Part shown: positions 1 to 34,612 of the stretch, one piece after another
How positions within the stretch are numbered: the first letter of the stretch is position 1
How the letters are laid out: each line of letters begins with the position of its first letter
DNA from: Olsenella phocaeensis
GTDB taxonomy: Bacteria; Actinomycetota; Coriobacteriia; Coriobacteriales; Atopobiaceae
Length of the DNA stretch: 34,612 nt
Direction of reading: 5' to 3'
Assembly (NCBI RefSeq): GCF_900120385.1
Contig: NZ_LT635494.1
Location: 698,390-733,001 of the forward strand
Position numbers and translations under genes: made by a program
Notes under the pieces: model-generated
Told to the model about the DNA's origin: nothing
Database searches by the model: none
The model's input: the letters and a program-made list of their open reading frames with translations, nothing else

Positions 1-124
1 TCGCGAGGGCGGCTGCGGGCATCGCGAGCGCAGCCACGAGCGAGAGGCCGGCGACGGCCGAGAACGCGGCGGCCCTCAGGTGACGTGGGTGGGTGTGGTT
101 GGTCTTCGGGAAGCGCCTGGCCAT
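1..124 (-). CDS. N-terminus of a secreted protein (partial, cut by window edge)
   Basis: Reading the minus strand from an ATG at 124-122 gives about 41 residues in a typical export signal: a basic start (MARRFPKTN, then further Arg and His), a hydrophobic alanine/leucine-rich stretch (AAAFSAVAGLSLVAALA) and a small-residue tail suited to signal peptidase I. A GGAGG ribosome-binding site sits four bases before the ATG, and the frame stays open to the window edge. The mature protein lies outside the window, so its function cannot be stated. The inverted repeat at 158-175 lies just upstream of the start and may belong to its promoter region. Confidence 0.7.
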   Translation of the reverse strand, partial: MARRFPKTNHTHPRHLRAAAFSAVAGLSLVAALAMPAAALA

Positions 125-157
125 GGTTCCTCCAGCTGTTGCGTCGTGTCTCATCTG

Positions 158-175
158 AGTTTACACAAGTAAACT
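158..175. promoter_or_regulatory. Inverted repeat AGTTTAC-ACAA-GTAAACT upstream of the secreted-protein gene
   Basis: A perfect 7-bp inverted repeat with a 4-bp centre lies about 33 bp upstream of the minus-strand start codon, inside an AT-richer patch. Its size and position fit an operator for a dimeric regulator. No matching regulator is in the window and I do not recognise the site. Confidence 0.35.
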
Positions 176-373
176 TGAGGAATTGCGCGCTGTGGTGCAA
201 AACTGCGCATGGAAGCTCCGAATTGTGGAGAGAAACGACAAAAGCCCAGTTACGCGAAGGGCATACCAGGAATCGTGCGCACTTTTCGTGCAGCAGCCCT
301 CTGGACGGTTCCCGTCCTGCCTCCCAATCGCCCTCGCGTCGCCCGCCAGGGTGTCCGTCGTGTGTCCGCCCGC

Positions 374-874
374 CTATCCCAGCGTACGGTCGTGGTTCAC
401 GGGCGCGTAGAAGAGGCGCGCCACCTCGTCCTGGTCGCGCGTCTGGCCGAGGGCCCACATGGTCTTCGCCACCAGGGCCTCGGTGGTCATGTCATCTGCT
501 CGCAGGATGCCCGGGTGGTCTGCGTATGCTCGACCGACCTCGTATACCCCCAGGTCGAGCCCCTCCTCGGGCACCTGGGTGGTGATGACCAGCGTCCGGC
601 CCGATGCGACCCAGCCATAGATGGCCCGCTGGTAGGCGTTCCCGTCGTACTCGGGTATCCCGCCGATGCCAAAGGTCTCCAGTACCACGGCGTCGTAGTC
701 CCGTCGCAGCAGGTCGAAGATGCTGGGCCTGAGCTCGGGGGTCAGCTTGAGGACGATGACCCTCTCGTCTAGCTCGTGGTAGAAGTCCGGTCGGCGTGTG
801 GGCACGCCCGCTGCCGTCGCGTTCCCGTCCGTGGCCGCCGCACGCTCGCCCCTGCCCACTGCCAGGCAGCGCAT
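374..874 (-). pseudogene. ansA: Truncated type I L-asparaginase, C-terminal half
   Basis: The readable part (FYHELDERVIVLKLTPELRP, then VVLETFGIGGIP, then the tail MTTEALVAKTMWALGQT) matches the C-terminal domain of cytoplasmic type I asparaginases, which hydrolyse asparagine to aspartate and ammonia. Those enzymes are about 330-350 residues long; only about 165 codons remain. The N-terminal catalytic domain with its active-site threonines is missing. A TAG lies directly before the first ATG (874), and the sequence further upstream is unrelated, resembling a transposase fragment. There is no convincing ribosome-binding site. I therefore call it a remnant, probably cut by an insertion or deletion. 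The first 25-30 residues align poorly with asparaginases and may themselves be out of frame. Confidence 0.65.
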
Positions 875-875
875 C

Positions 876-992
876 TAGATGTGTAGAGGCGACGGGCGCT
901 CGGCCGCGCGCCGGAGAGCTCCGCGGCCTGGCTCAGGCCGAACCCCGGCGAGACTGCCTCGAGGGCGAGGGCGACCGTTTTCCTGTCGTGCA
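876..992 (-). pseudogene. Remnant of a helix-turn-helix protein, possibly IS transposase OrfA
   Basis: A minus-strand ATG at 992-990 has a good GGGAGG site before it and starts MHDRKTVALALEAVSPGFGL, followed by SQAAELSGARPSARRLY. This resembles the short N-terminal helix-turn-helix found in IS3-type OrfA and related transposases. After about 39 codons the sequence stops looking like a protein family and meets the asparaginase remnant. No matching downstream transposase is present. The call rests on a short resemblance, so I treat it as a possible IS fragment that replaced the front of the asparaginase gene. Confidence 0.3.
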
Positions 993-1062
993 TGCGAACC
1001 TCCCGAGTTGGGCCGTCCAGCGTCGGTCCAACATTTGGTCCGCACACCCCCGTCACCCCCTT

Positions 1063-1094
1063 GCCCGCATTTCTCACGGAATGCGGGCATTTTT
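1063..1094 (+). terminator. Perfect 9-bp hairpin with T5 tail
   Basis: GCCCGCATT (1063-1071) pairs with AATGCGGGC (1080-1088) around an 8-base loop, followed by five T at 1090-1094. In form this is a rho-independent terminator on the plus strand. No plus-strand gene lies upstream, so it may instead be part of a mobile-element end, since a related hairpin follows at 1127-1152. Confidence 0.45.
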
Positions 1095-1126
1095 GGCAAA
1101 TGGCCTGTTGGCAGGGTGGAAAGACA

Positions 1127-1152
1127 GCATTCTGCGAGAAATGCGGTCTTTT
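1127..1152 (+). terminator. Second, related hairpin with T4 tail
   Basis: GCATT (1127-1131) pairs with AATGC (1140-1144), followed by GGTC and TTTT (1149-1152). It shares the words GCATT, GAGAA and AATGCGG with the hairpin 64 bp to the left, and together they form a larger imperfect inverted repeat. Confidence 0.3.
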
Positions 1153-1176
1153 CCGGCTAGACCGTCTGACCGTTGG

Positions 1177-1215
1177 CCCGCGCAGGCCCGGGCCCCGGAC
1201 CAAGGCCTGCGCGGG
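1177..1215. terminator. 12-bp perfect inverted repeat, terminator-like
   Basis: CCCGCGCAGGCC (1177-1188) pairs exactly with GGCCTGCGCGGG (1204-1215) across a 15-base loop. There is no T-run on either side. It lies just past the end of the rubredoxin-like remnant on the minus strand and may have ended that gene's transcript. Confidence 0.4.
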
Positions 1216-1218
1216 GAG

Positions 1219-1374
1219 CGCCTGCCCCTTGTCGTTCTCGTCAAACACGTCGCCGCACTCAGGGCAGAACTTGGGCGGCTTGGGCTGGTCCTCTGGCACC
1301 CAGCCGCACTTGTCGCAGCGGTAGCTCGGCCCCTCCTCGGGCTTGTGCCGGCACGCTGTTCTCGCTTGGATCTT
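1219..1374 (-). pseudogene. Rubredoxin-like zinc-ribbon remnant
   Basis: One minus-strand frame reads YRCDKCGWVPEDQ, then PPKFCPECGDVFDEN. It has two CxxC knuckles spaced as in rubredoxin and rubrerythrin C-terminal domains, which bind a single iron or zinc. No convincing start codon precedes it and no stop follows at the expected place, because the frame runs on into non-coding sequence. It is most likely the tail of a lost redox gene. Limits are approximate. Confidence 0.35.
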
Positions 1375-1427
1375 GCTCTGCGGCGGCGTTCCAACCACAC
1401 ATGTCGACCTCGGCGCGCGAGAGGGCC

Positions 1428-1539
1428 GAAGTGGGTGGTTGCGCGCGGCTCTCAGGTGAGAGGACCACCCACATCGCACCTGCGGTGGCAGTCAAGTCAC
1501 CCACTTCGCATTCGCGACGGTAATCCAGCCACCCACTTC
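1428..1539. repeat. Modular repeat cluster A (GAAGTGGGTGG / CCACCCACTTC)
   Basis: The cluster contains GAAGTGGGTGGTT (1428-1440), a 22-base loop, a near-complement (1463-1475), then further direct motifs starting at 1497 and 1529, each 32 bp after the previous one (1465, 1497, 1529). It is preceded by the shared leader CGGCGCGCGAGAGGG (from 1411) and followed by a CTCGTGA word. It lies in the gap downstream of the DUF3021 gene. Geometry is identical to clusters B and C. Confidence 0.85.
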
Positions 1540-1565
1540 GCGCTTCTCGTGACAGGTCGCAGTGT

Positions 1566-2066
1566 CTACTCCCGGGAGTTGCGCTTGCGGTATGCCTCGA
1601 GACGTTGGGTGTATGACGCCCCTTGGACGCGGAAGGCGATCGTGAAGCCTGCGGTGATGGCCGTGAGCAGGACCAGGTAGAGGAACGTGAAGCTCGCCCA
1701 TGCGCCGGCGTTCTCTGTCGGGAACCACCCGCCAAGGAAGGAGCACGCCGCCAGCACGAGGTAATAGCTGAGCCCGAAGCCCGCGACGCGCACGGGATAG
1801 CTGGGCTTGGTGAGCACGGAGTAGCCAAACCACAGCTGTTGCAGGATGCCGCCGGCCAAGCCTGCGGCGATGGCAGAGGCGCACCAGCTCAACCCTTGGT
1901 TCCAACGCCCCGCGATGGCTTCGGTCCCGCACGCCGCAAGCAGCATCAGCACGGACACCATGCTGCCCGCCGCCAGCCCCCTGAGAGCCATGTGCCAGAT
2001 TCCCCGCTTGGACTCCTCGTCATAGATTCCGACATCTTTGTGATGGTGACGTGTCTTCTCGCCCAT
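1566..2066 (-). CDS. DUF3021-family membrane protein, partner of LytTR regulator
   Basis: This 166-residue protein has a charged N-terminus (about 1-25) and four predicted membrane segments near residues 27-48, 62-82, 92-114 and 122-146, followed by a basic tail. Size and topology match DUF3021 proteins, which are encoded beside stand-alone LytTR regulators and in studied cases hold the regulator in check at the membrane. The ATG at 2066 was chosen because the conserved part begins there and an AGGGGAAC site precedes it; in-frame codons further upstream run through the LytTR gene. It follows the LytTR gene by 29 bp on the same strand, so the two form an operon. The signal it senses cannot be read from sequence. 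Confidence 0.75.
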   Translation of the reverse strand: MGEKTRHHHKDVGIYDEESKRGIWHMALRGLAAGSMVSVLMLLAACGTEAIAGRWNQGLSWCASAIAAGLAGGILQQLWFGYSVLTKPSYPVRVAGFGLSYYLVLAACSFLGGWFPTENAGAWASFTFLYLVLLTAITAGFTIAFRVQGASYTQRLEAYRKRNSRE

Positions 2067-2095
2067 TGTTCCCCTGCCTTTCTTTGGACCCTTCG

Positions 2096-2557
2096 CTAGC
2101 TGCGACGCGGATTGCTTCCTAGGAGCCTCTTTATGTTCGGTACATAGGTGCGCGTCACCAGGACGTCCGTACCACCCTCCAGGCGAAGCAGGAGACGGCG
2201 GTTGAGCTCGGGCCTGATCGAGACGACCTTGTCGAAGTTGACCAGCACCTGCTTGGACGCGCGGATGACGGGGCTTCCCCGCAAGGCCTCCTCCAGCTCG
2301 TAAAGCCTGAGGGGGCTTTCGAGCTCGGAGCCGTCGGTGGTGCGAACGAGGACCAGGTTGGCTCGTACCTCGATGAGCAACAGCTCGTCGAGCGGAATCG
2401 GCCTGCGAACAATCGAACCCGGTTCGAACCCCACGACCATCTGTCCGAATGATTGGAGCCTGCCTACCAGCTGGGCGGCGTCCTGGTCTCCTGGTGCGCT
2501 CGTCACCAGAACGTCGATTTCGTCCTGCCCCTCTCGCTCGATGTGTCTGACGTTCAT
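2096..2557 (-). CDS. LytTR-domain DNA-binding regulator
   Basis: A 153-residue protein without a receiver domain. The LytTR DNA-binding domain covers roughly residues 55-150: LDELLLIEVRANLVLVRT, then LYELEEAL, then the typical VRASKQVLVN-like segment (here VIRASKQVLVNFDKVVSI) and the C-terminal VTRTYVPNIKRLL. LytTR proteins bind direct repeats in promoters, and those paired with DUF3021 proteins commonly control their own operon. The start at 2557 is set by a GGAGG site (ACGGAGGGGCG-ATG). The first 50 residues are a short dimer-like region seen in other stand-alone members. It is cotranscribed with the DUF3021 gene downstream. Target genes are unknown. Confidence 0.85.
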   Translation of the reverse strand: MNVRHIEREGQDEIDVLVTSAPGDQDAAQLVGRLQSFGQMVVGFEPGSIVRRPIPLDELLLIEVRANLVLVRTTDGSELESPLRLYELEEALRGSPVIRASKQVLVNFDKVVSIRPELNRRLLLRLEGGTDVLVTRTYVPNIKRLLGSNPRRS

Positions 2558-3186
2558 CGCCCCTCCGTGTCGTCCTAGCCTTGCCGCATCTCGAGCATAT
2601 GGGATGGACGGCGAGGTGGATGGTTGGTGCAGCCAAGTTGCACGAAGCGGGTGGCGTGTTGCCCGTCCGGTGTCCAATGGCATGCGCTTGGCGCGCGAGA
2701 GGGTCGAAATGGGTGGTTGGAACGCGGGAAAAGGTGAGAGAACCACTCACTTCGGACCCGAGGCGGCAACTCAGCCACCCACATCGGCGTCGGCGCGCGA
2801 GAGGGTCGAAGTGGGTGGTTGCGGGAGCCTTCGGGGCGAGAGAACCACCCACTTCGGGCCTGCGGTGGCAACCCAGCCACCCACATCACTCCTCTCGCGG
2901 CTCGTGATAAGTGGCGGGTGAATCGAGCGCACCGCCTTCGGATTGCACGGGGCGCAGACTGCCTGTTTTGAATCCGATTTGGCAGCTTCGTGCAAGTTAA
3001 CGGCCGAATTGAGGACGCCTTGTGGATTATTGAGGCCACTTTGGCTCGTCGGGTGGCCGCAACGCTGATCTTGCGCCCTTCTCACCCTCATGTACCTGCG
3101 GGTCTTGCAGCTGCACGAACTCTCCGGCAGCTGCCTGCCAGCCAAGAGTGGGTTTGGCGCGAGTTTCGAACGGTACCCTTCGCGAC
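2558..3186. other. Intergenic stretch holding repeat cluster B and a plain leader
   Basis: The first 130 bp are the likely promoter region of the minus-strand LytTR gene. Repeat cluster B occupies 2690-2910. The remaining 270 bp before the nuclease-like gene show no gene and no clear promoter hexamers. Confidence 0.5.
2706..2887. repeat. Modular repeat cluster B, two 80-bp units 102 bp apart
   Basis: Units start at 2706 and 2808. Each has GAARTGGGTGGTT, a 22-base loop, the complementary AACCAC(C/T)CACTTC (2741-2753 and 2843-2855), a 21-base spacer and a further CCACCCACATC (2775-2785 and 2877-2887). In the second unit the 13-bp stem is perfect. Both units carry the leader GCGCGCGAGAGGGTC, and the right edge has CCTCTCGCGG, so the cluster ends in short inverted repeats. 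It lies between the LytTR promoter and the nuclease-like gene. Confidence 0.9.
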
Positions 3187-4176
3187 ATGTTTACGTTCAT
3201 TTCTCATAACAGCTCCCGGGCGTATTGGCTCACGAGGCGCCACGACGGGGGTGGTCTGCCCATCGCCTGTGACGTGAGCCTGGCAGACGCGACTGCGTCG
3301 GCGCGCGAGGTGAGACGGGCAATAGTGGCACTCAGGGGTCGCAACCCACTTCATGCCGCGCTCGGGCAAAAGCTCGACATTCTCGTGCCTTCGTCCAACG
3401 GGCGTCACCCCTGTGCGGACGTGCGCATGCACCTCTGCAAAAGAAGTCTGCCGGAGGGGTCGTTCGCGGCACTTTCTCCGGACGTCCTCGTCGCCTCGCC
3501 GGAGCTTTGCTTTCTACAGATGGCGGAGTCGCTTGACGTTCTAGGGGAAGTGGTCGAGCTTGGGTTCGAACTCTGTGGCACCTACGCCTTTGGGCCCGAC
3601 GGCAGGACGCTCGCGGGAAGCCGGCCTCCCCTGACGAGCGTCGCTCGCATCGCCGGCTATCTTGACCGTTGCGCTGGGGTGCGGGGCGTCGCGAAGGCTC
3701 GCTCGGCGCTGCGCTGGGTGATGGACGGGTCGGCGTCGCCCATGGAGACGCTCCTTGCCATGGAGCTGGGAATGCCCAAGCGCCTGGGCGGGAGGGGCTT
3801 CCCACCGTTTGTCGTCAATCGACGCATCGAGCTGCCAGACGAGCACCTGCGCGGGCTGGCGCAGCGCTCACGCGTCTACGTCGACCTGCTCTTCGAGCAT
3901 CAGGGGTTGTGCCTGGAGTTCGATAGCTTCGAGCACCACGGGGGCAGGGAGGAGTATGACAACACGCAGGCACGAGCCAACGCGCTGCGTTCCATGGGAC
4001 TGCGTGTCAACTCGATAACCTACGGCCAGGTTGCCTCGCTCGCACGCTTCGACGATTTGGTGTGGGGCCTCGAGACGCAGTTGGGGCTTCGGCATAGGCC
4101 GTGCGGGGACTCGACGAGGGCTCGTCAGCGCGAATTGCACGCGCTTCTCGCCGACGTGCGCAGGAGGCACTTCTAG
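3187..4176 (+). CDS. Protein with Vsr/DUF559-type PD-(D/E)XK nuclease-like C-terminus
   Basis: Taken from the ATG at 3187 the protein has 329 residues; a GTG at 3148 would add 13, but neither start has a good ribosome-binding site. The N-terminal 200 residues are not recognised beyond a resemblance to AbiEi-like, winged-helix-containing proteins common in this class. Around residues 225-285 the pattern YVDLLFEHQGLCLEFDSFEHH, then RANALRSMGLRVNSITYGQV matches the Vsr/DUF559 endonuclease core: aspartate, then ExD, then the arginine-led helix and final strand. In those families the acidic residues bind metal and cut DNA; activity here is inferred. Codon choice is less biased than in the purine genes. 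The gene stands alone and is bracketed by repeat clusters B and C, 300 bp upstream and 53 bp downstream. It could be an antitoxin-type regulator, a solitary nuclease or a repeat-associated enzyme. Confidence 0.6.
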   Translation: MFTFISHNSSRAYWLTRRHDGGGLPIACDVSLADATASAREVRRAIVALRGRNPLHAALGQKLDILVPSSNGRHPCADVRMHLCKRSLPEGSFAALSPDVLVASPELCFLQMAESLDVLGEVVELGFELCGTYAFGPDGRTLAGSRPPLTSVARIAGYLDRCAGVRGVAKARSALRWVMDGSASPMETLLAMELGMPKRLGGRGFPPFVVNRRIELPDEHLRGLAQRSRVYVDLLFEHQGLCLEFDSFEHHGGREEYDNTQARANALRSMGLRVNSITYGQVASLARFDDLVWGLETQLGLRHRPCGDSTRARQRELHALLADVRRRHF

Positions 4177-4229
4177 CGTCGTTTTGCAAGGCAACGGGAC
4201 CCACATCGTCCCCGGTGCGCAAGACATTC

Positions 4230-4411
4230 GAAGTGGGTGGTTGGAACGCGGGAAAAGGCGAGAGAACCACCCACTTCGGGCTTGCGGCGGCATATCGCCC
4301 ACCCACATCGGCGTCGGCGCGCGAGAGGGTCGAAGTGGGTGGTTGCATGCGGCTCTCAGGCGAGAGAAGCACCCACTTCGGGCCTGCGGTGGCAACTCAG
4401 CCACCCACTTC
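4230..4411. repeat. Modular repeat cluster C, two 80-bp units 102 bp apart
   Basis: Units begin at 4230 and 4332, the same 102-bp step as cluster B. Stems are 4230-4242 with 4265-4277 (perfect 13 bp) and 4332-4344 with 4367-4379 (near-perfect), both with 22-base loops. Extra motifs follow after 21-base spacers at 4299-4309 and 4401-4411. The 22 bases between units are the same leader as in cluster B. It starts 53 bp after the stop of the nuclease-like gene and continues into the 32-bp tandem array. Confidence 0.9.
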
Positions 4412-4475
4412 GATCACGTGACGGCACCACGGCCACCCACTTCGATCACGTGACGGCACCACGGCCACCCACTTC
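4401..4475. repeat. 32-bp tandem repeat, 2.3 copies, with CACGTG core
   Basis: Two exact 32-bp copies (4401-4432 and 4433-4464) are followed by the first bases of a third (from 4465). Each is the CCACCCACTTC motif plus a 21-base spacer that contains the palindrome ATCACGTGA. The 32-bp step is also the spacing between direct motifs in clusters A, B and C, so this looks like an expansion of the same element with a changed spacer. It lies 40 bp past the stop codon of the M20 hydrolase gene on the opposite strand. Confidence 0.9.
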
Positions 4476-4514
4476 GCGCCTGCGGCGGCGGGATTCGTCG
4501 ACGCAGGCGCGCAG

Positions 4515-5900
4515 CTACCAGAGCGCCCGCCTGGCAAGCTCGCAGAGCACCGCGCGCACGCGCTCGAGGTCCGCCAACGGTACGTACTCGTTGGGCTTGT
4601 GCGCCATCTCGAGCTCGCCCGGCCCGTAAGAGACGCAGTCGCGGTTCCCGCAGGTTCCCGCCACGACGGCGCCATCGGTGTAGCCGGTGAACACGTCGAT
4701 GCCCGCCTTGGCCCCCGTGACCTCGGCGGAAGCCTCCTGCAGGAGCGCGAGCAGTCCGGACTGGGGGTTTGCCTCGATGGGAGGGCGGTCCCCGGTCACC
4801 TCGTAGCTGCCGACACAGCCTGGCACGGCCCTCTCGGCCGCACGAAGGGCGTCCGTCACGATGCCACTGGCAGAGTCGGTGCCCGCAGGAGGCACGAGCC
4901 GCATGTCAATCCACACATGGCAGTCGTCGGGTACCACGTAGGGCCGGTAGCCACCCTCTATCTGTCCGAAGGTCACGGTGGAAGCGCCGAGGTCGGGATG
5001 CCTCTCCAGTGCCGCCACGGCCGAGCGTATGCGCACGACCGCCTCGGCGGCAGCGGCGACGGCGTCCGCCCCGCGCCAGGGCGTGCTCGCGTGTGCGGTG
5101 ACACCGCGCAGCTCGAGCTCGAACCAGCTGCGGCCCTTGTGTGCCATGCGCGCCTTGCCGCCCGTTGGCTCCGTGTCCAGCACCCAGTCGGTACCGCCCA
5201 CCCATCCGGTGGCGATCGCGGCCTCGATGCCGCGCATGAAGTCCTCCTCATCAACCGTGCAGAGCAGCGTCATGCGGCGGCGGGGGAGGCGTCCCCTCAG
5301 CGCGACCTCGTCGAGGGCGCTCCCAAAGGCAAGCATCGCGCAGGCAAGGCCGCCCTTCATGTCACAGGAGCCGCGGCCATAGAGCCGCCCGTCAAGTACC
5401 CTCGCCCCCAGGGCGGGGGTCTCGTCGTCCCAGCCATCCCCCAGGACGACGGTGTCCTGGTGACAGCAGTAGACGAGCCCCGGCAGGCCTTCGGTCGTGG
5501 CCTCGTCGTCAGGCGAGAGCCCCGTCACCTCCGTGCCCGTGGCATCATGCTCACCCGCGGCGGGAATCACGGCCCTCAGGCAGGGCCGGCCGGGAAGCGC
5601 CTCGAGCTCTTCGAGGAAGACGTGGCCCAGTACCTCGCGCCCGCCCTTGCCGGCAAGCTCGCGCGCCCGTCCGATGCGACTTTCGAGCCAGCCGCGTACG
5701 AAGCCCTCGACTTCGCCCTCGAAGGCGCCAGGGTCGCTGCTGTCGATCCTCACGAGCGCCTGGGTGAGCCCGACCACGTCGTTCGTGCTGCGGTCCGTGC
5801 CCTTGTCCGCGCTGGCGTTGGCATCCGCATAAGCGCCAGCGCCGGCGACCTGCGCCAGCAAGTCTCCCTTGTCTTCTCCAACCATGACGTCCCGAGCCAT
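4515..5900 (-). CDS. M20-family metallohydrolase (ArgE/DapE/YgeY type)
   Basis: This 461-residue protein has the M20 dinuclear-metal ligands in order: HQD (His147, Asp149), GRGSCDMKGG (Asp180), VDEED (Glu218, Glu219), DTEPT (Glu244) and a C-terminal His434 in MAHKPNEY. His270, in TAHAS, lies in the dimerisation lid. Such enzymes cleave amide bonds of N-acyl amino acids, peptides or carbamoyl compounds. The ATG at 5900 has GGGAGG eight bases upstream; an upstream GTG at 5909 abuts that site and is unlikely. The segment near residues 95-140 looks like a family-atypical insertion. It follows the YheO-type regulator by 39 bp on the same strand, and it sits beside ssnA/ygfK as ygeY does in E. coli. 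A role in breaking purine-derived carbamoyl compounds is plausible, but sequence identity to YgeY is not obvious. Confidence 0.75.
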   Translation of the reverse strand: MARDVMVGEDKGDLLAQVAGAGAYADANASADKGTDRSTNDVVGLTQALVRIDSSDPGAFEGEVEGFVRGWLESRIGRARELAGKGGREVLGHVFLEELEALPGRPCLRAVIPAAGEHDATGTEVTGLSPDDEATTEGLPGLVYCCHQDTVVLGDGWDDETPALGARVLDGRLYGRGSCDMKGGLACAMLAFGSALDEVALRGRLPRRRMTLLCTVDEEDFMRGIEAAIATGWVGGTDWVLDTEPTGGKARMAHKGRSWFELELRGVTAHASTPWRGADAVAAAAEAVVRIRSAVAALERHPDLGASTVTFGQIEGGYRPYVVPDDCHVWIDMRLVPPAGTDSASGIVTDALRAAERAVPGCVGSYEVTGDRPPIEANPQSGLLALLQEASAEVTGAKAGIDVFTGYTDGAVVAGTCGNRDCVSYGPGELEMAHKPNEYVPLADLERVRAVLCELARRALW

Positions 5901-5939
5901 GCGGCCCACCTCCCGGAAGGCGATCGCCTCGAGCCCGGG

Positions 5940-6590
5940 CTACCCCTGCGCCTGGGCCTTGGCCTCGTCCATGTAGCTGTACAGGGTGTACTTCGAGATG
6001 CCGAAGTAGTTGCAGACCTTCTGGCCCGACTTGGTGACCAGGAAGGCGCCGGAGTCGTTGAGGAAGCCGATTGCCTTGACCTTGTCCTCCTTGGTCATGA
6101 GGGTGACGGGCTTGCCCACGACCCGCACGCTCTGCTCGATGAGCTCGTCCAGGAGTTCGGTCACGCTCTGGGGGATGGGCTCGGGGTCTGCCGCACCCTG
6201 CGCGGCGACGGCGGTGAGCGACTCCAGCTCGTGACGTGCGGCAAGGAGCATGGTGATGTCGTAGTTGATGGCAAAGATGCCGTCCACCTCGCCGTCCTCG
6301 CCGCGCAGGAAGATGGTGGACGACTTCAGGATCTTGCCGTCCTCGGTCTTGGTGAGGTAGGCGAGCCGGTCCTCGACGGGGTTGCGGCGGTCGTGCAGTG
6401 CCTCGAGCACGACATGCGAGGGGCCGTCTCCCACCGCACGGCCCGACACATGGCCGTTCTCGATGGCGACGATGGTGCTCGAGGGGTTGTCGGCCGAGAG
6501 GTCGTGGATGACCACCTCGCAGCCCGGTCCGAACTGGGTCGCGATGCCATGTGCGAGGGAGCGGCAGAACTCGATGTCCTGTGCACGCAT
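5940..6590 (-). CDS. YheO/DauR-family PAS-HTH transcriptional regulator
   Basis: This 216-residue protein has the two parts of the YheO family. A PAS-like sensor covers residues 1-125 (CEVVIHDLS, SSTIVAIENGHVSGR, LKSSTIFLRGEDGEVDGIFAINYDIT). A C-terminal helix-turn-helix follows at about 165-212 (KEDKVKAIGFLNDSGAFLVTKSG, then VCNYFGISKYTLYSYM). Members such as DauR respond to small molecules and control nearby catabolic genes. The start at 6590 is fixed by GGAGG five bases before the ATG; the frame extends upstream without a better start. It is divergent from ssnA, and the 454-bp gap carries the CGTTAT-N12-ATAACG palindrome. It is the best candidate in the window to control the purine genes, although no contact between them is shown. 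Confidence 0.85.
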   Translation of the reverse strand: MRAQDIEFCRSLAHGIATQFGPGCEVVIHDLSADNPSSTIVAIENGHVSGRAVGDGPSHVVLEALHDRRNPVEDRLAYLTKTEDGKILKSSTIFLRGEDGEVDGIFAINYDITMLLAARHELESLTAVAAQGAADPEPIPQSVTELLDELIEQSVRVVGKPVTLMTKEDKVKAIGFLNDSGAFLVTKSGQKVCNYFGISKYTLYSYMDEAKAQAQG

Positions 6591-7044
6591 GGGAACCTCC
6601 CGTTGATGTCGCCCGCGAGCTGGGCGCCGACCCTGCGAGGTCGCAGGGATGCCTATCAAAGAGTTATGAGAGCCGACCTTTGGCGACCTGCGTCGCGAGC
6701 GGGTCTGGCAGCCGAATGGTATATCGAATCGCGCCGTGCTCAATAGATGAAGCTTACAAATTGTTAGGGATTTTCGGGGAGGGGTCCCAGCCGGGGCGAG
6801 GAGGTCCCTGCCTGCATGGGGCCACATCGCGTCGTGCGACGTCACTCTCGCATGTGCAAAACGTTATTTATTTAAAAATACAACGCGCCGATGGTGGTAT
6901 ATCGACCGCCTACGACATCACTGATTCTTACTTTTCTTTTTTCCACCTATCATTTTTTCAGATATAGACGTGGTAAGAGAGGACCACGCCTCACAAGTAT
7001 CCGGCCGTAGCTGATCTGCGGCGCTCAGCAGGGGGAGGGGTCTC
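6591..7044. promoter_or_regulatory. AT-rich divergent promoter region between regulator and ssnA
   Basis: This gap is far more AT-rich than the rest of the window, especially 6740-6970, as expected for strong promoters. It contains the 24-bp palindrome at 6862-6885, pyrimidine-rich runs at 6930-6960, and a small hairpin (CGTTGT-free stem CGTGGT 6969-6974 with ACCACG 6983-6988) in the ssnA leader. Exact -35/-10 boxes cannot be fixed by eye. No gene is seen inside it. Confidence 0.6.
6862..6885. promoter_or_regulatory. Candidate operator, CGTTAT-N12-ACAACG (copy 1)
   Basis: This 24-bp imperfect palindrome has an A/T-only centre (TTATTTAAAAAT), 160 bp before the ssnA start. The same arms, length and A/T-rich centre recur at 21740-21763 ahead of xdhA. 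TATTTA-like -10 words lie inside it, so a bound protein would block or recruit polymerase. Confidence 0.6.
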
Positions 7045-8400
7045 ATGCTGCTCGTAGCAAATGGTAGGGTCATCACTCGTGACGAGGCGCATCCGTACTT
7101 CGAGGACGGCGCGGTCGTCGTCGACGGCACCAAGATCGTGGAGGTCGGCGACAGGTCCGCGCTCGAGGGCAAGTACCCCGACGCAGAGTTCCTCGACGCG
7201 CGTGGCGCGGTGATCATGCCGGGACTCATCAACGCCCACACCCACATCTATTCCGGCCTCGCCCGCGGCCTGGCCATCAAGGGCTGCAACCCAACCAACT
7301 TCCTCGAGAACCTCGAGCAGCAGTGGTGGAAGATCGATCGCAACCTCAACATGGAGGGCACCCGCGCCTCCGCGTACGCGACCATCCTGGACTGCATCCG
7401 CGACGGCGTGACCACCATCTTCGACCACCACGCCAGCTTCCTCGAGATTCCCGGGTCGCTTTTCGCGATCAAGGACGTTGCGGAGGAGACAGGCATGCGC
7501 GCCTGCCTCTGCTACGAGACCTCCGACCGCGACGGCGAGGAGAAGTGCGACCAGGCCATCGCCGAGAACGCCGAGTTCGCGCGCTGGGCCGCCGGGCAGG
7601 ACTCCGACATGATCGCCGCCATGTTCGGCGGGCATGCCCTGTTCACGCTCTCGGACAAGACCCTCGACAAGATGGTCGAGGCCAACGACGGCCTCACCGG
7701 CTTCCACATCCACGTCTGCGAGGGAATGAACGACGTCTATGACAGCCTGGGCAACCACGGCTGCACCGCCGTGCACCGCCTCCTCGACCACGGCCTCCTG
7801 GGCGAGAAGACCATGCTGGGCCACTGCATCCACATCACGCCCGCCGACATGGACGTGATCGCCGAGACCAAGACCATGATCGTGAACAACCCCGGCTCCA
7901 ACATGAACAACGCCGTGGGCTGCGCCCCCGTGCTCGAGTTCTTCAAGCGCGGCATCACCGTGGGTATGGGCACCGACGCCTACACCCATGACGTGCTGGA
8001 GAGCCTGAAGACCTTCATCATGATCCAGCGCCACAACAGCTGCATGCCCAACGTCGCCTGGGGCGAGGACATGGCCATGCTGTTCAAGAACAACCGCACC
8101 ATCGCCGAGAAGTACTTCTCGGTCAAGCCCCAGGGCAAGCCCCTCGGCATCCTGGCCCCCGGCGCCGCGGCCGATATCGCGATCTTCGACTACAAGCCCT
8201 TCACGCCCTTCTCGGACGAGAACATCGACGGCCACATCCTCTTCGGCTTCGAGGGCAAGGCCTGCCGCACGACCATCATCAACGGTCGCGTCCTCTACAA
8301 GGACCGCGAGTTCGTCGACCTGGACGAGGAGGCCATCAACGCCCGCATCCTCGCCGCCTCCAAGCAGCTCTGGGGGGAGCTCAACGGCCGCGAGTACTAA
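7045..8400 (+). CDS. ssnA: SsnA-type amidohydrolase of the purine/selenium cluster
   Basis: This 451-residue member of the amidohydrolase superfamily follows E. coli SsnA along its length (WW-x-x-DR near 94-99, DHHAS near 127-131, SNMNN near 285-289). Metal-site residues are visible: His65 and His67 in NAHTH, His221/His223 in HIH, His260 in LGHC and Asp311 in GTDA. The superfamily hydrolyses C-N bonds in rings and amidines. SsnA is one of the genes needed by gut anaerobes for urate/purine breakdown, though its exact substrate is not settled. A GGGGGAGGGG site sits just before the ATG. It is the first gene of the unit with ygfK and the xdhD-type enzyme. The -1 gene is the divergent regulator. 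Confidence 0.93.
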   Translation: MLLVANGRVITRDEAHPYFEDGAVVVDGTKIVEVGDRSALEGKYPDAEFLDARGAVIMPGLINAHTHIYSGLARGLAIKGCNPTNFLENLEQQWWKIDRNLNMEGTRASAYATILDCIRDGVTTIFDHHASFLEIPGSLFAIKDVAEETGMRACLCYETSDRDGEEKCDQAIAENAEFARWAAGQDSDMIAAMFGGHALFTLSDKTLDKMVEANDGLTGFHIHVCEGMNDVYDSLGNHGCTAVHRLLDHGLLGEKTMLGHCIHITPADMDVIAETKTMIVNNPGSNMNNAVGCAPVLEFFKRGITVGMGTDAYTHDVLESLKTFIMIQRHNSCMPNVAWGEDMAMLFKNNRTIAEKYFSVKPQGKPLGILAPGAAADIAIFDYKPFTPFSDENIDGHILFGFEGKACRTTIINGRVLYKDREFVDLDEEAINARILAASKQLWGELNGREY

Positions 8401-8411
8401 GTCGCATGCAC

Positions 8412-8432
8412 TTGCGTCGCCCGCGGACGCAA
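8412..8432. terminator. Hairpin between ssnA and ygfK
   Basis: TTGCGTC (8412-8418) pairs with GACGCAA (8426-8432) around a 7-base loop in the 80-bp gap. A second weak GCGG/CCGC stem followed by CTTTGGTTTTT (about 8438-8468) lies just before the ygfK ribosome-binding site. Together they may trim or attenuate the transcript instead of ending it. Confidence 0.4.
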
Positions 8433-8480
8433 TAAATGCGGGGGACATAATCCGCCTTTGGTTTTTAGGAGAGGACCAAT

Positions 8481-11477
8481 ATGAGCGACATCATGCGCCC
8501 CATTCCGTTCGACGCCCTCATGGGCTGGATCCTGGACGAGTACCACACGCAGGGCAGCATCTTCGGCATCACCCGCTTCGCCAAGGGTGACGGGAAGGGC
8601 ACCCGCCGCATCTTCGGCGAGAGCATCGAGACGCCCGTCGGCCCTGCGGCTGGCCCCAACTCCCAGCTCGCCCAGAACATCGTCGCGAGCTACGTGACCG
8701 GTGCCCGTTTCTTCGAGCTCAAGACCGTCCAGGTCATGGACGGCGAGGAACTCTCGGCCTGCGTCAACAAGCCCTGCATCCTGGCAGGTGACGAGGGCTA
8801 CAACTGCGAGTGGTCCACCGAGCTGACCGTCCCCCAGGCCTTCGACGAGTACGTCAAGGCGTGGGTCGCCTGCAAGCTGCTCTCCCGCGAGCTTGACCTG
8901 GGATCTGCCGACGGCTTCGTGTTCAACATGTCAGTGGGCTACGACCTCGAGGGCATCAAGAGCCCCAAGGTCGACAAGTACATCAACGACATGAAGGACG
9001 CCTCCGCCACGCCGGCCTTCACCGAGGCCATCGCCTGGGCGAAGGCGAACCTCGACCGCTTCGAGCACGTGGACGAGGCCTTCGTCGACTCCATCACCCC
9101 GCAGGTCTCGCGCTCCATCACCGAGTCCACGCTGCACGGCTGCCCTCCCGCAGAGATCGAGCGCATCGCCACCTACCTCATGTGCGAGAAGGGCCTCAAC
9201 ACCTTCGTAAAGTGCAACCCCACGCTCCTGGGCTACGAGTACGCCCGCACCACCCTGGACTCCCTGGGCTTCGACTACATCGCCTTCGACGACCACCACT
9301 TCCTGGAGGACCTCCAGTGGGAGGACGCCGTCCCCATGCTCGAGCGCCTCATCGCGCTGGGCAAGGAGAGGGGCCTGGAGTTCGGCGTCAAGCTGACCAA
9401 CACCTTCCCCGTCGACGTGACCCGCAACGAGCTGCCTAGCGAGGAGATGTACATGTCGGGCCGCTCGCTGTACCCGCTCTCCCTCACCCTGGCCGCCCGG
9501 CTGTCCGAGCAGTTCGACGGCAAGCTGCGCATCTCGTACTCCGGCGGTGCCGACGCCAACAACGTGGCCGGGCTCGTCTCGGCCGGCATCTGGCCCGTCA
9601 CCGTGGCGACCACCATCCTCAAGCCCGGTGGCTACCAGCGCTTCGGCCAGATCGTGCGCGTCCTCGAGTCCGTCGAGGCCAAGGCCTTCGACGGCGTTGA
9701 CGCCAAGGCCGTCCGCGGCATGGTGGGCGAGGCCGTGAGGGGTGACGCCTACCGCAAGCCCATCAAGCCCCTGCCCGAGCGCCACGTCGCGGCGAAGCTT
9801 CCCCTCATGGACTGCTTCACGGCGCCCTGCCGCCACGACTGCCCCATCCACCAGGACATCCCCGGCTACCTCATGGCCGTGGACGAGGGCCGCTACGAGG
9901 ACGCCCTCAACGTCATCCTCGAGCGCAACGCCCTGCCCTTCGTGACCGGCACCATCTGCCCGCACCACTGCGGCGACGGCTGCATGCGCAACTACTACGA
10001 GGAGCACGTCCACATCCGTGAGGCAAAGCTCAAGGCCGCCGAGGCGGCAAGCGAGAAGGTCCTGCCCACGCTCGCCCGCAGGGCCGAGGTCAAGGGCAAG
10101 AAGGTCGCCGTCATCGGCGGAGGCCCTGCCGGCCTCTCCGCCGCGTCCTTCCTCTCCCGCGCCGGCGTCGACGTGACCGTGATCGAGCGCACCCAGAAGC
10201 TGGGCGGCATCGTTCGTCATGCCATCCCCGAGTTCCGCATCTCGGGCGAGGCCATCGACCGCGACATCGAGCTCTGCAGCGCCTACGGCGCCAAATTCGA
10301 GTGCGGCGTCGAGGTCAAGTCGGTCGACGAGCTCCTGAAGCAGGGCTACACCGACGTCGTCATCGCCATCGGCGCCTGGGCGCCTGGTCGCGCCACCCTC
10401 AAGTCCGGCGCCGAGATGGACGCCATCGACTTCCTCGTGGCCGCCAAGGGTGACCCCGACTCCCTCGAGCTCGGCAGCGACGTCGTGGTCATCGGTGCCG
10501 GCAACACCGCCATGGACGTGGCACGTGCCGCCAAGCGCATCAAGGGCGTCGAGAACGTCCGCCTGGTCTACCGCCGCACCCGCCGCTACATGCCCGCCGA
10601 CGAGGAGGAGCTCGCGCTCGCGCTCGAGGACGGGGTCGAGTTCATGGAGCTCCTCTCGCCCGACACGCTTGCCGACGGCGTCCTGACCTGCGAGGTCATG
10701 GAGCTTGGCGCTCCCGACGAGTCTGGCCGCCGCTCGCCCGTCTCCACCGGCAAGACCACGACCATTCCCGCCACCACCGTCATCGCCGCGGTGGGCGAGA
10801 ACGTCGAGGGCACGCTCTTCGAGGCCTCCGGCATCGAGGTCGACCGCAAGGGACGCCCCGTGGTCGACGCCAGCTACAAGACCAACCTGCCCCACGTCTA
10901 TGCCATCGGTGACGCCCGCCGCGGGCCTGCCACCGTGGTCGAGGGCATTGCGGACGCCGCCATGGTGACCGTCGCCATCTCGGGCGCGGACTTCAACGGC
11001 AAGGTCGAGTCCAACGTCAAGGCCGACTACGACGCCCCGCTCGCCAAGCGCGGCGACCTCTGTCTGGACGTCAAGGGCTGCGACAGGACCCGCTGCCTGG
11101 GCTGCGCCACCGTCTGCGAGACCTGCGTCGAGGTCTGCCCCAACCGCGCCAACGTCGCGATTCGCGTGCCCGGCATGCGCCAGCGCCAGATCGTGCACGT
11201 CGACGGCATGTGCAACGAGTGCGGCAACTGCGCCGTCTTCTGCCCCTACCAGGGTGGCCGTCCCTACAAGGACAAGCTCACCCTCTTCTGGAGCAAGGAG
11301 GACTTCGACAACAGCACCAACGAGGGCTTCCTTCCCATCGACGGCGGCATGCTCGTCAGGCTTGACGGAGGCACCAAGGTATACGATGTGAATGACAAGG
11401 ACTGCGGACTGTCCGAGTCGGTGCGCGCCACCATCGCTGCCGTGCAAAGCGACTATGCCTACCTCATGATCGGCTAG
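8481..11477 (+). CDS. ygfK: YgfK, iron-sulfur flavoprotein oxidoreductase
   Basis: This 998-residue protein follows E. coli YgfK (about 1,030 residues) end to end. Residues 1-410 form a dihydroorotate-dehydrogenase-like barrel (TPVGPAAGP, ARFFELKTVQ, STLHGCPP, VKLTNTFP, ISYSGGA). Near 445-500 lie the cysteines of a GltB-small-subunit-like Fe-S domain (CRHDCPIHQDIP, ICPHHCGDGC). FAD and NAD(P)H Rossmann loops are GGGPAG near 545 and GAGNTA near 670. Two ferredoxin-type clusters close the protein (CLGCATVCETCVEVCP, CNECGNCAVFCP). YgfK was first annotated as a selenate reductase subunit, but its genetics link it to purine/urate breakdown. It probably passes electrons between NAD(P)H, ferredoxin and a purine-derived substrate on the barrel flavin. 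The start has AGGAGAGG eight bases before it. It is cotranscribed with its neighbours. Confidence 0.95.
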   Translation: MSDIMRPIPFDALMGWILDEYHTQGSIFGITRFAKGDGKGTRRIFGESIETPVGPAAGPNSQLAQNIVASYVTGARFFELKTVQVMDGEELSACVNKPCILAGDEGYNCEWSTELTVPQAFDEYVKAWVACKLLSRELDLGSADGFVFNMSVGYDLEGIKSPKVDKYINDMKDASATPAFTEAIAWAKANLDRFEHVDEAFVDSITPQVSRSITESTLHGCPPAEIERIATYLMCEKGLNTFVKCNPTLLGYEYARTTLDSLGFDYIAFDDHHFLEDLQWEDAVPMLERLIALGKERGLEFGVKLTNTFPVDVTRNELPSEEMYMSGRSLYPLSLTLAARLSEQFDGKLRISYSGGADANNVAGLVSAGIWPVTVATTILKPGGYQRFGQIVRVLESVEAKAFDGVDAKAVRGMVGEAVRGDAYRKPIKPLPERHVAAKLPLMDCFTAPCRHDCPIHQDIPGYLMAVDEGRYEDALNVILERNALPFVTGTICPHHCGDGCMRNYYEEHVHIREAKLKAAEAASEKVLPTLARRAEVKGKKVAVIGGGPAGLSAASFLSRAGVDVTVIERTQKLGGIVRHAIPEFRISGEAIDRDIELCSAYGAKFECGVEVKSVDELLKQGYTDVVIAIGAWAPGRATLKSGAEMDAIDFLVAAKGDPDSLELGSDVVVIGAGNTAMDVARAAKRIKGVENVRLVYRRTRRYMPADEEELALALEDGVEFMELLSPDTLADGVLTCEVMELGAPDESGRRSPVSTGKTTTIPATTVIAAVGENVEGTLFEASGIEVDRKGRPVVDASYKTNLPHVYAIGDARRGPATVVEGIADAAMVTVAISGADFNGKVESNVKADYDAPLAKRGDLCLDVKGCDRTRCLGCATVCETCVEVCPNRANVAIRVPGMRQRQIVHVDGMCNECGNCAVFCPYQGGRPYKDKLTLFWSKEDFDNSTNEGFLPIDGGMLVRLDGGTKVYDVNDKDCGLSESVRATIAAVQSDYAYLMIG

Positions 11478-11522
11478 CCTCGCGAGGCGCTGTGCCACAG
11501 CCTCAAACACAAACCGAGGGCC

Positions 11523-11552
11523 GGAGGTGGCGCGCTTCGGCGTGCCACCTCC
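11523..11552 (+). terminator. 13-bp hairpin with TTCG tetraloop after ygfK
   Basis: GGAGGTGGCGCGC (11523-11535) pairs with GCGTGCCACCTCC (11540-11552), one pair being G-T, around TTCG, a very stable RNA tetraloop. No T-run follows. It lies in the 105-bp gap before the polyferredoxin gene, so it may protect the ygfK 3' end or reduce expression of the genes downstream. Confidence 0.55.
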
Positions 11553-11582
11553 CGGCGCTCATTCCGGGGGGATAGGCTCAAT

Positions 11583-12050
11583 ATGGCCAAGAGAAGGGAC
11601 AAGGTAGCCGTCGTACATTGCTGGGGGGGAGCCAGCAGGTACTGCAACTACGGCTGCGTCGGCTGCGGCGCGTGCGTCGCCGCCTGCAAGGTCGACGCGA
11701 TCGGCCTCAACGAGAACAACACCGCGCAGGTGAGGCGCGAGGCCTGCATAGGCTGCGGCCTCTGTGCGAGGGCCTGTCCGCAGGGGATCATCGAGATAGT
11801 CCCCCGCGAGGCGACAATCCTGCCGCTCTGCTCCAATCCGGACCCGGGCTCGGTCGCACGCAAGCTCTGCGACTCGAGCTGCATCGCCTGCGGCGCCTGC
11901 GAGCGAGCCTGCCCGGCGGATGCCATCCACGTGACGGACAACCTGGCGGTGACGGACGTCGAGCTCTGCATCGCCTGTGGCATGTGCGCGACCAAGTGCC
12001 CGCGCGGCGTCATCCGTGACGCCAACGGCATCCTGGCCAAGGGCTTCTAG
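11583..12050 (+). CDS. RnfB-like polyferredoxin (four 4Fe-4S motifs)
   Basis: A 155-residue soluble protein with four CxxCxxCxxxC motifs: Cys25-28-31-35, Cys55-58-61-65, Cys100-103-106-110 and Cys129-132-135-139. Additional cysteines at 13, 21, 83 and 96 could complete another centre. The opening VVHCWGG and the overall spacing resemble the ferredoxin part of RnfB, but the membrane helix and N-terminal Fe-S domain are absent. It is an electron carrier. Its position, between ygfK and 12 bp ahead of the xdhD-type enzyme, suggests it carries electrons between them. A GGGGGGATAGG site precedes the ATG. Similar small ferredoxins occur in the E. coli cluster (ygfS), but I do not assert that this is the same gene. 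Confidence 0.85.
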   Translation: MAKRRDKVAVVHCWGGASRYCNYGCVGCGACVAACKVDAIGLNENNTAQVRREACIGCGLCARACPQGIIEIVPREATILPLCSNPDPGSVARKLCDSSCIACGACERACPADAIHVTDNLAVTDVELCIACGMCATKCPRGVIRDANGILAKGF

Positions 12051-12062
12051 AGGGGAGGGGAC

Positions 12063-14834
12063 ATGGGAAAGTACAGCTTCTCCGTCAACGGCGAAGAGAT
12101 CTCGACGGACGAGAACGTATCGCTCCTGCGCTTCCTGCGCGACGAGCTCCACCTCACCTCCGTGAAGGACGGCTGCTCCGAGGGCGCCTGCGGCACCTGC
12201 ACCGTCGTCATCGACGGGATTGCCACCAAGGGCTGTGTCATCACCACCAAGCTTGCCCAGGGCAAGCAGATCCTCACCGTGGAGGGCCTTGGCGAGGAGG
12301 AGAAGGAGGCCTTCGTCTATGCCTTCGGCGCCGTGGGGGCCGTGCAGTGCGGCTTCTGCATCCCCGGCATGGTGATGAGCGGGGCAGCCCTCCTGAGGGC
12401 CAACCCCAATCCCACCGAGGACGACGTCAAGGTCGCGATAAAGGGCAACGTCTGCCGCTGCACCGGCTACAAGAAGATCATCGAGGGCATCCTGCTCGCC
12501 GCCCAGATCCTCAGGGGAGAGAGGCAGATCGACCCCGAGCTCGAGAGAGGCGACGACTACGGCGTGGGCAAGCGCGCCTTCCGCGTGGACGTGCGCCGCA
12601 AGGTCCTGGGCTACGGCGTGTATCCCGACGACCTCAACGAGACCGACTACCCCGACATGGCCTACGCCTCGGCGGTGCGCTCGAAGTACCCGCGTGCCCG
12701 CGTGCTCTCCATAGACAGCTCCAAGGCCGAGGCCCTGCCTGGCGTCCTGGGCGTGCTCACCGCCAAGGACGTGCCCGTCAACCAGGTGGGCCACCTCATC
12801 CAGGACTGGGACGTGATGATCGCCGAGGGCGACGTCACCCGCTTCGTGGGAGATGCCATCTGCCTGGTGGTTGCCGAGGACGAGAAGACCCTGGCAAAGG
12901 CCAAGAGGCTCGTCAAGGTGACCTACGAGGAGCTCGAGCCCGTCCGCAACATCGAGGAGGCGAAGGCCGAGGGTGCCCCCATCATCCACGACAGCTTCCT
13001 TGCCTTCGGCAACGTCGTCGAGCTCCACGACAACGTCTGCCAGAGCCGCCACGTGACCCGCGGCAACGCCAAGGAGGCGCTCGCCAAGTCCGCCCACGTG
13101 GTGACCAAGACCTTCGAGACGCCCTTCACCGAGCATGCCTTCCTGGAGCCCGAGTGCGCCGTGGCCTTCCCCTACAAGGACGGCGTCAAGGTCCAGAGCA
13201 CCGACCAGGGCGCCTACGACACGCGCAAGGAAGTCGCCCACATGTTTGGCTGGGACGAGACGCCCGAGCGCGTCGTCGTCCAGACCATGCTGGTCGGCGG
13301 CGGCTTCGGCGGCAAGGAGGACGTGAGCGCCCAGCACCTCGCCGCCCTCGCCGCCCTGCACTTCGGACGCACGGTGAAGTGCCGCTTCACGCGCAAGGAG
13401 TCCATCGACTTCCATCCCAAGCGCCACGCCATGCAGGGCACCTTCACCCTGGGCTGCGACGAGGAGGGCAACCTCACCGCTCTGGACTGCGAGATCAACT
13501 TCGACACCGGTGCCTACGCGAGCCTCTGCGGCCCCGTCCTCGAGCGCGCCTGCACCCATTCGGTCGGTCCCTACAAGTACCAGAACACCGACATACGTGG
13601 GTACGGCTACTACACCAACAACCCGCCCGCGGGCGCCTTCCGCGGCTTCGGCGTGTGCCAGAGCCAGTTCGCCCTCGAGTGCCTCATCGACGTGCTTGCC
13701 GACGAGGTGGGCATCTCTCCTTGGGAGATGCGCTACAAGAACGCGATCGAGCCCGGCGAGGTCCTGCCCAACGGCCAGATCGCCGACTGCTCCACCGCGC
13801 TCAAGGAGACCCTCCTGGCGGTGAAGGACGCCTATGACGCCAACGCCGACCACTGCGGCCTCGCCTGCGCCATGAAGAACGCGGGCGTGGGCGTGGGCCT
13901 GCCTGACGCCGGGCGCTGCAAGATCGTGGTCGAGGGCGGCAAGGCGATGGTCTATTCCGCGACCTCCGACATCGGCCAGGGCTGCAACACCGTCTTCCTC
14001 CAAGACGTGGCGGAGGCCAGTGGCCTTCCGCGCGCCCTCATCCGCAACGGCGAGTGCTCCACCGAGGCGGCGCCCGACTCCGGCACCACCTCCGGCTCGC
14101 GCCAGACCGTCATCACCGGCGAGTCCGTGCGCGGTGCCGCCTTCCTGCTCCGCGACGCGATGCTCGCGTACGAGGCGGGGGAGGGCGTGCCCCAGGAACC
14201 CGTTCGCGCCAGGGGTGACGGCGTCAAGGTCGAGTACGAGGGCGGCAGGAGCTACGACGTCCATGCCTGCGAGCTCAAGGCCGGCGGCGGACGCCACGCC
14301 AATGATCCCGCTTCCGCGCTAGCGGCGCTCGAGGGCTGCGAGTTCAGCTACGTCTACTTCGAGCCCACCGACAAGCTGGGGGCGGACAAGTCCAACCCCA
14401 AGAGCCACGTGTGCTACGGCTTCGCCACGCACCTGGTGATCCTGGACAAGAAGGGCAAGGTCTCCCAGATCTACGCCGCGCACGACTCAGGCAAGGTTGT
14501 CAACCCCATCGCCATCCAGGGCCAGATCGAGGGTGGCGTGCTCATGGGCATGGGCTATGCCCTCACCGAGGACTTCCCGCTCAAGGACTGCGTGCCCACC
14601 GCGCGCTACGGGACCCTTGGCCTCCTGCGTGCCAGCCAGATTCCCGACATCCACGCCATCTACGTGGAGAAGGACGAGCTCCTGCCCGTGGCCTACGGCG
14701 GCAAGGGCATCGGGGAGATCGCGACCATCCCCACCGCGCCTGCGGTGCAGAACGCGTATCGCCGCGTCAGCGGCAGGCTCCAGACCAAGCTGCCGCTCGT
14801 CGACACGCCCTACGAGAGGAGGCCGCGCGGGTAG
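12063..14834 (+). CDS. xdhD: XdhD-type selenium-dependent molybdenum hydroxylase (2Fe-2S and Mo domains fused)
   Basis: This 923-residue fusion begins with two 2Fe-2S domains (Cys38, 43, 46, 58 and Cys96, 99, 131, 133; CGFC and CRC motifs). The xanthine-dehydrogenase molybdopterin domains follow: GGGFGGKEDV near 412, GAFRGFG near 523, SDIGQGCN near 637 and the catalytic glutamate Glu885 in GKGIGEIA. There is no FAD domain. The architecture and the gene company match E. coli XdhD and the family of selenium-dependent xanthine dehydrogenases. In that family a labile selenium ligand sits on molybdenum, not as selenocysteine, so no UGA codon is expected and none is seen. It hydroxylates purines, or runs in the reductive direction, with ferredoxin as likely partner. 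GGGGAGGGG precedes the start. Cofactor-maturation genes are not in the window. Confidence 0.9.
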   Translation: MGKYSFSVNGEEISTDENVSLLRFLRDELHLTSVKDGCSEGACGTCTVVIDGIATKGCVITTKLAQGKQILTVEGLGEEEKEAFVYAFGAVGAVQCGFCIPGMVMSGAALLRANPNPTEDDVKVAIKGNVCRCTGYKKIIEGILLAAQILRGERQIDPELERGDDYGVGKRAFRVDVRRKVLGYGVYPDDLNETDYPDMAYASAVRSKYPRARVLSIDSSKAEALPGVLGVLTAKDVPVNQVGHLIQDWDVMIAEGDVTRFVGDAICLVVAEDEKTLAKAKRLVKVTYEELEPVRNIEEAKAEGAPIIHDSFLAFGNVVELHDNVCQSRHVTRGNAKEALAKSAHVVTKTFETPFTEHAFLEPECAVAFPYKDGVKVQSTDQGAYDTRKEVAHMFGWDETPERVVVQTMLVGGGFGGKEDVSAQHLAALAALHFGRTVKCRFTRKESIDFHPKRHAMQGTFTLGCDEEGNLTALDCEINFDTGAYASLCGPVLERACTHSVGPYKYQNTDIRGYGYYTNNPPAGAFRGFGVCQSQFALECLIDVLADEVGISPWEMRYKNAIEPGEVLPNGQIADCSTALKETLLAVKDAYDANADHCGLACAMKNAGVGVGLPDAGRCKIVVEGGKAMVYSATSDIGQGCNTVFLQDVAEASGLPRALIRNGECSTEAAPDSGTTSGSRQTVITGESVRGAAFLLRDAMLAYEAGEGVPQEPVRARGDGVKVEYEGGRSYDVHACELKAGGGRHANDPASALAALEGCEFSYVYFEPTDKLGADKSNPKSHVCYGFATHLVILDKKGKVSQIYAAHDSGKVVNPIAIQGQIEGGVLMGMGYALTEDFPLKDCVPTARYGTLGLLRASQIPDIHAIYVEKDELLPVAYGGKGIGEIATIPTAPAVQNAYRRVSGRLQTKLPLVDTPYERRPRG

Positions 14835-14944
14835 GCCGATCCCTAGGATATTCAGGGGCCTCCTGCCGCCGTGCCGGGGGCTCCTGGGCAATGCAACACC
14901 CCGAAACGTGAGACCGGAAGAGCTGCGAAAGAGGTGGTCGTGAC

Positions 14945-16456
14945 ATGGGAGAGCTCTTGAGGATGGAGGGCGTCGACAAGCGCTTCGGCTCGTTCTACGC
15001 GAACCGCAACGTCACCCTCTCCATACAAGAGGGCGAGGTGCACACCCTGTTGGGCGAGAACGGAGCGGGCAAGTCGACGCTCATGAACTGCCTGATAGGC
15101 CTGTACACGCCGTCTGCGGGCAAGATCTACATGAGGGGCGAGGAGGTCCACATCGACTCCCCGCGCGATGCCGTCGCGCACGGCATCGGCATGGTGCACC
15201 AGCACTTCATGCTGGTGGAGGACATGAGCGGCCTCGAGAACATCATCCTGGGCGACAAGCGCCACAACACGCCCCTGCTCCAGAAGGCCGACGACCGCAA
15301 GACCATCGAGGGGCTCATGCAGCGCTACGGCCTGGAGGTCGACCTCGACCAGCGCGTGGGCGACATGTCCATCGGCATGCAGCAGCGCGTCGAGATCCTG
15401 AAGGTCCTCTTCCGCGGAGCCGACCTGCTCATCCTCGACGAGCCCACCGCCGTCCTCACCGACCTCGAGGTCCAGGGCCTCTTCGACATTATGAACTCCC
15501 TGACCGACGAGGGTAAGTCGATCATCTTCATCTCGCACAAGATGCGCGAGGTCATGCACATCTCCGACCGCGTTACGGTCCTGCGCCGCGGCGAGTGCAT
15601 CGACACGGTCGAGGTCTCCAAGACCACCGAGCAGGAACTCGCCGACCTCATGATCGGCCAGAAGTTCACCGAGAGCACCTACCAGAAGGTGGACGCGACC
15701 GACCAGCCCATGCTCACGCTCACCAACGTGTCCTACCATCCCGAGGTCAAGCACGGCGGACTGAAGGACGTCACCCTCACCCTCCACAAGGGAGAGATCC
15801 TGGGCGTCGCGGGCATCGACGGCAACGGGCAGGGTGCCCTCGCCGAGGTCGTGACCGGCCTCATCGCCCCCGAGTCCGGCGAGGTCGTCGGCCCCGACGG
15901 CTCGAGCATCGCGCTCTTCTCGCCCCAGGCCTTCATCGACGCCGGCTTCGGCAACATCCCCGAGGACCGCAACAAGATGGGCCTCGTCGGCGACATGACG
16001 ATCGCCGAGAACCTGGTCCTCAAGCAGACCAACACCGAGCGCTTCTCCGCAGGGCACGGCGCCTGGCTCAAGATGGATGCCATCCAGGAGTTCGCCGAGC
16101 AGCTGCGCGAGGAGAACGACATCCGCTGCACCTCCGTCAGCCAGACGGCCCGCAGCCTCTCGGGCGGCAACCAGCAGAAGGTCATCCTCGCGCGCGAGCT
16201 CGACAGCCACCCCAAGCTCCTCGTGGCCGTCTATCCCACGCGCGGCCTGGACATCGGCGCCACCGGCTTCGTCCACGACCAGATCGTGGCGCAGCGCGAC
16301 GCCGGCTGCTCGGTGCTGCTCATCTCGGCTGACTTCGACGAGGTCCTGAAGCTCTCGGACCGCATCGTCGTCCTCTTCGAGGGCCAGATCATGGGAACGT
16401 ACCCCGGCGCGAATCCCCCCATCAAGGAGATCTCGCTCGCCATGGCAGGAAAGTAG
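14945..16456 (+). CDS. Nucleoside/purine ABC importer, double ATPase subunit (NupO/YufO type)
   Basis: This 503-residue protein with two ABC domains belongs to the group serving BMP-type importers. The first domain is complete (Walker A GENGAGKST at 37-45; signature-like SIGMQQRVE near 141-149; Walker B LLILDEPTAVL near 160). The second has the usual degenerate Walker A (GIDGNGQGA near 288) with an intact signature LSGGNQQKV near 405, as is normal for this group. It powers uptake of nucleosides or purine bases at the inner face of the membrane. GAGGTGG lies ten bases before the ATG. It begins 110 bp after xdhD and is followed at 12 bp by the first permease, so transporter and hydroxylase are probably one transcript. 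Confidence 0.93.
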   Translation: MGELLRMEGVDKRFGSFYANRNVTLSIQEGEVHTLLGENGAGKSTLMNCLIGLYTPSAGKIYMRGEEVHIDSPRDAVAHGIGMVHQHFMLVEDMSGLENIILGDKRHNTPLLQKADDRKTIEGLMQRYGLEVDLDQRVGDMSIGMQQRVEILKVLFRGADLLILDEPTAVLTDLEVQGLFDIMNSLTDEGKSIIFISHKMREVMHISDRVTVLRRGECIDTVEVSKTTEQELADLMIGQKFTESTYQKVDATDQPMLTLTNVSYHPEVKHGGLKDVTLTLHKGEILGVAGIDGNGQGALAEVVTGLIAPESGEVVGPDGSSIALFSPQAFIDAGFGNIPEDRNKMGLVGDMTIAENLVLKQTNTERFSAGHGAWLKMDAIQEFAEQLREENDIRCTSVSQTARSLSGGNQQKVILARELDSHPKLLVAVYPTRGLDIGATGFVHDQIVAQRDAGCSVLLISADFDEVLKLSDRIVVLFEGQIMGTYPGANPPIKEISLAMAGK

Positions 16457-16468
16457 GAGGGAGGAACA

Positions 16469-17584
16469 ATGGCAAAGAGCTCTAGCTCTGACAACAGCCG
16501 CGAGAAGCTGCTGACGACGCTCACCCCCGTCGTCTCGGTCCTCCTCGCGCTCATCGTGGGGGCCATCATCATCGCGTGCCTCGGCAAGAGCCCCGTTCAG
16601 GGTTACGCCGCCATGCTCCAGGGCTCCCTGGGCTCCCTCTCCAAGGTCGCCAAGACCCTGGAGCGCTCCTGCCCGCTGATCTTCACCGGCCTCTGCGCCG
16701 TGTTCGCCTACAAGTGCGGCGTCTTCAACCTCGGCGGAGAGGGCCAGTTCATCATGGGTGGCTGCGCCGCCGCCACCGTCGTCCTGGGCCTTGGCCTCGA
16801 CGGCCCCGTCGGCATGCTCTGCGGCCTCACCGCCGGCATCGTCGTGGGCGGCCTCTGGGGCCTGCTTCCCGGCATCATGAAGATCACGCGCGGCCTCAAC
16901 GAGATGATCACCACGATCATGCTCAACTACGTCGCCATGTACTTCATGGAGTACGTCTTCAAGAACCTCCTCTCGGATAACGGCCTTCCCAAGACCCTCG
17001 CCATGCCCAACGCCGCGCGCCTGCCCGGCATCGGCGGCATGCACGTGGGCGTCATCCTTGCCGTCCTCCTGGGCCTCTTCCTGTGGTACCTGATCTTCCG
17101 CACCTCCTTCGGCTTCAAGATCCGCGCCGTGGGCATGAACCCCATCGCCTCGCGCGTGAGCGGCTTCCCGGTGAACAGGCTCGTCCTTCTCGCCTTCGTC
17201 ATCTCGGGCGCCATCGCCGGAATGGGCGGCGCCGTCGAGCTCCTGGGCAAGACCCCCTACCGCCTGGCGGCGGGCTTCGGTGCGGGCTTCGGCTTCGACG
17301 GCGTGGCCATCGCCCTCATCTCGCAGCTCAACCCCATAGCTGCCATGCTGGTCGCCATCCTCTTCGGCATCCTCAACACGGGCGGCACCATGATGCAGAG
17401 CGTCATCGGCGTCCCCACCGCCATCGTCGACATCATCCGCGGCCTGATAATCATCTTCGCCGTCGCCGGCATGGCCATCGTCAAGCTCCCCAAGATCATT
17501 GCGTTCTTCAGCTCCCGTGGACCCAAGCAGGGCGCGAACGAGCCTGAGGTCGCCACCGACAAGAAAGCGGAGGTGACGGCGTAA
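16469..17584 (+). CDS. Nucleoside/purine ABC importer, permease 1 (NupP/YufP type)
   Basis: This 371-residue protein has about nine to ten hydrophobic segments, the first near residues 18-42. It has the BPD_transp_2 motifs of BMP-type permeases: YKCGVFNLGGEGQFIMGG near 85-100, GLNEMITTIMLNYV near 142-156, and GMNPIASRVSG near 222-232, the site that contacts the ATPase. The last 25 residues are a charged cytoplasmic tail. GGAGGGAGG precedes the start. It overlaps the second permease by one base (TAATG), so the two are translationally coupled. Confidence 0.93.
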   Translation: MAKSSSSDNSREKLLTTLTPVVSVLLALIVGAIIIACLGKSPVQGYAAMLQGSLGSLSKVAKTLERSCPLIFTGLCAVFAYKCGVFNLGGEGQFIMGGCAAATVVLGLGLDGPVGMLCGLTAGIVVGGLWGLLPGIMKITRGLNEMITTIMLNYVAMYFMEYVFKNLLSDNGLPKTLAMPNAARLPGIGGMHVGVILAVLLGLFLWYLIFRTSFGFKIRAVGMNPIASRVSGFPVNRLVLLAFVISGAIAGMGGAVELLGKTPYRLAAGFGAGFGFDGVAIALISQLNPIAAMLVAILFGILNTGGTMMQSVIGVPTAIVDIIRGLIIIFAVAGMAIVKLPKIIAFFSSRGPKQGANEPEVATDKKAEVTA

Positions 17585-18519
17585 TGGACTTCTTCATGAC
17601 CTCACTGCCCACGATCCTCAACGCCACGACCCTGAGTGCCGTGCCCATCCTCCTGGCCGCCCTGGGCGAGCTCTTCTCCGAGCGCGCCGGCTTGGTCAAC
17701 ATCGGCCTCGAGGGCATCATGGCCGTGGGCGCCTTCGTCGCCTTCGCCGTGGGCAAGATGACGGGCAACCTCTGGCTCGGCGTCTGCGCCGCCATCGTCG
17801 CCGGCATCGCCATCAACATGATCTACGCCTTCTGCACCGTCACGCTCTGCGTCGACCAGGTGGTCGTGGGCATGGCCATCAACATCCTTGCGCCCGCCCT
17901 GGCGCTCTTCGGCTACAACATGTTCGTCGGATCCAACTCCGCCAACGCCACCGGCGTCATCATGGAGAGGATCCAGATCCCGGGGCTGAGCGCGATACCC
18001 TACATAGGTGGGCCGGTCTTCGGTCAGCAGCTCCTTGCCTATCTCGCCTTCATCCTGGTGCCCCTCGTGACCTACTTCTTCAAGAGCTTCCGTGGCGGCC
18101 TCTCGTTCCGCTCGGTGGGCGAGAACCCCCAGGCTGCAGAGACCCTGGGCATCAACGTCATCCGCATCAAGTTCGTGGCCTGCGTCGCCTGCGGCGCGCT
18201 GGCTGGCATGGGCGGGGCGTTCCTCTCGGTCTGCATGACCCCGATCTACATCGACGGCATCGTCATGGGCCGCGGCTTCATCGCGCTGGCGACGGTCATC
18301 TTTGGTCGTTGGAGCGCCGTGGGCATCATGGCCGCGAGCCTGCTCTTCGGCTTCTTCGACGGGCTCAACGTCGCCCTGCAGGCCCAGTTCAACGCCGCGC
18401 CCGTCATGTTCTTCAAGATGATCCCGTACATCTTCACGATCATCGCCCTGATCTTCTTCGGTTCCAGGCACGCCGGGCCCAAGGCGAACGGCCAGCCCTA
18501 CTACCGCGAGTCGCGTTAG
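17584..18519 (+). CDS. Nucleoside/purine ABC importer, permease 2 (NupQ/YufQ type)
   Basis: This 311-residue partner permease has about eight to nine membrane segments and the family signature FSERAGLVNIGLEGIM near 35-50. The ATPase-contact loop VGENPQAAETLGINV lies near 178-192. It pairs with permease 1 to form the membrane channel, as the two permeases do in nucleoside importers of Bacillus, Lactococcus and Treponema. Its start overlaps the previous stop. A hairpin three bases after the stop separates it from the lipoprotein gene, which seems to have its own promoter. Confidence 0.93.
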   Translation: MDFFMTSLPTILNATTLSAVPILLAALGELFSERAGLVNIGLEGIMAVGAFVAFAVGKMTGNLWLGVCAAIVAGIAINMIYAFCTVTLCVDQVVVGMAINILAPALALFGYNMFVGSNSANATGVIMERIQIPGLSAIPYIGGPVFGQQLLAYLAFILVPLVTYFFKSFRGGLSFRSVGENPQAAETLGINVIRIKFVACVACGALAGMGGAFLSVCMTPIYIDGIVMGRGFIALATVIFGRWSAVGIMAASLLFGFFDGLNVALQAQFNAAPVMFFKMIPYIFTIIALIFFGSRHAGPKANGQPYYRESR

Positions 18520-18521
18520 TC

Positions 18522-18554
18522 CGCTGCCGCCCGGGCAACGCCCGCTGGGCAGCG
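18522..18554 (+). terminator. Two-part hairpin after the permease genes
   Basis: CGCTGCC (18522-18528) pairs with GGCAGCG (18548-18554), and inside it CGGGC pairs with GCCCG around AAC. ATTTACAAAA follows. It is likely a terminator or processing site between the permeases and the lipoprotein gene, allowing different transcript levels. Confidence 0.55.
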
Positions 18555-18592
18555 CGATTTACAAAAGCACCGTTCAGCGTGCAAGAATGGGA

Positions 18593-18598
18593 TATAAA
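18593..18598 (+). promoter_or_regulatory. Candidate -10 box TATAAA for the lipoprotein gene
   Basis: GATATAAACT stands out in a GC-rich gap, 115 bp before the lipoprotein start and just after the hairpin at 18522-18554. The region 17 bp upstream (ACCGTTC) is only a weak -35. A separate promoter would fit the usual need for excess binding protein. Confidence 0.4.
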
Positions 18599-18712
18599 CT
18601 CTGGGCCTTTTGGCCATCGAGTCGAAGGGAGTGGGCACAGCACAGAGACACGAGGTTGGAAGTTCTTCGCATGTGTCAGTGGCAGGAATGTCTTCTTAGA
18701 AAGGGAACTACC

Positions 18713-19813
18713 ATGAGCGAGTCCAAGTTCAACTTCATGCTTAACAGGCGTCAGGCCATCGCGCTGGGCCTCGGATCCGCGGCCACGGTCGCCCTCGCCG
18801 GCTGCAGCGGCGGAAGCGGCAGCGACGACAAGGCAGCGGGCGGGGATTCCTCCGAGGGCAGTTACAAGGTCGCCATGATCATGTCCGGCACCATCACCGA
18901 CGGCGGCTGGGACCAGGGCCACTACGAGTCCCTGAAGCGCGCCATCGAGTCCCACCCCAAGTGGGAGATGCTCGAGCCCAAGGAGAACACGCCCGACGCC
19001 GATGCCGCCACCGCCGCCCAGAGCTACGTCGACCAGGGCGTCGACCTCATCATCGGCAACGGAAACCAGTTCGCCTCCGACTGGGCCGAGGTCGTCGCCG
19101 ACGCGGAGGGCAACGACAAGGTCCACTTCCTCATCACCAACACCAACCCCACCTCCGAGATGGCCGACTACAAGTCCCTCGCCAAGGTGGAGACGGTGCT
19201 GCCCAACTTCAAGCAGACCGGCGCCCTCGCGGGCGTCGTCGCCGGCCTCATGACCAAGACCAACAGCATCGGCTTCATCGGCGGCATGAAGCTCCCCTCC
19301 ACCGAGGCCAAGTACGCCGCCTACCTGGCCGCCGCCCAGAAGATCAACCCCGAGATCAAGGGCCAGTACAACTTCGAGGCCGGCTTCACCGACGCCTCCC
19401 TGGGCACCAAGCTGACCGAGAACTGGATCAGCACCAACAACGTCGACGTCATGTGGGGCGACGCTTCCGCAGTCGACAACGGCTCGCGCCAGGCCCTCGA
19501 GTCTGCCGGTGCCGACACCCACTTCGACATCGCCCAGCCCATCGACATCGCCGGTGCCGACCAGCCCACCGTCGTGACCTCCACCGTCACCGACTGGAAG
19601 ATCGACCAGGCCATGGACGAGATCGAGAAGGGCGAGTTCGGCGACGGCAAGGTCATCACCGCCGACATGTCCAACGGTGGCATCTCGCTGGGCAAGTTCT
19701 CGGACAAGGTCCCCGAGGACGTCCAGGCCAAGATCAAGGAGCTCGCCGAGCAGATCAAGAGCGACTCCTTCGTGACCGACGCAGAGGTCGAGGCCATCGC
19801 CTCCACCCTCTAG
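18713..19813 (+). CDS. BMP-family substrate-binding lipoprotein, intact copy
   Basis: This 366-residue protein has a twin-arginine-type signal (NRRQAIALG at 11-19) ending in a lipobox, LAG-Cys31, so it is probably folded and exported by Tat and then lipid-anchored outside the membrane. A Ser/Gly/Asp-rich linker leads to the BMP domain (VAMIMSGTITDGGWDQGHYE near 52-71; VDLIIGNGNQFASDW; VDVMWGDASAVDNGSRQAL). BMP/PnrA proteins capture nucleosides and, in some cases, free purines for NupOPQ-like channels. The ATG at 18713 was chosen for its AAGGGAAC site and because the signal peptide starts there; the frame is open 42 codons further up without family resemblance. The downstream paralogue is very similar but broken. 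Confidence 0.93.
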   Translation: MSESKFNFMLNRRQAIALGLGSAATVALAGCSGGSGSDDKAAGGDSSEGSYKVAMIMSGTITDGGWDQGHYESLKRAIESHPKWEMLEPKENTPDADAATAAQSYVDQGVDLIIGNGNQFASDWAEVVADAEGNDKVHFLITNTNPTSEMADYKSLAKVETVLPNFKQTGALAGVVAGLMTKTNSIGFIGGMKLPSTEAKYAAYLAAAQKINPEIKGQYNFEAGFTDASLGTKLTENWISTNNVDVMWGDASAVDNGSRQALESAGADTHFDIAQPIDIAGADQPTVVTSTVTDWKIDQAMDEIEKGEFGDGKVITADMSNGGISLGKFSDKVPEDVQAKIKELAEQIKSDSFVTDAEVEAIASTL

Positions 19814-19845
19814 GCCAAGGCGCACAGGCGCCAAGACGCCCCAGA

Positions 19846-19888
19846 GCGGCGCCGGGATGTCCAGCGGGCACCCCGGCGCCGCACTTTT
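19846..19888 (+). terminator. Terminator after the intact lipoprotein gene
   Basis: GCGGCGCCGGG (19846-19856) pairs perfectly with CCCGGCGCCGC (19872-19882), followed by ACTTTT. It is a standard intrinsic terminator 33 bp past the stop. Its right end is 40 bp before the deaminase start. Confidence 0.75.
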
Positions 19889-19927
19889 CAGGCGACGGGG
19901 ATGCCCGTCGCGCGGACGGGAGGTCGC

Positions 19928-20425
19928 ATGGCAAGGAAGGACTTCACCCACGAGGAGGACGTCGCACTGCTGAGGAGGTGCATCGAAGTCTCGCGCCGGT
20001 CGCGCGAGCACGGCAACACCCCCTTCGGGGCGATCCTGGTCTCCCCGGACGGGGCGGTGCTGCTCGAGCAGGAGAACATCGAGATCGACACGCACCGCTG
20101 CACCGGGCACGCCGAGACCCAGTTGGTCGACCGCGCCTCGCAGATGTTCGACAAGCCCTATCTCGCGGACTGCTCGCTCTACACCTCGGCAGAGCCCTGC
20201 GCCATGTGCTCCGGCGCCATCTACTGGGCGGGCGTGGGCAGGGTCGTCTACGCGATGACCGAGCGGTCGCTGCTGCGCCTCACGGGTGCGAACGAGCAGA
20301 ATCCCACCTTCGACCTACCCTGCCGGCAGGTGTTTGCGGCGGGTCAGAAGGACATCGAGGTCGTCGGACCCTTCGAGGAGCTCGAACAGGAGGCCGCGGA
20401 CGTCCACCGGGGTTACTGGGACTGA
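19928..20425 (+). CDS. Guanine deaminase-like cytidine-deaminase-fold enzyme
   Basis: This 165-residue protein has the zinc site of the CDA fold: His61-Ala-Glu63 (HAE) and Pro90-Cys91-x-x-Cys94 (PCAMC). Length and the motifs NTPFGAILV, TGHAETQ and CAMCSGAIYWAG match the Bacillus GuaD-like nucleoside/guanine deaminases, which convert guanine to xanthine. tRNA adenosine deaminase is the main alternative, but the C-terminal part (YAMTERSLLRLTGANEQNPTFDLPCRQVF) and the purine setting favour guanine. The start at 19928 is set by GGGAGG. It lies between the two lipoprotein genes and would feed xanthine to the molybdenum enzymes. The upstream terminator suggests its own promoter or read-through. Confidence 0.85.
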   Translation: MARKDFTHEEDVALLRRCIEVSRRSREHGNTPFGAILVSPDGAVLLEQENIEIDTHRCTGHAETQLVDRASQMFDKPYLADCSLYTSAEPCAMCSGAIYWAGVGRVVYAMTERSLLRLTGANEQNPTFDLPCRQVFAAGQKDIEVVGPFEELEQEAADVHRGYWD

Positions 20426-20508
20426 GGTCGGCGGTGGCTCTCGCCAGGCGTCGGACGAGAGACGAATGCAAGAACCGGTTGGTCTTTGAGGAGAAGGGAA
20501 GCTAGTCA

Positions 20509-21615
20509 ATGAGTGGCATTCTTGGACTTCGCAAGGCAATGCCGAGCAGGCGCGAGGCCCTGGCCCTTGGGGCTGGGTCCGCGGCCCTCGCCGCAGGGCT
20601 GCTCGCGGGATGCGGCTCCGGCGGCAGCGCCGATCCCGGAACGGGCGAAGATGGCCAGCCCAAGCGCGTGGTGATGGTCATCAGCAGCCCAAAGAACGAC
20701 GGCGGCTGGGGCTAGGGCCACTACGAGTCCCTGAAGCGCGCCATCGAGTCCCACCCCAAGTGGGAGATGCTCGAGCCCAAGGAAAGCGTGGCGGACGCCG
20801 ATGCGGCGGATGCCGCGCAGAGCTACGTCGACCAGGACGTCGACCTCATCGTGGGCGCCGGCAACGAGTTCGCATCGGTCTGGGCCGAGGTCGTGGCGGA
20901 GGCGACGGAGTCGCACCCCAAGGTCCACTTCCTCATCACCAACACCGACCCAGCCGTCGACCTGGCCGACTACCAGACCCTCGACAACCTCGAGACGGTG
21001 CTCACCGACCTCAGCCAGTCGGGGGCGCTTGCCGGCGTGGTGGCAGGCCTCATGACCAAGACGAAGAGCATCGGCTTCATCGGCGGCGCCAAGCTGCCCA
21101 TGACCCTCACCAAGTACGCGGCCTACCTCGCGGCTGCCCAGAAGGTCACCCCTGGCGTCGAGGGCCACTACAACTTCGAGGCCGGCTTCACCGACGCCTC
21201 CCTGGGCGCGCGCCTGACCGAGAACTGGATCGCTGCCAACGACGTCGACGTCATGTGGGGCGACGCCTCGGCGGTCGACAACGGCTCGCGCCAGGCCCTC
21301 GAGTCTGCCGGTGCCGACACCCACTTCGACATCGCCCAGCCCATCGACATCGCGGGGGAGGGGCAGGCGACGGTCGTCACCTCAACGGTCATCGACTGGA
21401 AGATCGACCAGGCCATGGACGAGATAGAGAAGGGCGAGTTCGGCTCCGGCAGGACCATCTCCGCAGACATGTCAAACGGGGGCATCTCGCTGGGCAAGTT
21501 CTCCGACAAGGTTCCCGCCGACGTCCAGGACAAGATCGGGGACTACGTCAAGCTCATCTCCGGGGGAAGCTTCCTCACCGAGGCCGAGATCGAGGCCGTG
21601 AGGTCCACGCTCTAG
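20509..21615 (+). pseudogene. Second BMP-family lipoprotein gene, interrupted by an in-frame amber codon
   Basis: The frame encodes a full BMP lipoprotein of about 367 residues: SRREALALG near 13-21, lipobox LAG-Cys35, then the binding domain to the normal C-terminus. It is broken at codon 69 by TAG (20713-20715). The intact paralogue has GAC-CAG at this spot where this copy has GGC-TAG, so a single C-to-T change in the glutamine codon explains the stop. Nothing else is decayed: no frameshift, and the region after the stop is a good BMP domain. Translation restarting at the ATG at 20767 would give a protein without export signal. GAGGAGAAGGG precedes the start. It may be a fresh mutation, a sequencing error, or a suppressed codon. 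Stretches identical to the paralogue suggest recent gene conversion. Confidence 0.9.
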
Positions 21616-21650
21616 CCCTTCGGCCGTTCGCGATCCGCGCTGCCGAGGTG

Positions 21651-21683
21651 GTGGTACCTTGCGGGGTGCCACTGCCCCTTTCT
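21651..21683 (+). terminator. Terminator after the second lipoprotein gene
   Basis: GTGGTACC (21651-21658) pairs with GGTGCCAC (21665-21672), with one G-T pair, followed by TGCCCCTTTCT. It separates the transporter unit from the AT-rich promoter of the xdhA unit. Confidence 0.5.
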
Positions 21684-21739
21684 AAGCTTCTCTCTTATCC
21701 ATCTAAACAATTGCAAAGGACATGGTCACGCAAGCGATG

Positions 21740-21763
21740 CGTTATATATAAAAAAACATAACG
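21740..21763. promoter_or_regulatory. Candidate operator, CGTTAT-N12-ATAACG (copy 2)
   Basis: This 24-bp palindrome has perfect 6-bp arms and a nearly all-A/T centre (ATATAAAAAAAC), 377 bp before xdhA. It matches copy 1 at 6862-6885 in arms, total length and centre type. TATATA -10-like words lie inside it. It lies in the only AT-rich patch between the lipoprotein and xdhA genes. Confidence 0.65.
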
Positions 21764-22139
21764 AAAAAATAGGTAGGCAAACAAACTTTTTGCCATTTGC
21801 CGCGCCTTTCGTACCGTATGCGGCAGCCGAGAAAAAGCGTAAGGCGCAGGCACTGATAGCATGGAAGTTGCTAACGAGGTGGGGGAGGGCTAAACAATGG
21901 CTGGTTTCGAGCCAGCATTTCTCGCCTCGGAGGCAGGGGGAGCGGGCGCGCAGGGGATTGCGCCCACGACATCCCAGCGCGTACTTCGGCATTGCGGGTC
22001 GGGAGCGCGGCATCGCCGGGACCTGACTTTTGTAGCATAGGAAGTTACGCCCCTCGCACCATGGGGAGCGCGGAGAGAGGGACGCCGGGCAAAGAGGGAA
22101 TGCCTGGTGGCGTGGGGTAACCAAGCGAAGGGGTGAGCC
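21764..22139 (+). other. Long leader ahead of xdhA, possibly structured RNA
   Basis: About 375 bases separate the candidate promoter/operator from the xdhA start and hold no recognisable gene. Visible folds are AAT(G)GCTGG...CCAGCATT at 21896-21919 and a nested stem ACGCC...GGCGT about 22082-22116 with an inner GGGC/GCCT. The word TAGCAT(A)GGAAGTT occurs twice (about 21857 and 22033), and a related CATAGAAGTT occurs in the permease leader at about 26005. A regulatory RNA such as a cofactor riboswitch is possible, but I do not recognise a known class. Confidence 0.4.
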
Positions 22140-24482
22140 ATGGAGAAGTTGAGGGAGGTCGGCAGGCCTCTGGTGCGCGTCGACGCGTACGACAAGGTCA
22201 CCGGACGTGCCATGTACACGGACGACCTCTGCCCGAAGCCCTGCCTGGAGGCTCGAATCCTGCATTCGACCATCGGCAACGGCGTTGTCAAGTCCATCGA
22301 CATCAGCGAGGCGCAGAAGGTCCCTGGCGTGGTGGGGGTCTTCACCTGCTTCGACGTGCCCGACCACCCGTACCCCGTGGCAGGGCACCCCTGGTACGCC
22401 GAGTCCAAGAAGGAGAAGCGCGACCTTCCCGACCGCAAGCTCCTCGACGCGCGCGTGCGCATCTACGGCGACAACATCGCCGCCGTCGTGGCCGAGGATA
22501 CCGTGGCCTGCGACCGCGCCCTGGCCAAGATCAAGGTCGAGTACGAGGAGTACCCCGTCGTCTACGACCCCATCGAGTCGATGAAGGGCACCGAGCACCC
22601 CGTCCAGGAGGGCAAGCCCGACAACATCGTGGCGCACACCCTGGCCAAGACGGACGACGAGAAGCTCGCCAGGCTGGGCTACTCCTCCGTCGAGGACGCG
22701 GTCAACGACCCCAGGTACCACCACTACAAGATTCACATGGAGACGGGCGAGCAGTCCCAGGTCCACATCGAGACCTGCACCTCCTACTGCTACGAGGAGA
22801 ACGGCAAGATCGTCTGCGTGTCCTCCACCCAGATCCCGCACATCTGCCGCCGCGTCATCGGCCAGGCCCTGGGCATCCCCTGGGGTGACGTCCGCGTCAT
22901 CAAGCCCTATATCGGCGGTGGCTTCGGAACCAAGCAGGACATCCACTACGAGCCCCTGAACGCCTGGCTCTGCAGGCAGGTCGGCGGGCGTCCCGTCCGC
23001 CTCGAGCTCAGCCGCGAGGAGCTCTTCTACGCCACCAGCGGACGCCAGCCCAAGAGCTTCGACGTCGAGGCCGCCGTCGACGACGACATGAACCTCCGCG
23101 CCCGCTCCATCAAGGGTTGGTCCAACACCGGCGGCTACATCCATCACGGGCACGCCCTGGTCCTGAACTCGGTCAACACCTTCCGCTGGCTGTACCACAA
23201 GCAGGAGGACGCGGTTCGCTGCGAGGCCTGGACCATCCACACCAACGGACCGCACACCGGTGCCATGCGCGCGTACGGCGTGCCCGAGGGTAACTGGGCC
23301 GCCGAGTGCCTCATGAGCGACATCGCCCACGACATGGGCTGGGACGGCGTCGAGTTCCGCCTGAAGAACGCCATCTACGAGGGCTACTACGACGAGTTCA
23401 GCCCCGGCAACTACATCGCCGCCCACACCTGCGGCCTGCCCGAGTGCGCCGAGAAGGGCAAGGCGTACATCGAGTGGGACAAGAAGAAGGCCGAGTACGC
23501 CAACGAGACCGGTCCCATCCGCCACGGCGTGGGCGTCTCCTTCTTCGTGTACAAGACCGCCGTCGCCCCCTTCGCGCTCGAGACCGCGACGGCCGCGATC
23601 ACGCTGAACCAGGACGGCAGCTTCCAGCTCCAGATGGGCGCCACCGAGATTGGCCAGGGTGCCGACACCGTCTTCTCGCAGATGGCGGCCGAGGCCCTCG
23701 GCGTCGACACCGAGGACGTCCACATCGTCTCGTTCCAGGACACCGACGTAACGCCCTATGACGCAGGCGCCTACGCCTCCCGCCAGACCTACGTCTCGGG
23801 CACCGCGGTCAAGCAGGCGGGCGAGAAGCTGCACAAGCAGATCATCGAGTACGCCCACTACCTCTTCCCGGGCGCCCAGGGCGAGTTCGACCTGCACGAC
23901 CACGCCATCTGGGACTGCGTGGGCAACAAGGTCATCGACCTTGCGGAGCTCGCGCTCGAGGCCTACTACAACACCAACCACAACGACCAGCTCTACGCCC
24001 GCTCCACCGCCAACGTGCACACCAACACGATTGCCGTGGGCTGCAGCTTCGCCGACGTCACGGTCGACATGCCGCTGGGCAAGGTCACGGTCAACAAGAT
24101 CATCAACGTCCAGGACTCCGGTCGCCTCATCAACCCCAAGCTCGTCGAGCAGCAGGTGCACGGCGGCATGGCCCAGTCCATCGGGTTCGCCCTCTACGAG
24201 GAGCTCCTCATAGACCCCAAGACCGCCCGCGTGCTCAACCCCACGCTGCTCGACTACAAGATTCCGACCACGATGGACGTGCCCGACCTCGAGGCGCAGT
24301 TCGTCGAGACCGACGACCCCACCGGCCCCTACGGCAACAAGGCAGTGGGAGAGACGCCCGTCATCTCGCCTGCGGCTGCGATCCGCGACGCCATCCTGGA
24401 TGCAACCGGCGTCAAGTTCTACCAGGAGCCGATGACCCCTCAGCGCCTCTTCGAGGGATTCAAGAAGGAGGGTCTCATCTAA
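22140..24482 (+). CDS. xdhA: Xanthine dehydrogenase, molybdenum-binding subunit
   Basis: This 780-residue protein carries the molybdopterin domains of the xanthine dehydrogenase family: AGHPWYAES near 82-90, IGGGFGTKQD near 257-266, GAMRAYG near 374-380, TEIGQGADTV near 501-510 and the catalytic glutamate in KAVGETPV near 735-740. It resembles E. coli XdhA and lacks Fe-S and FAD domains, which are supplied by the next two genes. It hydroxylates hypoxanthine or xanthine at a Mo centre in the cytoplasm. GGGGTGAG precedes the ATG. The stop overlaps the next start (TAATG). Because an xdhD-type enzyme is also present, the two may prefer different purines or work in opposite directions. Whether this one also uses selenium cannot be judged from sequence. 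Confidence 0.92.
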   Translation: MEKLREVGRPLVRVDAYDKVTGRAMYTDDLCPKPCLEARILHSTIGNGVVKSIDISEAQKVPGVVGVFTCFDVPDHPYPVAGHPWYAESKKEKRDLPDRKLLDARVRIYGDNIAAVVAEDTVACDRALAKIKVEYEEYPVVYDPIESMKGTEHPVQEGKPDNIVAHTLAKTDDEKLARLGYSSVEDAVNDPRYHHYKIHMETGEQSQVHIETCTSYCYEENGKIVCVSSTQIPHICRRVIGQALGIPWGDVRVIKPYIGGGFGTKQDIHYEPLNAWLCRQVGGRPVRLELSREELFYATSGRQPKSFDVEAAVDDDMNLRARSIKGWSNTGGYIHHGHALVLNSVNTFRWLYHKQEDAVRCEAWTIHTNGPHTGAMRAYGVPEGNWAAECLMSDIAHDMGWDGVEFRLKNAIYEGYYDEFSPGNYIAAHTCGLPECAEKGKAYIEWDKKKAEYANETGPIRHGVGVSFFVYKTAVAPFALETATAAITLNQDGSFQLQMGATEIGQGADTVFSQMAAEALGVDTEDVHIVSFQDTDVTPYDAGAYASRQTYVSGTAVKQAGEKLHKQIIEYAHYLFPGAQGEFDLHDHAIWDCVGNKVIDLAELALEAYYNTNHNDQLYARSTANVHTNTIAVGCSFADVTVDMPLGKVTVNKIINVQDSGRLINPKLVEQQVHGGMAQSIGFALYEELLIDPKTARVLNPTLLDYKIPTTMDVPDLEAQFVETDDPTGPYGNKAVGETPVISPAAAIRDAILDATGVKFYQEPMTPQRLFEGFKKEGLI

Positions 24483-25363
24483 TGTATGACATCGAATCGC
24501 TCCATTGCGCGACCAGCGTGGACGACGCCGTCCAGGCCCTCGCGAACGACCCCCAGGCCATCGTGGTCGCCGGTGGCACCGACGTCCTCGTGAAGGTGCG
24601 CGAGGGCAAGTTCTCGGGCGCCCACCTCGTCTCGATCCACGAGCTCCACGACGAGCTCGATGGCGTCACCCTCGCCGAGGACGGCACCGTGGAGATAGGG
24701 CCCATCACCTGGTTCCACCATGTGACCACGAGTCCCGTGATCCAGGCGACCGTCCCCACGCTGGGCGACGCCTGCGACACCCCCGGCGGCCCCCAGCTGC
24801 GCGTGTCCGGCACCATCGGTGGCAACGTCTGCAACGCCGCCACCTCCGCGGACTCCGCGTCGACCCTCTATGCCTACGGCGCCCTGCTCGACGTGAGGGG
24901 TCCCAAGGGCGAGCGCACCATCCCCATCGAGGAGTGGTATGCGGGTCCCGGCCGCTCCACCAAGGAGCGCGACGAGGTCCTCGTCAAGATCCGCATCCCC
25001 AAGGACCACTACGAGGGCTTCACCGGCCACTACTTCAAGTACGGCAAGCGCCGCGCGCTCGAGATCGCGACCATGGGCTGCTGCTGCCTGGTCAAGCTCT
25101 CGGCCGACAAGAGGACCGTCGACGACATCCGCCTCGCCTTCGGGGTGGCGGGGCCCACGCCCATGAGGGCGAGGGGAGCCGAGGACGGCGTGCGCGGGCT
25201 TCCCGTCGCCGAGGCCGTCGAGAAGATCGGCGAGCTGGCTCAGGCAGACACCAACCCCCGCGACAGCTGGCGCGCCTCCAAGGAGTTCAGGCTCCAGCTC
25301 ATCAAGGAGATGGCGAAGCGCTCCCTCGCAGAGGCCGCGCGCAAGGGAGGGGCAGATATCTAA
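24482..25363 (+). CDS. xdhB: Xanthine dehydrogenase, FAD-binding subunit
   Basis: This 293-residue protein of the CoxM/XdhB type binds FAD through AGGTDVLVKVREG near 32-44 and the second loop TIGGNVCNAATSADS near 110-124. A C-terminal CO-dehydrogenase flavoprotein domain follows. It takes electrons from the Fe-S subunit and hands them to NAD+ or a ferredoxin-type acceptor. It overlaps xdhA by one base at the front and xdhC by one base at the end (both TAATG), so a 1:1:1 complex is expected. Confidence 0.93.
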   Translation: MYDIESLHCATSVDDAVQALANDPQAIVVAGGTDVLVKVREGKFSGAHLVSIHELHDELDGVTLAEDGTVEIGPITWFHHVTTSPVIQATVPTLGDACDTPGGPQLRVSGTIGGNVCNAATSADSASTLYAYGALLDVRGPKGERTIPIEEWYAGPGRSTKERDEVLVKIRIPKDHYEGFTGHYFKYGKRRALEIATMGCCCLVKLSADKRTVDDIRLAFGVAGPTPMRARGAEDGVRGLPVAEAVEKIGELAQADTNPRDSWRASKEFRLQLIKEMAKRSLAEAARKGGADI

Positions 25364-25869
25364 TGGACATGAGAATCCTGAAGTGCAAGGTCAACGGCAA
25401 GGAAGTCCAGGTGGGCTATGACCCCCGCGAGTCTCTGCTCGACACCCTGCGCAACCGCCTGCACCTCACCAGCGTCAAGCGTGGCTGCGAGGTCGGCGAG
25501 TGTGGCGCCTGCACCGTCCTAATCGACGGTGTCGCCACCGACACCTGCCTCTACCTCACCGACTGGGCGCAGGGCAAGGAGATCCTGACCGTCGAGGGCC
25601 TCCAGGCGGCAGACGGCACGCTCCACCCCGTCCAGCAGGCCTTCGTGGACGAGTTCGCCGTCCAGTGCGGCTTCTGCATTCCCGGGCTCATCATGAGCAC
25701 GGTCGAGATAGCAAACTCCGGCAAGACCTACACCAGGGACGAGCTGCGCAAGCAGCTCTCGGGCCACCTCTGCCGCTGCACGGGCTACCAGGACGTCATG
25801 AACGCGGTGGAGAAGGCCGTCGAGTTCTGCCACGAGCGCGTGGGGGCAGACGAGACGACCACCGCCTAG
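25363..25869 (+). CDS. xdhC: Xanthine dehydrogenase, 2Fe-2S subunit
   Basis: This 168-residue protein has the two [2Fe-2S] domains of the family: plant-ferredoxin type Cys42, 47, 50 and 62 (GCEVGECGACTV), and the helical domain with Cys102, 105, 137 and 139 (QCGFCIPG, CRCTGYQD). It wires the Mo subunit to the FAD subunit. The start overlaps xdhB. The name follows E. coli xdhABC usage; in other bacteria xdhC means a maturation chaperone, which this is not. A strong hairpin ends the unit ten bases past the stop. Confidence 0.93.
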   Translation: MDMRILKCKVNGKEVQVGYDPRESLLDTLRNRLHLTSVKRGCEVGECGACTVLIDGVATDTCLYLTDWAQGKEILTVEGLQAADGTLHPVQQAFVDEFAVQCGFCIPGLIMSTVEIANSGKTYTRDELRKQLSGHLCRCTGYQDVMNAVEKAVEFCHERVGADETTTA

Positions 25870-25878
25870 TCGACCAGC

Positions 25879-25907
25879 GCGGTGCGGCGGCCGCCCCGCC
25901 GCACCGC
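25879..25907 (+). terminator. 12-bp perfect hairpin ending the xdhABC unit
   Basis: GCGGTGCGGCGG (25879-25890) pairs with CCGCCGCACCGC (25896-25907) across CCGCC. It has no T-run, like several other hairpins in this genome, but is very stable and sits right after the stop codon. Confidence 0.6.
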
Positions 25908-25973
25908 CAGTCAGGCACCATCCCTCGCAAAAACAGGTAGGGGACCAAGAGTCACGACGGCCCCCCATGTTTG

Positions 25974-25993
25974 GACCACGCCAGGGCGTGGTC
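25974..25993 (+). promoter_or_regulatory. Perfect palindromic hairpin in the purine-permease leader
   Basis: GACCACGCC pairs with GGCGTGGTC with AG at the centre. It lies 114 bp before the permease start and is followed by GTTCC, not T's, so it looks more like an operator or leader RNA stem than a terminator. The string GGACCACGCC also occurs in the ssnA leader (6981-6990), where it pairs with an upstream CGTGGT. Confidence 0.4.
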
Positions 25994-26106
25994 TGGTTCC
26001 ACTCATAGAAGTTATGGCTCCGCGCCACGTCAGGGCTGAGAGGAGGCGACTTTGGCCGCCCTCTAGGGACACTCTTGCAAACTCGCCAAGAAAGGATCGC
26101 TCGCTC

Positions 26107-27489
26107 ATGAAGGACAAGATTCAGTCGTTCTTCCACCTGGAAGAGCACGGAACCAACATCCAGACGGAGATAATCGCAGGCATCACCACCTTCGTCACCA
26201 TCGCCTACATCCTCGTCGTCAACCCCTCCATCCTGGGTGACGGCGGGATGGACCCCGGCGCGGTCTTCACCGCCACGGCAGTCACCGCCGCCTTCGGCAC
26301 CTGCCTCATGGCCCTCTCCACCAACTATCCCTTCATCCTCGCCCCGGGAATGGGACTCAACGCCTTCATGATCTACACGGTCGTGCTGAGCATGGGCTAC
26401 ACCTGGGAGGTCGCGCTCGCGGCGTTCTTCGTCGAGGGCCTCATCTTCCTGGTCATCGCCCTCACCAACATCCGTGAGGTCGTCCTGGACGCCATCCCGT
26501 TGAGCCTCAAGTTCGCCATCACGGCGGGCATCGGCCTCTTCATCACCCTCATCGGTCTCAAGAACGCCGGCATCGTGGTGGACAGTCCCTCCACGCTCAT
26601 CACCATCTTCCCCTTCCACAGCAGCATGCAGGACGGCAGCTTCGCCACCGGCGGCATCTCCGCGCTCCTGGGCCTCGTGGGCATCGTCATCACCGCGCTC
26701 CTCATGATCCACAACGTCAAGGGCAACATCCTTCTCGGCATCCTCATCACCTGGGCGCTCGGCCTCGTCTGCCAGCTGGCGGGCGTCTACGTCCCCGACC
26801 CCGCGGCCGGCTACGGCAGCCTGATCCCCGACTTCTCCCGCGGCCTCTCCGTCCCTTCCATGGCTCCCACCTTCATGAAGATGGACTTCTCGCAGGTCTT
26901 TAGCGTCGGCTTCGCCACCGTGGTCATCGCCTACCTCTTCACCAACATCTCCGAGACCTTCGGCGCCCTCGTGGGGTCCGCCTCCAAGGCCGGCGTACTC
27001 CAGGAAGACGGCAAGTTTCCGCGCTTCAAGAACGCCCTCGTCGCCCAGTCCGTGGGCGTCCTGACCGCAGCCGTCACCGGCACCTCCGCCACCACCTCCG
27101 TCGTCGAGTGCGCGGCCGGCATCGCCGCCGGCGGCAAGACCGGCCTCACCTCGCTGGTCACCGGCATCATGTTCCTGATTTCCCTGCTCCTCTCGCCCAT
27201 CTTCCTGGCCATCCCCTCGTTCGCCACGGCTCCTGCCCTGGTCATCGTCGGCTTCCTCATGATCTCGTCGCTGCTCAACATCGACTTCTCCGACATGTCC
27301 GAGGCCATGCCTGCCTTCATCTGCCTCTTCACCATTCCCTTCACCTACAGCATCGTCGAGGGCATGGCCCTGGGCTTCATCTCGTACGTCGTTATCAACA
27401 CGCTCGGCGGAAAGGAGCGCCAGAAGAAGGTCAGTGTGGCAATGTATGTAATAGCGCTCCTGTTCGTGGCCAAGTACTTCTTCGTGTAG
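26107..27489 (+). CDS. AzgA/PbuG-type NCS2 purine-base permease
   Basis: This 460-residue protein has about 12-14 membrane segments. It matches the AzgA branch of NCS2 transporters: the opening TEIIAGITTFVTIAYILVVNP near 20-40, APGMGLNAF near 79-87, and the substrate-site helix GTSATTSVVECAAGI near 326-340. AzgA/PbuG proteins bring in adenine, guanine or hypoxanthine by proton symport. The ATG at 26107 follows GAAAGGA and begins the conserved soluble N-terminus. A 54-bp gap leads to adenine deaminase, so import and first catabolic step are probably cotranscribed. Its 237-bp leader contains stable stems. No classical purine riboswitch is seen. Confidence 0.92.
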   Translation: MKDKIQSFFHLEEHGTNIQTEIIAGITTFVTIAYILVVNPSILGDGGMDPGAVFTATAVTAAFGTCLMALSTNYPFILAPGMGLNAFMIYTVVLSMGYTWEVALAAFFVEGLIFLVIALTNIREVVLDAIPLSLKFAITAGIGLFITLIGLKNAGIVVDSPSTLITIFPFHSSMQDGSFATGGISALLGLVGIVITALLMIHNVKGNILLGILITWALGLVCQLAGVYVPDPAAGYGSLIPDFSRGLSVPSMAPTFMKMDFSQVFSVGFATVVIAYLFTNISETFGALVGSASKAGVLQEDGKFPRFKNALVAQSVGVLTAAVTGTSATTSVVECAAGIAAGGKTGLTSLVTGIMFLISLLLSPIFLAIPSFATAPALVIVGFLMISSLLNIDFSDMSEAMPAFICLFTIPFTYSIVEGMALGFISYVVINTLGGKERQKKVSVAMYVIALLFVAKYFFV

Positions 27490-27543
27490 GTCTGGTCGCA
27501 GCTGCGACCTCGCAACAGCCGGTCAAAGAGAAGGGATCGCACC

Positions 27544-29373
27544 ATGCTCAACAAGTTCTGCAAGATGCCCCTCTGGGAGTGCAACCGCACCCTCATCAAG
27601 GTGGCACAGGGCCAGGAGCCCGCTGACCTCGTGATTCGTCACGCCAAGCTCGTCAGCGTCACCACGCACGAGATCCTCGAGGACACCGACATCGCCATCG
27701 CGGCGGGCCGTGTGGCCTACGTGGGCATCGCCCCGTACACCGCCGAGCACTGCATCGGCGAGAACACCAAGGTCATCGACGCCCAGGGACAGTACGTCGC
27801 CCCCGGCTTCATGGACGGCCACATCCACGTGGAGAGTTCCATGGTCGGCGTCGACGAGTACGCCCGCGCGGTCGTGCCCCACGGCACCACCGGCATCTAC
27901 TGGGATCCCCACGAGCTCTGCAACGTCACCGGGCTCGAGGGCGTGGCCGAGGTAGCCAAGGTCGCCAAGAGCGTGCCCCTGAAGGCCATGATCACCACCC
28001 CGTCCTGCGTGCCCGCCGTCCCCGGCTTCGAGGACACCGGCGCCTCCGTCGACGCCGCCGGCGTCGAGGAGACCATGGGCTGGGACTCCGTCGTCGCCCT
28101 CGGCGAGATGATGAACTACCCGGGCATCCTCTCCTGCGCCGACAACGCCATCGAGGAGGTCAACGCCACCCTCAAGGCCGGCGCCACCGTCACGGGCCAC
28201 TACAGCGTCTGCGAGACCGACCGCGGCCTCAACGCCTACATCGCGTCGGGCGTCTCGTCCTGCCACGAGTCCATCCGCGCCGAGGACGTGCTCGCCAAGC
28301 TGCGCCTGGGCATGTACGCCCAGATCCGCGAGGGATCTGCCTGGCAGAACCTGCACGACCTTGCCCCCGCCGTCGCCGGCGGCAAGGTCGACACGCGCCT
28401 CTGCAACCTGGTGTCCGACGACAACCACCCCAACACGCTCGTCTCCGACGGCCACCTCGACCGCATCCTGCGCATGGCCGTCCGCGAGGGCATCGACCCC
28501 ATCACCGCGATCCAGATGGTGACGATCAACGCCGCCACCTATTTCCAGATGGGCACCGACATGGGCTCCGTCACCCCAGGCAAGTGCGCCGACATCGTCT
28601 TCCTCGAGGACCTGAAGGACTTCCGCGTCACCCGCACCATCATCGACGGCGAGATCGTGGCCGAGGACGGCAAGGCCCTCTTCGAGGTGGGCTCCTACCA
28701 GTACCCCGAGTTCATGACCGACACCATGCACGTCGCGGTCGACATCGACGAGTCCACCTTCCGGATCCCCGCAGTGGACTCCAAGGGCAACGCCCTCTCC
28801 GGTGATTCCGCGACCGTTCGCACCATGGTCGTCGCCCCTGGCTCCACCATCACCGAGGGCATCCTCGTCCAGGCTCCGATCAAGGACGGCCAGCTCGTCG
28901 CCGACTCCGAGAACGACCTGCTCAAGGCCTTCGTATTCGAGCGCCACAACAACACCGGCAGCTTCGCCTACGGCTTCGTCAAGGGCTTCGGCATCCACGG
29001 CGCCCTGGCGCAGACCGTCGCCCATGACGCCCACAACCTGCTGGTCGTCGGCGACAACGACGCCGACATGGCCCTGGCGGCCAAGACCCTGGTCGAGTGC
29101 GGCGGTGGCGAGTGCGCGGTCGAGGACGGCAAGATCCTGGGCCAGGTCGCGCTTCCCATCTGCGGTCTCATGAGCCCCCGTCACGTCGAGGACGTGGCGG
29201 CGGACGTCGAGAAGGTCGAGGAGGCCTGGAAGAGCATGGGCTGCACCATGCCCTCGCCCTTCATGACCATGGGCCTGCTCTCGCTCGCGTGCATCCCCAG
29301 CCTGCGTCTCACCAACCGCGGCCTGGTGAACACCGACACCTTCCAGTTCGAGTCCCTCGTGGTCGAGGACTAG
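27544..29373 (+). CDS. ade: Adenine deaminase
   Basis: This 609-residue amidohydrolase is the usual size for the Ade family. It has the metal motif GHIHVES (His93, His95, Glu97), HGTT and DPHE near 110-125, TGHYS near 219, HESI near 239, the catalytic SDDNHPN near 290 and the C-terminal ade domain (NNTGSFAYGFVKGFG; AHDAHNLLVVGDND). It converts adenine to hypoxanthine and ammonia using Fe or Mn. AGAGAAGGGA precedes the ATG. With the permease upstream it supplies hypoxanthine to the molybdenum hydroxylases. Two strong hairpins follow. Confidence 0.95.
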   Translation: MLNKFCKMPLWECNRTLIKVAQGQEPADLVIRHAKLVSVTTHEILEDTDIAIAAGRVAYVGIAPYTAEHCIGENTKVIDAQGQYVAPGFMDGHIHVESSMVGVDEYARAVVPHGTTGIYWDPHELCNVTGLEGVAEVAKVAKSVPLKAMITTPSCVPAVPGFEDTGASVDAAGVEETMGWDSVVALGEMMNYPGILSCADNAIEEVNATLKAGATVTGHYSVCETDRGLNAYIASGVSSCHESIRAEDVLAKLRLGMYAQIREGSAWQNLHDLAPAVAGGKVDTRLCNLVSDDNHPNTLVSDGHLDRILRMAVREGIDPITAIQMVTINAATYFQMGTDMGSVTPGKCADIVFLEDLKDFRVTRTIIDGEIVAEDGKALFEVGSYQYPEFMTDTMHVAVDIDESTFRIPAVDSKGNALSGDSATVRTMVVAPGSTITEGILVQAPIKDGQLVADSENDLLKAFVFERHNNTGSFAYGFVKGFGIHGALAQTVAHDAHNLLVVGDNDADMALAAKTLVECGGGECAVEDGKILGQVALPICGLMSPRHVEDVAADVEKVEEAWKSMGCTMPSPFMTMGLLSLACIPSLRLTNRGLVNTDTFQFESLVVED

Positions 29374-29418
29374 TCCCCCCTAAGGACATGCCGCAAGGCT
29401 AGGCCACGCAAGCACCAA

Positions 29419-29451
29419 GAGGCCCGTGTCAGCTCCCCTGGCGCGGGCCTC
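29419..29451. terminator. Hairpin after ade
   Basis: GAGGCCCG (29419-29426) pairs with CGGGCCTC (29444-29451), then CCTCGTCTTGG. It is the first of two hairpins in the convergent gap between ade and the minus-strand gene. Confidence 0.6.
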
Positions 29452-29472
29452 CCTCGTCTTGGCCGCAAATGG

Positions 29473-29512
29473 GAGGGGCGCCGCACGGAACCGAAGCCGT
29501 GCGGCGCCCCTC
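29473..29512. terminator. 16-bp perfect hairpin, likely bidirectional terminator
   Basis: GAGGGGCGCCGCACGG (29473-29488) pairs exactly with CCGTGCGGCGCCCCTC (29497-29512) around an 8-base loop; TCTCCTTGG follows. It lies between two converging genes and can serve both. Confidence 0.75.
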
Positions 29513-29546
29513 TCTCCTTGGACGTCCGGAGCCAGTCCTGGTGGGT

Positions 29547-30026
29547 CTACCAGCTGACGATGATCGTGCTGTCGTCGCGGTGGGCGTTTCCTCCCTCGGC
29601 GTCGTCTGATGCCTCGGTGCCGGTCTTCACGTCGTAGCCCAGCCGGCGCAGCGTGCGGATGAAGTGCACCAGCTGCGCGTTGTACTCGTTCAGAAGGCGC
29701 GCCTGCTGGATGGGGCTGATGAGCGTCTGCTCCCGCCCGTAGATGATGTCGCTCATTGCGTCCGCGACGATCATGTTGCTGTTCGCCAGAAGGTCGTTGT
29801 AGAACGAGTTGCCGCTGCCCCTGCCGTCTCCCTCGCCCGGTGCGAACTTCACCGTCAGGGACCTGCGGCCGTAGGTCGCGTACATACGTATGCGCGTGTC
29901 GGTCTGGCCGATGGCATTCTTCATGGCCCACTTGAGCGCGTTGCCCGACAGCGTGTCCGCCTCGGCGCGCTCGCGTCCCGGCTGCGCCTCGCCGGCGATC
30001 CTTCTGGCCTCGTCTGCCTCGAGCAT
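29547..30026 (-). CDS. Unrecognised 159-residue protein
   Basis: The frame starts at an ATG at 30026 with GAGAGGTG before it and keeps the genome's codon bias, so it is probably a real gene. The protein is soluble and has no signal peptide or membrane segment. An acidic/basic N-terminus (1-25) is followed by a region with MKNAIGQTDTRIRMYATYGRR, an Asp/Gly/Ser-rich turn (about 64-72), and a helical part (SNMIVADAMSDIIYGREQTLI; ARLLNEYNAQLVHFIRTLRRLGYDV). It ends in an Asp/Glu-rich tail with IIVSW. I recognise no family or catalytic motif. It diverges from the ECF transporter genes and converges on ade. Confidence 0.65.
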   Translation of the reverse strand: MLEADEARRIAGEAQPGRERAEADTLSGNALKWAMKNAIGQTDTRIRMYATYGRRSLTVKFAPGEGDGRGSGNSFYNDLLANSNMIVADAMSDIIYGREQTLISPIQQARLLNEYNAQLVHFIRTLRRLGYDVKTGTEASDDAEGGNAHRDDSTIIVSW

Positions 30027-30189
30027 GTCGCACCTCTCTTCCTCGCCCCCAAGGGGCGCTTGGCTCGGTCAAATAAAGATACCCGATGGGGGCTCCCGTT
30101 CCCTTGCTCGCGAGGCGTGCGTCTCGCGTGGGCGTGGGAGGCTCGGATCGGCTCAGGCAACTCTCATCCAACCTATGCTACGATTCATG

Positions 30190-30203
30190 AGTTAACAGTA
30201 ACT
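30190..30203. promoter_or_regulatory. Inverted repeat AGTTA-ACAG-TAACT before the ECF transporter
   Basis: This short palindrome lies 21 bp upstream of the S-component start, in an AT-rich stretch continuing TAACTTTTAGG. A TATGCT word (-10-like) lies just upstream at about 30174. The position suits an operator. A metal-type regulator is a guess based only on the transporter type. Confidence 0.35.
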
Positions 30204-30223
30204 AACTTTTAGGGAGCGTTCGA

Positions 30224-30871
30224 ATGTCAGGTGAGAAGGAAGACGAGAAGGGGAAGGCCACCGAGCCCAATCGTGGGTGGGGGGTCCGCGAGGTCGTGAC
30301 CGCGGCCCTGCTGAGCGCGCTCACGGTGGTCATCATGTTCGTGGGGTCGATGCTCACCATGTTCTCCTACGACTTCGCGATGGTCGCCTCGGGCGGGGCG
30401 GCCGTGTTCCTCGCGGCGCCCGTGTACATGCTCATGGTGCGTCGCGTCAACCGCCTCGGCGTGACCACCGTCTTCACCACCGTCGCGGCGCTGCTCTTCT
30501 GCACCATGGGCAACATGCTCTTCATGCTGCCCTTCTACGTGCTGGGCGGGCTGCTCCTCGACCTCGTCTGCCTGCGGACGCAGCGGCAGCGCCAGAACCC
30601 CTGGTGGGCCACCGCGTCATGGACCGCGTTCAGCGGCCTGTACCTGCTCTCCACGCTGATCCCCTACCTGGGCAACATGGACGCGTACGTGTCGCAGACC
30701 ATGCTGGAGCGCGGCCTGGACCAGTCCTACGCCGACGCCTTCTTCAAGTACTACGGCAACCCCGTGTGGGTCGTCGCCATCATGATCGCCACCATGGTCG
30801 TGGGCTTCCTGGGCTGCCTCGTCGGGAGGACGCTCATGAAGAGGCACTTCGAGCGTGCCGGTGCCCTGTAG
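30224..30871 (+). CDS. ECF transporter S component, Trep_Strep family
   Basis: This 215-residue membrane protein has about six hydrophobic segments (near 25-47, 50-72, 78-96, 98-116, 132-150 and 182-204). Size, the opening VREVVTAALLSALTVVIMFVGS and the gene order S-T-A match the Trep_Strep group of energy-coupling-factor substrate binders. The substrate is unknown for most members; a vitamin, or a metal bound to a small carrier, is possible. The region before its ATG has an AGGGAGCG site. Its last 17 bases overlap the T-component frame. Confidence 0.75.
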   Translation: MSGEKEDEKGKATEPNRGWGVREVVTAALLSALTVVIMFVGSMLTMFSYDFAMVASGGAAVFLAAPVYMLMVRRVNRLGVTTVFTTVAALLFCTMGNMLFMLPFYVLGGLLLDLVCLRTQRQRQNPWWATASWTAFSGLYLLSTLIPYLGNMDAYVSQTMLERGLDQSYADAFFKYYGNPVWVVAIMIATMVVGFLGCLVGRTLMKRHFERAGAL

Positions 30872-31583
30872 GGTGGGCGAGGGGGACGCCAGGGGAGCGG
30901 GGCTCACGGTCGCCACGAAGGCGACCGTGCTTCTCCTGGCCATGCTGGCTTGTTCGACGAACCTGGGACCGTATCCCATGCTCGCGCTCAGCCTGTCGTC
31001 GATCGCCTACCTGCTGGCTGCCAGGGAGCGGCGCATCGCCCTGGGCATGCTGGCCTTCCTCGCGGTGCTCGGGCCGGTGTACGTCGCGTACACCTACTGG
31101 GGCGTCGCTCCCATCGTCATTTCTCCCATACACGTCTTCCAGATGTGGCACCTCTTCCCCGTGACGGCGGCCGCCTGCGTGCTCTTCATGACGCCTCCGG
31201 GCATGATCAGCGCCGCGCTCGCGCGGGCGCGCTGCCCCAGGAAGGTCATCCTGGGGGCCCTGGTGTTCCTGCGCTTCTTTCCGACCTTTGCCGTCAGCTG
31301 GCGCCTCCTGAGGGACGCCCTGAGGAAGCGTGGCCTCACGGCATGGCGCCAGATGCTGTCGAACCCACTGGACAGCTACGAGTACGTGATGGTCCCTGCC
31401 CTGATGTCGCTCGTGGACAGCGCGGACCAGCTCTCGTCCTCCGCCGTGACTCGCGCGGCGGAGGCTCCCATGGCGCGCAGCAGCTACTACCAGCGTCCGG
31501 CGGGGGCGCTTGACCTCGCCTGCGTGACCCTCGCCTTCGCTGCCTGCGCGGGGGCCGTCATGGCAAACGGGATGATGGCATGA
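30855..31583 (+). CDS. ECF transporter T component (CbiQ/EcfT-like)
   Basis: This protein has 242 residues if started at the GTG at 30855, which overlaps the S gene. A GTG at 30861 or 30873 is also possible, and no clear ribosome-binding site decides. Membrane segments are near 22-38, 40-55, 60-80, 100-118 and 221-240. The cytoplasmic part has the two coupling helices expected of EcfT: LRFFPTFAVSWRLLRDALRKRG at about 139-160 and SADQLSSSAVTRAAEAP at about 189-205. These grip the two ATPase domains. Its stop overlaps the ATPase start (ATGA). Confidence 0.8.
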   Translation: MPVPCRVGEGDARGAGLTVATKATVLLLAMLACSTNLGPYPMLALSLSSIAYLLAARERRIALGMLAFLAVLGPVYVAYTYWGVAPIVISPIHVFQMWHLFPVTAAACVLFMTPPGMISAALARARCPRKVILGALVFLRFFPTFAVSWRLLRDALRKRGLTAWRQMLSNPLDSYEYVMVPALMSLVDSADQLSSSAVTRAAEAPMARSSYYQRPAGALDLACVTLAFAACAGAVMANGMMA

Positions 31584-34500
31584 GCGGGCCGAGGCAGGAG
31601 GTCCTCTCCCTGAGGGGCGTCTCGTTCGCGTACAGGGGGGCGTCCAGGACCGTCGACGGAGTGAGCCTGGACGTCGCCGCCGGCGAGTGCGTGGTGCTCT
31701 GCGGTCCATCGGGCGGCGGCAAGACCACCATCATCCGACTCGTGAACGGCCTGGCCGGAGGGTACTATCCCGGCAGCGGTACGGGCGAGGTCACGCTGTC
31801 GGGGCATCCCGCCGACGGGCTTGCCCTCTGGGAGCGCGCGGAGCTCGTGGGCAGCGTGTTCCAGGACCCCTCGACCCAGTTCTTCTCGAGCCAGCTTGCG
31901 GGGGAGATAGCCTTCACCTGCGAAAACCTGGGCTACGACCACGACCGCGTGGTCGAGCTCACGGACGGGGCGATCGACGAGCTGTCGCTGGGCCCCCTGA
32001 GGGGGATACCCAACGACAGCCTTTCCAGCGGGCAGAAGCAGAAGGTGGCAATAGCCTCCGCCTTGGGCCCGCACCCGGCGCTCATGGCCATGGACGAGCC
32101 CTCGTCCAACCTGGACGTGGCAGCGGCCGACTCCCTGGGGCGCACCCTGCGGCAGCTAAAGGAGCGGGGCATGGCGATCCTGATCGCCGAGCACCGCCTT
32201 GCCTACCTCATGGGCGTCGCGGACCGCTTCCTGCTGGTGCGCGGGGGAAAGGTCGAGCGGGAGGTCACGAGGGAGGAGATGTTGGCCCTCCCCGGCGAGA
32301 CGCGCCTCTCCTGGGGGCTCAGGGACGTCCGGAAGACCATGAGGCCACAGCTTCCGGCTCCAAGTGCGAGTCCGGGACGAGGTGCCGTCCTCGAGCTGCG
32401 CGACCTGGGCGTCTCCTTCGGCGACAGGCGGGTCTTCCACGGTGTCTCGCTCGTTGCGTCCGCCGGGCAGATCCTGGCCGTGACGGGCGCGAACGGTGCC
32501 GGGAAGACCAGCCTCGCCCGCGTCCTGGCCGGGCTCGCGAGGCCGAGCCACGGGTCGGTGCTGGTGGGCGGGCGTCCCCGTGGGCGACGCGAGCTGCGTC
32601 GGCTGGTGTGGTACAGCCCCAACGACGTCAAGGCCGAGTTCTTCACGCCGAGCGTCCAGGAGGAGGTCATGCTCCTGGTCGCGCATGACGGGCCGCACAG
32701 GGAGCGCGCTCGGTGCCTCTTGCGCGAGCTGGGCCTCTGGGAGCTGCGCGAGCGGCATCCGATGACGCTCTCGGGCGGGCAGAGGCAGCGACTCTCCATA
32801 GCCTGCGGACTCATGAGCGAGAGGCCCGTGCTCGTGCTGGACGAGCCGACGAGCGGGCTCGACGCCATCAGCATGCGGGAGGTCTCCCGCGCGCTCCAGC
32901 TCGCCTGCGACGAGGGGCTCTGCGTCGTGGTGGTCACGCACGACAACGAGTTCATGCAGAGCTGCTGCACCCATGCCTACCAGCTACGACCGACGGAAGG
33001 AGCCACCATGCGCGAGCGAGGGACGAAGGGCATGGAGACCAGGGGGCGCGGCGAGCCGGCCCCCGGGAAGGAGAGGGCGGGGAGGAGGCAGAAGAACGCG
33101 CGCCTGTGGGCGCTCTACCTGCGGCTGACTAGGCCCGTCCATCGCACCATCGTCATCGGGATGGTCATGTCGGCGCTCTCGGTCGTGGCGGGGGTCGTCC
33201 CGTACCTCGTCGCGATCGCCATCGCCCAGGCGGCGCTGCGGGGCAGGCTTCCCGACCCCTCCACGCTCGCCCTCATGGTCGCCGCCGCCATCGTCTGCGC
33301 CACGCTGGACCGCATCCTCTTTGGTGGCGGGACGGGCGTATGCCACAGGGCGGATGCGGGGTTTCGCGTGAACGCGCGTCACCTCCTGCTCGACCACTTC
33401 TCCCGGCTGCCCCTCGGCTGGTTCGGCGAGCGCAGTTCCAGCGAGGTCAAGCAGGCGGTCTCCGACGACGTGCTGGGCCTGCACCAGACCATCGGCCATG
33501 CCCCGACGGAGGTCGTCCGGGCGCTGCTCTCGCCCCTGGTGCCGCTCGTGGTCCTCTTTGCCGCAGACTGGCGGATGGCCCTCGCTCTTCTGGCGTACGT
33601 CGCCGTCTTCGTCGTGGTGTCAATGGCCTTCATGATGCGCGACTTCGAGGCGCTTGCCGTGCAGTACAACGAGGCGAACGTGGAGCTCTCCTCGGCCGTG
33701 GTCGAGATCGCCGAGGGGATCGAGGTCGTGAAGACCTTCGGAAGCGCAAGGCGGGTGGGCTCGCGCTATCGCGACGCCGTGGAGCGCCTGTGCGACGTCA
33801 CCTTCGAGTGGACGAAGCTCACGGCGGGGCCCTTCAGCCTGTTGGGGGGCTTCATCTCGCCGGGCATGATGCTCGCCTTCCTGGGCCTCGCGAGCAGCCT
33901 GTTCGTGAGCTGGGGCTGGCTCGACTTCGCGGGTTGCGTGCCCTTCCTGGTGCTTGGCCCGTCCATTCCGGTCGCCATGCTGACCGTGACGTCGAGCATG
34001 AGCTTCCTGCGGACGGCAGAGCAGCACCTCGAGCACCTGGACGCGGTCTTCTCGGTGGAGCGGCTTGCCGAGGCCGCCGAGCCCCGCGAGCTTCCCTCGG
34101 ACCCGATGGGCCTGCGCTTCGACGAGGTCTGCTTCAGGTACGCGCCCGACGCTCCCCTCGCGCTCGACCGCGTGAGCGCGCGCATCGAGCCTGGCAGCGT
34201 CTGCGCGCTGGTGGGGGACTCCGGCAGCGGCAAGACCACCTTCGCCCGTCTCGTCCCGCGCTTCTGGGATCCCACGTCGGGCGACGTGAGCCTGGGTGGC
34301 GTCGACCTGCGCGAGCTCTCCTCCCAGACGCTCCTCTCCAAGGTGGCGATCGTCTTCCAGGAGAGCATGCTGCTCTCGGTCAGCCTGTGCGACAACATCC
34401 GGCTCGCCCGACCAGACGCGACTGACGAGGAGGTCGTGGAGGCGGCGAAGGCTGCGCGGATCCACGAGAGGATCATGGAGTTCCCCCAGGGGTACGACTC

Positions 34501-34612
34501 GGTCTTCGGCTCTGCGGACTGCGAGCTCTCGGGCGGCGAGGCGCAGCGCGTGGCCATCGCCCGCGCCATCCTGCAGGACGCCCCGGTGCTGGTGTTGGAC
34601 GAGGCGACGGCG
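31580..34612 (+). CDS. ECF double ATPase fused in frame to an exporter-fold ABC permease/ATPase (partial, runs off window)
   Basis: From the ATG at 31580 the frame is open for 1,011 codons to the window edge. Residues 1-250 form ATPase one (Walker A GPSGGGKTT at 42-50, signature SSGQKQKV near 149-156, Walker B LMAMDEPSS). Residues 268-470 form ATPase two (Walker A GANGAGKTS at 303-311, LSGGQRQRL near 398-406, LVLDEPTS). These are the paired ATPases of an ECF importer. No stop follows: the frame passes through QLRPTEGATM (Met477) into a basic linker, about six membrane segments (510-800), and a third ATPase (Walker A GDSGSGKTT at 879-887, LSGGE 983-987). The last part is of the exporter/YbtP-IrtA type. 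GGAAGGAG six bases before Met477 (33008) could start a separate protein. It overlaps the T gene by four bases. Confidence 0.85.
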   Translation, partial: MSGPRQEVLSLRGVSFAYRGASRTVDGVSLDVAAGECVVLCGPSGGGKTTIIRLVNGLAGGYYPGSGTGEVTLSGHPADGLALWERAELVGSVFQDPSTQFFSSQLAGEIAFTCENLGYDHDRVVELTDGAIDELSLGPLRGIPNDSLSSGQKQKVAIASALGPHPALMAMDEPSSNLDVAAADSLGRTLRQLKERGMAILIAEHRLAYLMGVADRFLLVRGGKVEREVTREEMLALPGETRLSWGLRDVRKTMRPQLPAPSASPGRGAVLELRDLGVSFGDRRVFHGVSLVASAGQILAVTGANGAGKTSLARVLAGLARPSHGSVLVGGRPRGRRELRRLVWYSPNDVKAEFFTPSVQEEVMLLVAHDGPHRERARCLLRELGLWELRERHPMTLSGGQRQRLSIACGLMSERPVLVLDEPTSGLDAISMREVSRALQLACDEGLCVVVVTHDNEFMQSCCTHAYQLRPTEGATMRERGTKGMETRGRGEPAPGKERAGRRQKNARLWALYLRLTRPVHRTIVIGMVMSALSVVAGVVPYLVAIAIAQAALRGRLPDPSTLALMVAAAIVCATLDRILFGGGTGVCHRADAGFRVNARHLLLDHFSRLPLGWFGERSSSEVKQAVSDDVLGLHQTIGHAPTEVVRALLSPLVPLVVLFAADWRMALALLAYVAVFVVVSMAFMMRDFEALAVQYNEANVELSSAVVEIAEGIEVVKTFGSARRVGSRYRDAVERLCDVTFEWTKLTAGPFSLLGGFISPGMMLAFLGLASSLFVSWGWLDFAGCVPFLVLGPSIPVAMLTVTSSMSFLRTAEQHLEHLDAVFSVERLAEAAEPRELPSDPMGLRFDEVCFRYAPDAPLALDRVSARIEPGSVCALVGDSGSGKTTFARLVPRFWDPTSGDVSLGGVDLRELSSQTLLSKVAIVFQESMLLSVSLCDNIRLARPDATDEEVVEAAKAARIHERIMEFPQGYDSVFGSADCELSGGEAQRVAIARAILQDAPVLVLDEATA
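33008..34612 (+). CDS. Possible internal translation start of the exporter-fold half (partial)
   Basis: An ATG at 33008-33010, in the same frame as the upstream ATPase, has GGAAGGAG six bases before it. This is one of the best ribosome-binding sites in the window. Started here, the product is a normal half-transporter: a basic N-terminus (about 40 residues), transmembrane helices, Walker A near residue 403 (34214), signature LSGGE near 507, and Walker B at the window edge. Such proteins usually work as pairs, so a second half-transporter is likely just outside the window. Both a fused and a free form may be made. Confidence 0.55.
   Translation, partial: MRERGTKGMETRGRGEPAPGKERAGRRQKNARLWALYLRLTRPVHRTIVIGMVMSALSVVAGVVPYLVAIAIAQAALRGRLPDPSTLALMVAAAIVCATLDRILFGGGTGVCHRADAGFRVNARHLLLDHFSRLPLGWFGERSSSEVKQAVSDDVLGLHQTIGHAPTEVVRALLSPLVPLVVLFAADWRMALALLAYVAVFVVVSMAFMMRDFEALAVQYNEANVELSSAVVEIAEGIEVVKTFGSARRVGSRYRDAVERLCDVTFEWTKLTAGPFSLLGGFISPGMMLAFLGLASSLFVSWGWLDFAGCVPFLVLGPSIPVAMLTVTSSMSFLRTAEQHLEHLDAVFSVERLAEAAEPRELPSDPMGLRFDEVCFRYAPDAPLALDRVSARIEPGSVCALVGDSGSGKTTFARLVPRFWDPTSGDVSLGGVDLRELSSQTLLSKVAIVFQESMLLSVSLCDNIRLARPDATDEEVVEAAKAARIHERIMEFPQGYDSVFGSADCELSGGEAQRVAIARAILQDAPVLVLDEATA

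Follow-up and report, generated by a model that had tools for sequence, protein, structure and literature searches.

A four-cluster ferredoxin proposed as dedicated redox partner of XdhAC, a hydroxylase without FAD domain, in Olsenella phocaeensis

Gene content of the locus

The stretch of DNA analysed here, referred to as the window, comprises 34,612 nucleotides of the Olsenella phocaeensis contig NZ_LT635494.1. A YheO-type PAS/HTH regulator (5940..6845, minus strand; PF08348, PF13309) is encoded divergently from ssnA; a gene for such a regulator adjoins many related operons too. The ssnA gene (7045..8400, plus strand, as all genes that follow) encodes an aminohydrolase matching NF005540 with 631.4 bits (cut-off 444), SsnA being presented in the accessible part of PMC12507026 as the partner of YgfK in ring opening. 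Next comes ygfK (8481..11477), whose product scores 1358.5 bits against TIGR03315 (cut-off 835.3) and is composed of an N-terminal part, which carries an FMN site according to the same excerpts, a Fer4_20 domain (PF14691), a FAD/NAD(P)H domain (Pyr_redox_2, PF07992) and a C-terminal 4Fe-4S part. These matches bear out the original prediction, in which a YgfK with flavins, Fe-S clusters and an NAD(P)H site stood next in line. From the function described in those excerpts, the protein is probably a yanthine (2,8-dioxopurine) reductase.

Downstream of ygfK, separated by 105 bp, lies the gene for a soluble four-cluster ferredoxin of 155 residues resembling the C-terminus of RnfB (11583..12050), proposed here as the dedicated partner of XdhAC. 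Its stop codon is 12 bp from the start of xdhAC (12063..14834), and the three open reading frames share one strand and one common reading frame. Read-through structure models reached pTM values of 0.86 (1083 aa) and 0.73 (320 aa), a measure that alone says nothing on an interface. Directly 3' of xdhAC, as also in 12 of the 40 related stretches read, lies a BMP-type ABC transporter (ATPase, two permeases and substrate-binding protein; 14945..19813), which likely serves purine or nucleoside uptake. Further downstream, a xanthine dehydrogenase made up of three subunits, among them a FAD subunit, is encoded separately from XdhAC (22140..25869), consisting of XdhA (22140-24482), XdhB (24482-25363) and XdhC (about 25375-25869).

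XdhAC is a molybdopterin hydroxylase/dehydroxylase of 923 residues with two [2Fe-2S] clusters, and enzymes of this kind are thought to begin oxygen-free uric acid breakdown in many gut-type bacteria. It matches TIGR03311 (Se_dep_XDH) with 1152.6 bits (cut-off 830.45), and the selenium maturation marker yqeB is found in the genome (TIGR03309, 350.6 bits, cut-off 220). The Pfam domains recognized in it are Fer2, Fer2_3, Fer2_2, Ald_Xan_dh_C and MoCoBD_1/2; FAD_binding_5 is absent, in agreement with the predicted lack of a FAD domain. All eight [2Fe-2S] cysteines (38, 43, 46, 58, 96, 99, 131 and 133) are present and invariant across the 45 rows of alignment A5. The assignment as "xdhD-type" in the original prediction concerned the wrong subfamily: an E. 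coli-type XdhD is ruled out for the window enzyme by its 239.6 bits against TIGR03313, far under the cut-off of 1101.9. The true E. coli-type XdhD of the genome (TIGR03313, 1186.5 bits) lies outside the window, at C1:742470-745322, beside a YgfM-like FAD protein. In structure searches XdhAC aligned over its whole length with the Desulfovibrio gigas aldehyde oxidoreductase 1sij (Z 40.6, rmsd 2.4, 846 residues aligned); the matches were confined to the XdhAC part, the ferredoxin part being scarcely probed by these searches.

The ferredoxin family and its genomic neighbourhood

The ferredoxin contains 20 cysteines, and a C..C..C...C motif occurs four times, at residues 25, 55, 100 and 129. Against RnfB-type models its match covers the C-terminal portion (125-269 of 293 positions in NF005504), meaning that the four-cluster C-terminal module of RnfB is present, and the closest solved sequences to this part are the RnfB chains 9eri_B and 7zc6_B and the MvhB polyferredoxin 9sw6_G. 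Open reading frames, motifs and profile match thus agree with the predicted four-cluster RnfB-like protein 12 bp upstream of the hydroxylase. The Fe-S domain PF04060 was not among the 14 Pfam matches at E 0.001. The 19-residue hydropathy near the N-terminus peaks at 1.53, with values of at least 2.12 in 22 of 23 RnfB sequences, and by this measure the protein lacks the strongly hydrophobic segment taken as the mark of a membrane-bound RnfB.

In a tree restricted to four-cluster proteins (a label extended to copies in which one of the four motifs is an RnfB-type variant and the other three are canonical), the 27 XdhAC-linked copies formed one clade against the 23 RnfB sequences (12 RnfB-like matches from Coriobacteriia and 11 from Clostridia), with support of 98/97. 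A C-terminal tail, D-x-x-G-I, is carried by all 50 collected XdhAC-linked copies (38/38 distinct sequences) and by none of the 23 RnfB; in the window it corresponds to D146-x-x-G149-I150 (12018..12032), where it is a putative docking element. The tail also appeared in 4 of 45 other Fe-S reading frames of the loci (L066, L073, L078, L081), each of which is itself a copy lying next to XdhAC. Clade and tail mark the XdhAC-linked ferredoxin as a distinct family, encountered in this analysis only next to XdhAC. A stray RnfB subunit was ruled out as an identity for the protein, given the separate clade, the lack of a strongly hydrophobic N-terminus and the lack of any RnfC over cut-off in the genome (95% complete; RnfC was the one Rnf subunit sought besides RnfB); nor was a second full RnfB-like match found there. 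No fusion of the ferredoxin and XdhAC genes was noticed, as the XdhAC reading frames of the loci read contain no C..C..C...C motif.

Among 296 genomes of Coriobacteriia, 83 XdhAC scored over the cut-off and the upstream side could be scored in 81, two loci cut by contig ends (G225, G281) being left out of the class count. A ferredoxin lay directly upstream of XdhAC and on the same strand in 67 of the 81 (63 by coordinates and 4 read individually), 43 of them four-cluster and 24 two-cluster; one copy counted as four-cluster by match length (G021) proved to be two-cluster on reading. XdhAC fragments below the cut-off (G187, G218, G293) were not counted, though a ferredoxin adjoins each. Since the order ygfK-ferredoxin-xdhAC across the class amounts to one conserved operon, these loci are not independent observations. 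In the sample of Clostridia the arrangement was rare, a ferredoxin standing beside XdhAC, on either side, in 2 of 24 loci and being absent from the other 22 within 1.5 kb on each side or up to the contig end. The 14 Coriobacteriia loci that have no such gene beside XdhAC, together with these 22, indicate that XdhAC can work without the ferredoxin. Where Firmicutes have the ferredoxin, it adjoins XdhAC every time, upstream in L090, L099 and L233 and downstream in L094 and L095; ygfK is on a different contig in three of the five draft genomes (G296, G298, G570), and other genes separate the pair from ygfK in L094 and L099.

The proposed electron path and its alternatives

The reading favoured here, to which a probability of about 0.6 is given, is that the ferredoxin is dedicated to electron transfer with the FAD-less XdhAC and feeds urate reduction. 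Such a partnership had been predicted, and it is backed by adjacency in Coriobacteriia and Firmicutes, in both gene orders, by the single clade of four-cluster copies and by the shared tail. The structural likeness of XdhAC to a FAD-less oxidoreductase with a separate proposed carrier, the lack of an Rnf in the genome as judged by RnfC and a second RnfB-like match, and the acceptance of reduced ferredoxin by 4-hydroxybenzoyl-CoA reductase count in its favour as well. The ferredoxin would stand in for the missing FAD subunit and probably supplies the electrons of XdhAC. It would bind physically to the N-terminal [2Fe-2S] domain, with an interface in which its C-terminal dicluster half and D-x-x-G-I tail probably face the region of XdhAC surrounding Thr61-Leu64 (12243..12254), just past the cluster ligand Cys58. 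Low-potential electrons would run from a donor, cellular ferredoxin (or YgfK), through the [4Fe-4S] and then the [2Fe-2S] clusters to molybdenum, and the reaction driven would most likely be that of urate to 2,8-dioxopurine (yanthine), preceding the action of YgfK and SsnA.

The direction of electron flow could also be the reverse, with XdhAC oxidizing hypoxanthine, xanthine or another purine and the ferredoxin acting as electron acceptor, a reading that likewise keeps the two proteins as partners. Purine couples lie near ferredoxin potentials, which counts for this option, as do the family name, xanthine dehydrogenase, and the separate XdhD with its YgfM-like protein, which could reduce urate in this genome. 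However, xdhAC comes after ssnA and ygfK, oxidation is already provided for by the FAD-bearing XdhABC, and the Clostridium sporogenes XdhAC converts urate to 2,8-dioxopurine with an artificial donor (PMC12990295); oxidation by XdhAC appears rather unlikely. Glu606 of E. coli XdhD, named as a possible specificity residue in the excerpts of PMC12507026, lies in a stretch that the XdhAC sequences of alignment A1 do not have and hence gives no information on the XdhAC substrate.

A lead to the docking surface comes from the XdhAC sequences. Leu64, close to a cluster cysteine, is replaced by Gln or Arg in ferredoxin-less Coriobacteriia nested among ferredoxin-bearing ones; a hydrophobic residue occupies position 64 in 32 of the 35 ferredoxin-bearing rows and in 1 of the 51 others, one row having a gap. 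Of 566 XdhAC columns conserved in ferredoxin-bearing members of the class, 4 differ in both nested groups, positions 61 and 64 included (1 of 483 for YgfK by the same test). These groups join at an unresolved fork of the XdhAC tree (built without same-genome duplicate loci, the fragments L111 and L237 and the near-copies L030, L032, L035 and L166) and may therefore represent one loss instead of two. In independent pairs, position 64 changed with the ferredoxin in 2-4 cases and against it in none (p at least 0.125), and three Firmicutes XdhAC have Arg64 despite the ferredoxin (L094, L099, L233). As the position was picked after the fact, the correlation is best regarded as a post hoc lead.

Mirror-tree correlations did not single out a partner, although they tended towards YgfK. 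With each protein controlled for the other, the partial r of ferredoxin distances was 0.45 for YgfK vs -0.05 for XdhAC (n=20), and 0.34 vs 0.11 in a second set (n=18). The plain ferredoxin-XdhAC correlation (r 0.57) was above all 5000 permutations, a value that shared descent produces too. The XdhAC Fe-S domain, where docking is proposed, gave the weakest correlation of the parts tested (r 0.16), and the C-terminal Fe-S part of YgfK the best one within YgfK (r 0.59). This result, together with the many XdhAC that have no ferredoxin, would suit a ferredoxin that serves YgfK only, or is a maturation or scaffold protein, XdhAC taking its electrons from any cellular ferredoxin. Against this stand the Firmicutes pairs, in which the ferredoxin adjoins XdhAC and not ygfK, its retained cluster motifs, and the column that best marks ferredoxin presence, which is found in XdhAC (0.96) and not in YgfK (0.79); we consider this explanation quite improbable, more so than purine oxidation.

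The strongest competitor, though still unlikely, is a relay from NAD(P)H through the C-terminal clusters of YgfK to the ferredoxin and on to XdhAC within one three-protein complex. Here too the ferredoxin would serve XdhAC, and the odds of this relay overlap with those of the favoured reading. The operon order in Coriobacteriia, a YgfK over the cut-off in all five ferredoxin-bearing Firmicutes genomes tested and the distances that follow YgfK point towards it. The last two also speak for a link to YgfK. Both the relay and the predicted complex of all three proteins are weakened by the ferredoxin-XdhAC pairs found away from ygfK and by the full-length YgfK kept without the ferredoxin in several genera; a complex of ferredoxin and XdhAC that includes YgfK is possible. 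In addition, the FAD/NAD(P)H stretch (profile 444-888) is missing from YgfK of G018 and G256, where a two-cluster ferredoxin still lies between YgfK and an XdhAC of the usual FAD-less length. This retention goes against the relay and was counted for XdhAC as the partner.

The suggestion of electron bifurcation fared worse. A bifurcating or confurcating complex coupling purine conversion to both NAD(P)H and ferredoxin would draw on the flavin and Fe-S domains present and on nothing else; no bifurcation-specific feature was seen, the short YgfK of G018 and G256 is at odds with it, and the published assay of E. coli YgfK was run with SsnA and NAD(P)H, ferredoxin not being mentioned in the excerpts of PMC12507026. 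It is accordingly regarded as extremely improbable.

Returning to the ferredoxin as dedicated partner of XdhAC, its origin can be sketched tentatively, at slightly less than even odds: an RnfB-derived polyferredoxin would have left the membrane, become two-cluster in one lineage and replaced the FAD subunit of a urate-reducing XdhAC in Coriobacteriia and some Clostridia. Discovery of the donor that supplies XdhAC with electrons in the cell, and perhaps of an accessory protein as well, has been described as still to come (PMC12990295), and a link between this ferredoxin and XdhAC was not found in the literature searched, which stopped short of PMC12666987 (Nat Microbiol 2025, on C. sporogenes XdhAC) and 10.1128/jb.00573-18. 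The gene pair provides a concrete, co-expressible candidate for the missing donor, which, with the D-x-x-G-I tail as a sequence tag, the predicted contact patch at XdhAC 61-64 and the two-cluster and ferredoxin-less relatives as natural controls, makes the donor question directly testable. If the proposal is true, the ferredoxin would be a module for electron input that is new to the xanthine oxidase family, and uric acid breakdown in these bacteria would draw on reduced ferredoxin, not NADH.

Comparison with known systems

With respect to RnfB, 22 of 23 sequences have a strongly hydrophobic N-terminal stretch that is missing from the XdhAC-linked family; the latter also branches separately in the tree and ends in a tail that RnfB does not share. 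Within the urate pathway, the E. coli XdhD-YgfM pair has ssnA and ygfK as neighbours and converts urate to yanthine according to the excerpts of PMC12507026; unlike the window XdhAC, however, that XdhD belongs to TIGR03313, uses the FAD subunit YgfM and NADH (same excerpts) and is devoid of the [2Fe-2S] cysteines, all eight of which are present here. Further counterparts are C. sporogenes XdhAC and Clostridioides difficile XdhD, for which the available portions of PMC12990295 and PMC12507026 report no flavin subunit, as here, and suggest ferredoxin as the donor of the C. difficile enzyme; in contrast to the present locus, those portions report no dedicated ferredoxin.

The best solved-structure match, the D. 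gigas aldehyde oxidoreductase (MOP), is likewise a FAD-less molybdenum enzyme with two [2Fe-2S] clusters and a separate electron carrier. According to the accessible part of PMC10223205, the proposed carrier is a flavodoxin and the reaction aldehyde oxidation, both unlike XdhAC, and that part mentions no dedicated gene partner. Finally, 4-hydroxybenzoyl-CoA reductase, another member of the xanthine oxidase family, accepts reduced ferredoxin according to the excerpts of PMC12771579, which describe it, in likeness to XdhAC with its ferredoxin, as a reductive dehydroxylase with an extra [4Fe-4S] cluster; unlike XdhAC, it retains FAD, and its [4Fe-4S] cluster resides in the FAD subunit and not in a polyferredoxin.

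The hydroxylase, its operon and its genome

The molybdenum hydroxylase encoded at 12063-14834 (+) was assigned to the XdhAC family by profile search (TIGR03311, 1152.6 bits, cut-off 830.45). Against the E. coli XdhD family (TIGR03313) it reached only 239.6 bits (cut-off 1101.9), so that the "xdhD-type" label of the original prediction had to be dropped. The lack of a FAD domain, also predicted, was borne out, the protein consisting of two [2Fe-2S] domains and a molybdenum part, with all eight cluster cysteines invariant in alignment A5. Its closest solved relative, in sequence and in structure search, is the Desulfovibrio gigas aldehyde oxidoreductase (Z 40.6, rmsd 2.4 and 846 aligned residues against 1sij). 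Residues ~312-321 and 700-760 are insertions missing from XdhAC rows L023-L028 of alignment A1.

The xdhAC gene directly follows that of a 155-aa ferredoxin (11583-12050, +), preceded in turn by ygfK (8481-11477, +), which shares one frame and direction with both, and by ssnA (7045-8400, +). A divergent M20-family peptidase gene (4515-5909, -) scores far under the YgeY cut-off; a similar gene adjoins 6 of the 40 stretches read in related loci.

Close to the window, this 2.28 Mb genome encodes most of the reductive uric acid pathway, with homologues of YgeX, YgeY, YgeW and HyuA, a YgfM-like FAD protein (FAD_binding_5 match), XdhD, a xanQ-type permease, yqeC and yqeB (above cut-off) at most 17 kb past the window. 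XdhABC, a three-subunit enzyme that includes a FAD subunit of its own, is encoded separately from XdhAC (22140-25869, +). Neither RnfC above cut-off nor a second RnfB-like match beyond short 4Fe-4S similarity was found in the genome, and by these two tests Rnf is predicted to be absent. The TIGR03313-type XdhD gene (G000:C1:742470-745322, outside the window; L021:9451-12330) adjoins that of the YgfM-like FAD protein, meaning that the genome carries both FAD-linked and ferredoxin-linked enzyme types. At E <= 1e-250 it is the only one among 296 genomes of the class and was possibly acquired by transfer; other XdhD loci are L020:20317-23187 (E. coli xdhD) and L097:3-2771. The [2Fe-2S] cysteines are missing from XdhD of this type, as seen in the E. 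coli protein, whose first Cys does not occur before residue 190, and in that of the window's genome (Cys only at 5, 33, 44 and 149 within the first 200 residues).

A ferredoxin family linked to XdhAC

The ferredoxin carries four C..C..C...C motifs and is nearest to the C-terminal part of RnfB. In the ferredoxin tree, 27 four-cluster copies, including downstream-coded Firmicutes copies, were separated from 23 RnfB by a branch with support 98/97. The pattern C..C..C...C....[IVL].D..G[ILV] was present in each of the 50 copies collected, of which 38 are distinct and which include two-cluster forms, and in none of the 23 RnfB, and among 45 other Fe-S ORFs of the loci it occurred in four, all of them further copies adjacent to XdhAC (L066, L073, L078, L081). 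Judged by sequence, the XdhAC-linked ferredoxin is thus a family of its own. On the XdhAC tree its state requires 6 changes, the two-cluster form being a single clade. In one genome (locus L196, G100) the ferredoxin clusters with downstream-coded Lachnospiraceae copies (94/85, not a starred branch), unlike the XdhAC, which clusters with the window's class, hinting at ferredoxin replacement by transfer.

In the window's class, probably Coriobacteriia, 83 XdhAC exceeded the cut-off in 81 of 296 genomes, and coordinate comparison placed a ferredoxin match upstream, on the same strand and 24-90 bp away, in 63. Reading the DNA of the other 20 revealed a two-cluster ferredoxin in four (G160, G046, G018, G256) and none in 14, while two were cut by contig ends. 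Hence, ferredoxin lies directly upstream in 67 of 81 scorable loci (43 four-cluster and 24 two-cluster, the latter including G021, moved from the four-cluster set after DNA reading). The order ssnA, ygfK, ferredoxin, xdhAC was kept in 23 of the 24 ferredoxin-bearing stretches read, the exception (L197) starting inside the operon. The Clostridia sample held 24 XdhAC in 21 of 391 genomes, with ferredoxin beside two (1.5 kb flanks). Among 24 named-contig loci (L082-L104, L111) it was found in four, upstream in L090 and L099 and downstream in L094 (from genome G297, which also belongs to the Clostridia sample) and L095.

XdhAC or YgfK as the ferredoxin partner

The prediction that the ferredoxin is the electron partner of the hydroxylase was favoured by gene neighbourhood and, tentatively, by one XdhAC position, and opposed by distance correlations. 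In Firmicutes (draft genomes), ferredoxin adjoins xdhAC even when ygfK is elsewhere. XdhAC position 64, the best marker of ferredoxin presence among all columns, carries a hydrophobic residue in 32 of the 35 ferredoxin-bearing rows and 1 of the 51 without ferredoxin, a post hoc signal that is not significant over independent pairs (p at least 0.125). Four of the 566 XdhAC columns conserved in ferredoxin-bearing class members (61, 64, 786, 802), two of them directly after the cluster ligand Cys58 (61 and 64), are changed in each of the two nested groups without ferredoxin (L165; L163 plus four others), groups that may represent one loss because they meet at an unresolved fork of the XdhAC tree; YgfK has 1 such column in 483. 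In favour of YgfK, all five Firmicutes genomes having the ferredoxin encode full-length YgfK, and in two distance-correlation tests the partial r with ferredoxin was 0.45 and 0.34 for YgfK and -0.05 and 0.11 for XdhAC, which leans towards YgfK.

YgfK itself is shortened in G018 and G256, where the profile matched only at ~1-443 and 889-1012, with the FAD/NAD(P)H part gone and no Pyr_redox match. In these two genomes, which belong to different genera, the shortened gene is a single open frame lacking the whole middle (profile 444-888; L167:4304-6067, L168:7892-9592). In G018 and G256 a two-cluster ferredoxin still lies between shortened ygfK and xdhAC, and neither enzyme seems to have kept an NAD(P)H flavin domain, an arrangement that fits supply by free reduced ferredoxin. 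The unit resembles the C. difficile variant for which Li et al. propose a ferredoxin donor (PMC12507026).

Proposed electron route

We infer that the ferredoxin would bind XdhAC, substitute for the FAD subunit and pass electrons to the molybdenum, driving dehydroxylation. The substrate is likely urate, with 2,8-dioxopurine as product, because C. sporogenes XdhAC performs this reduction with an artificial donor (PMC12990295) and YgfK/SsnA act at the following step (PMC12507026). A read-through AlphaFold2 model of the whole ferredoxin-XdhAC pair gave pTM 0.86. With ferredoxin plus the Fe-S domain pTM was 0.73, higher than would be expected of two unrelated halves; since the short linker biases placement, this pTM is very weak evidence.

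Published work already describes this enzyme family and pathway and has put forward a ferredoxin donor; a dedicated RnfB-like polyferredoxin as the XdhAC electron module was not found in the literature searched. Parallels exist in the D. gigas aldehyde oxidoreductase, for which flavodoxin is proposed in place of the FAD subunit (PMC10223205), as ferredoxin would be here, and in 4-hydroxybenzoyl-CoA reductase, where reduced ferredoxin feeds dehydroxylation (PMC12771579), as it may in XdhAC.

Follow-up and report, generated by a model that had tools for sequence, protein, structure and literature searches.

Does Olsenella phocaeensis make one protein that joins the double ATPase of an ECF importer to an exporter-fold ABC half-transporter, or do two ordinarily separate genes share a frame by the loss of a single stop codon? 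The question is raised by the end of the window, as the whole stretch of 34,612 nucleotides analyzed here is called. From the ATG at position 31580, the forward strand stays open for 1011 codons with no stop, as far as the window extends, so the uninterrupted frame described in the initial annotation is real in this assembly. Its description of three ATPase domains and one exporter-type membrane domain agrees with Pfam, which finds three ABC_tran stretches and one ABC_membrane domain (residues 526-791) in frame 31580-34612, in the order two ECF-type ATPase domains, exporter-type membrane domain, and third ATPase domain.

The first part of the frame (31580..33007, forward strand; residues 1-476) is a double ECF ATPase, A1-A2 (hereafter A), and the relatives stop here. 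It carries two ABC_tran domains with ABC motifs and matches the cbiO and ECF_ATPase models, with cbiO above its cut-off. Walker A motifs GPSGGGKTT and GANGAGKTS and signatures SSGQKQK and LSGGQRQR can be read directly from the translation. The second part, E1 (33008..34612, forward strand), has the makeup of an exporter-fold (type IV) half-transporter, in which an ABC_membrane TMD (PF00664, 78.8 bits, residues 526-791) is followed by its own NBD (ABC_tran, PF00005, residues 862-1011), the latter cut by an assembly gap. E1 is 73-74% identical to separately encoded E1 proteins in genomes G036 and G337. Homology to E1 starts near the ATG at 33008, which is probably the native start.

Three further components complete the operon, which reads S component, T component (CbiQ), A plus E1, and E2. 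The S component of the ECF transporter (30224..30871, forward strand, 215 aa) belongs to a known family, Trep_Strep or “MptD family putative ECF transporter S component” (PF09605, E 1.5e-43; TIGR02185, 121.8 bits against a cut-off of 76.45). The T component (30855..31583, forward strand, from the ORF list; exact start uncertain) is a CbiQ-like transmembrane coupling protein of the CbiQ/EcfT type (PF02361, E 8.3e-11, 42.4 bits against a cut-off of 25); the ATPase gene begins at an ATG that overlaps the stop of the T gene. E2 lies beyond the window, which ends inside the third ATPase domain, the NBD of E1. The next base is a single N (L009:6003), past which the sequence resumes within E2, so that an assembly gap takes up the last part of E1 and the first part of E2, to about residue 234. 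What remains of E2 is 74% identical to residues 234-573 of a Gordonibacter E2, identifying it as the heterodimer partner of E1.

About 80 one-N gaps and several longer N runs occur in 511 kb sampled from the genome (L142-L161), and damaged Nextera adapter (mosaic-end) remnants lie beside some gaps (e.g., L151:5357 and L159:4512). The assembly is a scaffolded and noisy draft, and any other unusual frame in this genome should be treated with caution given these gaps and remnants. Given how often one-N gaps occur here, the terminal N was taken to mark an assembly gap, and a real deletion joining E1 to E2 was rejected.

At the junction, the codons CAT GCC TAC CAG CTA CGA CCG ACG GAA GGA GCC ACC ATG encode His-Ala-Tyr-Gln-Leu-Arg-Pro-Thr-Glu-Gly-Ala-Thr-Met477, and re-reading gave the same residues from Gln to Met477 as the initial annotation. 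The stretch from CGA to the last ACC (32987..33007, forward strand) contains no stop. A Shine-Dalgarno-like sequence, GGAAGGAG (32995..33002, forward strand), lies 5 nt before the ATG at 33008, with a predicted anti-Shine-Dalgarno duplex of -8.0 kcal/mol, compared with -8.7 to -9.2 kcal/mol before E1 in relatives. The strong internal ribosome-binding site reported earlier is thus retained together with its ATG.

The nearest full-length relatives are found in G337 (67% identity), G313 (64%), and G353 (Gordonibacter sp. Marseille-P4307, L047; 62-63%), all with the five genes in the order and frame seen in the window. Each has an in-frame stop between A and E1, TAA in G337 and TAG in G313 and G353, located 2, 3, and 3 codons, respectively, after the last conserved Leu of A. 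Their E1 Shine-Dalgarno sequence and ATG follow directly past the stop or about 25 codons on. The initial annotation had proposed looking for a stop before the internal ATG in orthologues, and it is present in all three. An open junction requires the loss of just one stop, and the region has a G+C content of 70%, which raises the question of whether the shared frame is more than chance; what makes it noteworthy is that all three nearest relatives keep a stop in that frame. The junction codons CGA, GAA, and GGA are each one base away from a stop. CGA, one step from TGA, was considered as the site of the lost stop and dropped because the alignment is ambiguous, the TAA of G337 facing CCG in a gapless alignment and CGA in a gapped one.

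Trees built for E1 (36 rows) and for A (26 rows) both nest the window in a clade with separate genes (SH-aLRT 100 in each). Judged by these sequence trees, the fused state is private to the genome of the window, which is one noisy draft. Orthologues that are always two separate genes had been named in advance as grounds for giving up the fusion, and two separate genes are what the orthologous clade carries. Among the relatives, G036 (L069, G036:C1:1895000-1909000) has a 73% identical E1 plus E2 without adjoining S, T, and A genes, and its E1 start region is nearly identical to that of G337. This would fit loss of the ECF part or a move of the E1/E2 pair on its own.

We consider it fairly probable that a recent loss of a stop codon placed A and E1 in one frame and that both AA-E1 and free E1 are made. 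A and E1 would ordinarily be separate, co-transcribed genes of a five-component uptake module. The stop of A would have been lost, most likely by a real substitution, with the flanking frames happening to agree, and ribosomes finishing A would then continue into E1 to give an AA-E1 fusion. The intact ribosome site and ATG of E1 would allow free E1 to be made as well, but not free A. The stop loss that the initial annotation offered as one option is supported by the TAA or TAG in the three relatives (62-67%) and by the trees of A and E1. Its other option, production of both fused and free forms, survives in part: free E1 may still arise from the ATG at 33008, but a free double ATPase is impossible because no stop follows A.

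The main rival to a real substitution is a base error in this poor draft. In that case, the true genome would have a stop (e.g., TGA for CGA at 32987-32989) and A and E1 would be ordinary separate genes, as expected from the stop in all three nearest relatives, the junction codons that are one base from a stop, and the density of one-N gaps and Nextera remnants. Yet the nearest N lies 1.6 kb from the junction, the S, T, A, and E1 frames are otherwise intact, and a short-read consensus seldom carries substitution errors away from its contig ends. Such an error is therefore an unlikely source of the open frame.

Whether an AA-E1 protein could work is addressed by true fusions elsewhere, owing to which the architecture is not unique to the window. 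A search with a fused protein as query found a clade of ten A-E1 fusions in ten Coriobacteriia genomes of two families (G024, G025, G026, G031, G032, G041, G124, G126, G328, and G339; loci L072:3876-7169, L070, L071, L138, L139, L073, L025, L026, L024, and L020). These proteins have about 1,100 residues, group with an SH-aLRT of 99, and share the conserved linker YPLD..G..RV..YF.S...S.KR, in which no ATG with a ribosome site was found. Where flanks were read, S and T lie upstream and E2 downstream of A-E1, so that the order S, T, A1-A2-TMD-NBD, E2 and the domain string are those of the window. Since truly fused homologues exist, the AA-E1 fusion would probably be tolerated and still functional.

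Membership of the window in this clade was considered, as both match end to end, and is ruled out by the trees and the linker. The fused proteins form a separate clade (32-36% identity) with a conserved linker and without an internal ribosome site and ATG, whereas the window groups with its unfused kin on the A and E1 trees (SH-aLRT 100), lacks YPLD..G..RV..YF, and has an internal ATG with a Shine-Dalgarno sequence. Two further in-frame A-E1 pairs, in G318 (L129) and G339:C19 (L127), also lie outside the fused clade on the trees, and each carries, as the window does, a Shine-Dalgarno-like site at an internal ATG. No fused members beyond those already known were found in a phylum sample of 346 genomes. 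Two other candidates were rejected: G207, where A and E1 map as separate ORFs despite a 1157-codon open frame, and G409, where a TGA lies between A and E1.

A predicted model of the fused family ends A2 in a hairpin and a helix, followed by a flexible stretch of about 15 residues and then the membrane domain. With pLDDT 74 and pTM 0.51 from nine sequences, its confidence is moderate, and it was used just for the layout of the junction.

These fusions might be taken to mean that the fusion in the window, too, is functional and selected, fixing the stoichiometry and position of A and E1, with the internal start a mere relic. The ten-member clade fuses A to E1 through a conserved linker with no Shine-Dalgarno-preceded ATG, its predicted fold leaves a flexible stretch before the membrane domain, and the in-frame pairs of G318 and G339:C19 imply several label changes on the trees, all of which would suit selection for fusion. 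The window, however, stands outside that clade with an unrelated linker and retains a strong E1 start, and one genome shows no sign of selection. We hold selection on this particular fusion to be quite improbable and retain recent stop loss as the preferred reading.

By itself, the window is one stop loss or base error in a common operon type. The broader and weightier finding is the recurrent fusion of an ECF ATPase to an exporter-fold half-transporter in Coriobacteriia. In this class, an ECF ATPase pair and such a half-transporter are stably fused in nature, and gene fusion is a strong hint of joint action of two proteins. The recurrence of A-E1 fusion among these sequences suggests that the ECF importer and the exporter-fold pair work together. 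The five components occur in two orders, S-T-A-E1-E2 and, in six loci, E1-E2-S-T-A, which likewise suggests a functional link between them. A bolder reading takes the repeated fusion (the ten-member clade, G318, G339:C19, and perhaps the window) as a sign that the ECF importer and E1/E2 form one physical five-part machine. We regard this as speculative and unlikely. If true, the ECF ATPase would lie next to the ATPase of E1, and the whole would amount to a composite ABC transporter that combines two transport cores with four ATP-binding domains.

The initial annotation saw in the fused frame an importer tied to an exporter-fold transporter. Such a tie is plausible, although a single noisy draft is insufficient for it and the truly fused clade is the better evidence, and the “exporter” may itself be an importer. 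Among half-transporters of solved structure, E1 is closest to IrtA (1.3e-78) and YbtP (5.9e-70), compared with 6e-48 for Sav1866. As E1 is most like the exporter-fold importers IrtA and YbtP, an “importer tied to an exporter” may equal an importer tied to an importer. YbtPQ and IrtAB, which contain the closest half-transporters of solved structure, import siderophores with an exporter fold. IrtA has an extra N-terminal cytoplasmic domain, reminiscent of the N-terminal extension of E1 in the window, but it is not an ATPase pair, and unlike E1 in the window, YbtPQ and IrtAB have no ECF partner. Comparison with these proteins makes it more likely that E1/E2 is an importer than an exporter, and E1/E2 may be an exporter-fold importer of the YbtPQ/IrtAB kind.

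The closest described system, compared by its described gene set, is the equibactin locus of Streptococcus equi (ICESe2), where an importer lies beside two exporter-fold halves. There, the EqbHIJ importer is required for importing the siderophore's iron, and the adjoining eqbK and eqbL encode ABC half-transporters that have an exporter fold and resemble YbtP and YbtQ (PMC3672683). In S. equi, eqbKL is dispensable for import and has a possible role in efflux (PMC3672683). A similar import locus in S. lugdunensis has been called ECF-type (PMC12709192). In the equibactin locus, the ATPase is encoded apart from the exporter halves, and a siderophore synthetase cluster adjoins these genes, whereas in the window a single frame covers A and E1 and the surroundings of the module are a uric-acid degradation region. 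The sifABCDE genes of Bifidobacterium were considered as a relative and set aside, as they use FtsX-type permeases.

The equibactin work also supplies the best case for E1/E2 as a genuine exporter (e.g., of a siderophore or a toxic ligand) that merely shares the operon of the ECF importer, the fusion then being neutral. Import was not blocked by deletion of eqbKL, and siderophore activity in the supernatant dropped to about half (PMC3672683); the protein fold is that of exporters. E1, on the other hand, is a closer match to the importers IrtA and YbtP than to bacterial exporters with solved structures, and, as an incidental observation, biosynthesis genes were not noticed adjoining the module of the window. 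Export thus seems doubtful. With E1/E2 as a putative importer, S-T-A and E1/E2 may share one small ligand in chelated form, by analogy with the equibactin locus, and the most likely predicted function of the module is to take up a metal chelate or a small ligand like it. The equibactin work left open whether EqbKL cooperates with the EqbHIJ importer, serves efflux, or has no part in either; with the fused proteins, that question can be put to the test by purifying them, solving their structure, and assaying uptake.

The module interrupts genes for anaerobic uric-acid degradation (window 8481-29373 and L009 7000-14001), a pathway described in PMC12507026. Upstream lie ygfK, a selenium-dependent xanthine dehydrogenase, and adenine deaminase; downstream translations, judged by eye, resemble ygeX, ygeY, ygeW, a ModE/MobA-like protein, and hyuA. 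Such neighbors were not found beside relatives of the module within the flanks read, so the module probably arrived here as one block, and its function need not concern purines. A 159-aa open frame on the reverse strand (29547-30026) lies between the genes for adenine deaminase and the S component; NCBIfam gives no match for it, and related modules have no homologue of it alongside. The same genome carries two more modules of the same type, and A and E1 are separate in both.
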